Program-made: the position numbers and the translations under genes
The notes under the pieces: generated by a model
What the model was told of the DNA's origin: nothing
What the model saw: only the letters and a program-made list of their open reading frames with translations
Database searches by the model: none
NCBI GenBank assembly: GCA_028714875.1
Contig: JAQTLN010000029.1
Location: 1-39,601 of the forward strand
Source: Gallionellaceae bacterium
Lineage (GTDB): Bacteria > Pseudomonadota > Gammaproteobacteria > Burkholderiales > Thiobacillaceae
DNA length: 39,601 bases
Direction: 5' to 3'
Shown here: positions 1 through 39,601 of the stretch, one piece after another
Layout of the letters: every line of letters starts with the position of its first letter
Numbering within the stretch: position 1 is the first letter of the stretch

Positions 1-61
1 CGGTGCTGATCAGATGCGCAATGTCGATTTTCTCTGGCAGTGCCTTGCGCGTTCTCGCCAT
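1..61 (-). CDS. 5' end of an unidentified gene, cut by the window edge
   Basis: An ATG on the minus strand at position 61 opens a frame that stays open to the edge. It reads MARTRKALPEKIDIAHLIST. The composition looks like a real protein start, but twenty residues do not identify a family. No strong ribosome binding site is visible upstream. Called only because the frame is open to the edge; it may be chance. Confidence 0.3.
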   Translation of the reverse strand, partial: MARTRKALPEKIDIAHLIST

Positions 62-111
62 CGTGTCCGCGTTTCAAAGTCAGAATGCGCGAATTGTGAT
101 CCATAACGACA

Positions 112-212
112 TATCTGAACAGTATTGGGGCTAGGGGGGATTTCTGAGACGGCCGCACAGGCAAACGTCGCCAAATCCCCTTCCCCCTTTAAAAAAGGGG
201 GAGGCCACTGCC
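112..212. repeat. C/G-rich dispersed palindromic repeat, copy A
   Basis: The stretch holds a G-rich arm (GGGGCTAGGGGGGATTT), a spacer containing CAGGCAAACGT, and a C-rich arm followed by AAAAAAGGGGGAGG. The same arm and spacer modules recur at 31755-31920 and 33692-33860. Its left edge (112-127, TATCTGAACAGTATTG) is found inverted at 39493-39508 beside another copy. Such C-tract/G-tract elements are common dispersed repeats in betaproteobacterial genomes. No ORF is needed to explain it. Confidence 0.7.
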
Positions 213-285
213 GGGCGCTTTCCATCGCATCCCAGATTCGTAGCCCAGAGGTAGCGCGGCGGAATCCGGGGAATGCCACCGACAT

Positions 286-316
286 GTTCGTTGCGCGGCA
301 CGCGCCGCGAACGAAC
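286..316 (-). terminator. Hairpin just after cbbR, probable terminator
   Basis: GTTCGTTGCGCGGC at 286-299 pairs with GCCGCGAACGAAC at 304-316 around a four-base loop, with one bulged base. It starts eight bases beyond the cbbR stop codon on the minus strand. No clear U-tract follows, so it may need Rho or act as an mRNA 3' end stabiliser. Confidence 0.5.
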
Positions 317-323
317 GCGCCGC

Positions 324-1223
324 TTATCGCGCGAGGCCTTCCTGAACCAGAAAGTCCAGATACACGCTTGCCGTCAGGCCCAGCCGCTTGCCGGCGAGGT
401 GCGCCACGTTCCACATCCGCCGCAGGGGAAATTCCTCGACGTCCAGAACGACGATGCGCCCGGCTTCCAGTTCAAATTTGAGGCTGTAGAGGGGCAGTAC
501 CGACAAACCCAGGTCGGCCATGACCGCCTGCTTGATGGCTTCGCTGGAGCCGAGTTCCATGTAGGGCTGAAGCGCGAGCCCATGTTCCGCGAACACCTCC
601 TCGACGGCGGCGCGGGTGCCCGATCCGGCCTCCCGGATCAGCATGCGCTCCCGGGCAAAGCGCTCCAGCGGAATGCGGCTTTCCCGGGCCAGGGGATGGT
701 CGGGATGCGCGGCCGGCACCAGGATGTTCTCCATGAACGGCCGCACCGTCAGGCCCAGATGCTCGGGAATCTGGCCGATCACCACGAAGTCGTCGAGATT
801 GTTGCTCAGCCGCTCCGCGATGCGCGCCCGATTGGTCACCACGAGCTGCGGCTGGACCTCGGGATATTCGTGCACGAAACGCCCGAGAAAGTGGGGCATG
901 AAGTACTTCGCGGAAGTGACGACCGCGATCTTGAGCGGCCCCGCCACCTTGCCCTTCAGGTCCACCAGCGTGTCCGACAAGGCTTGCAGCCGGTTCATCA
1001 CATTCAGGGATGTCTGATAGACCTCCTCGCCCGCGCGCGTCAGCAGAAGCTTCTTGCCGGCCGTCTCGATCAACTGCAAACCCATGCTCTCTTCCAGGCG
1101 CTTCACCTGGATATGCACCGCCGGTTGCGTCAAGTGCATCTCCTCCGCCGCGCGGGTGTAGCTGCGGTGCCGGGCCACGGCCTCGAAGAGACGGAACTGT
1201 TGCAGGGTCCAGTGATTAGTCAT
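324..1223 (-). CDS. cbbR: LysR-family regulator of CO2 fixation genes, CbbR
   Basis: A 299-residue LysR-type regulator. The N-terminal winged helix-turn-helix (about residues 5-65) includes the classic segment [20 protein letters not shown]. The rest is a periplasmic-binding-like sensor domain (about 90-295), which in characterised CbbR proteins senses metabolites such as NADPH or RuBP. It is transcribed divergently from cbbL with 157 bases between start codons, the normal arrangement for the activator of a cbb operon. A perfect 7-bp-arm palindrome (1222-1237) overlaps its own start codon, which suggests negative autoregulation. Assignment rests on family plus position; the exact effector cannot be read from sequence. 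Confidence 0.93.
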
Positions 1224-1237
1224 TTACCGTGGTAAAT
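1222..1237. promoter_or_regulatory. Palindromic operator overlapping the cbbR start, probable CbbR site
   Basis: ATTTACC-GT-GGTAAAT is a perfect inverted repeat with 7-bp arms. It contains the T-N11-A core (TTTACCGTGGTAAA region) expected for LysR-type recognition sites and overlaps the cbbR start codon. A second dyad, TTCT-N6-AGAA at 1260-1273, lies about 30 bp further toward cbbL and could be the activation half-site. Binding is inferred from pattern and position only. Confidence 0.55.
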
Positions 1238-1380
1238 CCTATTCATTAGAAATACAAAGTTCTGTTTATAGAAACGAATCTCTACAGTCGCTCCCCAATG
1301 CGCTGCAAAAACCAATTGCGAATGCATGGGGCGGGTCAGACCGCCAACTTTCAAGACTGTCTCTCTACAAGGAGTCGAAT
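1238..1380 (+). promoter_or_regulatory. cbbL promoter and leader region
   Basis: This is the AT-rich gap between cbbR and cbbL. It holds the TTCTGTTTATAGAA dyad (1260-1273) and ends with a strong Shine-Dalgarno sequence AAGGAG at 1369-1374, seven bases before the cbbL ATG. I could not fix the -35 and -10 boxes with confidence. The promoter of the long cso operon must lie here, because no comparable gap occurs until after csoS4B. Confidence 0.6.
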
Positions 1381-2799
1381 ATGGCCAAAACCTATCAGGC
1401 GGGTGTGAAGGATTACCGCCACACCTACTGGGCACCGGAATACGTCCCGCTGGACTCGGACATCCTCGCCTGCTTCAAGATCACGCCACAACCCGGTGTC
1501 GATCGCGAGGAAGCCGCCGCCGCCGTGGCCGCCGAGTCGTCCACAGGCACCTGGACCACGGTGTGGACCGACCTGCTGACCGACATGGATTACTACAAGG
1601 GTCGCGCCTACTCCATCGAGGACGTGCCGGGCGATGATACTTGCTTCTACGCCTTCATCGCCTACCCGATCGACCTGTTCGAAGAGGGTTCCGTGGTGAA
1701 CGTGTTCACCTCGCTGGTGGGCAACGTGTTCGGCTTCAAGGCGGTGCGCGCCTTGCGTCTGGAAGACGTGCGCTTCCCGCTCGCCTATGTGAAGACCTGC
1801 AATGGACCGCCGCACGGCATCCAGGTCGAGCGCGACAAGATGAACAAGTACGGCCGTCCCCTGCTCGGCTGCACCATCAAGCCCAAGCTGGGCCTGTCCG
1901 CCAAGAACTACGGCCGCGCCGTTTACGAATGCCTGCGCGGTGGCCTCGACTTCACCAAGGACGACGAGAACGTCAACTCGCAGCCCTTCATGCGCTGGCG
2001 TGATCGCTTCCTGTTCGTTCAGGACGCCATCGAGACCGCCGAAGCCGAAACCGGCGAGCGCAAGGGCCACTACCTCAACGTGACCGCCCCGTCGCCCGAG
2101 GAAATGTACGAGCGCGCCGAGTTCGCCAAGGAAATCGGATCGCCCATCATCATGCATGACTTCCTCACCGGCGGTTTGACCGCCAACACGGGCCTGGCCC
2201 GCTGGTGTCGCAAGAACGGCATGCTGTTGCACATCCACCGCGCCATGCACGCCGTGCTCGACCGCAACCCGCACCACGGCATCCACTTCCGCGTGCTGAC
2301 CAAGGCCCTGCGCTTGTCCGGCGGCGACCACCTGCACTCCGGCACCGTCGTCGGCAAGCTGGAAGGCGACCGTGAAGCCACCCTGGGCTGGATCGACCTG
2401 ATGCGCGAGTCCTTCATCCCCGAGAACCGCTCACGCGGCATCTTCTTCGACCAGGACTGGGGCTCCATGCCCGGCGTCATGCCGGTCGCCTCCGGCGGCA
2501 TCCACGTCTGGCACATGCCGGCGCTGGTTTCCATCTTTGGTGACGACTCCGTGTTGCAGTTCGGTGGCGGCACGTTGGGCCACCCCTGGGGCAACGCCGC
2601 CGGCGCCGCCGCCAACCGCGTCGCGCTGGAAGCCTGTGTGGAAGCGCGCAACCGCGGCGTCGCCCTGGAAAAGGAAGGCAAGGCCATCCTCACCAAGGCC
2701 GCCGACAGCAGCCCGGAGTTGAAGATCGCCATGGAGACCTGGAAAGAGATCAAGTTCGAATTCGACACCGTCGACAAGCTCGACGTGCAGAACCGCTGA
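1381..2799 (+). CDS. cbbL: Form IA Rubisco large subunit
   Basis: The 472-residue large subunit of ribulose-1,5-bisphosphate carboxylase, which adds CO2 to RuBP to give two 3-phosphoglycerates. Visible active-site elements are the IKPKLGLS strand, the carbamylated lysine motif [15 protein letters not shown] with K193 and Mg ligands D195 and E196, and loop 6 [11 protein letters not shown] with K326. Length and motifs fit proteobacterial form IA. Position directly before csoS2 makes it the carboxysomal type. It heads the operon behind a strong AAGGAG site. A 10-bp hairpin separates it from cbbS. Confidence 0.98.
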
Positions 2800-2828
2800 A
2801 CCTCCCCTTCATTCCCTCTCCACGACTC

Positions 2829-2855
2829 GCCGCCCTTCTTTGAACGAAGGGCGGC
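2829..2855 (+). promoter_or_regulatory. Stable hairpin between cbbL and cbbS
   Basis: GCCGCCCTTC (2829-2838) pairs perfectly with GAAGGGCGGC (2846-2855) across a seven-base loop. It lies 29 bases downstream of the cbbL stop and 21 bases before the cbbS ATG. No U-tract follows, so it is more likely an mRNA stability or processing element, or a mild attenuator, than a terminator. Confidence 0.55.
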
Positions 2856-2876
2856 ATTGAAGAAAAGGAAACCATC

Positions 2877-3209
2877 ATGGCCGAAATGCAGGACTTCAAG
2901 TCCACCCCCAAATACGAAACCTTCTCCTATCTGCCGGAGTTCAACGCCGAGCGGACCCGCGCCCAGATCACCCACGTCGTCAACCAGGGCTGGAACCCCG
3001 CGATCGAGCATGTCGAGCCGCACCGCGCCAGCAAGTACTACTGGTACATGTGGAAGCTGCCCATGTTCGGCGAGCAATCGGTCGATCTCATCCTGGCCGA
3101 AATCGAGGCCTGCCATCGCGAGCACCCGAACAACCACGTTCGTCTGATCGGCTACGACAACTATGCCCAGAGCCAGGGCATGGCCTTCGTCGTGCACCGT
3201 GGTCGCTGA
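2877..3209 (+). CDS. cbbS: Form IA Rubisco small subunit
   Basis: The 110-residue small subunit, which caps the L8 core of form I Rubisco at both ends. The conserved N-terminal segment KYETFSYLP and the later [13 protein letters not shown] and [10 protein letters not shown] segments are typical of the proteobacterial family. The start is the ATG following GAAAAGGAAACCATC. The downstream ATG at residue 4 is too close to be preferred. It is cotranscribed with cbbL and followed after 71 bases by csoS2, with a GC-rich hairpin in that gap. Confidence 0.97.
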
Positions 3210-3229
3210 TCGACCGCAATCCGCAAAAT

Positions 3230-3249
3230 CCGCCGGCCTCGGTCGGCGG
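3230..3249 (+). promoter_or_regulatory. Hairpin between cbbS and csoS2
   Basis: CCGCCG (3230-3235) pairs with CGGCGG (3244-3249) around an eight-base loop, 20 bases after the cbbS stop. It could dampen read-through so that Rubisco mRNA exceeds the structural shell mRNA, or protect the cbbLS 3' end. There is no poly-U, so full termination is unlikely. Confidence 0.4.
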
Positions 3250-3280
3250 CTGTTGAATCATCGAGTTTGGGAGATCGGTT

Positions 3281-5791
3281 ATGTCTGACCCCTCGGCAAC
3301 ATCGGTACTGAGTGGCAAAGAGCTGGCACGGGAACGGCGTCGCGCCATATCGCAAAACGGTCGTAGCGCCATGGCGAAAAAAACCGGCGCCCCCGCCTCG
3401 GTCGCCAGGCCCGCGCCCGCCGCCACCACCATGGCGGCGCCGGTGACCTTGCCCGCGCCTGTCGCCACCTCCTCGGCCGGTGGCATCAGTAGTGGCCGGG
3501 AAGTTTCACGCTCACGACGCGCCATGATGGCGACGAGTGGCAAGAATGGCGTGGCTGGAAAATCCGCCCCCGCGCAGTCCGCTCGCGTTTCGACGGCCGC
3601 GCCGGCCCCCGCCATCACGGCGACCAGCGCGCCTGAAGCGGAAACCGTTGCCGAGACCTTGTTCGAGCCGGAAACCGCGCTTGAAAGCCTTTGTGACATC
3701 GTCGAGGGACAGCCCGCATCCGAATCTCCGAGCGGCGCCGAAATGTTGGCGCGCGACATCTGCCGGGCGCGCCGCCAGGCGCTGTCCTCGCAAGGCAAGC
3801 GCGCGATGCCTGTCAGGCCGGGCAGCGGTGTAGCCGCTTCCGCCCGCCGCAACGGCAACGGTAATGGCAACACCAATGGCCGTGATCTGGCGCAGCAGCG
3901 ACGCGTCGAACTCAGCCAGAACGGTCGCGGCAAGACCGGCGTCAGCCGCCCCAGCGGCCGTGTCCGTCCCGCCGCGCCGCCCAAGGTCGAGGTAGGCACC
4001 ACCCTGTCCGGCCAGTCCGTGACCGGCAACCAGGTGGAACGCAGCAACAAGGTGACCGGCAACGAACCCGGCACCTGCCGCGGCATCACCGGCACCGAAT
4101 ACATCGGCGGCGAACAGTTCGCGGCCTTTTGCGAAACCCGCCCGTCGCCCGCCGCCGCCAAGATCGGCATGAGCGCGACCAGTCGTGGCCAGTGGGTCTC
4201 GGGCACCGAAGTGGGCCGCTCGACCAAGGTGACCGGCGACGAACCGGGCAGCTGCCGGCCGGTCTCCGGCACCGAGTACCTGGGCAGCGAGCGCTTCAGC
4301 GAGTTCTGCGAGGGCAAGGGTTTGCTGGACAAACCGGAAAAGGTCGCCGTCGGCACCACCGCGCGTCGCGGCCTCGCCGTCACCGGTTTCGATGAAGCAC
4401 GCCTCGCGCGCGCCACCGGCGGCGAACCCGGCGCCAACCGCGCCATCACCGGTTCGCAATATAACGACGCCGGCGTGGCGCGCCTGACCATCAATGGCGC
4501 CAGCAAGGTCGCCTTGACCCATACCGTGGCCGGTCGTCCCGTGTCCGGCACGGAAGTGGGCCGTTCGGTGAAAGTGACCGGCGACGAAGCGGGCTCCTGC
4601 CGCGCCGTCTCCGGCACCGAATACCTGTCCAACGAGCAGTTCTCCTCGGTCTGCAATACTCGTCCGGAACCCACCCCCACCAAGGTCGGCGAGGATGCCA
4701 GCCGGGGCGGTCAGCGCATCACCGGCAATATGATGGACCGCGGCGAAAAAGTGACCGGCAACGAGCCCGGTACCAGCAAGCGCGTGACCGGTTCCCAGTA
4801 TGGCAAGACGGGCCAGGGCACTGGCGGCGCGGAAAAAACCGCCGGCATGCACACCCTCGCGGGCCGCGCATTGACCGGCAGCCGGTTGGGCCACAGCCCA
4901 AAATTGAGCGGTGACGAGCACGGTGGGTGCCAGCCTGTCACCGGGACCGAGTATTTCGGTAAGGAACAGTTCGTCGAGAACTGCGCCGGCACCCCGGAAC
5001 CCGCCGCCGCCAAGGTCGGCATCAGCCAGAGCAACCACGGTCTGCCGGTATCCGGCACCCTGCTGGGCCGCTCCGGCAACGTGACCGGAAATGAGCCGGG
5101 CAGCGCCCTGCCGATTAGCGGCACGCCTTACGCCGGGAAAGAACAGATCGTGGCCGGTCAGGCCGGCGCTCAAGCCAACGTGGTGGCGCAATCCGCCGCG
5201 CCGGCCAGTAAGCCGGCCCCCAGCCGCATCCCGCGCTATCTGGTCCCCGCCGGGCAGTCCATGCCTCGCCAGGAGTCGCTTGTGCAAGCCGAGGTGGCCA
5301 GCCCGAGGGACTTCAGCATCGTCTCGCCATCTCGCCAGGCCCAGGACGCGCGTGAGCGCATCACCGGCAACGCCTACGGCGCCGCCGGCCGCGTCACCGG
5401 CCCGATAAACATGGCCGCCGGCCTGGTTTCCGGCACGCCCGAGTTCCGTTATCGGGATGAGATGGGCGTCTCTCCGCTGGCGGCGCGGGAAGTGTCCGCG
5501 CCGGAAGCCGCCGCGCCATCGCGCTTCACCGGTGACGGCCGCGACAGTGGCATGCGCATCACCGGCGACGACTGGGCGCGCGGTGGCCATGTCACCGGCA
5601 CGGTGGGGCGCTGGGCGCAAGGCCGCAACCCGACCCAGCGCGGCGAAGCGCAGCAGCCGCGGTGGGCGCGCGACGCCAGGGCCAACAAGGATCGCGAGCG
5701 CCCTGAAGAACCGGTCGGGAAAGTCACCGGCAGCAGTGGTCAAACCGGAAAGGGCGCGCTCATCACCCTCTCTGGCGGCGCCAGGGGCTAA
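3281..5791 (+). CDS. csoS2: Carboxysome assembly scaffold CsoS2
   Basis: An 836-residue, largely disordered scaffold that links Rubisco to the alpha-carboxysome shell. Four N-terminal Rubisco-binding repeats are visible near residues 11, 70, 150 and 200 (SGKELARERRRAISQNG, SGREVSRSRRAMM, ARDICRARRQALSSQGK, GRDLAQQRRVELSQNG). About seven middle repeats follow from roughly residue 237 to 610, with VTGNEPGTC / TGTEY / FxxFC motifs and paired cysteines in most of them. Repeats 3, 5 and 7 lack some cysteines. The C-terminal part carries further ITG/VTG motifs and ends in LITLSGGARG, the typical shell-anchoring tail. An A6 run at 4833-4838 is a candidate frameshift site for a short isoform. Confidence 0.97.
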   Translation: MSDPSATSVLSGKELARERRRAISQNGRSAMAKKTGAPASVARPAPAATTMAAPVTLPAPVATSSAGGISSGREVSRSRRAMMATSGKNGVAGKSAPAQSARVSTAAPAPAITATSAPEAETVAETLFEPETALESLCDIVEGQPASESPSGAEMLARDICRARRQALSSQGKRAMPVRPGSGVAASARRNGNGNGNTNGRDLAQQRRVELSQNGRGKTGVSRPSGRVRPAAPPKVEVGTTLSGQSVTGNQVERSNKVTGNEPGTCRGITGTEYIGGEQFAAFCETRPSPAAAKIGMSATSRGQWVSGTEVGRSTKVTGDEPGSCRPVSGTEYLGSERFSEFCEGKGLLDKPEKVAVGTTARRGLAVTGFDEARLARATGGEPGANRAITGSQYNDAGVARLTINGASKVALTHTVAGRPVSGTEVGRSVKVTGDEAGSCRAVSGTEYLSNEQFSSVCNTRPEPTPTKVGEDASRGGQRITGNMMDRGEKVTGNEPGTSKRVTGSQYGKTGQGTGGAEKTAGMHTLAGRALTGSRLGHSPKLSGDEHGGCQPVTGTEYFGKEQFVENCAGTPEPAAAKVGISQSNHGLPVSGTLLGRSGNVTGNEPGSALPISGTPYAGKEQIVAGQAGAQANVVAQSAAPASKPAPSRIPRYLVPAGQSMPRQESLVQAEVASPRDFSIVSPSRQAQDARERITGNAYGAAGRVTGPINMAAGLVSGTPEFRYRDEMGVSPLAAREVSAPEAAAPSRFTGDGRDSGMRITGDDWARGGHVTGTVGRWAQGRNPTQRGEAQQPRWARDARANKDRERPEEPVGKVTGSSGQTGKGALITLSGGARG
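4832..4838 (+). other. Candidate frameshift site in csoS2 (short isoform CsoS2A)
   Basis: Zero-frame codons are GCG GAA AAA ACC, giving GAAAAAA. Slipping by -1 on the Lys codon (K519), or transcriptional addition of one A, leads to a TGA at 4912-4914 and a protein of about 544 residues that lacks the C-terminal domain. A GC-rich dyad (ACCGGC-A-GCCGGT, 4874-4886) lies downstream. Programmed -1 frameshifting in csoS2 is known from Halothiobacillus neapolitanus. This exact site here is my inference, and the heptamer is not a perfect X-XXY-YYZ. Confidence 0.4.
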
Positions 5792-5804
5792 AGGGAAATA
5801 AGCG

Positions 5805-7388
5805 ATGAACACCCGCAACGCCTACGCCCTTCGCGCCCGCGCCGCCAGTCATGGCGGCCGTCGGGCGGGGGTGAACGCCACCCCCCACGGTCTCGGCACG
5901 CCCAACGCCGCCCCGCCGGGACGGCCCACGCCGCGCCACGAACAGCCCGTGGCGCATCCGGCTTGCGACACCCTGCCCGAGCGCAACTGTCGCCATGCCC
6001 TCGCCGACCAGGCGAGCAATGCCCGCCTGGCGCGCTGCGAGGAATCGGTGAAAGGCCGCTTCGATGCCGTCATTCCGGCCTTGAAGACCCTGGCCAGCCT
6101 GCAATCCGGCCCGGATTTTCCCGAGCGCGCCCAGGCATTTGCCCAGGAACATCTCGGCAATCGTCTCCCCGATGTCCTCCTGGACGACGCCTGGGTGGCG
6201 GGTCTGGATCTCAAGGCCTTGTATGCCCACGGCATCTTCTCGGCGCTCAAGGCTTCGGTGATTCAGTTCGCCAAGGATCTGGAACGCCAGGTCGAATCGG
6301 TGCAGGACAGCGGCAACTTCATCCTCGACTGCGGTTTCCACGCGGTCGACATCAGCCCCTGCGCCGATGGCCGCCTCAAGGGATTGATGCGCTACATCCT
6401 GCGCCTGCCGCTGTCCTCCTTCGTGCGGCGCAAGGCCTACGCCGGCGCGCTGTTCGACGTGGAAACCGATGTCCGCCACTGGGTGTCCACCGAGTTGCGC
6501 CGCTTCCGCGAGGGCGTGCCGACCACGGCGGACGCCGGCACGCGCTACCTCAAGGTGGCGGTGTACCACTACAGCACGTCTTCCCCCTGCCAGCAGGGCT
6601 GCGCCGCGCACGGCAGCAACGACCACAAGGCAATCGAGGCCGCGCTGGAACGTCTGTTGCAATTCCGCCAGGCGATCGAGAACGCGTTCTGTTGCGGCGC
6701 CAGCACCGACATTCTCTTGATCGGCGTCGATACCGACAGCGATTCGATCCGGGTTCATATTCCGGACAGCCAGGGCGACCTCAGCCCGCACCGCTTCGTC
6801 GACAACGCGAAGTTGTATCAGGACAGCCTCGGCCTCGGCGCCGATGCCGCCCGCATGGCGGTATATGAAGCCATCCGCGCGGCCAGCGCCATCGGCGGCT
6901 GGGGTTCGGGGCAAGGCGAACCGCATGACGGCATGCGCCGGCTGATCGCCACCCTGCTGATCAACAACCTGTCGCAGATCGAATACGTCGCCGATCTGTA
7001 TGGCGGCCGCTACCCCGACATCGGCCATGCCGAGCGCTACATCAGCGTCGGTGACGGCTTCGAGGAAGTGCAGATGCGCAATGTGGCTTATTACGCCCAT
7101 CTGCACACCGTCGAGGAAGGCGCCGCCGATCTCGACGTGGGCATCAAGATTTTCACGGGCCTCAACATCAAGCACGGCCTGCCCGTTCCCATCGCGGTGA
7201 ACTACCGCTACGACGCCCGCGTCCCCGGCGCGCGGGAGCGGACCACGGAAAAAGCGCTGCGGGTGAATACGGCGATCGCCGCGCGCTACCCGGATCTCCA
7301 TGCGCGCGGCCTGCTGGCCTGCCACCTGAGCGTGCAGGACCTGCCCAGCGGCAGCCCGATCGAAGTCGTGGAAGGAGGCGTGTCATGA
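5805..7388 (+). CDS. csoSCA: Carboxysomal carbonic anhydrase CsoSCA (CsoS3)
   Basis: The 527-residue epsilon/beta-type carbonic anhydrase that dehydrates bicarbonate to CO2 inside the carboxysome. Zinc and catalytic residues are visible as C186-A-D188-G-R190, H255 (VYHYS) and C266 (GCAAHGSND). The spacings of 69 and 11 residues equal those of the H. neapolitanus enzyme (C173, H242, C253). The first 55 residues are basic and low-complexity, like the Rubisco-binding N-terminal peptide known in the family. It starts 13 bases after csoS2 behind AAGGGAA, and its TGA overlaps the csoS4A ATG, so translation is probably coupled. Confidence 0.97.
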   Translation: MNTRNAYALRARAASHGGRRAGVNATPHGLGTPNAAPPGRPTPRHEQPVAHPACDTLPERNCRHALADQASNARLARCEESVKGRFDAVIPALKTLASLQSGPDFPERAQAFAQEHLGNRLPDVLLDDAWVAGLDLKALYAHGIFSALKASVIQFAKDLERQVESVQDSGNFILDCGFHAVDISPCADGRLKGLMRYILRLPLSSFVRRKAYAGALFDVETDVRHWVSTELRRFREGVPTTADAGTRYLKVAVYHYSTSSPCQQGCAAHGSNDHKAIEAALERLLQFRQAIENAFCCGASTDILLIGVDTDSDSIRVHIPDSQGDLSPHRFVDNAKLYQDSLGLGADAARMAVYEAIRAASAIGGWGSGQGEPHDGMRRLIATLLINNLSQIEYVADLYGGRYPDIGHAERYISVGDGFEEVQMRNVAYYAHLHTVEEGAADLDVGIKIFTGLNIKHGLPVPIAVNYRYDARVPGARERTTEKALRVNTAIAARYPDLHARGLLACHLSVQDLPSGSPIEVVEGGVS

Positions 7389-7636
7389 AGATCATGCAAG
7401 TGGAAAAGACGCTGGTCTCCAGCAACCGTATCGCCGACCTCGGCCACCGGCCGCTGCTGGTGGTGCGCGAGAAGGTGGGCGGCGCGCGTCAGGTCGCGAT
7501 CGACGCGATCGGCTGCATCCCCGGCGACTGGGTGATCTGCGTCGGCTCCTCGGCGGCGCGCGAAGCCGCCGGCAGCAAGGAATTTCCGTCGGATCTGACC
7601 ATCGTCGGAATCATCGACCACTGGAAAGGTGACTGA
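7385..7636 (+). CDS. csoS4A: Carboxysome shell vertex protein CsoS4A
   Basis: The 83-residue pentameric vertex protein (BMV, CcmL/EutN family) that closes the twelve corners of the icosahedral shell. The family ending DLTIVGIIDHW and the central GCIPGDWVICVGSSAAREA are seen. The ATG overlaps the csoSCA stop (ATGA), and its own stop lies just before the csoS4B start, so the three genes appear translationally coupled. It is distinguished from CsoS4B by order and by the N-terminal MKIMQVEKTLVSSNR sequence. Confidence 0.96.
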   Translation: MKIMQVEKTLVSSNRIADLGHRPLLVVREKVGGARQVAIDAIGCIPGDWVICVGSSAAREAAGSKEFPSDLTIVGIIDHWKGD

Positions 7637-7637
7637 G

Positions 7638-7883
7638 GTGGAGATCATGCGGGTGCGCTCGGATCTGGTGGCGACCCGGCAAGTGCCGGGGCTGAAGAAC
7701 ATGTCCCTGCGCGTGCTGGTGGATGCGAAAGGGGCGTTGAGCGTGGCTTGCGATCCGGTGGGCGTGCCTCCCGGCAAGTGGGTCTTCACCGTGAGTGGCT
7801 CTGCCGCACGGATAGCGGCCGGCGATAGCAAGGTTCTTACCGACCTGACCATCGCCGGAATTATCGACCACTGGGAACCGTAG
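7638..7883 (+). CDS. csoS4B: Carboxysome shell vertex protein CsoS4B
   Basis: The second pentameric vertex protein, 81 residues from the GTG at 7638. I prefer this start over the in-frame GTG at 7629 because AAAGG lies about nine bases before it and the resulting start (MEIMRVRSDLVATR) matches the usual family N-terminus. The BMV core GVPPGKWVFTVSGSAAR and the ending DLTIAGIIDHW are present. It is about as similar to CsoS4A as family paralogues usually are. A gap with two T7 runs separates it from the csoS1 genes. Confidence 0.93.
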   Translation: MEIMRVRSDLVATRQVPGLKNMSLRVLVDAKGALSVACDPVGVPPGKWVFTVSGSAARIAAGDSKVLTDLTIAGIIDHWEP

Positions 7884-7892
7884 GCATTACCC

Positions 7893-7920
7893 AGGTTTTT
7901 TTCTGATTTTTTTCAAGGAG
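7893..7920 (+). promoter_or_regulatory. U-rich leader and Shine-Dalgarno of the first csoS1
   Basis: Two runs of seven T (7896-7902 and 7907-7913) precede AAGGAG (7915-7920), six bases before the csoS1 ATG. A similar T7 run precedes the second csoS1 (about 8228-8235). U-rich stretches just before a Shine-Dalgarno can act as S1 or standby binding sites that raise translation, which would suit the most abundant shell protein. No stem precedes the T runs, so they are not an obvious terminator. Confidence 0.45.
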
Positions 7921-7926
7921 TACGAA

Positions 7927-8223
7927 ATGGCTGAAGTATCTGGAGTAGCGCTGGGAATGATCGAAACCCGTGGCCTGGTGCCCGCCATCGAAGCGGCGGA
8001 CGCCATGACCAAGGCGGCGGAAGTGCGGCTGATCGGCCGCCAGTTCGTCGGCGGCGGTTATGTGACGGTGCTGGTGCGTGGCGAAACCGGCGCGGTGAAC
8101 GCGGCGGTTCGCGCCGGCGCCGATGCCTGCGAGCGTGTCGGTGACGGCCTGGTGGCCGCGCACATCATCGCCCGCGTGCACTCTGAAGTTGAGGGCATCC
8201 TGCCCAAGGCGCCCGGCGCCTGA
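7927..8223 (+). CDS. csoS1C: Major shell hexamer protein CsoS1, copy 1
   Basis: A 98-residue BMC-H protein that forms the hexagonal facets of the carboxysome. The whole protein is one BMC domain. The pore-lining loop FVGGGYV is at residues 40-46, and K29/R37-type basic residues sit near the pore. It is almost identical to the next gene, differing by only a few residues near the ends (SGVALG versus SGIALG; KAPGA versus KPGAL). The C/A/B letter follows gene order in H. neapolitanus and is provisional. Confidence 0.96.
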   Translation: MAEVSGVALGMIETRGLVPAIEAADAMTKAAEVRLIGRQFVGGGYVTVLVRGETGAVNAAVRAGADACERVGDGLVAAHIIARVHSEVEGILPKAPGA

Positions 8224-8258
8224 TCCTGTTTTTTTGATGACATCGCAAGGAGAACGAA

Positions 8259-8555
8259 ATGGCTGAAGTAAGTGGAATTGCCCTGGGCATGATCGAAACC
8301 CGTGGCCTGGTGCCCGCCATCGAAGCGGCGGACGCCATGACCAAAGCGGCGGAAGTGCGTCTGATCGGCCGCCAGTTTGTCGGCGGCGGCTATGTGACGG
8401 TGCTGGTGCGTGGCGAGACCGGCGCGGTGAACGCGGCGGTTCGCGCCGGCGCCGATGCCTGCGAGCGTGTCGGTGACGGCCTGGTGGCCGCGCACATCAT
8501 CGCCCGCGTGCACTCCGAGGTTGAGGGCATTCTGCCCAAGCCCGGCGCGTTGTGA
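8259..8555 (+). CDS. csoS1A: Major shell hexamer protein CsoS1, copy 2
   Basis: A second 98-residue BMC-H shell protein, nearly identical at DNA level to copies 1 and 3. It has the same FVGGGYV pore loop. It starts with ATG after AAGGAG, preceded by a T7 run. A perfect 9-bp hairpin lies ten bases after its stop. Extra copies raise dosage of the facet protein; the near-identity suggests recent duplication or ongoing gene conversion. The letter is assigned by order only. Confidence 0.96.
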   Translation: MAEVSGIALGMIETRGLVPAIEAADAMTKAAEVRLIGRQFVGGGYVTVLVRGETGAVNAAVRAGADACERVGDGLVAAHIIARVHSEVEGILPKPGAL

Positions 8556-8563
8556 ACGGACAC

Positions 8564-8584
8564 GGGGTGAGCAACGCTCACCCC
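8564..8584 (+). promoter_or_regulatory. Perfect 9-bp hairpin between csoS1 copies 2 and 3
   Basis: GGGGTGAGC (8564-8572) pairs exactly with GCTCACCCC (8576-8584) around AAC. It lies between the second and third csoS1 genes and is not followed by T residues. It could reduce read-through or mark a processing point, lowering expression of the third csoS1 and the accessory genes relative to the abundant shell proteins. Confidence 0.5.
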
Positions 8585-8619
8585 GGCCCAAGTTACTGAA
8601 ACATTGCAAGGAGAAGGAA

Positions 8620-8958
8620 ATGTCAGCAATCACGGGTATTGCCCTGGGCATGATCGAAACACGCGGCCTGGTGCCCGCCATCGAAGCGGCCGACGCCATG
8701 ACCAAGGCGGCGGAAGTGCGTCTGATCGGTCGTGAATTTGTCGGCGGCGGCTATGTCACCGTCCTGGTGCGTGGCGAAACCGGCGCGGTGAACGCGGCGG
8801 TTCGCGCCGGCGCCGATGCCTGCGAGCGTGTCGGCGACGGCCTGGTGGCCGCGCACATCATCGCCCGCGTGCACTCCGAAGTCGAAAACGTCCTGCCGTC
8901 CTCGCCGCAAGCCAGCGGTGGCGGCCGTGACGCCGAAGTCTCCACGGAACGCGGCTGA
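8620..8958 (+). CDS. csoS1B: Shell hexamer protein CsoS1 with C-terminal extension, copy 3
   Basis: A 112-residue BMC-H protein. Residues 1-95 match the other two copies almost exactly, including the FVGGGYV pore loop (with GREF instead of GRQF). The protein then carries a distinct tail of about 15 residues (SSPQASGGGRDAEVSTERG). A longer C-terminus is also the hallmark of CsoS1B in H. neapolitanus. The start is the ATG after AAGGAGAAGGAA; the frame is open upstream but only this start aligns with the family. Confidence 0.95.
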   Translation: MSAITGIALGMIETRGLVPAIEAADAMTKAAEVRLIGREFVGGGYVTVLVRGETGAVNAAVRAGADACERVGDGLVAAHIIARVHSEVENVLPSSPQASGGGRDAEVSTERG

Positions 8959-8968
8959 GTATCAGGCG

Positions 8969-9397
8969 ATGCCGGCGAATCCTCGCGTGTCCGGTTACCT
9001 GTCGCGGGCGCTCAGCCATGAGATGAGCGTGGCACAGCAATACCTGACCCAGGCCTGCCTCTGCGAGTTGTGGGGGTTGCCGGAACAGGCGGCGTATTTC
9101 CGCCGCGAGGCGGGCGAGGAACAGGACCATGCCGGCAAGATCATCCGCCACATGTTGACCCTGGGCTTCGCCCCCAACGCCACCCGGCTTGCGGCGGTGC
9201 GGCCCGGCCGCGATTTGAGGGAAATGCCGCTTCTGGATCGGCAACTGGAAGTGGAAGCCGTCCATCTCTACGACGAGGCTTTGCGTCATGCCCAGCGTTT
9301 CCGCGATCCGGAATCCGCCGGCTTGTTCGCCGCCCTGCTGGCGGACGAGCAGTCACATATCCGCGAGATCGACCGGATGCTGAGCGAACTGGCTTAG
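8969..9397 (+). CDS. Bacterioferritin-like diiron protein of the cso operon
   Basis: A 142-residue four-helix-bundle ferritin-like protein. The six ferroxidase ligands fall at E18, E51, H54, E94, E127 and H130, exactly the positions used in E. coli bacterioferritin. The heme-ligating methionine 52 is replaced by glutamine, so heme binding is not expected. Genes of this kind recur in alpha-carboxysome operons, where their function is not established. It starts ten bases after csoS1B with only a weak ribosome site, so it may depend on coupled translation. Confidence 0.88.
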   Translation: MPANPRVSGYLSRALSHEMSVAQQYLTQACLCELWGLPEQAAYFRREAGEEQDHAGKIIRHMLTLGFAPNATRLAAVRPGRDLREMPLLDRQLEVEAVHLYDEALRHAQRFRDPESAGLFAALLADEQSHIREIDRMLSELA

Positions 9398-9458
9398 CGG
9401 GGTTGCCGGGTTTCGCTCGCGCGCAAGCCATCCCACGCAGTCAAAAAAGGAGAACACG

Positions 9459-9731
9459 ATGTCCGAACACGGTAACTGGCAGATGCTGCAGAACGAGGCC
9501 TTGATGACGCGCCGCTTCGACTTCGCGAGCTACGCCCAGACGCGCGCCTTCCTCGACGCGCTGGCGAAGCTCTCGGAAAAGACCGGCTATTACCCGGACC
9601 TGAATTTCGCCAAGACTCACGTCAGTGTCAGTGTGGCGCCGGCGGAGAAGAAACTGGGCACCACCGAATACGCTTTCGCGCGGCAGGTGGACGCGCTCGC
9701 CGAATTCACTACCGCGAAAGCGGCAAGCTGA
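9459..9731 (+). CDS. acRAF, Rubisco assembly factor of the pterin dehydratase fold
   Basis: A 90-residue homologue of pterin-4a-carbinolamine dehydratase. The family helix (RAFLDALAKLSEKTGYYPDLNF) and following strand (KTHVSVSV) are clear, but the catalytic His-His-Pro is YYP here, so dehydratase activity is unlikely. Proteins like this in cso operons are known as acRAF and assist form IA Rubisco assembly. It follows AAAAAGGAGAACACG and sits 10 bases before the mcdA ATG. The role is drawn from the family and context. Confidence 0.85.
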   Translation: MSEHGNWQMLQNEALMTRRFDFASYAQTRAFLDALAKLSEKTGYYPDLNFAKTHVSVSVAPAEKKLGTTEYAFARQVDALAEFTTAKAAS

Positions 9732-9741
9732 GGCGGCGGTG

Positions 9742-10383
9742 ATGGCTGGCCAAATCATCGCGCTGGCCAGTCTCAAGGGCGGCTGTGGCAAGTCCACGCT
9801 GGCGCTGAATCTGGCCGCCGGCCTGGCGCGAAGCGGCAGCGTCGGCCTGGTCGACAGCGACCCGCAAGGCGCCCTCCGGCATTGGGCGGATTGGGCCGAA
9901 TCAGCCGGCGGCGAAGGCCTACCCCAGGTGCTGGCCGGCGGCGCCGATCCGGTGGCGGTGATCGTCGAAGCCGCCCGGCGACACCGGTATGTGGTGGTGG
10001 ACTGTCCGCCCTCGCTGGATAGGGTCGTCACCCGGCGGGTCTTGCGGCGGGTGGATCGGGTTCTGATTCCGGTGCTGCCCTCACCGCTGGATTTGTGGGC
10101 CTGCGCCGAGACGGTGGCGGCGGTGCGCGAGGCGCGGGAACACAATCCCGGCCTGCGCGCCTGGCTGCTGATCAACCAGGCGGAGCCGTCCAGCGCGCTG
10201 TCGCGGGCCATGTCGCGGGCGCTATCCAGCCTGGATGTGCCGACCCTGTCGTGCGCGGTGCGACGCCGGGCCGCCTTCCGCACGGCCGCGCTGGAAGGCG
10301 TGAGTGTCTATCAATTGGGTGCCCGTGGCCGCGAGGCGGCTCGGGAAATCGACCAGGTGATCGAAGAGGTGAACCGAACATGA
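9742..10383 (+). CDS. mcdA: ParA-type ATPase for carboxysome positioning, McdA
   Basis: A 213-residue ParA/MinD-family ATPase. The deviant Walker A box K12-GGCGKST19 with its signature lysine is visible, as are VDSDPQGALRHW (Walker A' region) and VVVDCPPSLD (Walker B). McdA coats the nucleoid and, with McdB on the carboxysome, spaces the organelles along the cell. The ATG at 9742 is chosen because it begins two residues before the first beta strand; a GTG at 9739 is possible. The stop overlaps the mcdB ATG (ATGA). Confidence 0.9.
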   Translation: MAGQIIALASLKGGCGKSTLALNLAAGLARSGSVGLVDSDPQGALRHWADWAESAGGEGLPQVLAGGADPVAVIVEAARRHRYVVVDCPPSLDRVVTRRVLRRVDRVLIPVLPSPLDLWACAETVAAVREAREHNPGLRAWLLINQAEPSSALSRAMSRALSSLDVPTLSCAVRRRAAFRTAALEGVSVYQLGARGREAAREIDQVIEEVNRT

Positions 10384-10559
10384 GCAAACTCGAAGACAAG
10401 CTGACCGCCAGTATCAAACCCGGCCAGCGCAAGGCCCCGGCCGGCAAGCCGGAGGCACCCGCGGCCGCCGCGCCAGTTCCGGTGGCAAAGGCCAGCGTCA
10501 AAGCCGTGGTCTTGGACACGGCCGCCCTACCGCACCCCGACCGGGTCTGGCCTGACTGA
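10380..10559 (+). CDS. mcdB: Carboxysome positioning adaptor McdB
   Basis: A 59-residue, alanine/proline/lysine-rich, probably disordered protein. Its ATG overlaps the mcdA stop. The C-terminal HPDRVWPD, with an invariant-looking tryptophan, resembles the short conserved tail described for alpha-type McdB proteins, which load onto the carboxysome and stimulate McdA ATPase. No folded domain is visible. Identification depends on the tail motif and on tight coupling to mcdA. Confidence 0.82.
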   Translation: MSKLEDKLTASIKPGQRKAPAGKPEAPAAAAPVPVAKASVKAVVLDTAALPHPDRVWPD

Positions 10560-10581
10560 ACGACTCTCTGGAGTAAGTGTG

Positions 10582-12936
10582 ATGGCGATCCAACTGGCTG
10601 ATTACCAGGATGTCCTGGATGAACTGGGCGAACAAGCCGGCGAGGTGCTGGAGGCGACCTGGCATGACGCCGCGCGGGTATTCAGCCCGCGCGGACTGGA
10701 AGCCTACATTCGCGGCGCCGCCGGCCTGAAGGCGCTCGGGCGCGGCACCGATCTGGTGGTGTCGTTCATCGAGAGCGCGCCGCGGGTCTCGCGGGAAATC
10801 GGCGAGCAGGCGGTGTCCGAACTGCTCTCCACCGCCATCAAGATGTACTCCAAGACCTCGGCCTCGGTGCTGGCGCTGTTGTTCTCCACCGCGCCCACGG
10901 CGGCGGCGCGCCTGGGTGAGCTGGATCTGTTCAAGGGCTATCTCGGCCTGCTCGACAACCTGCTGTCGCAGGCGCCGCGCGCGATCCGGCCGCTGCTGGA
11001 AAACCTCGACGTGCTGCTCGCCCACCTCACCCTGGGCGGCCTGCGCCGCTGGGCGCTGTGGGGGGTATCCGCGCACCGCAACGACTTTGCCGCGCAGGCC
11101 GCCTACTTCGGCCTGGAGAGTGACGACGCCCACGCGGTAATGAAGAAGGAACAGCGCGGCGTGCTGTTCGTCGATGTGCAGCGCCGCCTGGTCATGTATC
11201 TGCGCGCGTTGTGGGGGCGGGATTTCTTCCTGCGCCCCACCTCTGGCGACTACGAGAGCCGCGAAGGCTATCGGCCCTATATCGAGCAGTATTTCATCCA
11301 CCTGCCGGACGCTTTTGACGACTATGCGCCGGCGGGGATGGAGCGGGTCGCCGGCCTGGAGGTCTATCGCGCCGCCGCCGCGCACAGCGCCGCGCACATG
11401 GTGCATTCGCGGCTCGATTCCGAGGGTGAGGCGACCGACCCGCTGCAACGCGCGCTGATCGGCGTGATCGAGGACGCCCGCGTCGAGGCGCTCGCGGTAC
11501 GCGCCTTCCCCGGTCTCAAGACGCTCTGGCTGAACCTGATGCCGGCCGACCCGACGCAAGGCGAGCGCCTCGGCCCGATCCTGGATCGCATCGCCCGCGC
11601 CCTGCTCGACGAGGCATACCGCGACGACCACGTCCTGGTGAGCGAAGCGCGCGCCGCCTTCGCCGACGCCCGGACGCGCCTGGCTGAGCCGGATGGTTTT
11701 ACTCAGGGCCGCGCGCGCGCGATCGGCCTCGCGCTGGCCGAAAGCGCGCGCGCCCAGGGCATCCCGTTCAACGCGCGCGTCGATGTGCAAAGCAGCCCGT
11801 ACCGCGACGACAACCGCTATCTCTGGGAGATTCCGGAGGGCATGGGCCCGGGCCATGTGCTGCTGCCGGGACAGACCGCCCAGGTGCGCAAGTACGTCAG
11901 CCTGATGGAAATGATCAACGGTCTCGACGTCGAGACCGCCGGTGACGACGCCCAGGAAATCTGGGTGCTGAACACCGAGCTGTACGACGACGACGGCACG
12001 ACCTTCAACGAGAAGGAGGGCAAAGCCCCCGTCTCCTCGCCGTTCCACTATCACGAGTGGGATTACCAGACGCAGCTGGAGCGGCCGGGTTGGGCCACCC
12101 TGCTGGAAAAGCGGCCGAAGATGGGCGACCCCGCCGACATCGACGCGGTCATCGAGAAGCACAAGCCGCTGGTGCGCCGGCTCAAGCATCTGATCGAAGC
12201 GGTGCAGCCGCGGGGCGTGATCCGCCAGCGCAAGGTCGAGGACGGCGACGACATCGACATCAACGCCGCGATCAGCTCGATGGTGGACATCCGCATGGGC
12301 ATGCAGCCGGATACCCGCATCGGCATCCGCACCCGCCTGCAAATCCGCGATCTGTCGGTGCTGCTGCTGATCGACCTGTCGGAATCGACCAACGACAAGG
12401 TGCGCGACGCCCAGGAAGACGTCTCCGTGCTCGACATGGCGCGCGAGGCCTCCGCCCTGCTGGCCGACGCGCTGGCCAAGATCGGCGATCCGTTCGCCAT
12501 CCACGGCTTCGATTCCAACGGCCGCCACGATGTCGAGTACTACCGTTTCAAGGATTTCGACGGCCCCTATGACGACAAGGTGAAGGGCCGCCTGGCGGCG
12601 ATGACCGGGCAGCTTTCCACCCGCATGGGCACGGCGTTGCGCCATGCCGGCGCGCACCTGGCGCGCCGCCCCAGCCACAAGAAACTGATCATGCTGCTCA
12701 CCGACGGCGAGCCCGCCGACAACGACGTGCGCGACCCGCAATACCTGCGCTACGACACCAAGCGGGCGGTGGATGAACTCGCCAAGCAGGGCGTGCATAC
12801 CTTCTGCCTGACCCTGGACCCCTACGCCGACGAATACGTCTCGCGCATTTTCGGCGCGCGTAATTACCTGGTGCTCGACCAGGTGGCGCGGCTGCCGGAA
12901 AAACTGCCCGCTTTGTATATGGGGTTGACCCGATGA
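10582..12936 (+). CDS. cbbO: Rubisco activase adaptor CbbO
   Basis: A 784-residue CbbO. The C-terminal von Willebrand A domain (about residues 590-780) has the MIDAS motif D598-L-S-E-S602 and the later TDGEPAD segment. In the CbbQO activase one CbbO docks on the CbbQ AAA+ hexamer and its VWA domain contacts Rubisco so that inhibitory sugar phosphates are removed. The N-terminal part is the family-specific helical region. The ATG at 10582 is preferred over the overlapping GTG at 10579, with GGAG upstream. The stop overlaps the next ATG. Its partner cbbQ is displaced three genes downstream. Confidence 0.94.
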   Translation: MAIQLADYQDVLDELGEQAGEVLEATWHDAARVFSPRGLEAYIRGAAGLKALGRGTDLVVSFIESAPRVSREIGEQAVSELLSTAIKMYSKTSASVLALLFSTAPTAAARLGELDLFKGYLGLLDNLLSQAPRAIRPLLENLDVLLAHLTLGGLRRWALWGVSAHRNDFAAQAAYFGLESDDAHAVMKKEQRGVLFVDVQRRLVMYLRALWGRDFFLRPTSGDYESREGYRPYIEQYFIHLPDAFDDYAPAGMERVAGLEVYRAAAAHSAAHMVHSRLDSEGEATDPLQRALIGVIEDARVEALAVRAFPGLKTLWLNLMPADPTQGERLGPILDRIARALLDEAYRDDHVLVSEARAAFADARTRLAEPDGFTQGRARAIGLALAESARAQGIPFNARVDVQSSPYRDDNRYLWEIPEGMGPGHVLLPGQTAQVRKYVSLMEMINGLDVETAGDDAQEIWVLNTELYDDDGTTFNEKEGKAPVSSPFHYHEWDYQTQLERPGWATLLEKRPKMGDPADIDAVIEKHKPLVRRLKHLIEAVQPRGVIRQRKVEDGDDIDINAAISSMVDIRMGMQPDTRIGIRTRLQIRDLSVLLLIDLSESTNDKVRDAQEDVSVLDMAREASALLADALAKIGDPFAIHGFDSNGRHDVEYYRFKDFDGPYDDKVKGRLAAMTGQLSTRMGTALRHAGAHLARRPSHKKLIMLLTDGEPADNDVRDPQYLRYDTKRAVDELAKQGVHTFCLTLDPYADEYVSRIFGARNYLVLDQVARLPEKLPALYMGLTR

Positions 12937-15041
12937 AAACCTCCAGGCTACACACGCTGCTTCCCTTCCTGGGTTGGTTCCCCATGACCCGTGACGGCCT
13001 GCGCGCCGATCTTGTGGCGGGCATAACGGTGACCCTGATCCTGGTTCCGCAAGGCATGGCCTACGCCAATCTGGCCGGCCTGCCCGTGGTGTATGGCCTC
13101 TATTCCAGCTTCATACCCGTGATCGTGGCATCGCTGTGGGGCTCCTTGCGGCAGTTGCATACCGGCCCCACCGCGATGCTCTCGCTGATGTCGGCCGCCG
13201 CCCTGATACCGTATGCCAACGCGGGTAGCGATGCGTTCATCACCTTGTCCATCATGCTCGCCCTGATGGTGGGGGTGTTGCGTCTCGCCCTGGGACTGCT
13301 GCGCCTCGGGCTGGTGGTCAATTTTCTCTCCCATCCCGTGGTGATCGGTTTCACCAATGCCGCCGCCCTGATCATCGGCCTGTCCCAACTCAACAAGCTG
13401 GTCAACGTGACCATGCCGCGCAGCGATTTCTTCCTCGGTGACCTGTGGGCCGTGTTGCGGCAGATGGACAGCACCCATTGGCCAACCTTGATGCTCGCCG
13501 TGGCGGCCTTTGCCATTATCTTCGGCCTGCGGAAACTCGCCCCGCGCTGGCCCGCCGTGTTGATCGCCATCCTGCTCACCACGACCATCAGTTACTCGAT
13601 CGGTTTCGAGCGCACGGCCAAGGCGCCGATCGCTGCCGTTCAGGATCCGCAAATGCGGGCCTGGATCACCCGTCTTGGCGAAATCGGCCCGTGGATCAAG
13701 GCCAATGGCGAGGCCATCAGCCAGTTGCAGGCCTCGCTTTCCAGCATGCGGGAACAGGGAGAGGCGAGCCTGTTGCCGCAAATGGATATCAAGGCGCAAA
13801 TCGAGCGCAGGCAGGCCTGGGCCAGGATGTTGGCAACCGAGCAGGCCAAGCTGCGACTGCTGCTTGGCAAGGTCGATCTCAGCCGCGAGCAGTCTCCAGA
13901 CGGTAAAACGACCTATGTGATCGCGGGGCGTGCGCCGGAAGGCGAACCACTCGGCGTGGGGCATTGGCACTTCAAGGGGCTGGATGGGGACCAGATCGTC
14001 CTCAACGGCGGCGGAGAGGTGGTGGGACGGATTCCCTCCGGATTGCCGGGATTTCGGCCGCCCCAGATCGATTGGAAGCTGGTGCCACCCTTGCTGCCGG
14101 CGGCCCTGATCATGGCCTTGCTGGGTTTCATCGAAGCGACCTCCATCTCCAAGGCGATTGCCGCAAAAACCAAACAGCGAATGGATAGCAACCGTGAACT
14201 GGTCGGCCAGGGGTTGGCCAACATCGTCGGCAGCTTTTTCCATGCCTATACGGTGAGCGGCTCCTTCTCCAGATCGGCGATTGCCGCACGGGAGGGCGCG
14301 CGGACCGGACTGTTCGCCATCATCAGCGCCCTGGGCGTGTTGCTGACGGTGCTGTTTCTCACCCCCCTTTTCTACCACCTGCCCCAGGCGGTGCTGGCGG
14401 TGATCATCATGTTCGCGGTATTCGGCCTCATCAAAATCAAGGCCTTGCTGCATGCCTGGAAGGTGAATCGGGTGGATGCGCTGATCGGACTCGTCACGTT
14501 TGTGGCCACGCTGGCCATGGCGCCCGCGCTGGCCAACGGCATCCTGGTCGGGGCCGGTCTCACCGTGCTCCTCTATCTGCTGCGCAACATGCGTCCGCGC
14601 GCGGAGATGCTCGGTTATCGCCCGGACGGTTCGCTGGGGGGGATTGATACCTATGGCCTGCCGCCGATCAGCCAGGATTACATCGTGATGCGCTTCGATG
14701 GCTCGTTGAACTTCGTCAACGTGGCCTATTTCGAGGACGCGGTGCTGGATGCCCTGGCCCGTTATCCCGATGCCAAAGCCCTGTTGATCATCGGCAATGG
14801 CATCAACGACATCGACGTTTCCGGCGAGGACAAGATGCGAACGCTGAGTCAGCAACTGAAGGAGCGCAAGGTCGAACTGTATTTCAGCAGCTTGAAGCGG
14901 CAGGTGATGGCCGTCTTCGAAGGGCGGGAACTATCCCGGTCGATTCCATCCGACCACATCTTCAAAACCAAGGATCAGGCACTGCTTGCCCTCGCCGGGC
15001 GCATCGGCACGGCGGGTGGCCTGACGGAGGCGCGCTCATGA
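12933..15041 (+). CDS. SulP-family anion transporter, probable bicarbonate uptake, with large insert
   Basis: A 702-residue SulP/SLC26 transporter, longer than the usual 550-600. The transmembrane domain begins near residue 20 with the family segment LVAGITVTLILVPQGMAYANLAGLP. A STAS domain covers about residues 580-690. Between roughly residues 222 and 360, just before the family motif VGRIPSGLPGF, sits an extra hydrophilic stretch with a long predicted helix (IKANGEAISQLQASLSSMRE) and a beta-rich tail. The ATG overlaps the cbbO stop, and its stop overlaps sbtA. Context favours bicarbonate (BicA-like) over sulfate, but the substrate cannot be read directly. Confidence 0.88.
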   Translation: MKTSRLHTLLPFLGWFPMTRDGLRADLVAGITVTLILVPQGMAYANLAGLPVVYGLYSSFIPVIVASLWGSLRQLHTGPTAMLSLMSAAALIPYANAGSDAFITLSIMLALMVGVLRLALGLLRLGLVVNFLSHPVVIGFTNAAALIIGLSQLNKLVNVTMPRSDFFLGDLWAVLRQMDSTHWPTLMLAVAAFAIIFGLRKLAPRWPAVLIAILLTTTISYSIGFERTAKAPIAAVQDPQMRAWITRLGEIGPWIKANGEAISQLQASLSSMREQGEASLLPQMDIKAQIERRQAWARMLATEQAKLRLLLGKVDLSREQSPDGKTTYVIAGRAPEGEPLGVGHWHFKGLDGDQIVLNGGGEVVGRIPSGLPGFRPPQIDWKLVPPLLPAALIMALLGFIEATSISKAIAAKTKQRMDSNRELVGQGLANIVGSFFHAYTVSGSFSRSAIAAREGARTGLFAIISALGVLLTVLFLTPLFYHLPQAVLAVIIMFAVFGLIKIKALLHAWKVNRVDALIGLVTFVATLAMAPALANGILVGAGLTVLLYLLRNMRPRAEMLGYRPDGSLGGIDTYGLPPISQDYIVMRFDGSLNFVNVAYFEDAVLDALARYPDAKALLIIGNGINDIDVSGEDKMRTLSQQLKERKVELYFSSLKRQVMAVFEGRELSRSIPSDHIFKTKDQALLALAGRIGTAGGLTEARS

Positions 15042-15982
15042 CATTCGAACCCGTGGTGCTGTTTTTTCTCCTGGGCGCGGCCGCCGGTCTGCTGCGTTCC
15101 GACCTGAAGATTCCCGGCAGCATTTACGACGCGCTGTCGATCTTCCTGTTGCTCGCCATCGGCCTCAAGGGTGGCGTCAAGCTGGCCGAGCATCCCTTGA
15201 ATGAGATGCTGGCGTCGGGTGCCGCCATCGTTTTCGCCGGCGCCCTGATTCCCTTGCTGGCGTTCCCCGCGCTGCGTTACCTCGGCCGCCTGAGCCGGCC
15301 CGATTCCGCGTCGATCGCCGCGCACTACGGCTCGGTGAGCGTGGTGACCTTTTCCGTGGGTGTGACCTTCCTCGGCCAGAAACTGGAAACCTTCGAGGGC
15401 TACATGATCGTGTTCCTCGTGCTGCTGGAGATGCCCGCCCTGATGCTTGGCGTGCTGCTGGCGCGGCATGGCCAGGGCGAGGTGCGCTGGGGCAAGTTGC
15501 TGCACGAAGTGTTCTTCGGCAAGAGCATCTTCCTGCTCGCCGGCGGCCTGCTGATCGGCTATATCGCCGGCAGCGAGGGGATCAAGCCGCTGGACAAGCT
15601 GTTCTTCGATCTGTTCAAGGGCGTGCTGGCGCTGTTCCTGCTGGAGATGGGCCTGGTGGCGGCTTCGCGCATCGCCGATCTGCGCGCCTACGGCGCTTTC
15701 CTGGTCGGCTTCGCCATCATCATGCCGCTCATCTCCGGCGTCCTCGGGGTCGTTCTCGGCTGGCTGCTCGGCCTGTCCGTGGGCGGCACGCTGCTGCTCG
15801 CGACGCTCTACGCCAGCGCTTCCTATATCGCCGCGCCGGCCGCCATGCGTATCGCCGTGCCGGAAGCCAACCCGGCGCTGTCGATCGGTTCGGCCCTCGG
15901 CATCACCTTCCCGTTCAATATTTTCATCGGCATCCCGGTCTACTACTGGATGGCCCGGTTCATTCACACAAGCGGAGTTTGA
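15038..15982 (+). CDS. sbtA: SbtA-type sodium-dependent bicarbonate transporter
   Basis: A 314-residue integral membrane protein of the SbtA family (PF05982), with about ten hydrophobic segments. Family landmarks are the start FFLLGAAAGLLRSDLKIP, the IGLKGGVKLAEHP segment, the SVVTFSVGVTFL segment and the ending ITFPFNIFIGIPVYYW. Cyanobacterial SbtA imports bicarbonate with sodium. The ATG overlaps the SulP stop, and a PII-like gene follows after four bases, as with cyanobacterial sbtA-sbtB. Confidence 0.93.
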   Translation: MTFEPVVLFFLLGAAAGLLRSDLKIPGSIYDALSIFLLLAIGLKGGVKLAEHPLNEMLASGAAIVFAGALIPLLAFPALRYLGRLSRPDSASIAAHYGSVSVVTFSVGVTFLGQKLETFEGYMIVFLVLLEMPALMLGVLLARHGQGEVRWGKLLHEVFFGKSIFLLAGGLLIGYIAGSEGIKPLDKLFFDLFKGVLALFLLEMGLVAASRIADLRAYGAFLVGFAIIMPLISGVLGVVLGWLLGLSVGGTLLLATLYASASYIAAPAAMRIAVPEANPALSIGSALGITFPFNIFIGIPVYYWMARFIHTSGV

Positions 15983-15986
15983 AACC

Positions 15987-16277
15987 ATGTCTGCGCAAAC
16001 CATGACCCTGCTCACCATCCTCAGCGAGGCGGTGCTGGAAGACACCCTGGTGGGTGAAATCATGCGGCTCGGCGCCAAGGGCTACACCATCACCGATGCG
16101 CGCGGCCGCGGCACGCACGGCCTGCGCAGCGGCAACTGGCGCAAGGAAGGCAACATCCGTATCGAGATCGTGGGTGACGCCGACCTCTGCGCGCGCATCG
16201 TCGCCCGCCTCCACACCACCTATGAACGCGACTACGGCTTGCTGATGTTCACCAGCCAGGTCGAAGTCCAGAACTGA
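15987..16277 (+). CDS. sbtB: PII-like SbtB-type regulator of SbtA
   Basis: A 96-residue ferredoxin-like PII-family protein. The T-loop region GRGTHGLRSGNWRKEGN and the following strand IRIEIV match SbtB-like proteins, which bind adenine nucleotides and sit on the cytoplasmic face of the SbtA trimer. Unlike several cyanobacterial SbtB proteins it has no C-terminal cysteine pair; it ends in QVEVQN, so the redox switch is absent. It starts four bases after sbtA. The partner assignment comes from adjacency. Confidence 0.88.
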   Translation: MSAQTMTLLTILSEAVLEDTLVGEIMRLGAKGYTITDARGRGTHGLRSGNWRKEGNIRIEIVGDADLCARIVARLHTTYERDYGLLMFTSQVEVQN

Positions 16278-16301
16278 TTTGCCCCCTTCCCGGAGAACAG
16301 C

Positions 16302-17108
16302 ATGAGCAGCATCGAGCAATATCGCATCACCAAGGAACCCTACTATCGCGCCGTCGCCGACGAAGTGGCGTTGTACGAAGCCGCCTACTCCGTGCGCATG
16401 CCGATGATGCTCAAGGGGCCGACCGGTTGCGGCAAGACCCGTTTCGTCGAATACATGGCCTGGAAATTGAGCAAGCCGCTGATCACCGTGGCCTGTAACG
16501 AAGACATGACCGCCTCCGACCTGGTCGGCCGCTTCCTGCTCTCCGCCCAGGGCACCGAATGGCAGGATGGCCCGCTGGCCATCGGCGCCCGCCACGGCGC
16601 CATCGTCTACCTCGACGAAGTGGTCGAGGCGCGCCAGGACACCACCGTGGTGATCCACCCACTGACCGACAACCGCCGTGTATTGCCCCTGGAAAAGAAG
16701 GGCGAACTGGTCAACGCCCACCCCGATTTCCAGATTGTGATTTCCTACAACCCCGGCTATCAGTCGCTGATGAAGGATCTGAAGCAGTCCACCAAACAGC
16801 GTTTCGGCGGCCTCGACTTCACCTATCCCGAGCACGACATCGAGACCGAGATCGTGGCGCATGAATCCTGTGTCGCCGCCGACATCGCCGGCAAACTGGT
16901 GTCGATCGCCGAGCGCTCGCGCAACCTCAAGGGCCACGGCCTCGACGAAGGCCTGTCCACCCGCATGCTGATCTACGCCGGCAGCCTGATCGCCAAGGGC
17001 GTGAAGCCGCTGCCCGCCTGTCGTGTCGCCCTGGTGCGCCCGATCACCGACGATCCGGACATGCGTGACGCCCTGGACGCGGCGGTCGGCACCTTCTTTT
17101 CCGCCTGA
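16302..17108 (+). CDS. cbbQ: Rubisco activase AAA+ motor CbbQ
   Basis: A 268-residue MoxR-group AAA+ ATPase. Walker A GPTGCGKT is at residues 39-46 and Walker B IVYLDEV has D105-E106. The sensor-1 strand [12 protein letters not shown] and the C-terminal lid [13 protein letters not shown] are visible. CbbQ forms a hexamer that works with CbbO to reactivate inhibited Rubisco. It is separated from cbbO by the SulP-SbtA-SbtB transport genes instead of being adjacent, as is more usual. Confidence 0.95.
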
Positions 17109-17166
17109 TCGTCTTGACGCGGAGCATAAGCCGCGCGAATTTCCACCTAGCCGGAGGCCATAGGCC

Positions 17167-18402
17167 ATGCCACTCGTCAACATGAAACACCTGATCACCC
17201 ATGCCTACCGCAACGGCTACGCGGTGGGCGCCTTCGATGTGGTGAGCCTGGCTTTCCTGCAAGCCATCGTGGCCGCGGCGGAAACGGCGCGCGCGCCGGT
17301 GATTCTGAGCCTGGCCGAAACCCGCTTCGAGGAGTTCGATTTCGAACTCCTCATGCCGGCGGTGGAAGCGGCGGCGCGGCGGGCGAGCGTGCCGGTGGCG
17401 ATCCAGTTGGACCACGGCGCCAACCTGGAGTCCGCCGTCCACGCCATTCGCCTGGGCTGCAACGGCGTCATGCTGGATGCCTCGCACGATTCGTTTTTCG
17501 ACAACGTGGAACGCACTCGCGCCGTGGTCGAAATGGCCCGCGCCTGCGGCGTGGCGGTGGAAGGCGAACTGGGCTATGTACCCGGCGTGGCGGGCGAATC
17601 CCCCGCCGGCGCGCTAAGTTACACAACCCTGGCGGAGGCCAAGGGCTATGTCGAACGTACCGGCGTGGATTTCCTCGCGGTCTCCATCGGCACCGTGCAC
17701 GGCCACTTGAAGGACAAGCCCAGGCTGGACTGGGGCCGCCTCAAGGAAATCAACACCGCGCTGGGTATTCCCCTGGTCATCCACGGCGGCAGCGGGCTCA
17801 GCGACGAGCAGTCGCGCAAACTCATCACGCTCGGCATCGCCAAGATCAATTACGCCACTGCCCTGGCCGACATCGCCGGGGAGCGCATCCGCGCCGCCGC
17901 GAAAGCCGGCGCCAAAAGCCATGCGGCCCTGCTGGCCGAGGTGCGCGGCGCGGTGAGCGCGGAAGTCGAACGTTGCCTGCGGGTGTGGGGGTCGGCCGGG
18001 CGCGCCGCCGAGGTTCAGGCCCAGTGCCAGCCCTGGCTCAACGTGGAACATGTGGTGGTCTACAACGCCCCCACCCTGGATGAAGGCCGGCTGCGCGCCC
18101 TCATGGCGGAGGGGCAGCGCCAGCTTGCCACCATCCCCGGCGTGCGCGAGGTCGTGGTGGGCAGCGTCGCCGACAAAAGCGCCCGCTACCGACATTGCTG
18201 GCTCATCCGCTTCGCGTCGGCGGCCGTGATCGACAGCTTCAAGCGGCATCCGGTCCAGGCCAGCTTTATCGATCGCCAGTTCAATGCGGCCGTGGCGGAT
18301 CGTCTCGGCGCCGATTACTGCATCGCTGACCAGCGCACCGGCGCGGCCACCCTGCCGCTCTCCAGCGCCCCCATCCTCACGAGCCGGGACGTCAGCGTCT
18401 GA
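17167..18402 (+). CDS. Class II fructose-bisphosphate aldolase fused to a Dabb domain
   Basis: A 411-residue protein. Residues 1-280 form a class II ketose-bisphosphate aldolase with zinc ligands in QLDHGANL, GTVHGH and VIHGGSG and the DASHDS catalytic segment. In the Calvin cycle this makes fructose- and sedoheptulose-bisphosphates. Residues about 291-380 form a separate dimeric alpha/beta barrel (Dabb) domain, recognised by VEHVVVYNAPTLDEGRL, IPGVREVVVG and FKRHPVQASFIDR. Dabb domains usually occur alone. The gene ends the carbon-fixation operon and is followed by two hairpins. Tagatose-bisphosphate aldolase is an alternative for the catalytic part. Confidence 0.88.
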   Translation: MPLVNMKHLITHAYRNGYAVGAFDVVSLAFLQAIVAAAETARAPVILSLAETRFEEFDFELLMPAVEAAARRASVPVAIQLDHGANLESAVHAIRLGCNGVMLDASHDSFFDNVERTRAVVEMARACGVAVEGELGYVPGVAGESPAGALSYTTLAEAKGYVERTGVDFLAVSIGTVHGHLKDKPRLDWGRLKEINTALGIPLVIHGGSGLSDEQSRKLITLGIAKINYATALADIAGERIRAAAKAGAKSHAALLAEVRGAVSAEVERCLRVWGSAGRAAEVQAQCQPWLNVEHVVVYNAPTLDEGRLRALMAEGQRQLATIPGVREVVVGSVADKSARYRHCWLIRFASAAVIDSFKRHPVQASFIDRQFNAAVADRLGADYCIADQRTGAATLPLSSAPILTSRDVSV

Positions 18403-18420
18403 GGACGTTCGCGCCGCAAT

Positions 18421-18456
18421 CCAGTGAAATCAACTGGACCCCGGCTTTCGCCGGGG
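18421..18456 (+). terminator. Two adjacent hairpins ending the carbon-fixation operon
   Basis: CCAGT-N7-ACTGG (18421-18437) is followed immediately by CCCCGGC-TTTC-GCCGGGG (18439-18456). They start about 20 bases past the aldolase stop. The second stem is strong, but no uninterrupted U-tract follows, so termination may be partial or Rho-aided. Confidence 0.55.
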
Positions 18457-18538
18457 TGGTGAGGTAATCAGCGTTTCCTTAACGCGAAAAGAGCGGAGTA
18501 ATCGGCCCTCTGCCGCGAATCGTGCCGAAGCACCGCCC

Positions 18539-18620
18539 GTAGCGCCGGCTGGAAGCCGGCGTCTTTGCCGTAACGGCCGCCGGTGGTTTTACCAGACGCC
18601 GGCTGGAAGCCGACGCTAGC
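18539..18620. repeat. GCCGGC palindromic repeat, tandem pair (family 2)
   Basis: Two palindromes, GCGCCGGCTGGAAGCCGGCG near 18541 and ACGCCGGCTGGAAGCCGACG near 18595, lie 35 bases apart with flanking GTAGC and GCTAG. The same family occurs at 24046-24104 and, diverged, at 29323-29393. These look like REP-type elements; no transposase is in the window. Confidence 0.75.
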
Positions 18621-18763
18621 TGTTGGCTAAATCCCCCCCACTTCCACATTGACCTACAGCCAAGCGCACAGCGCCTGGCAAGTTGTTCCATATGGCGATG
18701 CCTGCGAGAATGCTGCGCCAACTGTTGCTTTATGCAACTTTTCAACCAAAATCAGAGCCCGCC

Positions 18764-19324
18764 ATGATCCGCAGCAACCCCAACGGCGACATCCCCGTCG
18801 TCCATGAATCCGCCTTCGTCGACCCCACCGCCATCCTGTGCGGCAAGGTCATCGTCGGGGAGAACGTCTTTATCGGCCCCTACGCCGTGATCCGCGCCGA
18901 CGAGGTGGATGAACAGGGCGGCATGGAGCCCATCGTCATCGGCGCCGATTCCAACATCCAGGACGGCGTGGTGATTCACTGCAAAGCCGGCGGCGGCGTA
19001 ACCATCGGACTCGGCAGCTCGATCGCCCACCGCTCCATCGTGCACGGCCCCTGCACGGTCGGCGACAACGTCTTCATCGGCTTCAACTCGGTGCTGTTCA
19101 ATTGCAACGTCGGCGACGGCTCCGTGGTGCGCCACAACTCGGTGGTGGAAGGCTGCACCGTGCCGCCCGGCTTCTACATCCCCTCCGCGACCAACATCCA
19201 CTCCGACGCCGAACTCGCCACCATCACCCCAGTCACCCCCAACCAGACCGGCTTCTCGGAAAGTGTCGCCCAGGCCAACAAGGAACTGGTGAAGGGCTAC
19301 AAGCGGATCAGGAACGAGTTCTGA
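18764..19324 (+). CDS. Gamma-class carbonic anhydrase, copy 1
   Basis: A 186-residue left-handed beta-helix protein that should trimerise and interconvert CO2 and bicarbonate. The three zinc histidines are present: H72 in VVIHC and H89/H94 in SIAHRSIVHGP, with the 5-residue spacing seen in Methanosarcina Cam (H117/H122). An acidic loop (DEVDEQGGMEP) stands where Cam has its proton-shuttle glutamate. The C-terminal helix (SESVAQANKELVKGYKRIR) also resembles Cam and the CcmM head. The ATG at 18764 is chosen by alignment with copy 2 at 28705, which it matches at all but about 14 residues. Confidence 0.9.
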   Translation: MIRSNPNGDIPVVHESAFVDPTAILCGKVIVGENVFIGPYAVIRADEVDEQGGMEPIVIGADSNIQDGVVIHCKAGGGVTIGLGSSIAHRSIVHGPCTVGDNVFIGFNSVLFNCNVGDGSVVRHNSVVEGCTVPPGFYIPSATNIHSDAELATITPVTPNQTGFSESVAQANKELVKGYKRIRNEF

Positions 19325-19339
19325 CGCGGTGCCGCCGCG

Positions 19340-20460
19340 TCAGAACGGGATGCCGTCGAAGTCGTCTTCAGCCATGACGCTACGATGGCGGCGTAGCTGC
19401 TTTAGCCAGGCCTTGAGGGTCGCGGCTTCCTGTATCGCTTTCAGGTCCGCCTTGATGTCACGCAGATACGCTCGCGTTCGGGCGATGTCGGCATCGAGTT
19501 CGCGCATCATGGCGGCCGGGGTGATCCGCCGATAGGTGTCGATACCCAGGTCGAGCATGACGCCATCGCTGATCTGGAACACCCGGTCCTCCATTTCCCG
19601 CAACTGCTCTTTCAGTATCTTGTTGAAATACCCCAGGCGCTCCTCGCTAAGGTGATTGAGGGCGGTCTGGTCGATGTGTTCGATCTTCATCTGCAATTCC
19701 AGCAAGGCGAGCAGGTCTTTCTGGTCGTAGGCCTGGTTCACCCGCTGCATCAATTCGGTCTTGCGCGCGCGCTCCTCCGGTCGAGTTCGCGGTCGGGATG
19801 CAGGGCGCTGGCGAGTTTGCGGTAAATCTCCCGCAGAGACTGGTTGACCCGTTGCTCCTCCTCGCGCAGCTTGTCCTCACGGGCCAGTTGCTTCGCGCTC
19901 TTCTTGCGTTGCGGCCGCGCGGCATCCCGCGCCGCCGCCTTCGCCTCCTCCTCCAGCCTGGCGCGCATCTGTTCCATGAACGCATCCGGATCACTCATAT
20001 CCAGATCGTCACCCAGATCAAGGCCAAGTGTGTCTTCCAGCATGGCCTTCATCCCGGAGGCGGCATCGGACATTTCCAGGTCGAAATCACCGCCGTAGCG
20101 GTTGTAAATCGCCTTCATCTCCGCGTCGCCATCCTCGGCCGCCAATTCACCCGCCCATTCGCGCACCAGTTCGTCGACCAGATGTCGGTCGGCCTTGCCC
20201 AACTGCTTGAACGACCGTGCCCGATCCAGGCCGAACACAACGGCCCGCCGCAGCCGCGCGGCCTCCTCGATCAACGGCGTCAACTTGGCGAGATGGCGTT
20301 GCTGATAGCGCGGCACGGCGGCCTCCCACTCCAGCAGCAGCGCGCGTTGCTTCTCGATCTTGCCGATCAGGGTATTGAATGATTTCTGCGCTTTGGAAAG
20401 CTGGGGACGCTCCCGGCTGGGAACGACACTGATGGAATCGGAATCGGAAAAAAGGTCCAT
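19340..20460 (-). pseudogene. J-domain-like gene broken by a one-base frameshift
   Basis: Read on the minus strand from ATG 20460, the first part (MDLFSDSDSISVVPSRER...) runs through a charged, coiled-coil-rich region to a DnaJ-like segment SLREIYRKLASALHPDREL. It then falls out of frame near 19779-19780. Restoring one C there (GACCCGGAG instead of GACCGGAG) joins it to the second frame as PEERARKTELMQRVNQAYDQ, which continues to 19340. The joined protein would be about 370 residues. The HPD triad of J-domains is intact. This could be a true frameshift mutation, a sequencing error in a short G run, or recoding; I favour mutation or error. Confidence 0.75.
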
Positions 20461-20598
20461 GACACTACGGCGATGAAGATGGGAAGGGGCGAATTGTGCA
20501 AGTCGGGGAGAGGCGCGGCAAACCTGGGCACCGCGACTGACAACCGGCTCACGCCACATGGACGGGACGACGATCGCGCCGCCGCCCGTCGCGCGCGA

Positions 20599-21303
20599 TC
20601 ACGGATTGACCGTCGCTTCCTCGATCAGCACCTTGTAGACATATCCGGCGCCGAAATCACGGTTGACGTGGACCACGCCGTTCACGGTGACCACATCCCC
20701 AAGCTTCACCGAATTCGTGGACGTCACCAGCAGGTCGTTCGTGTTGTCGGCGGCGGAACCGGAACCATCGCGTAGATGAATCCAGTTTTTCCCCAGGATC
20801 ATGGGGTTGTACTTCACGACCTTGCCGCGAACCAGAACCGGTTTGTCCTTCAGTTCAGCGCTTTTCCCGATGGTCTCCGCAACGGTGTAGGCGTTGATCC
20901 CGCTGGCCTTCTCCACCGGGGTGTCCACGCCGACTTCCGCCTTGGCGACGCTCGCATGAGCCGCGACCATATCGGCGCTGGAAGTCACCGCGCTTGCCTC
21001 CGGGCCACCCAGAGTTGCAAACAGAATTGTCGGGAAAACCTGCTTCAGTGACTTGCTCTCGAAGTTGGTCATGACCAGCACATTTTCGAGTGTGACCGCC
21101 GCGCCCGGCTTGACCGTCGTCTTGTTGACCGCGGCCCAGGTTTCGCCGTCGCCAGTCTTGAGACGCAGGTAGGTATAGCCGTCGACATCCTTGAACTCGA
21201 GCACTTCCCCCGTGACAGTGCCGGACGCCGCCGCGGCGGGCGGGTCACCGGCCCAAGCGTGGGTGGCAACAACAAGCGAGCAAATCGCCAACAAGGCCTT
21301 CAT
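20599..21303 (-). CDS. Exported protein with two OB-fold-like modules, function unknown
   Basis: A 234-residue protein with a clear signal peptide (MKALLAICSLVVATHAWA, cleavage near residue 18). Two similar modules follow. Both have a short strand, a lysine-rich GKVV or GEVLEF start and a hydrophobic/glycine pattern typical of OB-folds (residues about 25-80 and 145-230, the second with VLVRGKVVKYNP and WIHLRDGSG). No catalytic motif is visible. It probably lies in the periplasm. AAGGAG on the minus strand (21314-21319) is its ribosome site and lies inside a hairpin. Confidence 0.75.
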   Translation of the reverse strand: MKALLAICSLVVATHAWAGDPPAAAASGTVTGEVLEFKDVDGYTYLRLKTGDGETWAAVNKTTVKPGAAVTLENVLVMTNFESKSLKQVFPTILFATLGGPEASAVTSSADMVAAHASVAKAEVGVDTPVEKASGINAYTVAETIGKSAELKDKPVLVRGKVVKYNPMILGKNWIHLRDGSGSAADNTNDLLVTSTNSVKLGDVVTVNGVVHVNRDFGAGYVYKVLIEEATVNP

Positions 21304-21308
21304 GGTCG

Positions 21309-21342
21309 GGTAACTCCTTCTGATGTGAACGCGAAGGTTACC
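21309..21342 (-). promoter_or_regulatory. Leader hairpin covering a Shine-Dalgarno
   Basis: On the minus strand GGTAACCTTC (21342-21333) can pair with GAAGGAGTTACC (21320-21309) with one bulge. The AAGGAG ribosome site of the exported OB-fold-like gene is in the 3' arm. The structure would hide the site when folded, so it may tune translation by temperature or ligand, or be fortuitous. Confidence 0.4.
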
Positions 21343-21432
21343 AGCAACATATCGTGATCAGAGGGTGCCAGGTTTGGCGGAACGTCTCGCGGTGGAGCGA
21401 AATGCCCCTGGAACATGGATCGACTCGTTGTT

Positions 21433-21553
21433 TCACCCCATCTCCGCCCCGTACTTCTTCAACTTCCGCCACCACCCGGTCGATGCCCAGCATCAGCGCG
21501 GCGAGGCTCTGGTTGCCGTGGGCTTCTTCCAGAACCAAGATGGTGTAGTCGCG
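21433..21553 (-). pseudogene. Remnant of the 3' end of a sigma54 response regulator
   Basis: This 121-base stretch is a diverged direct repeat of the last 126 bases of the response regulator gene at 22670-22795, stop codon included. Translated, it still reads VLEEAHGNQSLAALMLGIDRV, matching VLEEAHGNQTLAAQMLGIDRV of the Fis-type helix-turn-helix. A 5-base deletion then shifts the frame where the intact gene reads SLWRKLKK. No other part of the gene is found here. It is non-functional. Confidence 0.85.
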
Positions 21554-21709
21554 TCAGGGCCGAATAAGCACGCCTGAAGGCTAGAATCCGGGAAAGCCAC
21601 GGTAGATGAAAGTTATGGGAAGGTAATTTATGCAATGAACGGGCAAGCAGGCCTGGCCTACCCGACATTTGCCTTCCCATCCTGTTTTTCAACCTCACGG
21701 GTGACCGCG

Positions 21710-21919
21710 ATGCAAGCAGTCGAATTCAACAGCACCGCTCACGACAACATCGTCGAGCTCCCTCCCGAACTGCGCGCCTGGAATGGGCGCCAAGTCAGGG
21801 TCATCCTGCTGGCCGAGGAGGGAAACGCCCCCGCCGATGCCGGCGTCCGCTCATTCACGGCGCTTTCGCTGAAAACCCAAGGTTTCCGCTTCAATCGGGA
21901 CGAAGCCAATGCCCGGTAA
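21710..21919 (+). CDS. Probable antitoxin of a VapBC-type pair
   Basis: A 69-residue protein starting MQAVEFNSTAHDNIVELPPEL. The strand pattern (IVELPPELRAWNGRQVRVILLAEE) resembles small AbrB-like or DUF-type antitoxins that bind DNA as swapped-hairpin dimers. It overlaps the PIN-domain toxin gene by 11 bases, the usual coupling of such pairs. A longer in-frame start at 21635 has no support. Identification rests mainly on the neighbour. Confidence 0.65.
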   Translation: MQAVEFNSTAHDNIVELPPELRAWNGRQVRVILLAEEGNAPADAGVRSFTALSLKTQGFRFNRDEANAR

Positions 21920-22319
21920 GTATTTCGTCGACAGCAACGTCGTGCTCTACCTCTATTCGGAGGATGAGCCCGCCAAAAAAGCGGCGGCGGAGGACGTGGT
22001 GCGCGGCCAGGAACGCGCCTGGATCAGTACTCAGGTGCTTTCCGAGATGGCGAACGTGCTACGCCGCAAATTCCGGCTGGAATATCCGGCAATCGCCGCC
22101 GCTGTAGCCGAAGTCCGCGCGGCATGCGATGTCCATATCGTCACCCCGGAAACCATCGCGCTCGCACTCAGGCTGGGCGAGCGATACCGCCATTCCTACT
22201 TCGATAGCCTGATCCTCGCGGCGGCGCTGGAATGCGGCTGCGACACGCTGGCCAGCGAAGACATGCAGGATGGCATGCTCGTCGAATCCCGCCTGAGCAT
22301 CCGGAATCCATTCGCTTGA
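21909..22319 (+). CDS. vapC: PIN-domain ribonuclease toxin, VapC-like
   Basis: A 136-residue PIN-domain protein. The acidic metal-binding residues are visible in YFVDSNVVLYLY, in SEMANVLRRK and in YFDSLILAAALECGCDTLASEDMQDG. VapC toxins cleave tRNA or rRNA and are neutralised by the upstream antitoxin. The start overlaps the antitoxin stop. The pair lies between the duplicated ends of the response regulator gene, which suggests it arrived with that rearrangement. Confidence 0.85.
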   Translation: MPGKYFVDSNVVLYLYSEDEPAKKAAAEDVVRGQERAWISTQVLSEMANVLRRKFRLEYPAIAAAVAEVRAACDVHIVTPETIALALRLGERYRHSYFDSLILAAALECGCDTLASEDMQDGMLVESRLSIRNPFA

Positions 22320-22669
22320 CCGGTTAGAGAAGTATCGGCAAATGTTGAAACCCTCGACATGGAGTGGTTCCATGCCTTGGGTGTCGGCCGGGCAATCGTC
22401 TTTCACGACACCCCCGAAGCCATTCAACAACGATGGCGGGAGGAGGTATTTGTCGTGCCCGTCAACGTCCAGTCACAACGCACCCGTATTTACACCCTGT
22501 CGGAATACTGGATGGCGTTACTGAAAAACGTACTGGTTAACACAAGCATTAGCACAAGCTGATTAGCGTCTAAACCTCCGAATAACAGAACAAAACGCTA
22601 TATGTAGCTTTGTTTGCACGGAATAGCGCAAGCCTGGTGCGGGCGATAATGCCAATTACACCGCCAGAC
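22320..22669. other. Gap between vapC and the response regulator
   Basis: The stretch holds a 67-codon open frame (22359-22562, MEWFHALGVGRAIVFHDTPE...) with no family signal and no good ribosome site, followed by AT-richer sequence. It may be debris from the rearrangement that brought the toxin pair. I see no clear promoter or terminator. Confidence 0.4.
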
Positions 22670-24034
22670 TCACCCCATCTCCTCCCCATACTTCTTCAAC
22701 TTCCGCCACAGCGATACCCGGTCGATGCCCAGCATCTGCGCGGCGAGGGTCTGGTTGCCGTGGGCTTCTTCCAGGACCCAGAGGATGTAGTCGCGCTCCT
22801 GTTCTTCCAGAGGGATGACCTTGCCTTCGCGGCGGCGGAAAGCGCGGATGCTGAGGTCGCGCAGGTCGTCGGGGAGGTGGGCGGCTTCCAGGGTGTCGCC
22901 CTGGCAGATGGCGACGCCACGCTCGATGATGTTTTCCAGTTCGCGCACGTTGCCGGGGAAGTCGTAGGCCTTGAGCAGGGCGAGGGCTTCGTCGGAGATC
23001 GTCCGCAGCGATTTGCCCATCAGGGGCGCGGCGCGGTCGAGGAAGTGCTGGGCCAGCAGCGGGATGTCCTCGCGTCGTTGCGAGAGCGGCGGAATGTGCA
23101 GGTTGACGACGTTGAGGCGGAAATAGAGGTCCTGGCGGAAACGGCCGTCGGCCACCCAGGACTTCATGTCGCGGTTGCTGGCGGCGATGAAGCGCACGTC
23201 CACTTTCACCGGCTTGGTGCCGCCGAGTGGCAGCACTTCCTTTTCCTGGACGGCGCGCAGCAGCTTGACCTGCATGGCGGGGGACATTTCCGTGACTTCG
23301 TCGAGGAACAGGGTGCCGCCGTCAGCGGCGACCAGCAGGCCGGTCTTGCCGATGGCGCCGGTGAAAGCGCCTTTTTCGTGGCCGAACAGTTCGTTGGCGA
23401 GCAGTTCCTCATTGAAGGCGCCGCAGTTCACGGCGAGGAAGGGGCCGCCGTTTTTGCCGGCCCCGCGGCCGCTGTGCTCGTGCAGACAACGCGCGAACAA
23501 TTCCTTGCCGGTGCCGGATTCGCCGGTGATGAGGACATTGCAGCCGGTGGGGGCGATCTGGCGCGCCATGTCGAGCAACTTCTGCATGCCGCCATCGCGG
23601 GTGATGACGCGGGTGCGGCCTGCAAACGCGTCGAGCTGCGCGCGCAAGGCCTTGTTCTCCCGCTTCAGGCGGACCTTCTCCAGCGCCTCGGCCACGGTCT
23701 GGCGCACTTCATCGAGACGGAACGGCTTGGCGATGTAGTGGAATGCGCCTTCCTTCATCGCTTCGATAGCGGTTTCCAGGGTGGCGTGGCCGGTGATCAT
23801 GATGACTTCGGTATCCGGATGCTGTGCCTTGCAGCGGCGCAGCAGGGTCATGCCGTCGACCTTGTCCATTTTCATGTCGCTGAGCACCAGGTCGAAGGGC
23901 TGGCCGTCGAGCAGGTCGAGCGCGTGGCTGCCGCTTTGCGTGGCGGTGATCTGGTAACCCTCTTTGCTCAGCACATGTTCCAGGTTGCGTAGGGCAATGC
24001 GTTCGTCGTCGACAAGCAGGAGGCGGGCGGTCAT
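22670..24034 (-). CDS. NtrC-type sigma54-dependent response regulator
   Basis: A 454-residue activator from the ATG at 24034. The receiver domain (residues 1-120) has phospho-acceptor D53 in LVLSDMKMDKVDG and the KPF lysine. The AAA+ domain (about 140-370) has Walker A GESGTGKE, the sigma54-contacting GAFTGA loop, Walker B GTLFLDEV and the arginine-finger region. A Fis-type helix-turn-helix ends the protein (NQTLAAQMLGIDRVSLWRKLKKYG). It follows the histidine kinase gene and is presumably its partner. It probably acts at the sigma54 promoter at 25695. An upstream in-frame ATG at 24058 is less likely because it lies in a repeat. Confidence 0.93.
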   Translation of the reverse strand: MTARLLLVDDERIALRNLEHVLSKEGYQITATQSGSHALDLLDGQPFDLVLSDMKMDKVDGMTLLRRCKAQHPDTEVIMITGHATLETAIEAMKEGAFHYIAKPFRLDEVRQTVAEALEKVRLKRENKALRAQLDAFAGRTRVITRDGGMQKLLDMARQIAPTGCNVLITGESGTGKELFARCLHEHSGRGAGKNGGPFLAVNCGAFNEELLANELFGHEKGAFTGAIGKTGLLVAADGGTLFLDEVTEMSPAMQVKLLRAVQEKEVLPLGGTKPVKVDVRFIAASNRDMKSWVADGRFRQDLYFRLNVVNLHIPPLSQRREDIPLLAQHFLDRAAPLMGKSLRTISDEALALLKAYDFPGNVRELENIIERGVAICQGDTLEAAHLPDDLRDLSIRAFRRREGKVIPLEEQERDYILWVLEEAHGNQTLAAQMLGIDRVSLWRKLKKYGEEMG

Positions 24035-24045
24035 GGGTGGTGTCG

Positions 24046-24100
24046 GTAGCGCCGGCATCCTTGCCGGCGGGGTTTGGAAAAAGCCGGCTGGAAGCCGGCG

Positions 24101-24104
<4 letters not shown>
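24046..24104. repeat. GCCGGC palindromic repeat (family 2) between kinase and regulator
   Basis: GTAGCGCCGGC at 24046 and GCCGGCGCTAC ending at 24104 are inverted ends, with an inner GCCGGCTGGAAGCCGGC palindrome. The element provides the TAG stop codon of the histidine kinase gene on the minus strand and fills the gap before the regulator ATG. Confidence 0.75.
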
Positions 24105-25594
<1,490 letters not shown>

Positions 25595-25603
25595 GGGGAG
25601 AAG

Positions 25604-25621
25604 TGTAACAGCGGTGTTGCA
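25604..25621. promoter_or_regulatory. Dyad upstream of the sigma54 promoter, candidate activator site
   Basis: TGTAACA-GCGG-TGTTGCA is an inverted repeat with six of seven matching arm pairs. It lies about 75 bases upstream of the -24 element and just beyond the histidine kinase start codon. That is a usual place for an NtrC-type activator to bind. Binding is inferred. Confidence 0.4.
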
Positions 25622-25694
25622 ATATGAAATGCATGAAATAGCCTCACACGGTAATCACCATGTAACTTCAATAGGTTAGAGGCCAAATCCAGGC

Positions 25695-25710
25695 TGGCAC
25701 GCTTGCTGCT
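25695..25710 (+). promoter_or_regulatory. Sigma54 (-24/-12) promoter
   Basis: TGGCACG-CTTG-CTGCT matches the consensus TGGCACG-N4-TTGCT at all but one position. It has the invariant GG and GC in exact spacing (10 bases between them). Transcription would start near 25720, just before the small ORF at 25744. A sigma54 activator is encoded divergently next door. Confidence 0.65.
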
Positions 25711-25743
25711 TTAGGCAATGAATCGCAATCAACCGCTATCGCC

Positions 25744-25923
25744 ATGTCCGCCACGCCTTACCAGACTTATCTTGAAGAACGCCTGCAATCCGCCCGAGGC
25801 CTGGGCTGGGAAGTCACCGTAGGACGCGGTGAGGCACGAACCGCGTCAAACCACACGACCGTGGCTGATGCGCTTCGCCACGCTCACCAAATCCTGCGTT
25901 TCTGGCTCGGCTTCGCCCGCTGA
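25744..25923 (+). CDS. Small ORF with repeat-derived C-terminus
   Basis: A 59-codon frame, MSATPYQTYLEERLQSARGL at the start, ending with TGA immediately before the next ATG (TGAATG). Codons from about residue 26 onward are read through a copy of the GTAGGATGCGG repeat (25819-25897). The first 24 residues may be the true remnant of a gene. No good Shine-Dalgarno is visible. It is the first frame after the sigma54 promoter; it may only be a leader. Confidence 0.4.
   Translation: MSATPYQTYLEERLQSARGLGWEVTVGRGEARTASNHTTVADALRHAHQILRFWLGFAR
25819..25897. repeat. GTAGGATGCGG inverted repeat, copy 1 (family 3)
   Basis: GTAGGACGCGGTGAGGCACG and the inverse GCTGATGCGCTTCGCCACGC...ATCCTGC bracket a short spacer. 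Close relatives lie at 32893-32971 (full) and 37634-37669 (right half). Here the element has been read into a small ORF. Confidence 0.75.
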
Positions 25924-26295
25924 ATGAAACGCCGCATCGTTGTCGCCCTGCGGCCGGTTTCCCCGGTGGAACGCCTGCTGTCCGTGGGCGCGTCGTTGTG
26001 CCGCCGTCTGGAGGCCGAACTGGAAGTGCTGGCCGATCCGGAACGGCCGGACTGGGCCGAACTGGAATCCCGCCTGGCGGCGCTGGAACACGATGGCCTT
26101 GACTGCCGCCTGACGCCGGCGCCGGAGCTCGATGCCCGCCATGTGGTGGAACACGCGCGGCGCCACGAATGCGTGACTTCGGTGGTGGTGGGGCGGCCGG
26201 CGGCCTGGGCGAACGACAGCTCCAATCCCTGGGCGAAGCTGGAATGCCCCCTGGTCGCCGCTTCCGATCACCCCGATTTGCCCAAAGAGCAATAA
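25924..26295 (+). CDS. UspA-like single-domain protein
   Basis: A 123-residue protein, MKRRIVVALRPVSPVERLLSVG at its start. The strand-helix order and the segments RIVVALRP, ASLCRRLEAELEVLA and HECVTSVVVGRP fit a diverged universal stress protein fold. The usual ATP-binding GxxG(9x)GS pattern is not clear, so nucleotide binding is doubtful. It lies in the sigma54-driven cassette ahead of a permease and another UspA gene. Function unknown. Confidence 0.65.
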   Translation: MKRRIVVALRPVSPVERLLSVGASLCRRLEAELEVLADPERPDWAELESRLAALEHDGLDCRLTPAPELDARHVVEHARRHECVTSVVVGRPAAWANDSSNPWAKLECPLVAASDHPDLPKEQ

Positions 26296-26343
26296 ACCCC
26301 ATGAACAACCTCACCCGTCCTCTAACCACTTTGGAGCTCTGAT

Positions 26344-26673
26344 ATGTCCGCAAGCCACGCCAGCCTGGGCAAGACCCTGTTTTGGGGCGGCATCACCGCC
26401 GCGCTTTACTTTTTTTTGTTCCATTACGCCGATGATTTCCTCCACCTTGCCCACACCACGCTGGATGCCTGTGTCGTGACTCAGGACGGCATGAAAACCA
26501 ATTATTTCAGCCATGCCACCCCGGAACTGTGCACGGCACGGGGCGGCTCGTTCATTCCCGGCACCTGGTGGTTCGTCCTGGCGCCCATCGCGATGGCCTT
26601 CGCGCTGTCCTACGCCCACGGCATCTTCACCGGCCTGTTCTGGGACGTGGTCGGCCTGAACGCAAAAAAATAA
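26344..26673 (+). CDS. Small membrane protein beside the TauE/SafE permease
   Basis: A 109-residue protein with two hydrophobic segments (about residues 10-28, WGGITAALYFFLFHYAD, and 78-95, WWFVLAPIAMAFALSYAHG) around a soluble loop that contains two cysteines (C43 and C63). The loop may face the periplasm. GGAG lies about ten bases before its ATG. It is 10 bases upstream of the permease gene and probably works with it. I do not recognise a named family. Confidence 0.72.
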   Translation: MSASHASLGKTLFWGGITAALYFFLFHYADDFLHLAHTTLDACVVTQDGMKTNYFSHATPELCTARGGSFIPGTWWFVLAPIAMAFALSYAHGIFTGLFWDVVGLNAKK

Positions 26674-26683
26674 GGAAAACGAC

Positions 26684-27775
26684 ATGGATCACAGTATGGA
26701 ACTCATCAATTTCATCGACCTGAACGTCACCACGGCCATCATTCTGATTCTGGTCGGCTTCGTCGGCGGCATGGTGTCCGGCTTCATCGGCTCCGGCGGC
26801 GCCTTCGTGCTGACCCCGGCGATGATGACCCTGGGGGTGCCCGGCATCGTCGCGGTAGCCTCGAACATCTGCCACAAGTTTCCCAAGGCACTGGTGGGCT
26901 CGGTCAAACGCCACAAGTACGGCCAGGTGGACGTAAAGCTGGGCCTGGTGCTGGGCGTGTTCGCGGAGGCGGGCGTGCTGGTCGGCAAGCACGTGATGAC
27001 CGGCATCAAGAACAGCTTCGGCGCGGTCGGCACCGACCTCTATGTGTCGGTGGTGTTCATCATCACCCTGGCCATCGTCGGCACCTTCGTGTTCAAGGAC
27101 TATCGCAAGCTCAAGGCGATGGGCGAGGAGGAGCAATCCAAAATGGACCTGACCCGGATTGCGCGCTGGGTCCAGTCCGTGAAGATTCCCGGCACCATGA
27201 TCTATTCTCACGCCGCCAAGTCGGAACTGTCGGTGCTGTTCATGATCCCGATCGGCTTCTGCACCGGTTTCCTGGCTTCGGCCATCGCCGTGGGCGGCTT
27301 CATCGGCGTGCCGGCGATGATCTATATCCTCGGCGTGCCGGCAATCATGGCCAGCGCGACGGAACTGGTGATCGCCTTCGTCATGGGCCTGGGCGGCACC
27401 TTCTTCTACGGCCTCGAAGGCGTGGTGGACATTCGCCTGTCCATGCTGATCCTGATGGGATCACTGTTCGGCATCCAGATCGGCGCCATCGGCACCACCT
27501 ACGTGAAGGACTATCAGGTCAAGTTCACCATGGCGGTGATCATGCTGACCGTGCTGTTCTCGCGCTTCTTTTATGTTCCGGGCTATCTCGGCAAGCTGGG
27601 CATGATCGAGCCGCTGCCCGAGGCAACCGTAAAAATGCTGAAAATGGCGGGTGACGGCGTATTGTTCCTGGCCTTGTTCCTCGGTGCCTACACCGTCATA
27701 TCCGCGCTGCTTCAGGGCATGAAAGAACATAAGGAAAGACAATCCGTAAGCGCCCGCAATGCCGTGGCCGACTGA
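26684..27775 (+). CDS. TauE/SafE-family anion permease
   Basis: A 363-residue integral membrane protein with about eight hydrophobic segments. The repeated family motif is seen twice: LVGFVGGMVSGFIGSGGAFVLTP in the N-half and IGFCTGFLASAIAVGGFIGVPA in the C-half. A hydrophilic central loop (EEEQSKMDLTRIARW) joins the halves. Members export sulfite, sulfoacetate or related organic anions. A sulfur-related role would fit a thiotroph, but the substrate is not deducible. It lies between the small membrane protein and a tandem UspA gene. Confidence 0.88.
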   Translation: MDHSMELINFIDLNVTTAIILILVGFVGGMVSGFIGSGGAFVLTPAMMTLGVPGIVAVASNICHKFPKALVGSVKRHKYGQVDVKLGLVLGVFAEAGVLVGKHVMTGIKNSFGAVGTDLYVSVVFIITLAIVGTFVFKDYRKLKAMGEEEQSKMDLTRIARWVQSVKIPGTMIYSHAAKSELSVLFMIPIGFCTGFLASAIAVGGFIGVPAMIYILGVPAIMASATELVIAFVMGLGGTFFYGLEGVVDIRLSMLILMGSLFGIQIGAIGTTYVKDYQVKFTMAVIMLTVLFSRFFYVPGYLGKLGMIEPLPEATVKMLKMAGDGVLFLALFLGAYTVISALLQGMKEHKERQSVSARNAVAD

Positions 27776-27793
27776 GACAAAGAGGAGATAACC

Positions 27794-28630
27794 ATGACCG
27801 CACTATCTGAAAACGGGATGCTCAAGCGTGTCCTGGTCGCCACCGACGGTTCCGACTATTCCGCCGGCGCCATCCGCACCGGCGTGGCCCTGGCCAAAGC
27901 CAACGGCGCCCAACTGATCGGCCTGTCCATCGCCTTGTACAACCCGGAATACAGCACCCTGGTGCCGAACCTGGCGGAAGAGGCGGAAAAACGGGCGCGC
28001 GGGGCGCTCGAATCCTTTATCGCCGAAGCGGGCGAAGGCGCCGAGGCGGTGACCATCGAAGCCGGCGACCCATACACAGGCATCCTGGAAGGCGCCAAGG
28101 CCCAACAGGCCGACGTCATCGTCATCGGCCGCCGCGGCAAACGCGGCCTGGCGCGCATGATGGTGGGCGACGCCACCGCCAAAGTCATCGGCCATGCCCA
28201 TTGCGCCGTGCTGGTGGCGCCGCGCGCCGGGCACCTCTGGGAAAAATCCGTGCTCCTGGCCACCGATGGCTCCGCGCACAGCGAAGCGGCCGCCAGCGCC
28301 GCCGGCCATCTGGCCAAGCAGGCCGGCCTGCCGGTCACCGTGGTTTCCGTGGTCACCAGCAGCCACAGCCCGGCTCGCCGCCAGGAAGCTCAGGATGCCG
28401 TCATCGCCAAGGTGCTCAAGCTCAAGAACATGGGCGTGGCGGCCGAGGGCAAGGTCGTGGAAGGCCGCCCGGACGAGGCCATCGTCAAGGCCGCCGAGGA
28501 CGTCGGCGCGGATCTGATCGTGATGGGTAGCCACGGCCGTACCGGGCTGATGAAGGCGCTCCTGGGCAGCGTCGCCGAGCGGGTCATCGGCCAGGCGGTG
28601 TGCCCGGTGCTGGTGATAAAGCCCCAGTAG
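27794..28630 (+). CDS. Tandem universal stress protein
   Basis: A 278-residue protein made of two UspA domains (about 1-145 and 148-278). Each has the nucleotide-binding tail: VIGRRGKRGLARMMVGDATAKVIG in the first and VMGSHGRTGLMKALLGSVAERVIG in the second, both ending in an LV strand. ATP-binding tandem UspA proteins respond to energy or redox stress. The gene follows the permease by 18 bases with AGAGGAG before its ATG, and it ends at a strong terminator. Confidence 0.92.
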   Translation: MTALSENGMLKRVLVATDGSDYSAGAIRTGVALAKANGAQLIGLSIALYNPEYSTLVPNLAEEAEKRARGALESFIAEAGEGAEAVTIEAGDPYTGILEGAKAQQADVIVIGRRGKRGLARMMVGDATAKVIGHAHCAVLVAPRAGHLWEKSVLLATDGSAHSEAAASAAGHLAKQAGLPVTVVSVVTSSHSPARRQEAQDAVIAKVLKLKNMGVAAEGKVVEGRPDEAIVKAAEDVGADLIVMGSHGRTGLMKALLGSVAERVIGQAVCPVLVIKPQ

Positions 28631-28660
28631 TACCTCGAAAAGCTTTTTCGCGATTCGTGG

Positions 28661-28692
28661 GCCGTGCGTGACAATCACGCACGGCTTTTTTT
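28661..28692 (+). terminator. Strong intrinsic terminator
   Basis: GCCGTGCGTGA (28661-28671) pairs perfectly with TCACGCACGGC (28675-28685) around CAA, followed at once by seven T (28686-28692). It ends the sigma54 cassette after the tandem UspA gene. Its T-tract runs to 13 bases before the next ATG, so the gamma carbonic anhydrase gene that follows would need read-through or a promoter inside this terminator. Confidence 0.92.
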
Positions 28693-28704
28693 ATTGGGAA
28701 CATC

Positions 28705-29265
28705 ATGATCCGGCGCAATCCCAGCGGGCACGTGCCCCAGGTTCACGAAACCGCCTTCGTCGACCCCACCGCCATTCTTTGCGGCAAGGTTATCGTCCAG
28801 GAAAACGTCTTCATCGGCCCCTACGCCGTGATCCGCGCCGACGAGGTGGATGAACAGGGCGACATGGAGCCGATCATCATCGGCGCCGATTCCAACATCC
28901 AGGACGGCGTGGTGATTCACTGCAAAGCCGGCGGCGGCGTGACCATCGGACTCGGCAGTTCGATCGCCCACCGCTCCATCGTGCACGGCCCCTGCACGGT
29001 CGGCGACAACGTGTTCATCGGCTTCAACTCAGTGCTGTTCAATTGCAGCGTCGGCGACGGCTCCGTGGTGCGCCACAACTCGGTGGTGGAAGGCTGCACG
29101 GTGCCGCCCGGCTTCTACATCCCCTCCGCGACCAACATCCACTCCGACGCCGAACTCGCCACCATCACCCCGGTCACCCCCGACCAGGCCGGCTTCTCGG
29201 AAAGCGTCGCCCAGGCAAACCTCGAACTGGTGAGGGGCTACAAGCGGATACGCAACGAGTTCTGA
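28705..29265 (+). CDS. Gamma-class carbonic anhydrase, copy 2
   Basis: A 186-residue protein with the same beta-helix, zinc histidines (H72, H89, H94) and acidic loop (DEVDEQGDMEP) as copy 1. The two differ at about 14 positions, half in the first 32 residues; the middle is nearly identical in DNA too. The ribosome site is weak (TTGGGAA), and no clear promoter is seen between it and the terminator at 28661-28692. It is the last gene before the hyf-like cluster on the same strand, separated from it only by a minus-strand regulator and a repeat. Confidence 0.9.
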   Translation: MIRRNPSGHVPQVHETAFVDPTAILCGKVIVQENVFIGPYAVIRADEVDEQGDMEPIIIGADSNIQDGVVIHCKAGGGVTIGLGSSIAHRSIVHGPCTVGDNVFIGFNSVLFNCSVGDGSVVRHNSVVEGCTVPPGFYIPSATNIHSDAELATITPVTPDQAGFSESVAQANLELVRGYKRIRNEF

Positions 29266-29322
29266 GGGAATGCGCCCGACCACGTCAGAAAGTGCGGTGA
29301 ACAGACATCCGCGGCTTGCCCT

Positions 29323-29393
29323 GTAACGCCAGCGTCTCGCCGGTATCGTTCTTTTAATTAGGCCTACGAAGCCGGCGAGACGCCGGCGCTACA
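29323..29393. repeat. GCCGGC/GTAACGCC repeat (family 2, diverged)
   Basis: GTAACGCCAGCGTCTCGCCGG and the inverse GCCGGCGAGACGCCGGCGCTAC have GAGACGC/GCGTCTC arms around an AT-rich centre. Outer ends match the 24046-24104 element. It separates the carbonic anhydrase gene from the tail of the minus-strand regulator and may act as a bidirectional stem. Confidence 0.65.
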
Positions 29394-29398
29394 GGCAG

Positions 29399-29599
29399 TC
29401 ATTCGCCCTCACCGCGCGCCGCTCCGGCGGTCAGCCAGTCGGGCAATTCCCGGCCGCCGGCGTTATCGATGATGTACTGGCGAATCAGGCGCCGTACCAC
29501 CTGCGATGGTGTCAGATCACGCTGCGCGCAAATTTCCTCGAAAAGTTGTTTTTTCCTCGGGTCGATGAGGACGGTGAGGCGGGCGGTGCGGTTTTCCAT
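29399..29599 (-). CDS. Ribbon-helix-helix DNA-binding protein
   Basis: A 66-residue protein. The start RTARLTVLIDPRKKQLFEEI followed by LTPSQVVRRLIRQYI fits the MetJ/Arc/CopG fold, a strand that inserts in the DNA groove plus two helices. It is divergent from the hyf-like cluster. A 17-bp palindrome begins 25 bases upstream of its start. It probably represses itself and perhaps hyfB. An antitoxin role is less likely as no toxin gene adjoins it. Confidence 0.8.
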   Translation of the reverse strand: MENRTARLTVLIDPRKKQLFEEICAQRDLTPSQVVRRLIRQYIIDNAGGRELPDWLTAGAARGEGE

Positions 29600-29623
29600 G
29601 GCGGTCGATCAAGGTGAATTTGA

Positions 29624-29640
29624 TGTTAATCACATTAACA
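29624..29640. promoter_or_regulatory. Palindromic operator between the RHH gene and hyfB
   Basis: TGTTAAT-CAC-ATTAACA is a perfect inverted repeat with 7-bp arms in an AT-rich pocket. It is 25 bases from the regulator ATG and 17 bases from the likely hyfB start, so one bound site could control both. Binding by the RHH protein is inferred. Confidence 0.6.
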
Positions 29641-29656
29641 TTGAGATTGCATTTGG

Positions 29657-31714
29657 TTGTCAATAGAATCAAATTCGATTTCCCCTTCAGCCCTCCACTT
29701 GCCTCCCTCTTTCGCCTTGTCCGCAGCCGGTAACGTCGCGTTGGCCTGGGGTGGCGTGCTGTTCTGGCTATGCCTGGGTTTTGCCGCCCTGTTCCTGCAA
29801 CGCGCGCGTGGGCTGAACGATCTGATTTTTCCGCTCGGTGCCTTGGGCGCGCTATTCATGGCCGGCGTCGGCATCGCCGGCGTGCTGGGGACGCCCACCG
29901 CCATCGTGTTGCCGATCGGCCTGCCGGACCTGCCCTTCCACCTGCGCCTGGACCCGCTTTCGGGCTTCTTTCTGACCTTGCTGGGCGGCGCCGCATTCGG
30001 CGTGACGCTGGTCGCCTGGGGCTATTTCAGGAGTCTGGAATCCGGCCCGCTAGCCCTGATCGCGCTCTGGTATCACCTGTTCCTGGCCGGCATGGCGACG
30101 GTGCTGCTGGCCGACGATGCTTATGCCTTCATGGTGGCCTGGGAGGTGATGGCGCTGTCCTCCTACTTCCTGGTTACCAGCGCCCACGATCAGCCGGAAA
30201 TTCGACGCGCCGGCTTCCTCTACCTGTTGATCGCCCACGTCGGCGCCGTCGCGTTGCTGCTGTGCTTCGGCGTGCTGCAAGGCGGCGCGGGTGACTACAC
30301 CTTCAACAGCATGCGTCTGGCGGAAACCACACCTTACTGGGCCTCGGTCGCCTATCTGCTGGCCCTGTTCGGTTTCGGCGCCAAGGCCGGCCTGGTGCCC
30401 CTGCATGTGTGGCTGCCGGAGGCGCACCCGGCCGCGCCCTCGCCGGTTTCCGCCCTGATGTCGGGCGTGATGCTGAAAACCGCCATCTACGGCCTGCTGC
30501 GCGTTACCTTCGATCTGCTCAACATCCAGCTCGCCTGGTGGGGCACCCTGGCCCTGGCGCTGGGCCTGATCAGCGCGCTCTACGGCGTCATCTTCGCCGC
30601 CGTGCAGTCGGACATGAAGCGCCTGCTGGCCTGGTCCTCGATCGAAAACATCGGCGTGATTCTGGCCGGTTTCGGCCTCACCCTGATCTTCCACACCGAC
30701 GGCAAAGGCGCCCTGGCCGCGCTGGCGTTGACCGCGACGCTCTACCACGCGCTCAACCACGCCTTCTTCAAGGGTCTGCTGTTCACCGGCGCCGGCGCGG
30801 TGCTGCACACCACCGGCGAACGCAACATGGACAAGCTGGGCGGCCTGATGCGCGTCATGCCCTGGACCGCCTGGCTGACCCTGATCGGCGCGCTGGCCAT
30901 CGCGGGCCTGCCGCCACTCAACGGCTTCGTCTCGGAATGGCTGTTGTTGCAGGCTTTTCTGTTTACCCCCGGCCTGAATCAGCCCTACCTGAACATGCTG
31001 ATTCCGGTGGCCACCGCCGCCGTGGCCCTGGCGGCGGCGCTGGCCGCCTATGTGATGGTGAAGTTTTTCGGCGTGACTTTTCTCGGCGTGACCCGCTCAG
31101 GTGTCGTCGCGCAGGCCCATGAAGCGGGCTGTCGTGAGCGTATCGGCATGATCTGGCTGGCGGCGGGCTGTGTCCTGCTGGGCTTGTTCCCGGCCCAGGT
31201 GATCGGCTGGCTGGCGCCGGTGGCGCGGCAGTTGACCGGGCACACCCTGCCGAATGACGGTAATTGGCTGCTGCTGGCGCCGTTGGATGCCGAACGCGCC
31301 AGCTATGCGCCACTGCTGTTTCTCGCCGTGGTGGCGGCGACGCTGCTGCTGGTATTCGTTTGGGTGCGCCGCGTCTATCACGGCCATGTCCGCCATGCCG
31401 CCCCATGGGATTGCGGCTATCCGGAACAGGACGCGCGCATGCAGGACACGGCCGAGGGCTTCGGCCAGCCGATCCGGCATATCTTCAGCGCCTTCATGGG
31501 CGTGGAACGGGAAGAGCCCGACCCGTTCGACCGCCAGCCGCGCCATAGCAGCGCAACACTCGACCAGATCTGGTTCTTCGTTTACCTGCCCATCGCCCGG
31601 CTAAGCAACTGGATCTCGGCTCAGTTCGGGCGCCTGCAACACGGCAGCATCCAGTGGTATTTGATCTACAGCTTCGCCACGCTGATTTTCTTGCTGGTTT
31701 TCGTGACGGGATGA
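29657..31714 (+). CDS. hyfB: HyfB-like proton-pumping membrane subunit
   Basis: A 685-residue NuoL/M/N-type antiporter subunit with about 14-16 membrane helices. Key channel residues are conserved: E in MVAWEVMALSSYF, K in FGAKAGLVPLHVWLPEAHP and the LYHALNHAFFKG helix. It belongs to the membrane arm of group-4 hydrogenase-like complexes. No ATG stands near the beginning; the TTG at 29657 gives a short hydrophilic start, and a TTG at 29717 is an alternative. The last 60 residues include a soluble loop (YPEQDARMQDTAEGFG) typical of HyfB. Upstream lie the operator and the RHH gene. Confidence 0.88.
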   Translation: MSIESNSISPSALHLPPSFALSAAGNVALAWGGVLFWLCLGFAALFLQRARGLNDLIFPLGALGALFMAGVGIAGVLGTPTAIVLPIGLPDLPFHLRLDPLSGFFLTLLGGAAFGVTLVAWGYFRSLESGPLALIALWYHLFLAGMATVLLADDAYAFMVAWEVMALSSYFLVTSAHDQPEIRRAGFLYLLIAHVGAVALLLCFGVLQGGAGDYTFNSMRLAETTPYWASVAYLLALFGFGAKAGLVPLHVWLPEAHPAAPSPVSALMSGVMLKTAIYGLLRVTFDLLNIQLAWWGTLALALGLISALYGVIFAAVQSDMKRLLAWSSIENIGVILAGFGLTLIFHTDGKGALAALALTATLYHALNHAFFKGLLFTGAGAVLHTTGERNMDKLGGLMRVMPWTAWLTLIGALAIAGLPPLNGFVSEWLLLQAFLFTPGLNQPYLNMLIPVATAAVALAAALAAYVMVKFFGVTFLGVTRSGVVAQAHEAGCRERIGMIWLAAGCVLLGLFPAQVIGWLAPVARQLTGHTLPNDGNWLLLAPLDAERASYAPLLFLAVVAATLLLVFVWVRRVYHGHVRHAAPWDCGYPEQDARMQDTAEGFGQPIRHIFSAFMGVEREEPDPFDRQPRHSSATLDQIWFFVYLPIARLSNWISAQFGRLQHGSIQWYLIYSFATLIFLLVFVTG

Positions 31715-31754
31715 AGGACATGCGAACCATCCACGGCACGCTGACTGGGGCGAC

Positions 31755-31920
31755 TTCCCCCTTTCCCAAAGGGGGGCTGAGGGGGATTTGGCGACGCGTA
31801 CCTGGTTGCCGGCTGCGGAAATCCCCCCTAGCCCCCCTTTGGAAAAGGGGGGGACTCGGCTCTCCGCGGCCGCAAGCGTTTCCACCATTGCCGCATACAG
31901 CGCCTCGAAAAAGGGGGGAG
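31755..31920. repeat. C/G-rich palindromic repeat, copy B, between hyfB and hyfC
   Basis: Two inverted C/G arms, then a roughly 60-base module GGACTCGGCTCTCC...GCCGCAAGCGTTTC...CATACAGCGCCT that recurs almost exactly at 33790-33845. It ends in AAAAAGGGGGGAG, whose purine run serves as the hyfC ribosome site. Confidence 0.85.
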
Positions 31921-31922
31921 CG

Positions 31923-32867
31923 ATGACCACCGGCATCCTCCTGCAACTCCTTCAGACCCTCGCGGCCATCCTGCTGGCGCCGCTGTTGCTGGGCTGGGTC
32001 AACCAGTGCCGCGCCTGGTTGCAGGGGCGTGGCGCGCCGCCGTTGACGCAGCCGTACCGGGTGCTGCGCAAGCTATTCCACAAGGATGCGGTGATCGCCC
32101 ACAACGCCAGCCCCTTGTTCCGCTTCGCGCCCTACATGATCTTCGCCTGCATGGCGCTGGCCGCCGGCATCGTGCCCACTTTCGCCAACGATCTGCCCTT
32201 TTCCCCGGCGGCGGACGCCATTGCCCTGGTCGGCGTGTTCGCCCTAGCGCGGGTATTTCTGGCATTGGCGGCGATGGACATCGGCACCGCTTTCGGCAGC
32301 CTCGGCGCGCGCCGCGAGATGCTGGTCTCCTTCCTGGCGGAGCCGGCGCTGTTGATGGTGTTCTTCACCGCCAGCCTGATCTCGCATTCCACCGCGCTGC
32401 CCACCATCGTCGAGACCCTGGCGCACAAGCACTTCGTCATCTACCCGAGCATGGCCTTCGCGGCGGTAGCGTTCTGGATGGTGTCCACCGCCGAGAACGC
32501 GCGCATTCCGGTGGACAACCCCTCCACCCACCTGGAACTGACCATGATCCACGAGGCCATGATCCTGGAATATTCGGCGCGCCACCTGGCGCTGATCGAG
32601 TGGGCGGTGGCCTTGAAGCTGTTCACCTATTCGGCGCTGGGCATCGCCCTGTTCCTGCCCTGGGGCATTGCCGCGCGCGGCGACCTTGCCGCGTTGCCGC
32701 TGGCGGCCCTGACGCTGCTCGTGAAGATGATGGCCGGTGGCGCCGCCCTCGCCCTGCTGGAGGCCGTTTCCGCCAAGCTGCGCCTGTTCCGCGCGCCGGA
32801 GTATCTCGGCACCGCGTTCATGCTGGCGGTGCTGGGCATGCTGACGCATTTTTTGCTGGAGGCCTGA
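31923..32867 (+). CDS. hyfC: HyfC-like membrane subunit (NuoH type)
   Basis: A 314-residue, eight-helix membrane protein of the NuoH/HyfC/HycD family, which links the membrane pumps to the soluble arm and, in complex I, lines the quinone site. The conserved acidic segments TAENARIPVDNPSTHLELTM and HEAMILEYS are seen, along with the N-terminal QPYRVLRKLFHKD. The ATG at 31923 is chosen since upstream codons lie in a repeat. It takes its Shine-Dalgarno from that repeat (AAGGGGGGAG). Confidence 0.93.
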   Translation: MTTGILLQLLQTLAAILLAPLLLGWVNQCRAWLQGRGAPPLTQPYRVLRKLFHKDAVIAHNASPLFRFAPYMIFACMALAAGIVPTFANDLPFSPAADAIALVGVFALARVFLALAAMDIGTAFGSLGARREMLVSFLAEPALLMVFFTASLISHSTALPTIVETLAHKHFVIYPSMAFAAVAFWMVSTAENARIPVDNPSTHLELTMIHEAMILEYSARHLALIEWAVALKLFTYSALGIALFLPWGIAARGDLAALPLAALTLLVKMMAGGAALALLEAVSAKLRLFRAPEYLGTAFMLAVLGMLTHFLLEA

Positions 32868-32892
32868 GATGAGGTCGAGATTTCGTAGCACC

Positions 32893-32971
32893 GTAGGATG
32901 CGGTGAGGTACGAACCGCATCACTCCGCGCGGGCGTGGTTGATGCGGTTCGCCGCGCTCACCACATCCTAC
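32893..32971. repeat. GTAGGATGCGG inverted repeat, copy 2 (family 3), between hyfC and hyfE
   Basis: GTAGGATGCGGTGAGGTACG and the inverse TGATGCGGTTCGCCGCGCTC...CATCCTAC form a full element. It can fold as one long hairpin in the operon mRNA between two membrane-subunit genes. It ends 28 bases before the hyfE ATG. Confidence 0.85.
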
Positions 32972-32999
32972 GCGGGATCACCTCGACAGGAGCGTCGCA

Positions 33000-33662
33000 A
33001 TGGCGCTGACCTACCACCTGCAAGTCGTCAACCTGTTGGCCGCGCTGTTGCTGCTGATCTCCTTCGCCATGCTGTCGCAGCGCCGCATCGTCAATCTGGT
33101 GACGCTGTTCGCCTGGCAGGGCGCGGCCTTGTCCGCGTCCACCGCCATCGTCGCCTGGTCCACCGGGCAGCATCACCTGTACTGGTCGGCGGGCCTGACG
33201 CTGTTGCTCAAGGTCATCGTCATGCCCTGGTTCTTCTACCGCCTGGTGCGCCAACTGGACGTGAATCGCGATGTGGAAGCGATGCTCAACATCCCCACCA
33301 CCATGCTGATCGGCATCGCCCTGGTGATCTTCGCCTTCAACCTGGCGCTGCCGATCTCGCAGATGTCCGGCACGGTGACGCGCTCCACCCTGGGCATCGC
33401 CATGGCCTGCGTGCTGCTCGCCTTCCTCATGATGATTACCCGGCGCAAGGCCATCACCCAGGTGATCGGCTTCCTGGCGATGGAAAACAGCCTGTTCTTC
33501 GCCGCCACCAGCGCCACCTACGGCATGCCGCTGGTGGTGGAAATGGGCGTGGCGCTCGACGTGCTGGTCGGCGTGTTCGTACTGGGCATCTTCTTCTTCC
33601 AGATCCGCGAGACCTTCGATTCGCTGGATCTGCGGCACATGGAAAAGCTGAAGGAGCGATGA
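33000..33662 (+). CDS. hyfE: HyfE-like membrane subunit (NuoK-like)
   Basis: A 220-residue, six- to seven-helix membrane protein of the HyfE family. Its C-terminal half resembles NuoK, with acidic residues inside helices (FLAMENSLFFAATS, VVEMGVALDVL). The sequence ends in a soluble tail (RETFDSLDLRHMEKLKER). AGGAG lies eight bases before the ATG. In group-4 complexes it sits between the large pumps. Confidence 0.9.
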   Translation: MALTYHLQVVNLLAALLLLISFAMLSQRRIVNLVTLFAWQGAALSASTAIVAWSTGQHHLYWSAGLTLLLKVIVMPWFFYRLVRQLDVNRDVEAMLNIPTTMLIGIALVIFAFNLALPISQMSGTVTRSTLGIAMACVLLAFLMMITRRKAITQVIGFLAMENSLFFAATSATYGMPLVVEMGVALDVLVGVFVLGIFFFQIRETFDSLDLRHMEKLKER

Positions 33663-33691
33663 GGATGCCGGCGCGGACTTTGTTGAGAGCG

Positions 33692-33860
33692 GCCCCCCCC
33701 TTTATCAAAGGGGGGGCGGGGGGGATTTCTACGGCGGTGGCTCAGGCAAACGTTGCCAAATCCCCCCCGGCCCCCCTTTGGAAAAGGGGGGGACTCGGCT
33801 CTCCCCAGCCGCAAGCGTTTCAACCATTGCCGCATACAGCGCCTTTCCAAAGAGGGGAGA
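33692..33860. repeat. C/G-rich palindromic repeat, copy C, between hyfE and hyfF
   Basis: Same structure as copy B: inverted C/G arms (CCCCCCCC...GGGGGGG), a CAGGCAAACGTTGCCAAATCC spacer also seen in copy A, then the GGACTCGGCTCTCC...CATACAGCGCCT module. It ends in AGAGGGGAGAAAGG followed by a seven-codon frame (33865-33888) that stops just before the hyfF ATG. Confidence 0.85.
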
Positions 33861-33891
33861 AAGGTATGCATGACGGGGCGGTGCACTGATC

Positions 33892-35346
33892 ATGGAAATC
33901 TACTGGCTACTCGGCATCCCACTGGCCGGCGGCGTGTTTCTCGCGCTCTGGGGCAACCGGCGCCATGCCCCGGAGATCAATGCCCTGTTCAGTTTGTTGA
34001 CGCTGATCGCGGCGGCCGCGCTCACGGCGCGCATCGTCGAACACGGGCCGATCATCGTCGGCGGCGAAGGCTGGTTTTTCATCGACTCGCTCAACGTCTT
34101 CCTGGTCGCGCTCACCGCTTTCGTGGCTTTCACCACGGCGCTGTTTTCCCGCCCCTACATGCGTATCGAACAGGAACACGGCCGCCTCAACGCTCAGCGC
34201 CTGCGTCTCTATCACAGCAGCTATCAGGTGTTCATCGCCGCCATGCTGCTGGCGCTGACCACCAACAACATGGGCATTTTGTGGGTGTCGATGGAAGCCG
34301 CCACCCTGGCCACCGTGCTGCTGGTTTCGCTGTACCGCACCCCGGCCTCGCTGGAAGCGGCCTGGAAGTATTTCATCCTGTGCGGCGTCGGCATCGCCCA
34401 GGCTTTGTTCGGCACCATCCTGCTCTACTTCGCGGCGGAGAAAGTGCTGGGCAGCGGCGGCACCGCGTTGCTCTGGACCCACCTCAACGGCGTCAAGGCG
34501 CAACTGGAACCGACCGTATTGCAACTGGCCTTCGTGTTCCTGCTGCTGGGTTACGGCACCAAGGTCGGCCTGGCGCCCTTGCACAACTGGCTGCCGGACG
34601 CCCATGCCGAAGGCCCCACCCCGGTCTCCGCCGTACTTTCCGGCCTGTTGCTCAACGTCGCCCTGTATGCGGTGATGCGCTCCAAGGTGCTGGTGGACGG
34701 CGCCCAGGGCAACAACATGGCGGGCGGACTGATGATGGGTTTCGGCCTGCTTTCCGTGGTGCTGGCCGCTTTCCTGATCAAGCGCCAGAGCGACGTGAAG
34801 CGGATGTTCGCCTACTCCTCGATCGAACACATGGGCCTGATTACCTTCGCCTTCGGCATGGGCGGCCCGGTGGCGAGCTTCGCCGGATTGCTGCACATGA
34901 CGATGCATTCGCTCACCAAGTCCGCCATCTTCTTCGCGGTGGGGCACGCCACGCAGAAGGCCGGCACCCAGTCGATGGACGGCATCCGCGGCCTGATCAA
35001 GACCAACCCGACCATCGGCTGGGGCCTGATGTTGGGCAGCATCGCCATCCTCGGCGTGCCGCCGTTCGGCGTGTTCGCCAGCGAGTTTCTGATCATTACC
35101 ACCGCCATGCACGAGCACGCCTGGGCCACACCCTTCCTGGTCGTCGCCCTGGGCGTGGCCTTCGCCGCGATCTTCGGCAAGGTGCAGCCGATGGTGTTCG
35201 GCGAAACCGAGTTGCCCCGCCTGCCGCACCAACCGGCCCTGGCGCCGGTGTTCATCCACCTTGGCCTGGTGCTGATGCTGGGGTTGTTCATCCCGCCTTA
35301 TCTGGCGACGTGGTACCGGCAGGCGGCGGCGTTGCTCGGAGGGTGA
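33892..35346 (+). CDS. hyfF: HyfF-like proton-pumping membrane subunit
   Basis: A 484-residue NuoL/M/N-type subunit with about 13-14 membrane helices. The pump residues are present: E in LWVSMEAATLATV, K in GTKVGLAPLHNWLPDAHAEG and K in HMTMHSLTKSAIFF. It thus gives the complex a second antiporter module besides HyfB. The ATG at 33892 has weak upstream pairing and may be coupled to a seven-codon leader frame in the preceding repeat. It is followed by another repeat. Confidence 0.92.
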   Translation: MEIYWLLGIPLAGGVFLALWGNRRHAPEINALFSLLTLIAAAALTARIVEHGPIIVGGEGWFFIDSLNVFLVALTAFVAFTTALFSRPYMRIEQEHGRLNAQRLRLYHSSYQVFIAAMLLALTTNNMGILWVSMEAATLATVLLVSLYRTPASLEAAWKYFILCGVGIAQALFGTILLYFAAEKVLGSGGTALLWTHLNGVKAQLEPTVLQLAFVFLLLGYGTKVGLAPLHNWLPDAHAEGPTPVSAVLSGLLLNVALYAVMRSKVLVDGAQGNNMAGGLMMGFGLLSVVLAAFLIKRQSDVKRMFAYSSIEHMGLITFAFGMGGPVASFAGLLHMTMHSLTKSAIFFAVGHATQKAGTQSMDGIRGLIKTNPTIGWGLMLGSIAILGVPPFGVFASEFLIITTAMHEHAWATPFLVVALGVAFAAIFGKVQPMVFGETELPRLPHQPALAPVFIHLGLVLMLGLFIPPYLATWYRQAAALLGG

Positions 35347-35360
35347 AACCAGGTAGACAC

Positions 35361-35437
35361 GTAGGTCGGGTTAGCGCAGCGTAACCCGACATTTGCAGCG
35401 ATGTCGGGTTACGCGAAAAGACGCTAACCCGACCTAC
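35361..35437. repeat. GTAGGTCGGGTTA inverted repeat (family 4), between hyfF and hyfG
   Basis: GTAGGTCGGGTTAGCGCAGC...GTAACCCGACAT and the inverse ATGTCGGGTTACGCG...GCTAACCCGACCTAC form a nested palindrome about 77 bases long. Elements of this kind are widespread in proteobacteria. It could form a long mRNA hairpin. Confidence 0.85.
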
Positions 35438-35471
35438 GAAGGGCGCACATGGAGTTGGCTAGAGAGACACG

Positions 35472-37019
35472 ATGAAGATCGACGCACAAGACTGGAATCT
35501 CACCCTGATCGCCCCGCATATCTGGCGCGGCGGGATCGACGCGGCCACGCTGCCGGCCATCGCCCAGGCGGTGAAGGACGAAGGCGGGCAACTGGTCGCG
35601 TTGTGGGGTTCCGACGAGCGGCATCTCGATGGCGGCTACGCCCTGCACGCCGCCTTCATCACCGCCAATGGGCTGGCCTGGATCAGCGCGGCGCTGGCGG
35701 CAGACGCCCCCGCCCATCCCGATCTGGCGGCGATCTTCCCGCAGGCCGGCCGCATGCAGCGCGCCAATTTCGACCTGCTCGGCATCCGGGCCGAAGGCGC
35801 CGAGGACACCCGCAAATGGCTGCGCCACGTCGCCTGGGCCGAAGACGAATTCCCGTTGCGCAAGGATTTCCAATCCGAAATCCGAAATCCGAAACCCGAA
35901 ATTACCGACGCCTATCCCTTCCTCCGCGTCGCCGGCGAAGGTGTCCATGAAATCGCGGTCGGCCCCATCCACGCCGGCACCATCGAGCCGGGACATTTCC
36001 GCTTTTCCTGCATCGGCGACCGCGTCCTCAAGCTGGAACAGCGCCTGGGCTACACCCACCAGGGGGTGGAAAAACGCTTCGAGGGCCGCGACCTCGCCAG
36101 CGGCGCCAGGCTCGCCGGGCGAGTTTCCGGCGACAGCCACATCGCCTTCGCCTGGGCCTACTGCATGGCGGTGGAGCAGGCGACCGACAGTACCGTCCCG
36201 CCGCGCGCGCTCTGGTTGCGCGCCCTGTTCCTGGAAATCGAACGGATCGCCAACCACCTGGGCGACCTCGGCTATCTCGGCAACGACGTCGCCCTCTCCT
36301 TCGGCTTCATGCAGTTCTGGCGCCTCAAGGAAGACTGGCTGCGCCTCGCGGCGAAGCTGTTCGGCCATCGCTACCTGTTCGATCGCATCGTCCCCGGCGG
36401 TGTCGCGGTCGATCTCGACGCCGCCGGCCAGCGCGAACTCGCGGCGCTGGCCGACCGCGTCGAAATGGAAGTGCGCGAACTCAAGGCCGTCTACGACGAA
36501 CACGCCACCCTGCAAGACCGTTTCGCCAATACCGGCATCGTCACACCGGCGCTGGCCGCGCGCCTGGGCCTCACCGGTCTGGCCGGCCGCGCCAGCGCCC
36601 AGGCCTGGGACGCGCGCGCGCAGTTTCCCCAGGCACCCTACGATCAACTGGGCGTGACCATGGCCACCGCCCGCAAGGGCGACGTGCTGGCGCGTTCGGA
36701 AGTGCGCTTCGGCGAAATCCACGAATCCCTGCGCCTGATCCGGGAAATCATGAAACGCTTGCCCACCGGCGCCCTCCAGATGCCGCTCGTGGCGGTGCAA
36801 GCGGCGTGCGAGGGTATCGGCTGGGTGGAAGGCTGGCGCGGACAAGTGCTGGTGGCGCTGCGCATCGGCGACGACGGCAAGCTCGACCGCGTCCACCCGC
36901 ACGACCCCTCCTGGCAGAACTGGCCGCTCCTGGAGGTCGGCGTGCTGGGCAACATCGTTCCCGATTTCCCGCTGATCAACAAATCGTTCAACCTCTCTTA
37001 CAGCGGGCAAGACTTATGA
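35472..37019 (+). CDS. hyfG: HyfG-like large subunit (NuoC-NuoD fusion) without Ni ligands
   Basis: A 515-residue soluble subunit. Residues about 1-150 resemble NuoC/HycE-N, and 160-515 the NuoD/hydrogenase large subunit (YTHQGVEKRFEGRD, LWLRALFLEIERIANHLGDLG). The four Ni-binding cysteines of hydrogenases are replaced. The CxxC at the first site is S219-G-D-S222, and the second-site DPCxxC at the C-terminus is NLSYSG (S509, G512). So a NiFe centre cannot form; this is the hallmark of Ehr-type complexes. A stretch EIRNPKPEI (about residues 137-145) comes from a short in-frame repeat in the linker. Confidence 0.9.
   Translation: MKIDAQDWNLTLIAPHIWRGGIDAATLPAIAQAVKDEGGQLVALWGSDERHLDGGYALHAAFITANGLAWISAALAADAPAHPDLAAIFPQAGRMQRANFDLLGIRAEGAEDTRKWLRHVAWAEDEFPLRKDFQSEIRNPKPEITDAYPFLRVAGEGVHEIAVGPIHAGTIEPGHFRFSCIGDRVLKLEQRLGYTHQGVEKRFEGRDLASGARLAGRVSGDSHIAFAWAYCMAVEQATDSTVPPRALWLRALFLEIERIANHLGDLGYLGNDVALSFGFMQFWRLKEDWLRLAAKLFGHRYLFDRIVPGGVAVDLDAAGQRELAALADRVEMEVRELKAVYDEHATLQDRFANTGIVTPALAARLGLTGLAGRASAQAWDARAQFPQAPYDQLGVTMATARKGDVLARSEVRFGEIHESLRLIREIMKRLPTGALQMPLVAVQAACEGIGWVEGWRGQVLVALRIGDDGKLDRVHPHDPSWQNWPLLEVGVLGNIVPDFPLINKSFNLSYSGQDL
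35869..35903 (+). repeat. Short ATCCGAA tandem repeat inside hyfG
   Basis: The sequence CAATCCGAAATCCGAAATCC continues with GAAACCCGAAATT, making three to four near-copies of a 7-8-base unit. It encodes SEIRNPKPEI in the linker between the NuoC-like and NuoD-like domains and keeps the frame. Confidence 0.75.
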
Positions 37020-37040
37020 CTTACCGGATTACGGACTGAC

Positions 37041-37574
37041 ATGGTCATGCGCCTCATCCTCCGCAAGGTTCTCAAGACCGGCATCGTCTCGCAAGCCGCG
37101 CCCGAGGCCGATCTCTCCCCGCGCGCGCGGGAGCAGACGTTGCACGCGGAGATACTGAAAGTATTCGGCGACGCGGTCACCATCCGCCATGTCGATGCCG
37201 GCTCCTGCAACGGCTGCGAACTGGAAATCCACGCCCTCGGCGGGCCGCATTACAACATCGAGGGCCTGGGTGTGAAATTTGCCGCCAGCCCGCGCCATGC
37301 CGACATGCTGCTGGTCACCGGCCCGGTTTCGCGCCATCTGGAAACCGCCCTGAAGCGCACCTACGACGCCATCCCGGAACCGAAATGGGTGGTGGCGATG
37401 GGCGATTGCGCCGCCGGTTGCGGCATGGCCGGCGGCCTGTTCGGCGAGAACTACGCCTCCCTCGGCAAGGTTTCCAACGTCATACCCGTGGATGTCGAAG
37501 TACCCGGCTGCCCACCCACGCCCACCGCCTTGCTCGCGGGCATCCTGGCGGCGGTCAGCGGCGGGCGCCAGTAA
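37041..37574 (+). CDS. hyfI: HyfI-like FeS small subunit (NuoB type)
   Basis: A 177-residue subunit of the NuoB/HyfI family carrying one [4Fe-4S] cluster. The cysteines are intact: C56 and C59 in GSCNGCELE, C123 in MGDCAAGCG and C157 in VPGCPPTP (C127 is extra). The CNGCE pattern is that of hydrogenase small subunits rather than complex I (which has CC). In such complexes this cluster passes electrons to the site beside NuoD/HyfG. The gene ends the cluster; no HyfA, HyfH or formate dehydrogenase gene is in the window. An alternative start is ATG 37047. Confidence 0.92.
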   Translation: MVMRLILRKVLKTGIVSQAAPEADLSPRAREQTLHAEILKVFGDAVTIRHVDAGSCNGCELEIHALGGPHYNIEGLGVKFAASPRHADMLLVTGPVSRHLETALKRTYDAIPEPKWVVAMGDCAAGCGMAGGLFGENYASLGKVSNVIPVDVEVPGCPPTPTALLAGILAAVSGGRQ

Positions 37575-37633
37575 TCAGCCATGTTGAAGCGCATGCACAA
37601 GCGTGCCGAAACCGCGCCATGCAATGCGACCGT

Positions 37634-37669
37634 ACTTGATGCGGTTCGCTGCGCTCACCACATCCTACG
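37634..37669. repeat. GTAGGATGCGG repeat, right half (family 3), after hyfI
   Basis: TTGATGCGGTTCGCTGCGCT...CACCACATCCTAC matches the right arm of the full elements at 25819 and 32893. The left arm is absent or degraded. It lies between the convergent ends of hyfI and arfB. Confidence 0.7.
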
Positions 37670-37684
37670 AACCTGCTCGCCGGG

Positions 37685-38089
37685 TTACTCGTCCACCTTC
37701 CCCCTGCCGGCCTTCACCGTCGCGCGGCGGGTCTTGTTTTCCAGCCGCTTCGCGATCGACGAACGGGTCGGCCGGGTCGGGCGGCGTTGCTTCGGTGTCA
37801 CGGCGACGCGGGTAATCAGCTCCTCCAGACGGCGCAGCGCCTCGGCCCGGTTTTTCTCAAGGCTGCGAAATTCCTGTGCCTTGATGATGACCACGCCTTC
37901 CTTGCTGATGCGCTGGTCGCCGAGTGCCAGCAAGCGCTCGCGCAGCGCTTCCGGCAACGACGACGCGGCGATGTCGAAACGCAAATGCACGGCGCAGGAA
38001 ACCTTGTTGACGTTCTGCCCGCCGGCGCCCTGAGCGCGGATCGCGGTGATTTCGACCTCTTCGGGCGGGATGGTGAAGCGGGGGCGCAT
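37685..38089 (-). CDS. arfB: Alternative ribosome-rescue factor ArfB (YaeJ)
   Basis: A 134-residue peptidyl-tRNA hydrolase of the ICT1/YaeJ family, which frees stalled ribosomes. The catalytic GGQ is at residues 23-25 within [14 protein letters not shown]. The typical basic, unstructured C-terminal tail that enters the mRNA channel is seen ([20 protein letters not shown]). The ATG at 38089 is chosen because it begins just before the conserved first strand; upstream codons lack similarity. It is convergent with hyfI. Confidence 0.93.
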
Positions 38090-38243
38090 AAAGGTGGGCG
38101 GCGGTGGATCGAGGCGCCATTGTAGAGTTCGGCCGGGGATGTCGTCGGCTTGCGCGGAAGCGATTTCGCGGTAACCTCCTCGCCCCCCTTCAACCCACCA
38201 GGCTGCCGCGTTCCGCCCGCGCCAGCCCGAGGACGGCAACATC

Positions 38244-39395
38244 GTGAACAGCGGCACCTACCCGGTCATCACCTGGAACGAGGACGGCGAAGCCCGCGCC
38301 GCGCGTTGGCGTTCGGAGAGCGGAAACCCGCCGCCCAGGCGCGTGCTGATCGGCGACGACCAGATCAGCGCCGATGCCGCCTATCGTCTGGCCCGCGAGG
38401 GCACCGCCCTGCTCTGGCGCGGCGATTTCCAGAATGCGCGGCAGTTGCTGCAAGCGCTGGCGCGGCGCGTGGAACGCAAACCGCGCAAGGCGAAAGCGGA
38501 CAACGCTTTGGCCCCCTCACCGAGCGAGGCTTTCCATCTCCATCGCCAGGCGCAAGCGCAACGCGCGCGCACCCTGGCGATGCTGCTGCTGCCGCTCGAC
38601 GCCGACTACGGCATCCCGCTGCGGCGCGCGCCCGACCTGCGCCAGGCTTGCGCGGAAGCCTATGGCCCGACCGAAGGCTCTGACCCCTCCGTGGTTTCGC
38701 TGCGCGAACTGCTTGGCCTGATCGGCGCGCACGAATGGCGCAAGAAGGGCGTTGAAGTACCCGCGCTGGGTGCTCGCATCCACCCGCACTACGGCGTATT
38801 CGCGCCGATTCGCGGCGAGTATGTGGATCTGGTGGCGGCGGCGCGGCTTTCTCCCGTCACCCTGGCCTTCGACATCGGCACCGGCACCGGCGTACTCGCC
38901 GCTGTCCTGGCGCGGCGCGGCACCGCGCATATCGTGGCCACCGATCAAGACCCCCGCGCCCTCGCCTGCGCCCGCGAAAACATCGCGCGGCTGGGCCTGG
39001 CGGAACAGGTGGAAGTCATCCAGGCCGACCTCTTCCCCGCAGGACGCGCGCCACTGGTGGTGTGCAATCCCCCGTGGCTGCCGGCGCGTCCCAGTTCCCC
39101 GCTCGAATACGCGGTCTATGACCCGGACAGCCGCATGCTGCGCGGCTTCATCGACGGCCTGGCGGCGCACCTGACGGCGGATGGCGAAGGCTGGCTGCTG
39201 CTCTCGGACCTCGCCGAACACCTGGGCCTGCGCTCGCGCGCCGAACTGCTCGCCGCCTTCGACGCGGCCGGCCTGAAAGTCGTCGGGCGCGACGATGTCC
39301 GTCCGCGCCACCCCCGCGCCGCCGACACAAGCGACCCGCTGCACGCCGCCCGCGCGGCGGAAGTGACCTCGCTGTGGCGACTCGCGATCCGTTAG
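38244..39395 (+). CDS. Class I SAM-dependent methyltransferase with NPPW motif
   Basis: A 383-residue protein. The C-terminal Rossmann methyltransferase (about residues 185-383) has the SAM loop [16 protein letters not shown] and catalytic N275-P-P-W278, the form used by enzymes that methylate amide or ring nitrogens, such as PrmC/HemK or 23S rRNA guanine methylases. The N-terminal 180 residues are family-specific and may bind the substrate. The start codon is GTG at 38244. Target (protein glutamine or rRNA) cannot be told from sequence. Confidence 0.85.
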
Positions 39396-39462
39396 CGATC
39401 GGCGTGCCCGTGTAGAGCGCCGGCTCTATTCGTGCCAGCCGTTGATGAAGTTGCGGCACTGG

Positions 39463-39508
39463 TTCCCCCCTTTCTCAAAGGGGGGTTAGGGGCAATACTG
39501 TTCAGATA
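39463..39508. repeat. C/G-rich dispersed repeat, copy D at the right edge
   Basis: CCCCCCTTTCTCAAAGGGGGG is an inverted pair; it is followed by TTAGGGG and CAATACTGTTCAGATA (39493-39508), the exact inverse of 112-127 at the left edge. The element is probably inverted relative to copy A. Beyond it, two minus-strand frames are open to the edge (stops at 39502-39504 and 39527-39529), so a gene end may lie here, but neither is identifiable. Confidence 0.6.
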
Positions 39509-39601
39509 CGCAATACCGGTACCGGCTCATGCTTCTGATGAAGCGGCATACCGCGCCGTCGAATAGCGTAATTGCTCATCTTTCGCCTGACGCCACGCGG
39601 G

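Follow-up and report, generated by a model that had tools for sequence, protein, structure and literature searches.

What does a hydrogenase-like membrane complex do when it lies among genes for carbon capture and lacks the residues that would hold nickel? The question is raised by a hyf gene cluster within a carbon-capture gene island of the window, a 39,601-nt stretch of DNA from a Thiobacillus-like bacterium. In annotations and in the literature, clusters of this kind, Ehr, pass as hydrogenase 4 or a group 4 hydrogenase, or are assigned to hydrogen metabolism. As the preliminary description had stated, they form a kind for which the portions of the literature available to us, including parts of PMC6349859 and PMC7894505, give no established reaction.

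An intact hyf cluster with two antiporter-like subunits

The cluster, hyfBCEFGI at 29657-37574, consists of six genes.

29657..31714, + strand: HyfB, antiporter-like, kin of NuoL/M (NF005086, hydrogenase 4 subunit B, above cut-off)
31917..32867, + strand: HyfC, kin of NuoH (PF00146)
33000..33662, + strand: HyfE (NF008556, below cut-off)
33892..35346, + strand: HyfF, antiporter-like (NF005045, hydrogenase 4 subunit F, above cut-off)
35472..37019, + strand: HyfG, 30-kDa and 49-kDa domains, without nickel cysteines
37041..37574, + strand: HyfI, proximal [4Fe-4S] subunit (PF01058; C56, C59, C123, C157)

At the place first described, all six open reading frames are intact and lie on one strand, and their assignments match Pfam and NCBIfam models, with the exception of HyfE, which has no Pfam match. 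NuoD was the top NCBIfam model for HyfG, none of the 10 models listed exceeding its own cut-off. For HyfB, an alternative start at 29699 gave a better score. The proposed membrane arm with two antiporter-like subunits was confirmed by HyfB and HyfF, both above their NCBIfam cut-offs, and an alignment judged by eye showed that both subunits of the window retain the Glu of TM5 and the Lys residues of TM7 and TM12 found in E. coli HyfB/HyfF; we take these to be the pump residues of antiporter-like subunits. All six genes were found in order on one strand in 100 of 123 Ehr loci, a set that counts a few genomes twice (L030 and L050 come from one genome, G012), and the 23 incomplete loci include many on short contigs. 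Since so many loci keep this order, the cluster is not a chance assembly.

Consistent with the earlier claim that HyfA, HyfH and formate dehydrogenase are missing, the E. coli HyfA, HyfH and FdhF queries gave no match in the window (E 1e-5), and neither did E. coli HycB, HycF, HypA-E and HycI at the same threshold. Hyp or HycI matches were found in 0 of the 125 loci searched. The operon comprises hyfBCEFGI only, with neither an N-module nor a NuoI-type subunit of complex I, and the window holds no HyfH/HycF-like match. Because the operon thus has no electron-input subunit, a redox-driven pump would be without a visible donor.

The HyfG–HyfI site lacks nickel ligands

HyfG carries SGDS at 219-222 and NLSYSG at 507-512 at the positions of the hydrogenase nickel cysteines, as had been noted, where E. 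coli HyfG has VCGICG and DPCYSC and, beyond them, a C-terminal tail. The window protein ends in YSGQDL followed by the stop codon, without that tail, and none of its three cysteines (180, 231, 446) is at a nickel position. We aligned 39 HyfG rows picked by likeness to the window protein, leaving out L104 and also L097, whose stretch contains a stop codon. Cysteine occurred at 219 in one row and at 222, 509 and 512 in none; H196, G220, D221, D272 and Y510 were invariant (39/39). H196 and D272 align with a His and an Asp of the complex I 49-kDa subunit and Gly220 with its Tyr, all three presumably residues of the quinone pocket. The cluster cysteines of HyfI (C56, C59, C123, C157) are kept, as claimed. 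Judged from sequence, the complex has no nickel site of known kind; a conserved serine/aspartate/tyrosine site takes its place.

The predicted structure of HyfG (pLDDT 83) found its best solved-fold match in 7z0s_E, HycE of FHL (TM 0.82 by query length). The model is poor (pLDDT under 50) in parts of 149-166 as well as at 182-195 and 493-515, which leaves it uninformative on the C-terminal half of the site.

The four nickel-ligand cysteines that would indicate a group-4 [NiFe] hydrogenase are not present in HyfG, nor were the formate dehydrogenase and HyfA/HyfH of a formate hydrogenlyase found within the window. Antiporter-like, HyfC-like and HyfE-like membrane subunits stand together with a small subunit in one operon, as in Ehr. 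The predicted complex is an Ehr, a known kind related to group-4 hydrogenases and complex I. It resembles E. coli Hyf/Hyc in gene order and fold (identity 38% for HyfB, HyfF and HyfI, 31% for HyfG) but lacks the nickel cysteines, the tail, HyfA, HyfD, HyfH and nearby Hyp genes. Of the same kind is Geobacter sulfurreducens Ehr GSU0739-45, with NuoL-like, HyfE-like, large and small subunits (PMC7894505, in part) and with its Ni/Fe ligands likewise lost (PMC6349859, in part). The available portions of these two papers state that its role was never investigated. Its authors tied that type to formate, whereas the window has no formate dehydrogenase and its operon is linked instead to SulP, to carbonic anhydrase and to the slot of DAB, the DabA-DabB complex. 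Loss of the nickel cysteines is the mark that separates Ehr complexes in the text seen of PMC6349859, and their absence is also recorded for Nitrospira hyf genes in that of PMC12542776; the missing cysteines are not new, and the setting of this Ehr is.

The operon lies in a carbon-capture island

The preliminary description had placed the cluster in a CO2-concentrating island, and the window indeed encodes RbcL, CsoS2, CsoSCA, SulP, SbtA and two gamma-CA-like proteins. The following features bear on the operon.

12933..15041, + strand: SulP carrying a STAS domain, upstream in the same island (PF00916, PF01740)
15038..15982, + strand: SbtA-type Na+/bicarbonate transporter (PF05982)
18764..19324, + strand: gCA1, gamma-CA-like paralogue, 172/186 residues identical to gCA2
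26344..26673, + strand: p26344, 109 aa, putative membrane protein (by eye), no Pfam family
26684..27775, + strand: TauE/SafE-family transporter (PF01925)
27794..28630, + strand: universal stress protein with two Usp domains (PF00582)
28705..29265, + strand: gCA2, gamma carbonic anhydrase-like (below the cut-offs of NCBIfam CcmM and carbonic anhydrase models)

The gCA2 protein, which has His72, His89 and His94, is encoded beside hyfB, as described, and directly upstream of it, with the same arrangement in G002 and G012. The TauE/SafE gene takes the position that SulP holds in most Ehr loci of sister genomes; G002 is arranged alike, there too with p26344 adjoining TauE, and p26344 has a 38% identical counterpart in the DAB locus of G022. 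DabA (PF10070) had no match in the window's genome. A 785-aa protein at 10579-12936, considered as DabA, was rejected on its VWA domain and taken as CbbO. No relative was found in the viral contigs searched.

Among the 11 genus loci with upstream sequence, SulP lies one or two genes upstream of hyfB in eight (G011 being counted from its second contig, which carries hyfB) and a gamma-CA directly upstream in three, of which G012 has SulP as well. One locus (G003) has neither but adjoins csoS2-csoSCA-cbbQ-cbbO; SulP is not adjacent to hyfB in G003 and in the window. A CsoSCA-like carbonic anhydrase was found near four Ehr and three DAB loci (7/145 scanned). Co-occurrence of Ehr with cso, suggested earlier as a check, did not hold in the genus: csoSCA is present in 6/13 Ehr genomes of the genus versus 6/10 others, and we rejected the idea that Ehr tracks carboxysomes there.

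Ehr and DAB exchange places within the family

Across the 25 genomes of the family (f1), Ehr was found in 14, DabA in seven, both in none and neither in four (Fisher p 0.0007, kinship ignored). Restricted to the 18 genomes with a completeness of 90% or more, the counts were 11, five, none and two (p 0.0025, kinship ignored). The two systems occupy the same place: the order in G007 and G016 is response regulator-histidine kinase (RR-HK), p25924, SulP and then hyfBCEFGI, and that in G001, G004 and G013 is RR(-HK), p25924, SulP and then a DabA cassette. At least five Ehr/DAB switches were counted on the SecA tree (25 family genomes) and on the RpoB tree (17 family genomes, with G002, G004, G005, G007, G008, G010, G013 and G021 left out for having no RpoB match and four wrong-strand ORFs with a very long branch excluded), and four on the SulP tree. 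All five informative pairs showed an opposite Ehr/DAB change (sign test p 0.0625, which can be no lower because there are only five pairs). DabA_G024 was rejected as a DabA reference, its ORF being antisense, and its matches were discarded. Among 41 relatives, G029 has Ehr and DabA together, whereas G028 combines DabA with a remote HyfG (28%), not counted as Ehr of the window type.

A shared upstream region with a candidate sigma-54 switch

The region upstream of both cassettes holds the following features.

22670..24058, - strand: NtrC/AtoC-type sigma-54 response regulator, RR (NCBIfam AtoC/NtrC-type models, below cut-off)
24101..25594, - strand: sensor histidine kinase, HK, partner of RR and its neighbour in Ehr and DAB loci
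25604..25621, + strand: palindrome TGTAACA-N4-TGTTGCA, a putative binding site for RR with a single exact match in the window
25695..25710, + strand: sigma-54-like -24/-12 promoter TGGCACG-N5-TGCT, sole exact match in the window
25924..26295, + strand: p25924, 123 aa, universal-stress-protein-like (by eye), no Pfam family

RR is 84-90% identical and in the same place in sister genomes, at five Ehr and three DAB loci, one of them partial; HK had no match in the G013 locus. Of 256 fetched loci, 10 contain the palindrome exactly, always at the HK/p25924 region; these 10 represent seven other genomes. In 10 compared regions it is exact in eight and differs by a single base in G007 and G016. The sigma-54-like site aligned in all 10 compared regions (seven Ehr, three DAB), with 1.25 chance matches expected in the window at one mismatch or fewer. 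Ehr and DAB loci alike carry p25924 at this position (nine loci, 72-87% identity). Sister species thus have in common the NtrC-type two-component pair, the palindrome, the sigma-54-like site, the USP-like gene and mostly SulP. What comes next is hyfBCEFGI in some and a DabA cassette in others.

A proposed inorganic-carbon pump

By sequence we can establish the composition of the complex, its lost nickel ligands, its kept cluster and pump residues, the sharing of the slot and promoter region, and the repeated swaps. From them we infer that a shared slot would mean the same job, along with a presumed direction of ion flow, ion, electron source and physical contact with carbonic anhydrase. On a slender balance of probability, Ehr in this family would be the ion-translocating engine of SulP/carbonic-anhydrase inorganic-carbon uptake, standing in DAB's operon slot. 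Ions would move through HyfB and HyfF, and HyfC and HyfE would couple this movement to the HyfG–HyfI site. The complex, which may be redox- or PMF-driven, might build up the H+ or Na+ gradient on which the anion transporter next to it runs. Alternatively, it might work with the gamma- or CsoSCA-like carbonic anhydrase to power CO2 hydration in one direction, the task ascribed to DAB and cyanobacterial NDH-1. Also in favour of the proposal, Candidatus Accumulibacter sp. ACC003 carries Ehr with a DAB cassette about 1.5 kb further on, in the same orientation.

Cyanobacterial NDH-1 CO2-uptake complexes are complex I relatives thought to drive CO2 hydration. The window, unlike them, shows neither Cup proteins nor ferredoxin-binding subunits, and its carbonic anhydrase would be a separate gamma-CA. 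DAB is alike in its operon slot in sister species and in its complex-I-type antiporter subunits, but the window's genome has no DabA and does have HyfG/HyfI with cluster cysteines. In the part of PMC13144422 available, DAB2 is described as PMF-driven CO2 hydration working without electron transfer, and ferredoxin-dependent hydration by NDH-1 is mentioned. A broader reading, which we offer tentatively and which is possible rather than probable, is that Ehr of the window type would be a third complex-I-derived inorganic-carbon pump beside NDH-1 and DAB. Its nickel-free HyfG–HyfI site and antiporter arm would then power unidirectional CO2 hydration or the import of bicarbonate, together with gamma- or CsoSCA-like CA and SulP, with at least five exchanges with DAB in the family, partly under one sigma-54 switch.

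Because Ehr trades places with a pump whose function is known, downstream of a shared promoter region, the family offers the first concrete assay for an Ehr role known to us, namely low-CO2 growth and 14C uptake in Thiobacillus. The result would caution against taking such hyf clusters for hydrogen metabolism.

Ehr beyond the family

The link to inorganic carbon uptake suggested by the preliminary description is backed within the family by operon position, shared promoter region and the swap of DAB for Ehr, and was not supported as a general rule. Ehr is common in the class, occurring in 37 of 276 genomes at the threshold used, and RuBisCO is present in 21 of these 37 versus 120 of 239 others (p 0.48), so that tracking of RuBisCO by Ehr at class level was rejected. 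Carbon-uptake references had no match beside Ehr in the Variovorax, Cupriavidus, Burkholderia and Rhizobium plasmid loci. This wide occurrence, including 16 carriers without RuBisCO, speaks for a respiratory ion pump in which some low-potential donor would feed the HyfI cluster and then a quinone or other acceptor at HyfG, and which would have landed in the island without a carbon role. The kept HyfI cysteines and the invariant H196 and D272, at presumed quinone-pocket positions, fit such a pump. Against it, the quinone Tyr position is Gly220, the operon has no donor subunit, and the shared SulP operon, shared promoter and repeated DAB exchange would be left unexplained; we regard it as unlikely.

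Carbonic anhydrases are rare beside Ehr: 9 of 85 loci with at least 2.5 kb upstream have one of any kind (two of the nine from one genome), E. coli Can-type beta-CA occurs in 0 of 123 loci, and CsoSCA-like CA, present in 3 of 276 class genomes, lies beside Ehr in one. The hyfBCEFG cluster of Acidithiobacillus caldus adjoins a beta-CA, a setting that also fits the carbon-uptake proposal; the portion seen of PMC3826726 suggests pH control there, assuming H2 evolution. Such a complex would expel the protons of carbonic-anhydrase CO2 hydration, its neighbours serving internal pH and not carbon supply, and L049 has an antiporter cluster beyond Ehr (considered as DAB and rejected as Mrp-like). Normal H2 evolution is impossible in Ehr of the window type without its nickel site, and SulP and DAB exchange point to carbon, which makes pH control improbable. 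Least probable of all, the Ehr and DAB cassettes would share no function and have been carried as cargo into a recombination hot spot next to sulP. A hot spot would likewise produce repeated switching, and USP, TauE and gamma-CA also shuffle around the site, but random insertion is not expected to give cargo so narrow: the two cassettes keep to one strand downstream of a common promoter region, and each has complex-I-type antiporter subunits.

The proposed carbon-pump role does not extend to a general exclusivity of Ehr and DAB. DabA was found in 65 of the 276 class genomes and both systems in eight versus 8.7 expected (p 0.84), by which exclusivity outside the family was rejected. L078 has the two side by side.

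A complete Ehr operon with a conserved, rebuilt site

As the preliminary description had it, the Ehr (Ech-hydrogenase-related) operon hyfBCEFGI is complete at 29657–37574, the nickel cysteines of HyfG are missing (SGDS at 219–222, NLSYSG at 507–512), and HyfI keeps its cluster cysteines (C56, C59, C123 and C157). Escherichia coli HyfG reads VCGICG and DPCYSC at the aligned positions and has a C-terminal tail, whereas the window's protein terminates right after ...YSGQDL. HyfB and HyfF score above the cut-offs of their NCBIfam models; the top model for HyfG is NuoD, at a score under its cut-off. Judged by eye in the alignment, the membrane subunits retain charged residues found in the E. coli homologues. 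All six genes occur in order on a single strand in 100 of 123 Ehr loci, and many of the 23 incomplete loci come from short contigs. The hyfB–hyfC (31757–31920) and hyfE–hyfF (33694–33859) gaps are filled by ~100-nt palindromic repeats, 90% alike, which resemble REP or MITE elements within the operon.

In an alignment of 39 HyfG sequences, a biased sample chosen for likeness to the window's, H196, G220, D221, D272 and Y510 are invariant, positions 219 and 509 are each Ser in 35, and every one of the 39 has Ser or Thr at 222. The site is therefore conserved rather than decaying. In an alignment to Thermus complex I, H196 and D272 coincide with the pocket His and Asp, but Gly220 occupies the position of the pocket Tyr. 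An AlphaFold2 model of HyfG (pLDDT 83, pTM 0.88) best matched the fold of HycE of formate hydrogenlyase (7z0s_E, TM 0.82), followed by NuoCD of E. coli and Aquifex (TM 0.70–0.75); pLDDT is below 50 in the C-terminal stretch 493–515, so the model does not resolve the site itself.

E. coli HyfA, HyfH, HycB, HycF, FdhF, HypA–E and HycI were compared with 125 loci (the window and others; 123 are Ehr loci). The window was not among the loci matched, in agreement with the described absence of HyfA, HyfH and formate dehydrogenase. FdhF matched L055 and L159, HyfA or HycB matched L055 and L029, and HyfH or HycF matched L068, L004, L091, L029, L158 and L159; HypA–E and HycI matched none of the 125, only the E. 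coli control loci. Matches being so few, the hyfBCEFGI unit normally lacks an electron-transfer subunit. L159 is part of the window's genome (G000) surrounding another complex-I-like cluster. L158, on contig C6 of the same genome, holds an extra such cluster, additional to the one on C20; its genes resemble NuoD, NuoB and antiporters, and its HyfG is 30% identical. In L004, L068 and L091 the six-gene Ehr is directly preceded by a second Ehr-like operon that includes a 4Fe-4S or HyfH-like component, and L047 and L072 carry a tandem pair of divergent Ehr operons, the second HyfG being ~46–47% identical to the window's.

The carbon island and the genes upstream of hyfB

Positions 1–29 kb encode RbcL, CsoS2 (models score under cut-off), CsoSCA, SulP, SbtA, an aldolase and two gamma-carbonic anhydrase (CA)-like proteins; CbbQ and CbbO were assigned from a GvpN-type ATPase match and a VWA match. 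Next come an NtrC-type response regulator (RR) and histidine kinase (HK) on the minus strand, then p25924 (USP-like, 123 aa), p26344 (putative membrane protein, 109 aa), TauE, Usp, the second gamma-CA and hyfB. The two gamma-CA paralogues are identical at 172 of 186 residues, and both have His72, His89 and His94, putative zinc ligands by analogy with Cam and CcmM. In L049, from Thiobacillus sp., HyfG is 76% identical and the flanking genes are alike, which places the window's genome in Thiobacillaceae, probably in Thiobacillus; a Mrp-type antiporter cluster past its Ehr operon (L049:15366–21126) might be a Na+ source for SulP or SbtA.

Ehr of the window's kind (HyfG at least 68% identical) occurs in 13 of 23 genus genomes, 11 of which have sequence upstream of hyfB (the G014 and G018 contigs stop there). 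SulP lies one or two genes upstream in eight (G007, G008, G009, G010, G011, read from a second contig, G012, G016 and G021), and a gamma-CA immediately upstream in three (G000, G002 and G012). The remaining genome, G003, has neither, and carries csoS2, csoSCA, cbbQ and cbbO on the opposite side. More widely, a same-strand SulP within 2.5 kb upstream was found in 15 of 85 loci having such sequence, two of them very weak matches (24% identity) and two (L030 and L050) from a single genome. Nine of these 85 loci have a carbonic anhydrase of any type searched, whereas none of the 123 Ehr loci has a beta-CA resembling E. coli Can.

The CO2 pump DAB takes the place of Ehr

DabA (PF10070) was detected in 11 of 41 relatives. 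Among the 25 genomes of the window's family, 14 carry Ehr (G000, G002, G003, G007, G008, G009, G010, G011, G012, G014, G016, G018, G021 and G023), seven carry DabA (G001, G004, G006, G013, G017, G022 and G024), none carries both and four carry neither (G005, G015, G019 and G020; Fisher p = 0.0007). Excluding the seven incomplete genomes (58–89%), the remaining 18 comprise 11 with Ehr, five with DabA, none with both and two with neither (p = 0.0025). Across all 41 relatives (p = 0.0036), the two occur together only in G029, which lacks RuBisCO; G028, with DabA and a distant HyfG (28%), was left out of the Ehr count.

SulP precedes DabA in all seven family DAB loci, in the order SulP, a 482–488-aa protein, DabA, then proteins of ~510, 505 and 490 aa (the G001 stretch ends before the last two). 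In the G013 locus, the single one examined with Pfam, DabA lies amid four antiporter-like proteins with a CsoSCA-like CA opposite. The family cassette (L185:8036–17437) has four antiporter-like proteins flanking DabA, in contrast to a single DabB, and gene lengths are similar in the other family loci. G007 has SulP, hyfBCEFGI and then a CsoSCA-like CA ~2.6 kb further. RR, HK and p25924 of the window's type precede Ehr in the window, G007, G010, G011 (only HK and p25924 visible), G012, G016 and G021, and precede DAB in G001, G004 and G013 (without an HK match). RR–HK are less similar in DAB loci G022 and G024, and none was found in the available stretch of G006 and G017.

Proteins of ~350 aa resembling the CsoSCA catalytic domain lie near Ehr or DAB and not within carboxysome operons; the L042 copy has a confirmed beta-CA-like CxDxR motif.

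CsoSCA-catalytic-domain-like proteins (~350 aa)
L042:11310-12371
L039:14719-15783
L049:12385-13443
L169:7238-8293
L185:17567-18616
L186:16834-17883
L187:2491-3549

In the window, a TauE/SafE transporter (26684–27775), Usp and gamma-CA occupy the place of SulP in sister Ehr loci. TauE also stands beside two DAB loci, L183 (with Usp) and L187 (with p26344); the window's protein is a candidate anion transporter, perhaps for bicarbonate.

The SecA tree of the 25 family genomes requires at least five Ehr/DAB switches; in eight independent pairs differing in Ehr, DAB differed in the opposite direction in five, in the same direction in none and not at all in three. RpoB (17 family genomes) gave five switches, with five opposite, none the same and two without difference. 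The sign test gave 0.0625 on both trees, the lowest attainable with five pairs. The SulP tree has four switches, with Ehr-linked and DAB-linked copies intermixed; the RR tree, poorly resolved, also has four.

Ten HK–p25924 intergenic regions (seven Ehr, three DAB) were compared. A sigma-54-like site aligned in all ten, scoring 9/10 against the consensus used in nine and 8/10 in G001, with TGGCAC unbroken in eight. Single-base shuffles reached the score in 3–14 of 500 per region (68 of 500 for G001). Upstream of it, the palindrome TGTAACA-N4-TGTTGCA is exact in eight regions and has one mismatch in G007 and G016; exact copies occurred in 10 of 256 loci, representing seven genomes, every one at this region. 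Neither element is significant from the window alone; conservation across loci argues for both as candidates.

Prior work and reach of the carbon link

Ehr is reportedly treated in Coppi 2005 and Marreiros 2013. The component parts of the locus are of known kinds; what appears new is that Ehr and DAB are exchanged within a single SulP-led operon, which opens the function of an Ehr complex to testing. Among the matches listed from the open-licence literature, we recognised no paper tying Ehr to SulP or DAB. In excerpts of the sources, Ehr is distinguished by absent Ni/Fe-coordinating residues and tied to formate dehydrogenase (PMC6349859), appears in a table (PMC6688271), and is said of Geobacter never to have had its role investigated in the species (PMC7894505). 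Excerpts likewise report a Nitrospira hyf without the Ni motif (PMC12542776), a possible H2-oxidising role for Nitrospira hyfBCEF (PMC13109103) and a DAB2 mechanism independent of electron transfer (PMC13144422). Hyf and hydrogenase are unmentioned in PMC6458275, and in the excerpts of PMC9164163, on Thiobacillaceae carboxysome loci, and of PMC10880623.

The suggested tie to inorganic carbon is backed within the family (SulP operon, DAB exchange, promoter region) and not supported at class level. In 276 class genomes (Ehr at E up to 1e-70, RuBisCO large subunit at E up to 1e-25), 37 carry Ehr, counting G171, whose 258 bits fall within the range of other HyfG types. RuBisCO matched in 21 of the Ehr carriers and, among the 239 genomes without Ehr, in 120 (p = 0.48); DabA occurs in 65, and with Ehr in eight, against 8.7 expected (p = 0.84). 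On plasmids from Variovorax, Burkholderia and Rhizobium, Ehr has USP, YoaK or spermidine synthase genes as neighbours. The ancestral job of the complex therefore need not be carbon uptake. We lean slightly towards Ehr being a carbon-uptake engine in the window's family and consider it rather unlikely that Ehr is a carbon pump in general; the data point to recruitment in a single family, and other lineages offer scattered hints. Acidithiobacillus caldus hyf adjoins a beta-CA and was interpreted as H2-evolving in an excerpt of PMC3826726. In Accumulibacter ACC003 a DAB cassette follows Ehr by ~1.5 kb on the same strand, with two minus-strand ORF calls between; Thiomonas L082 has cbbQ-like and cbbO-like genes behind hyfI, and G111 has a CsoSCA-like CA 0.7 kb from hyfG.
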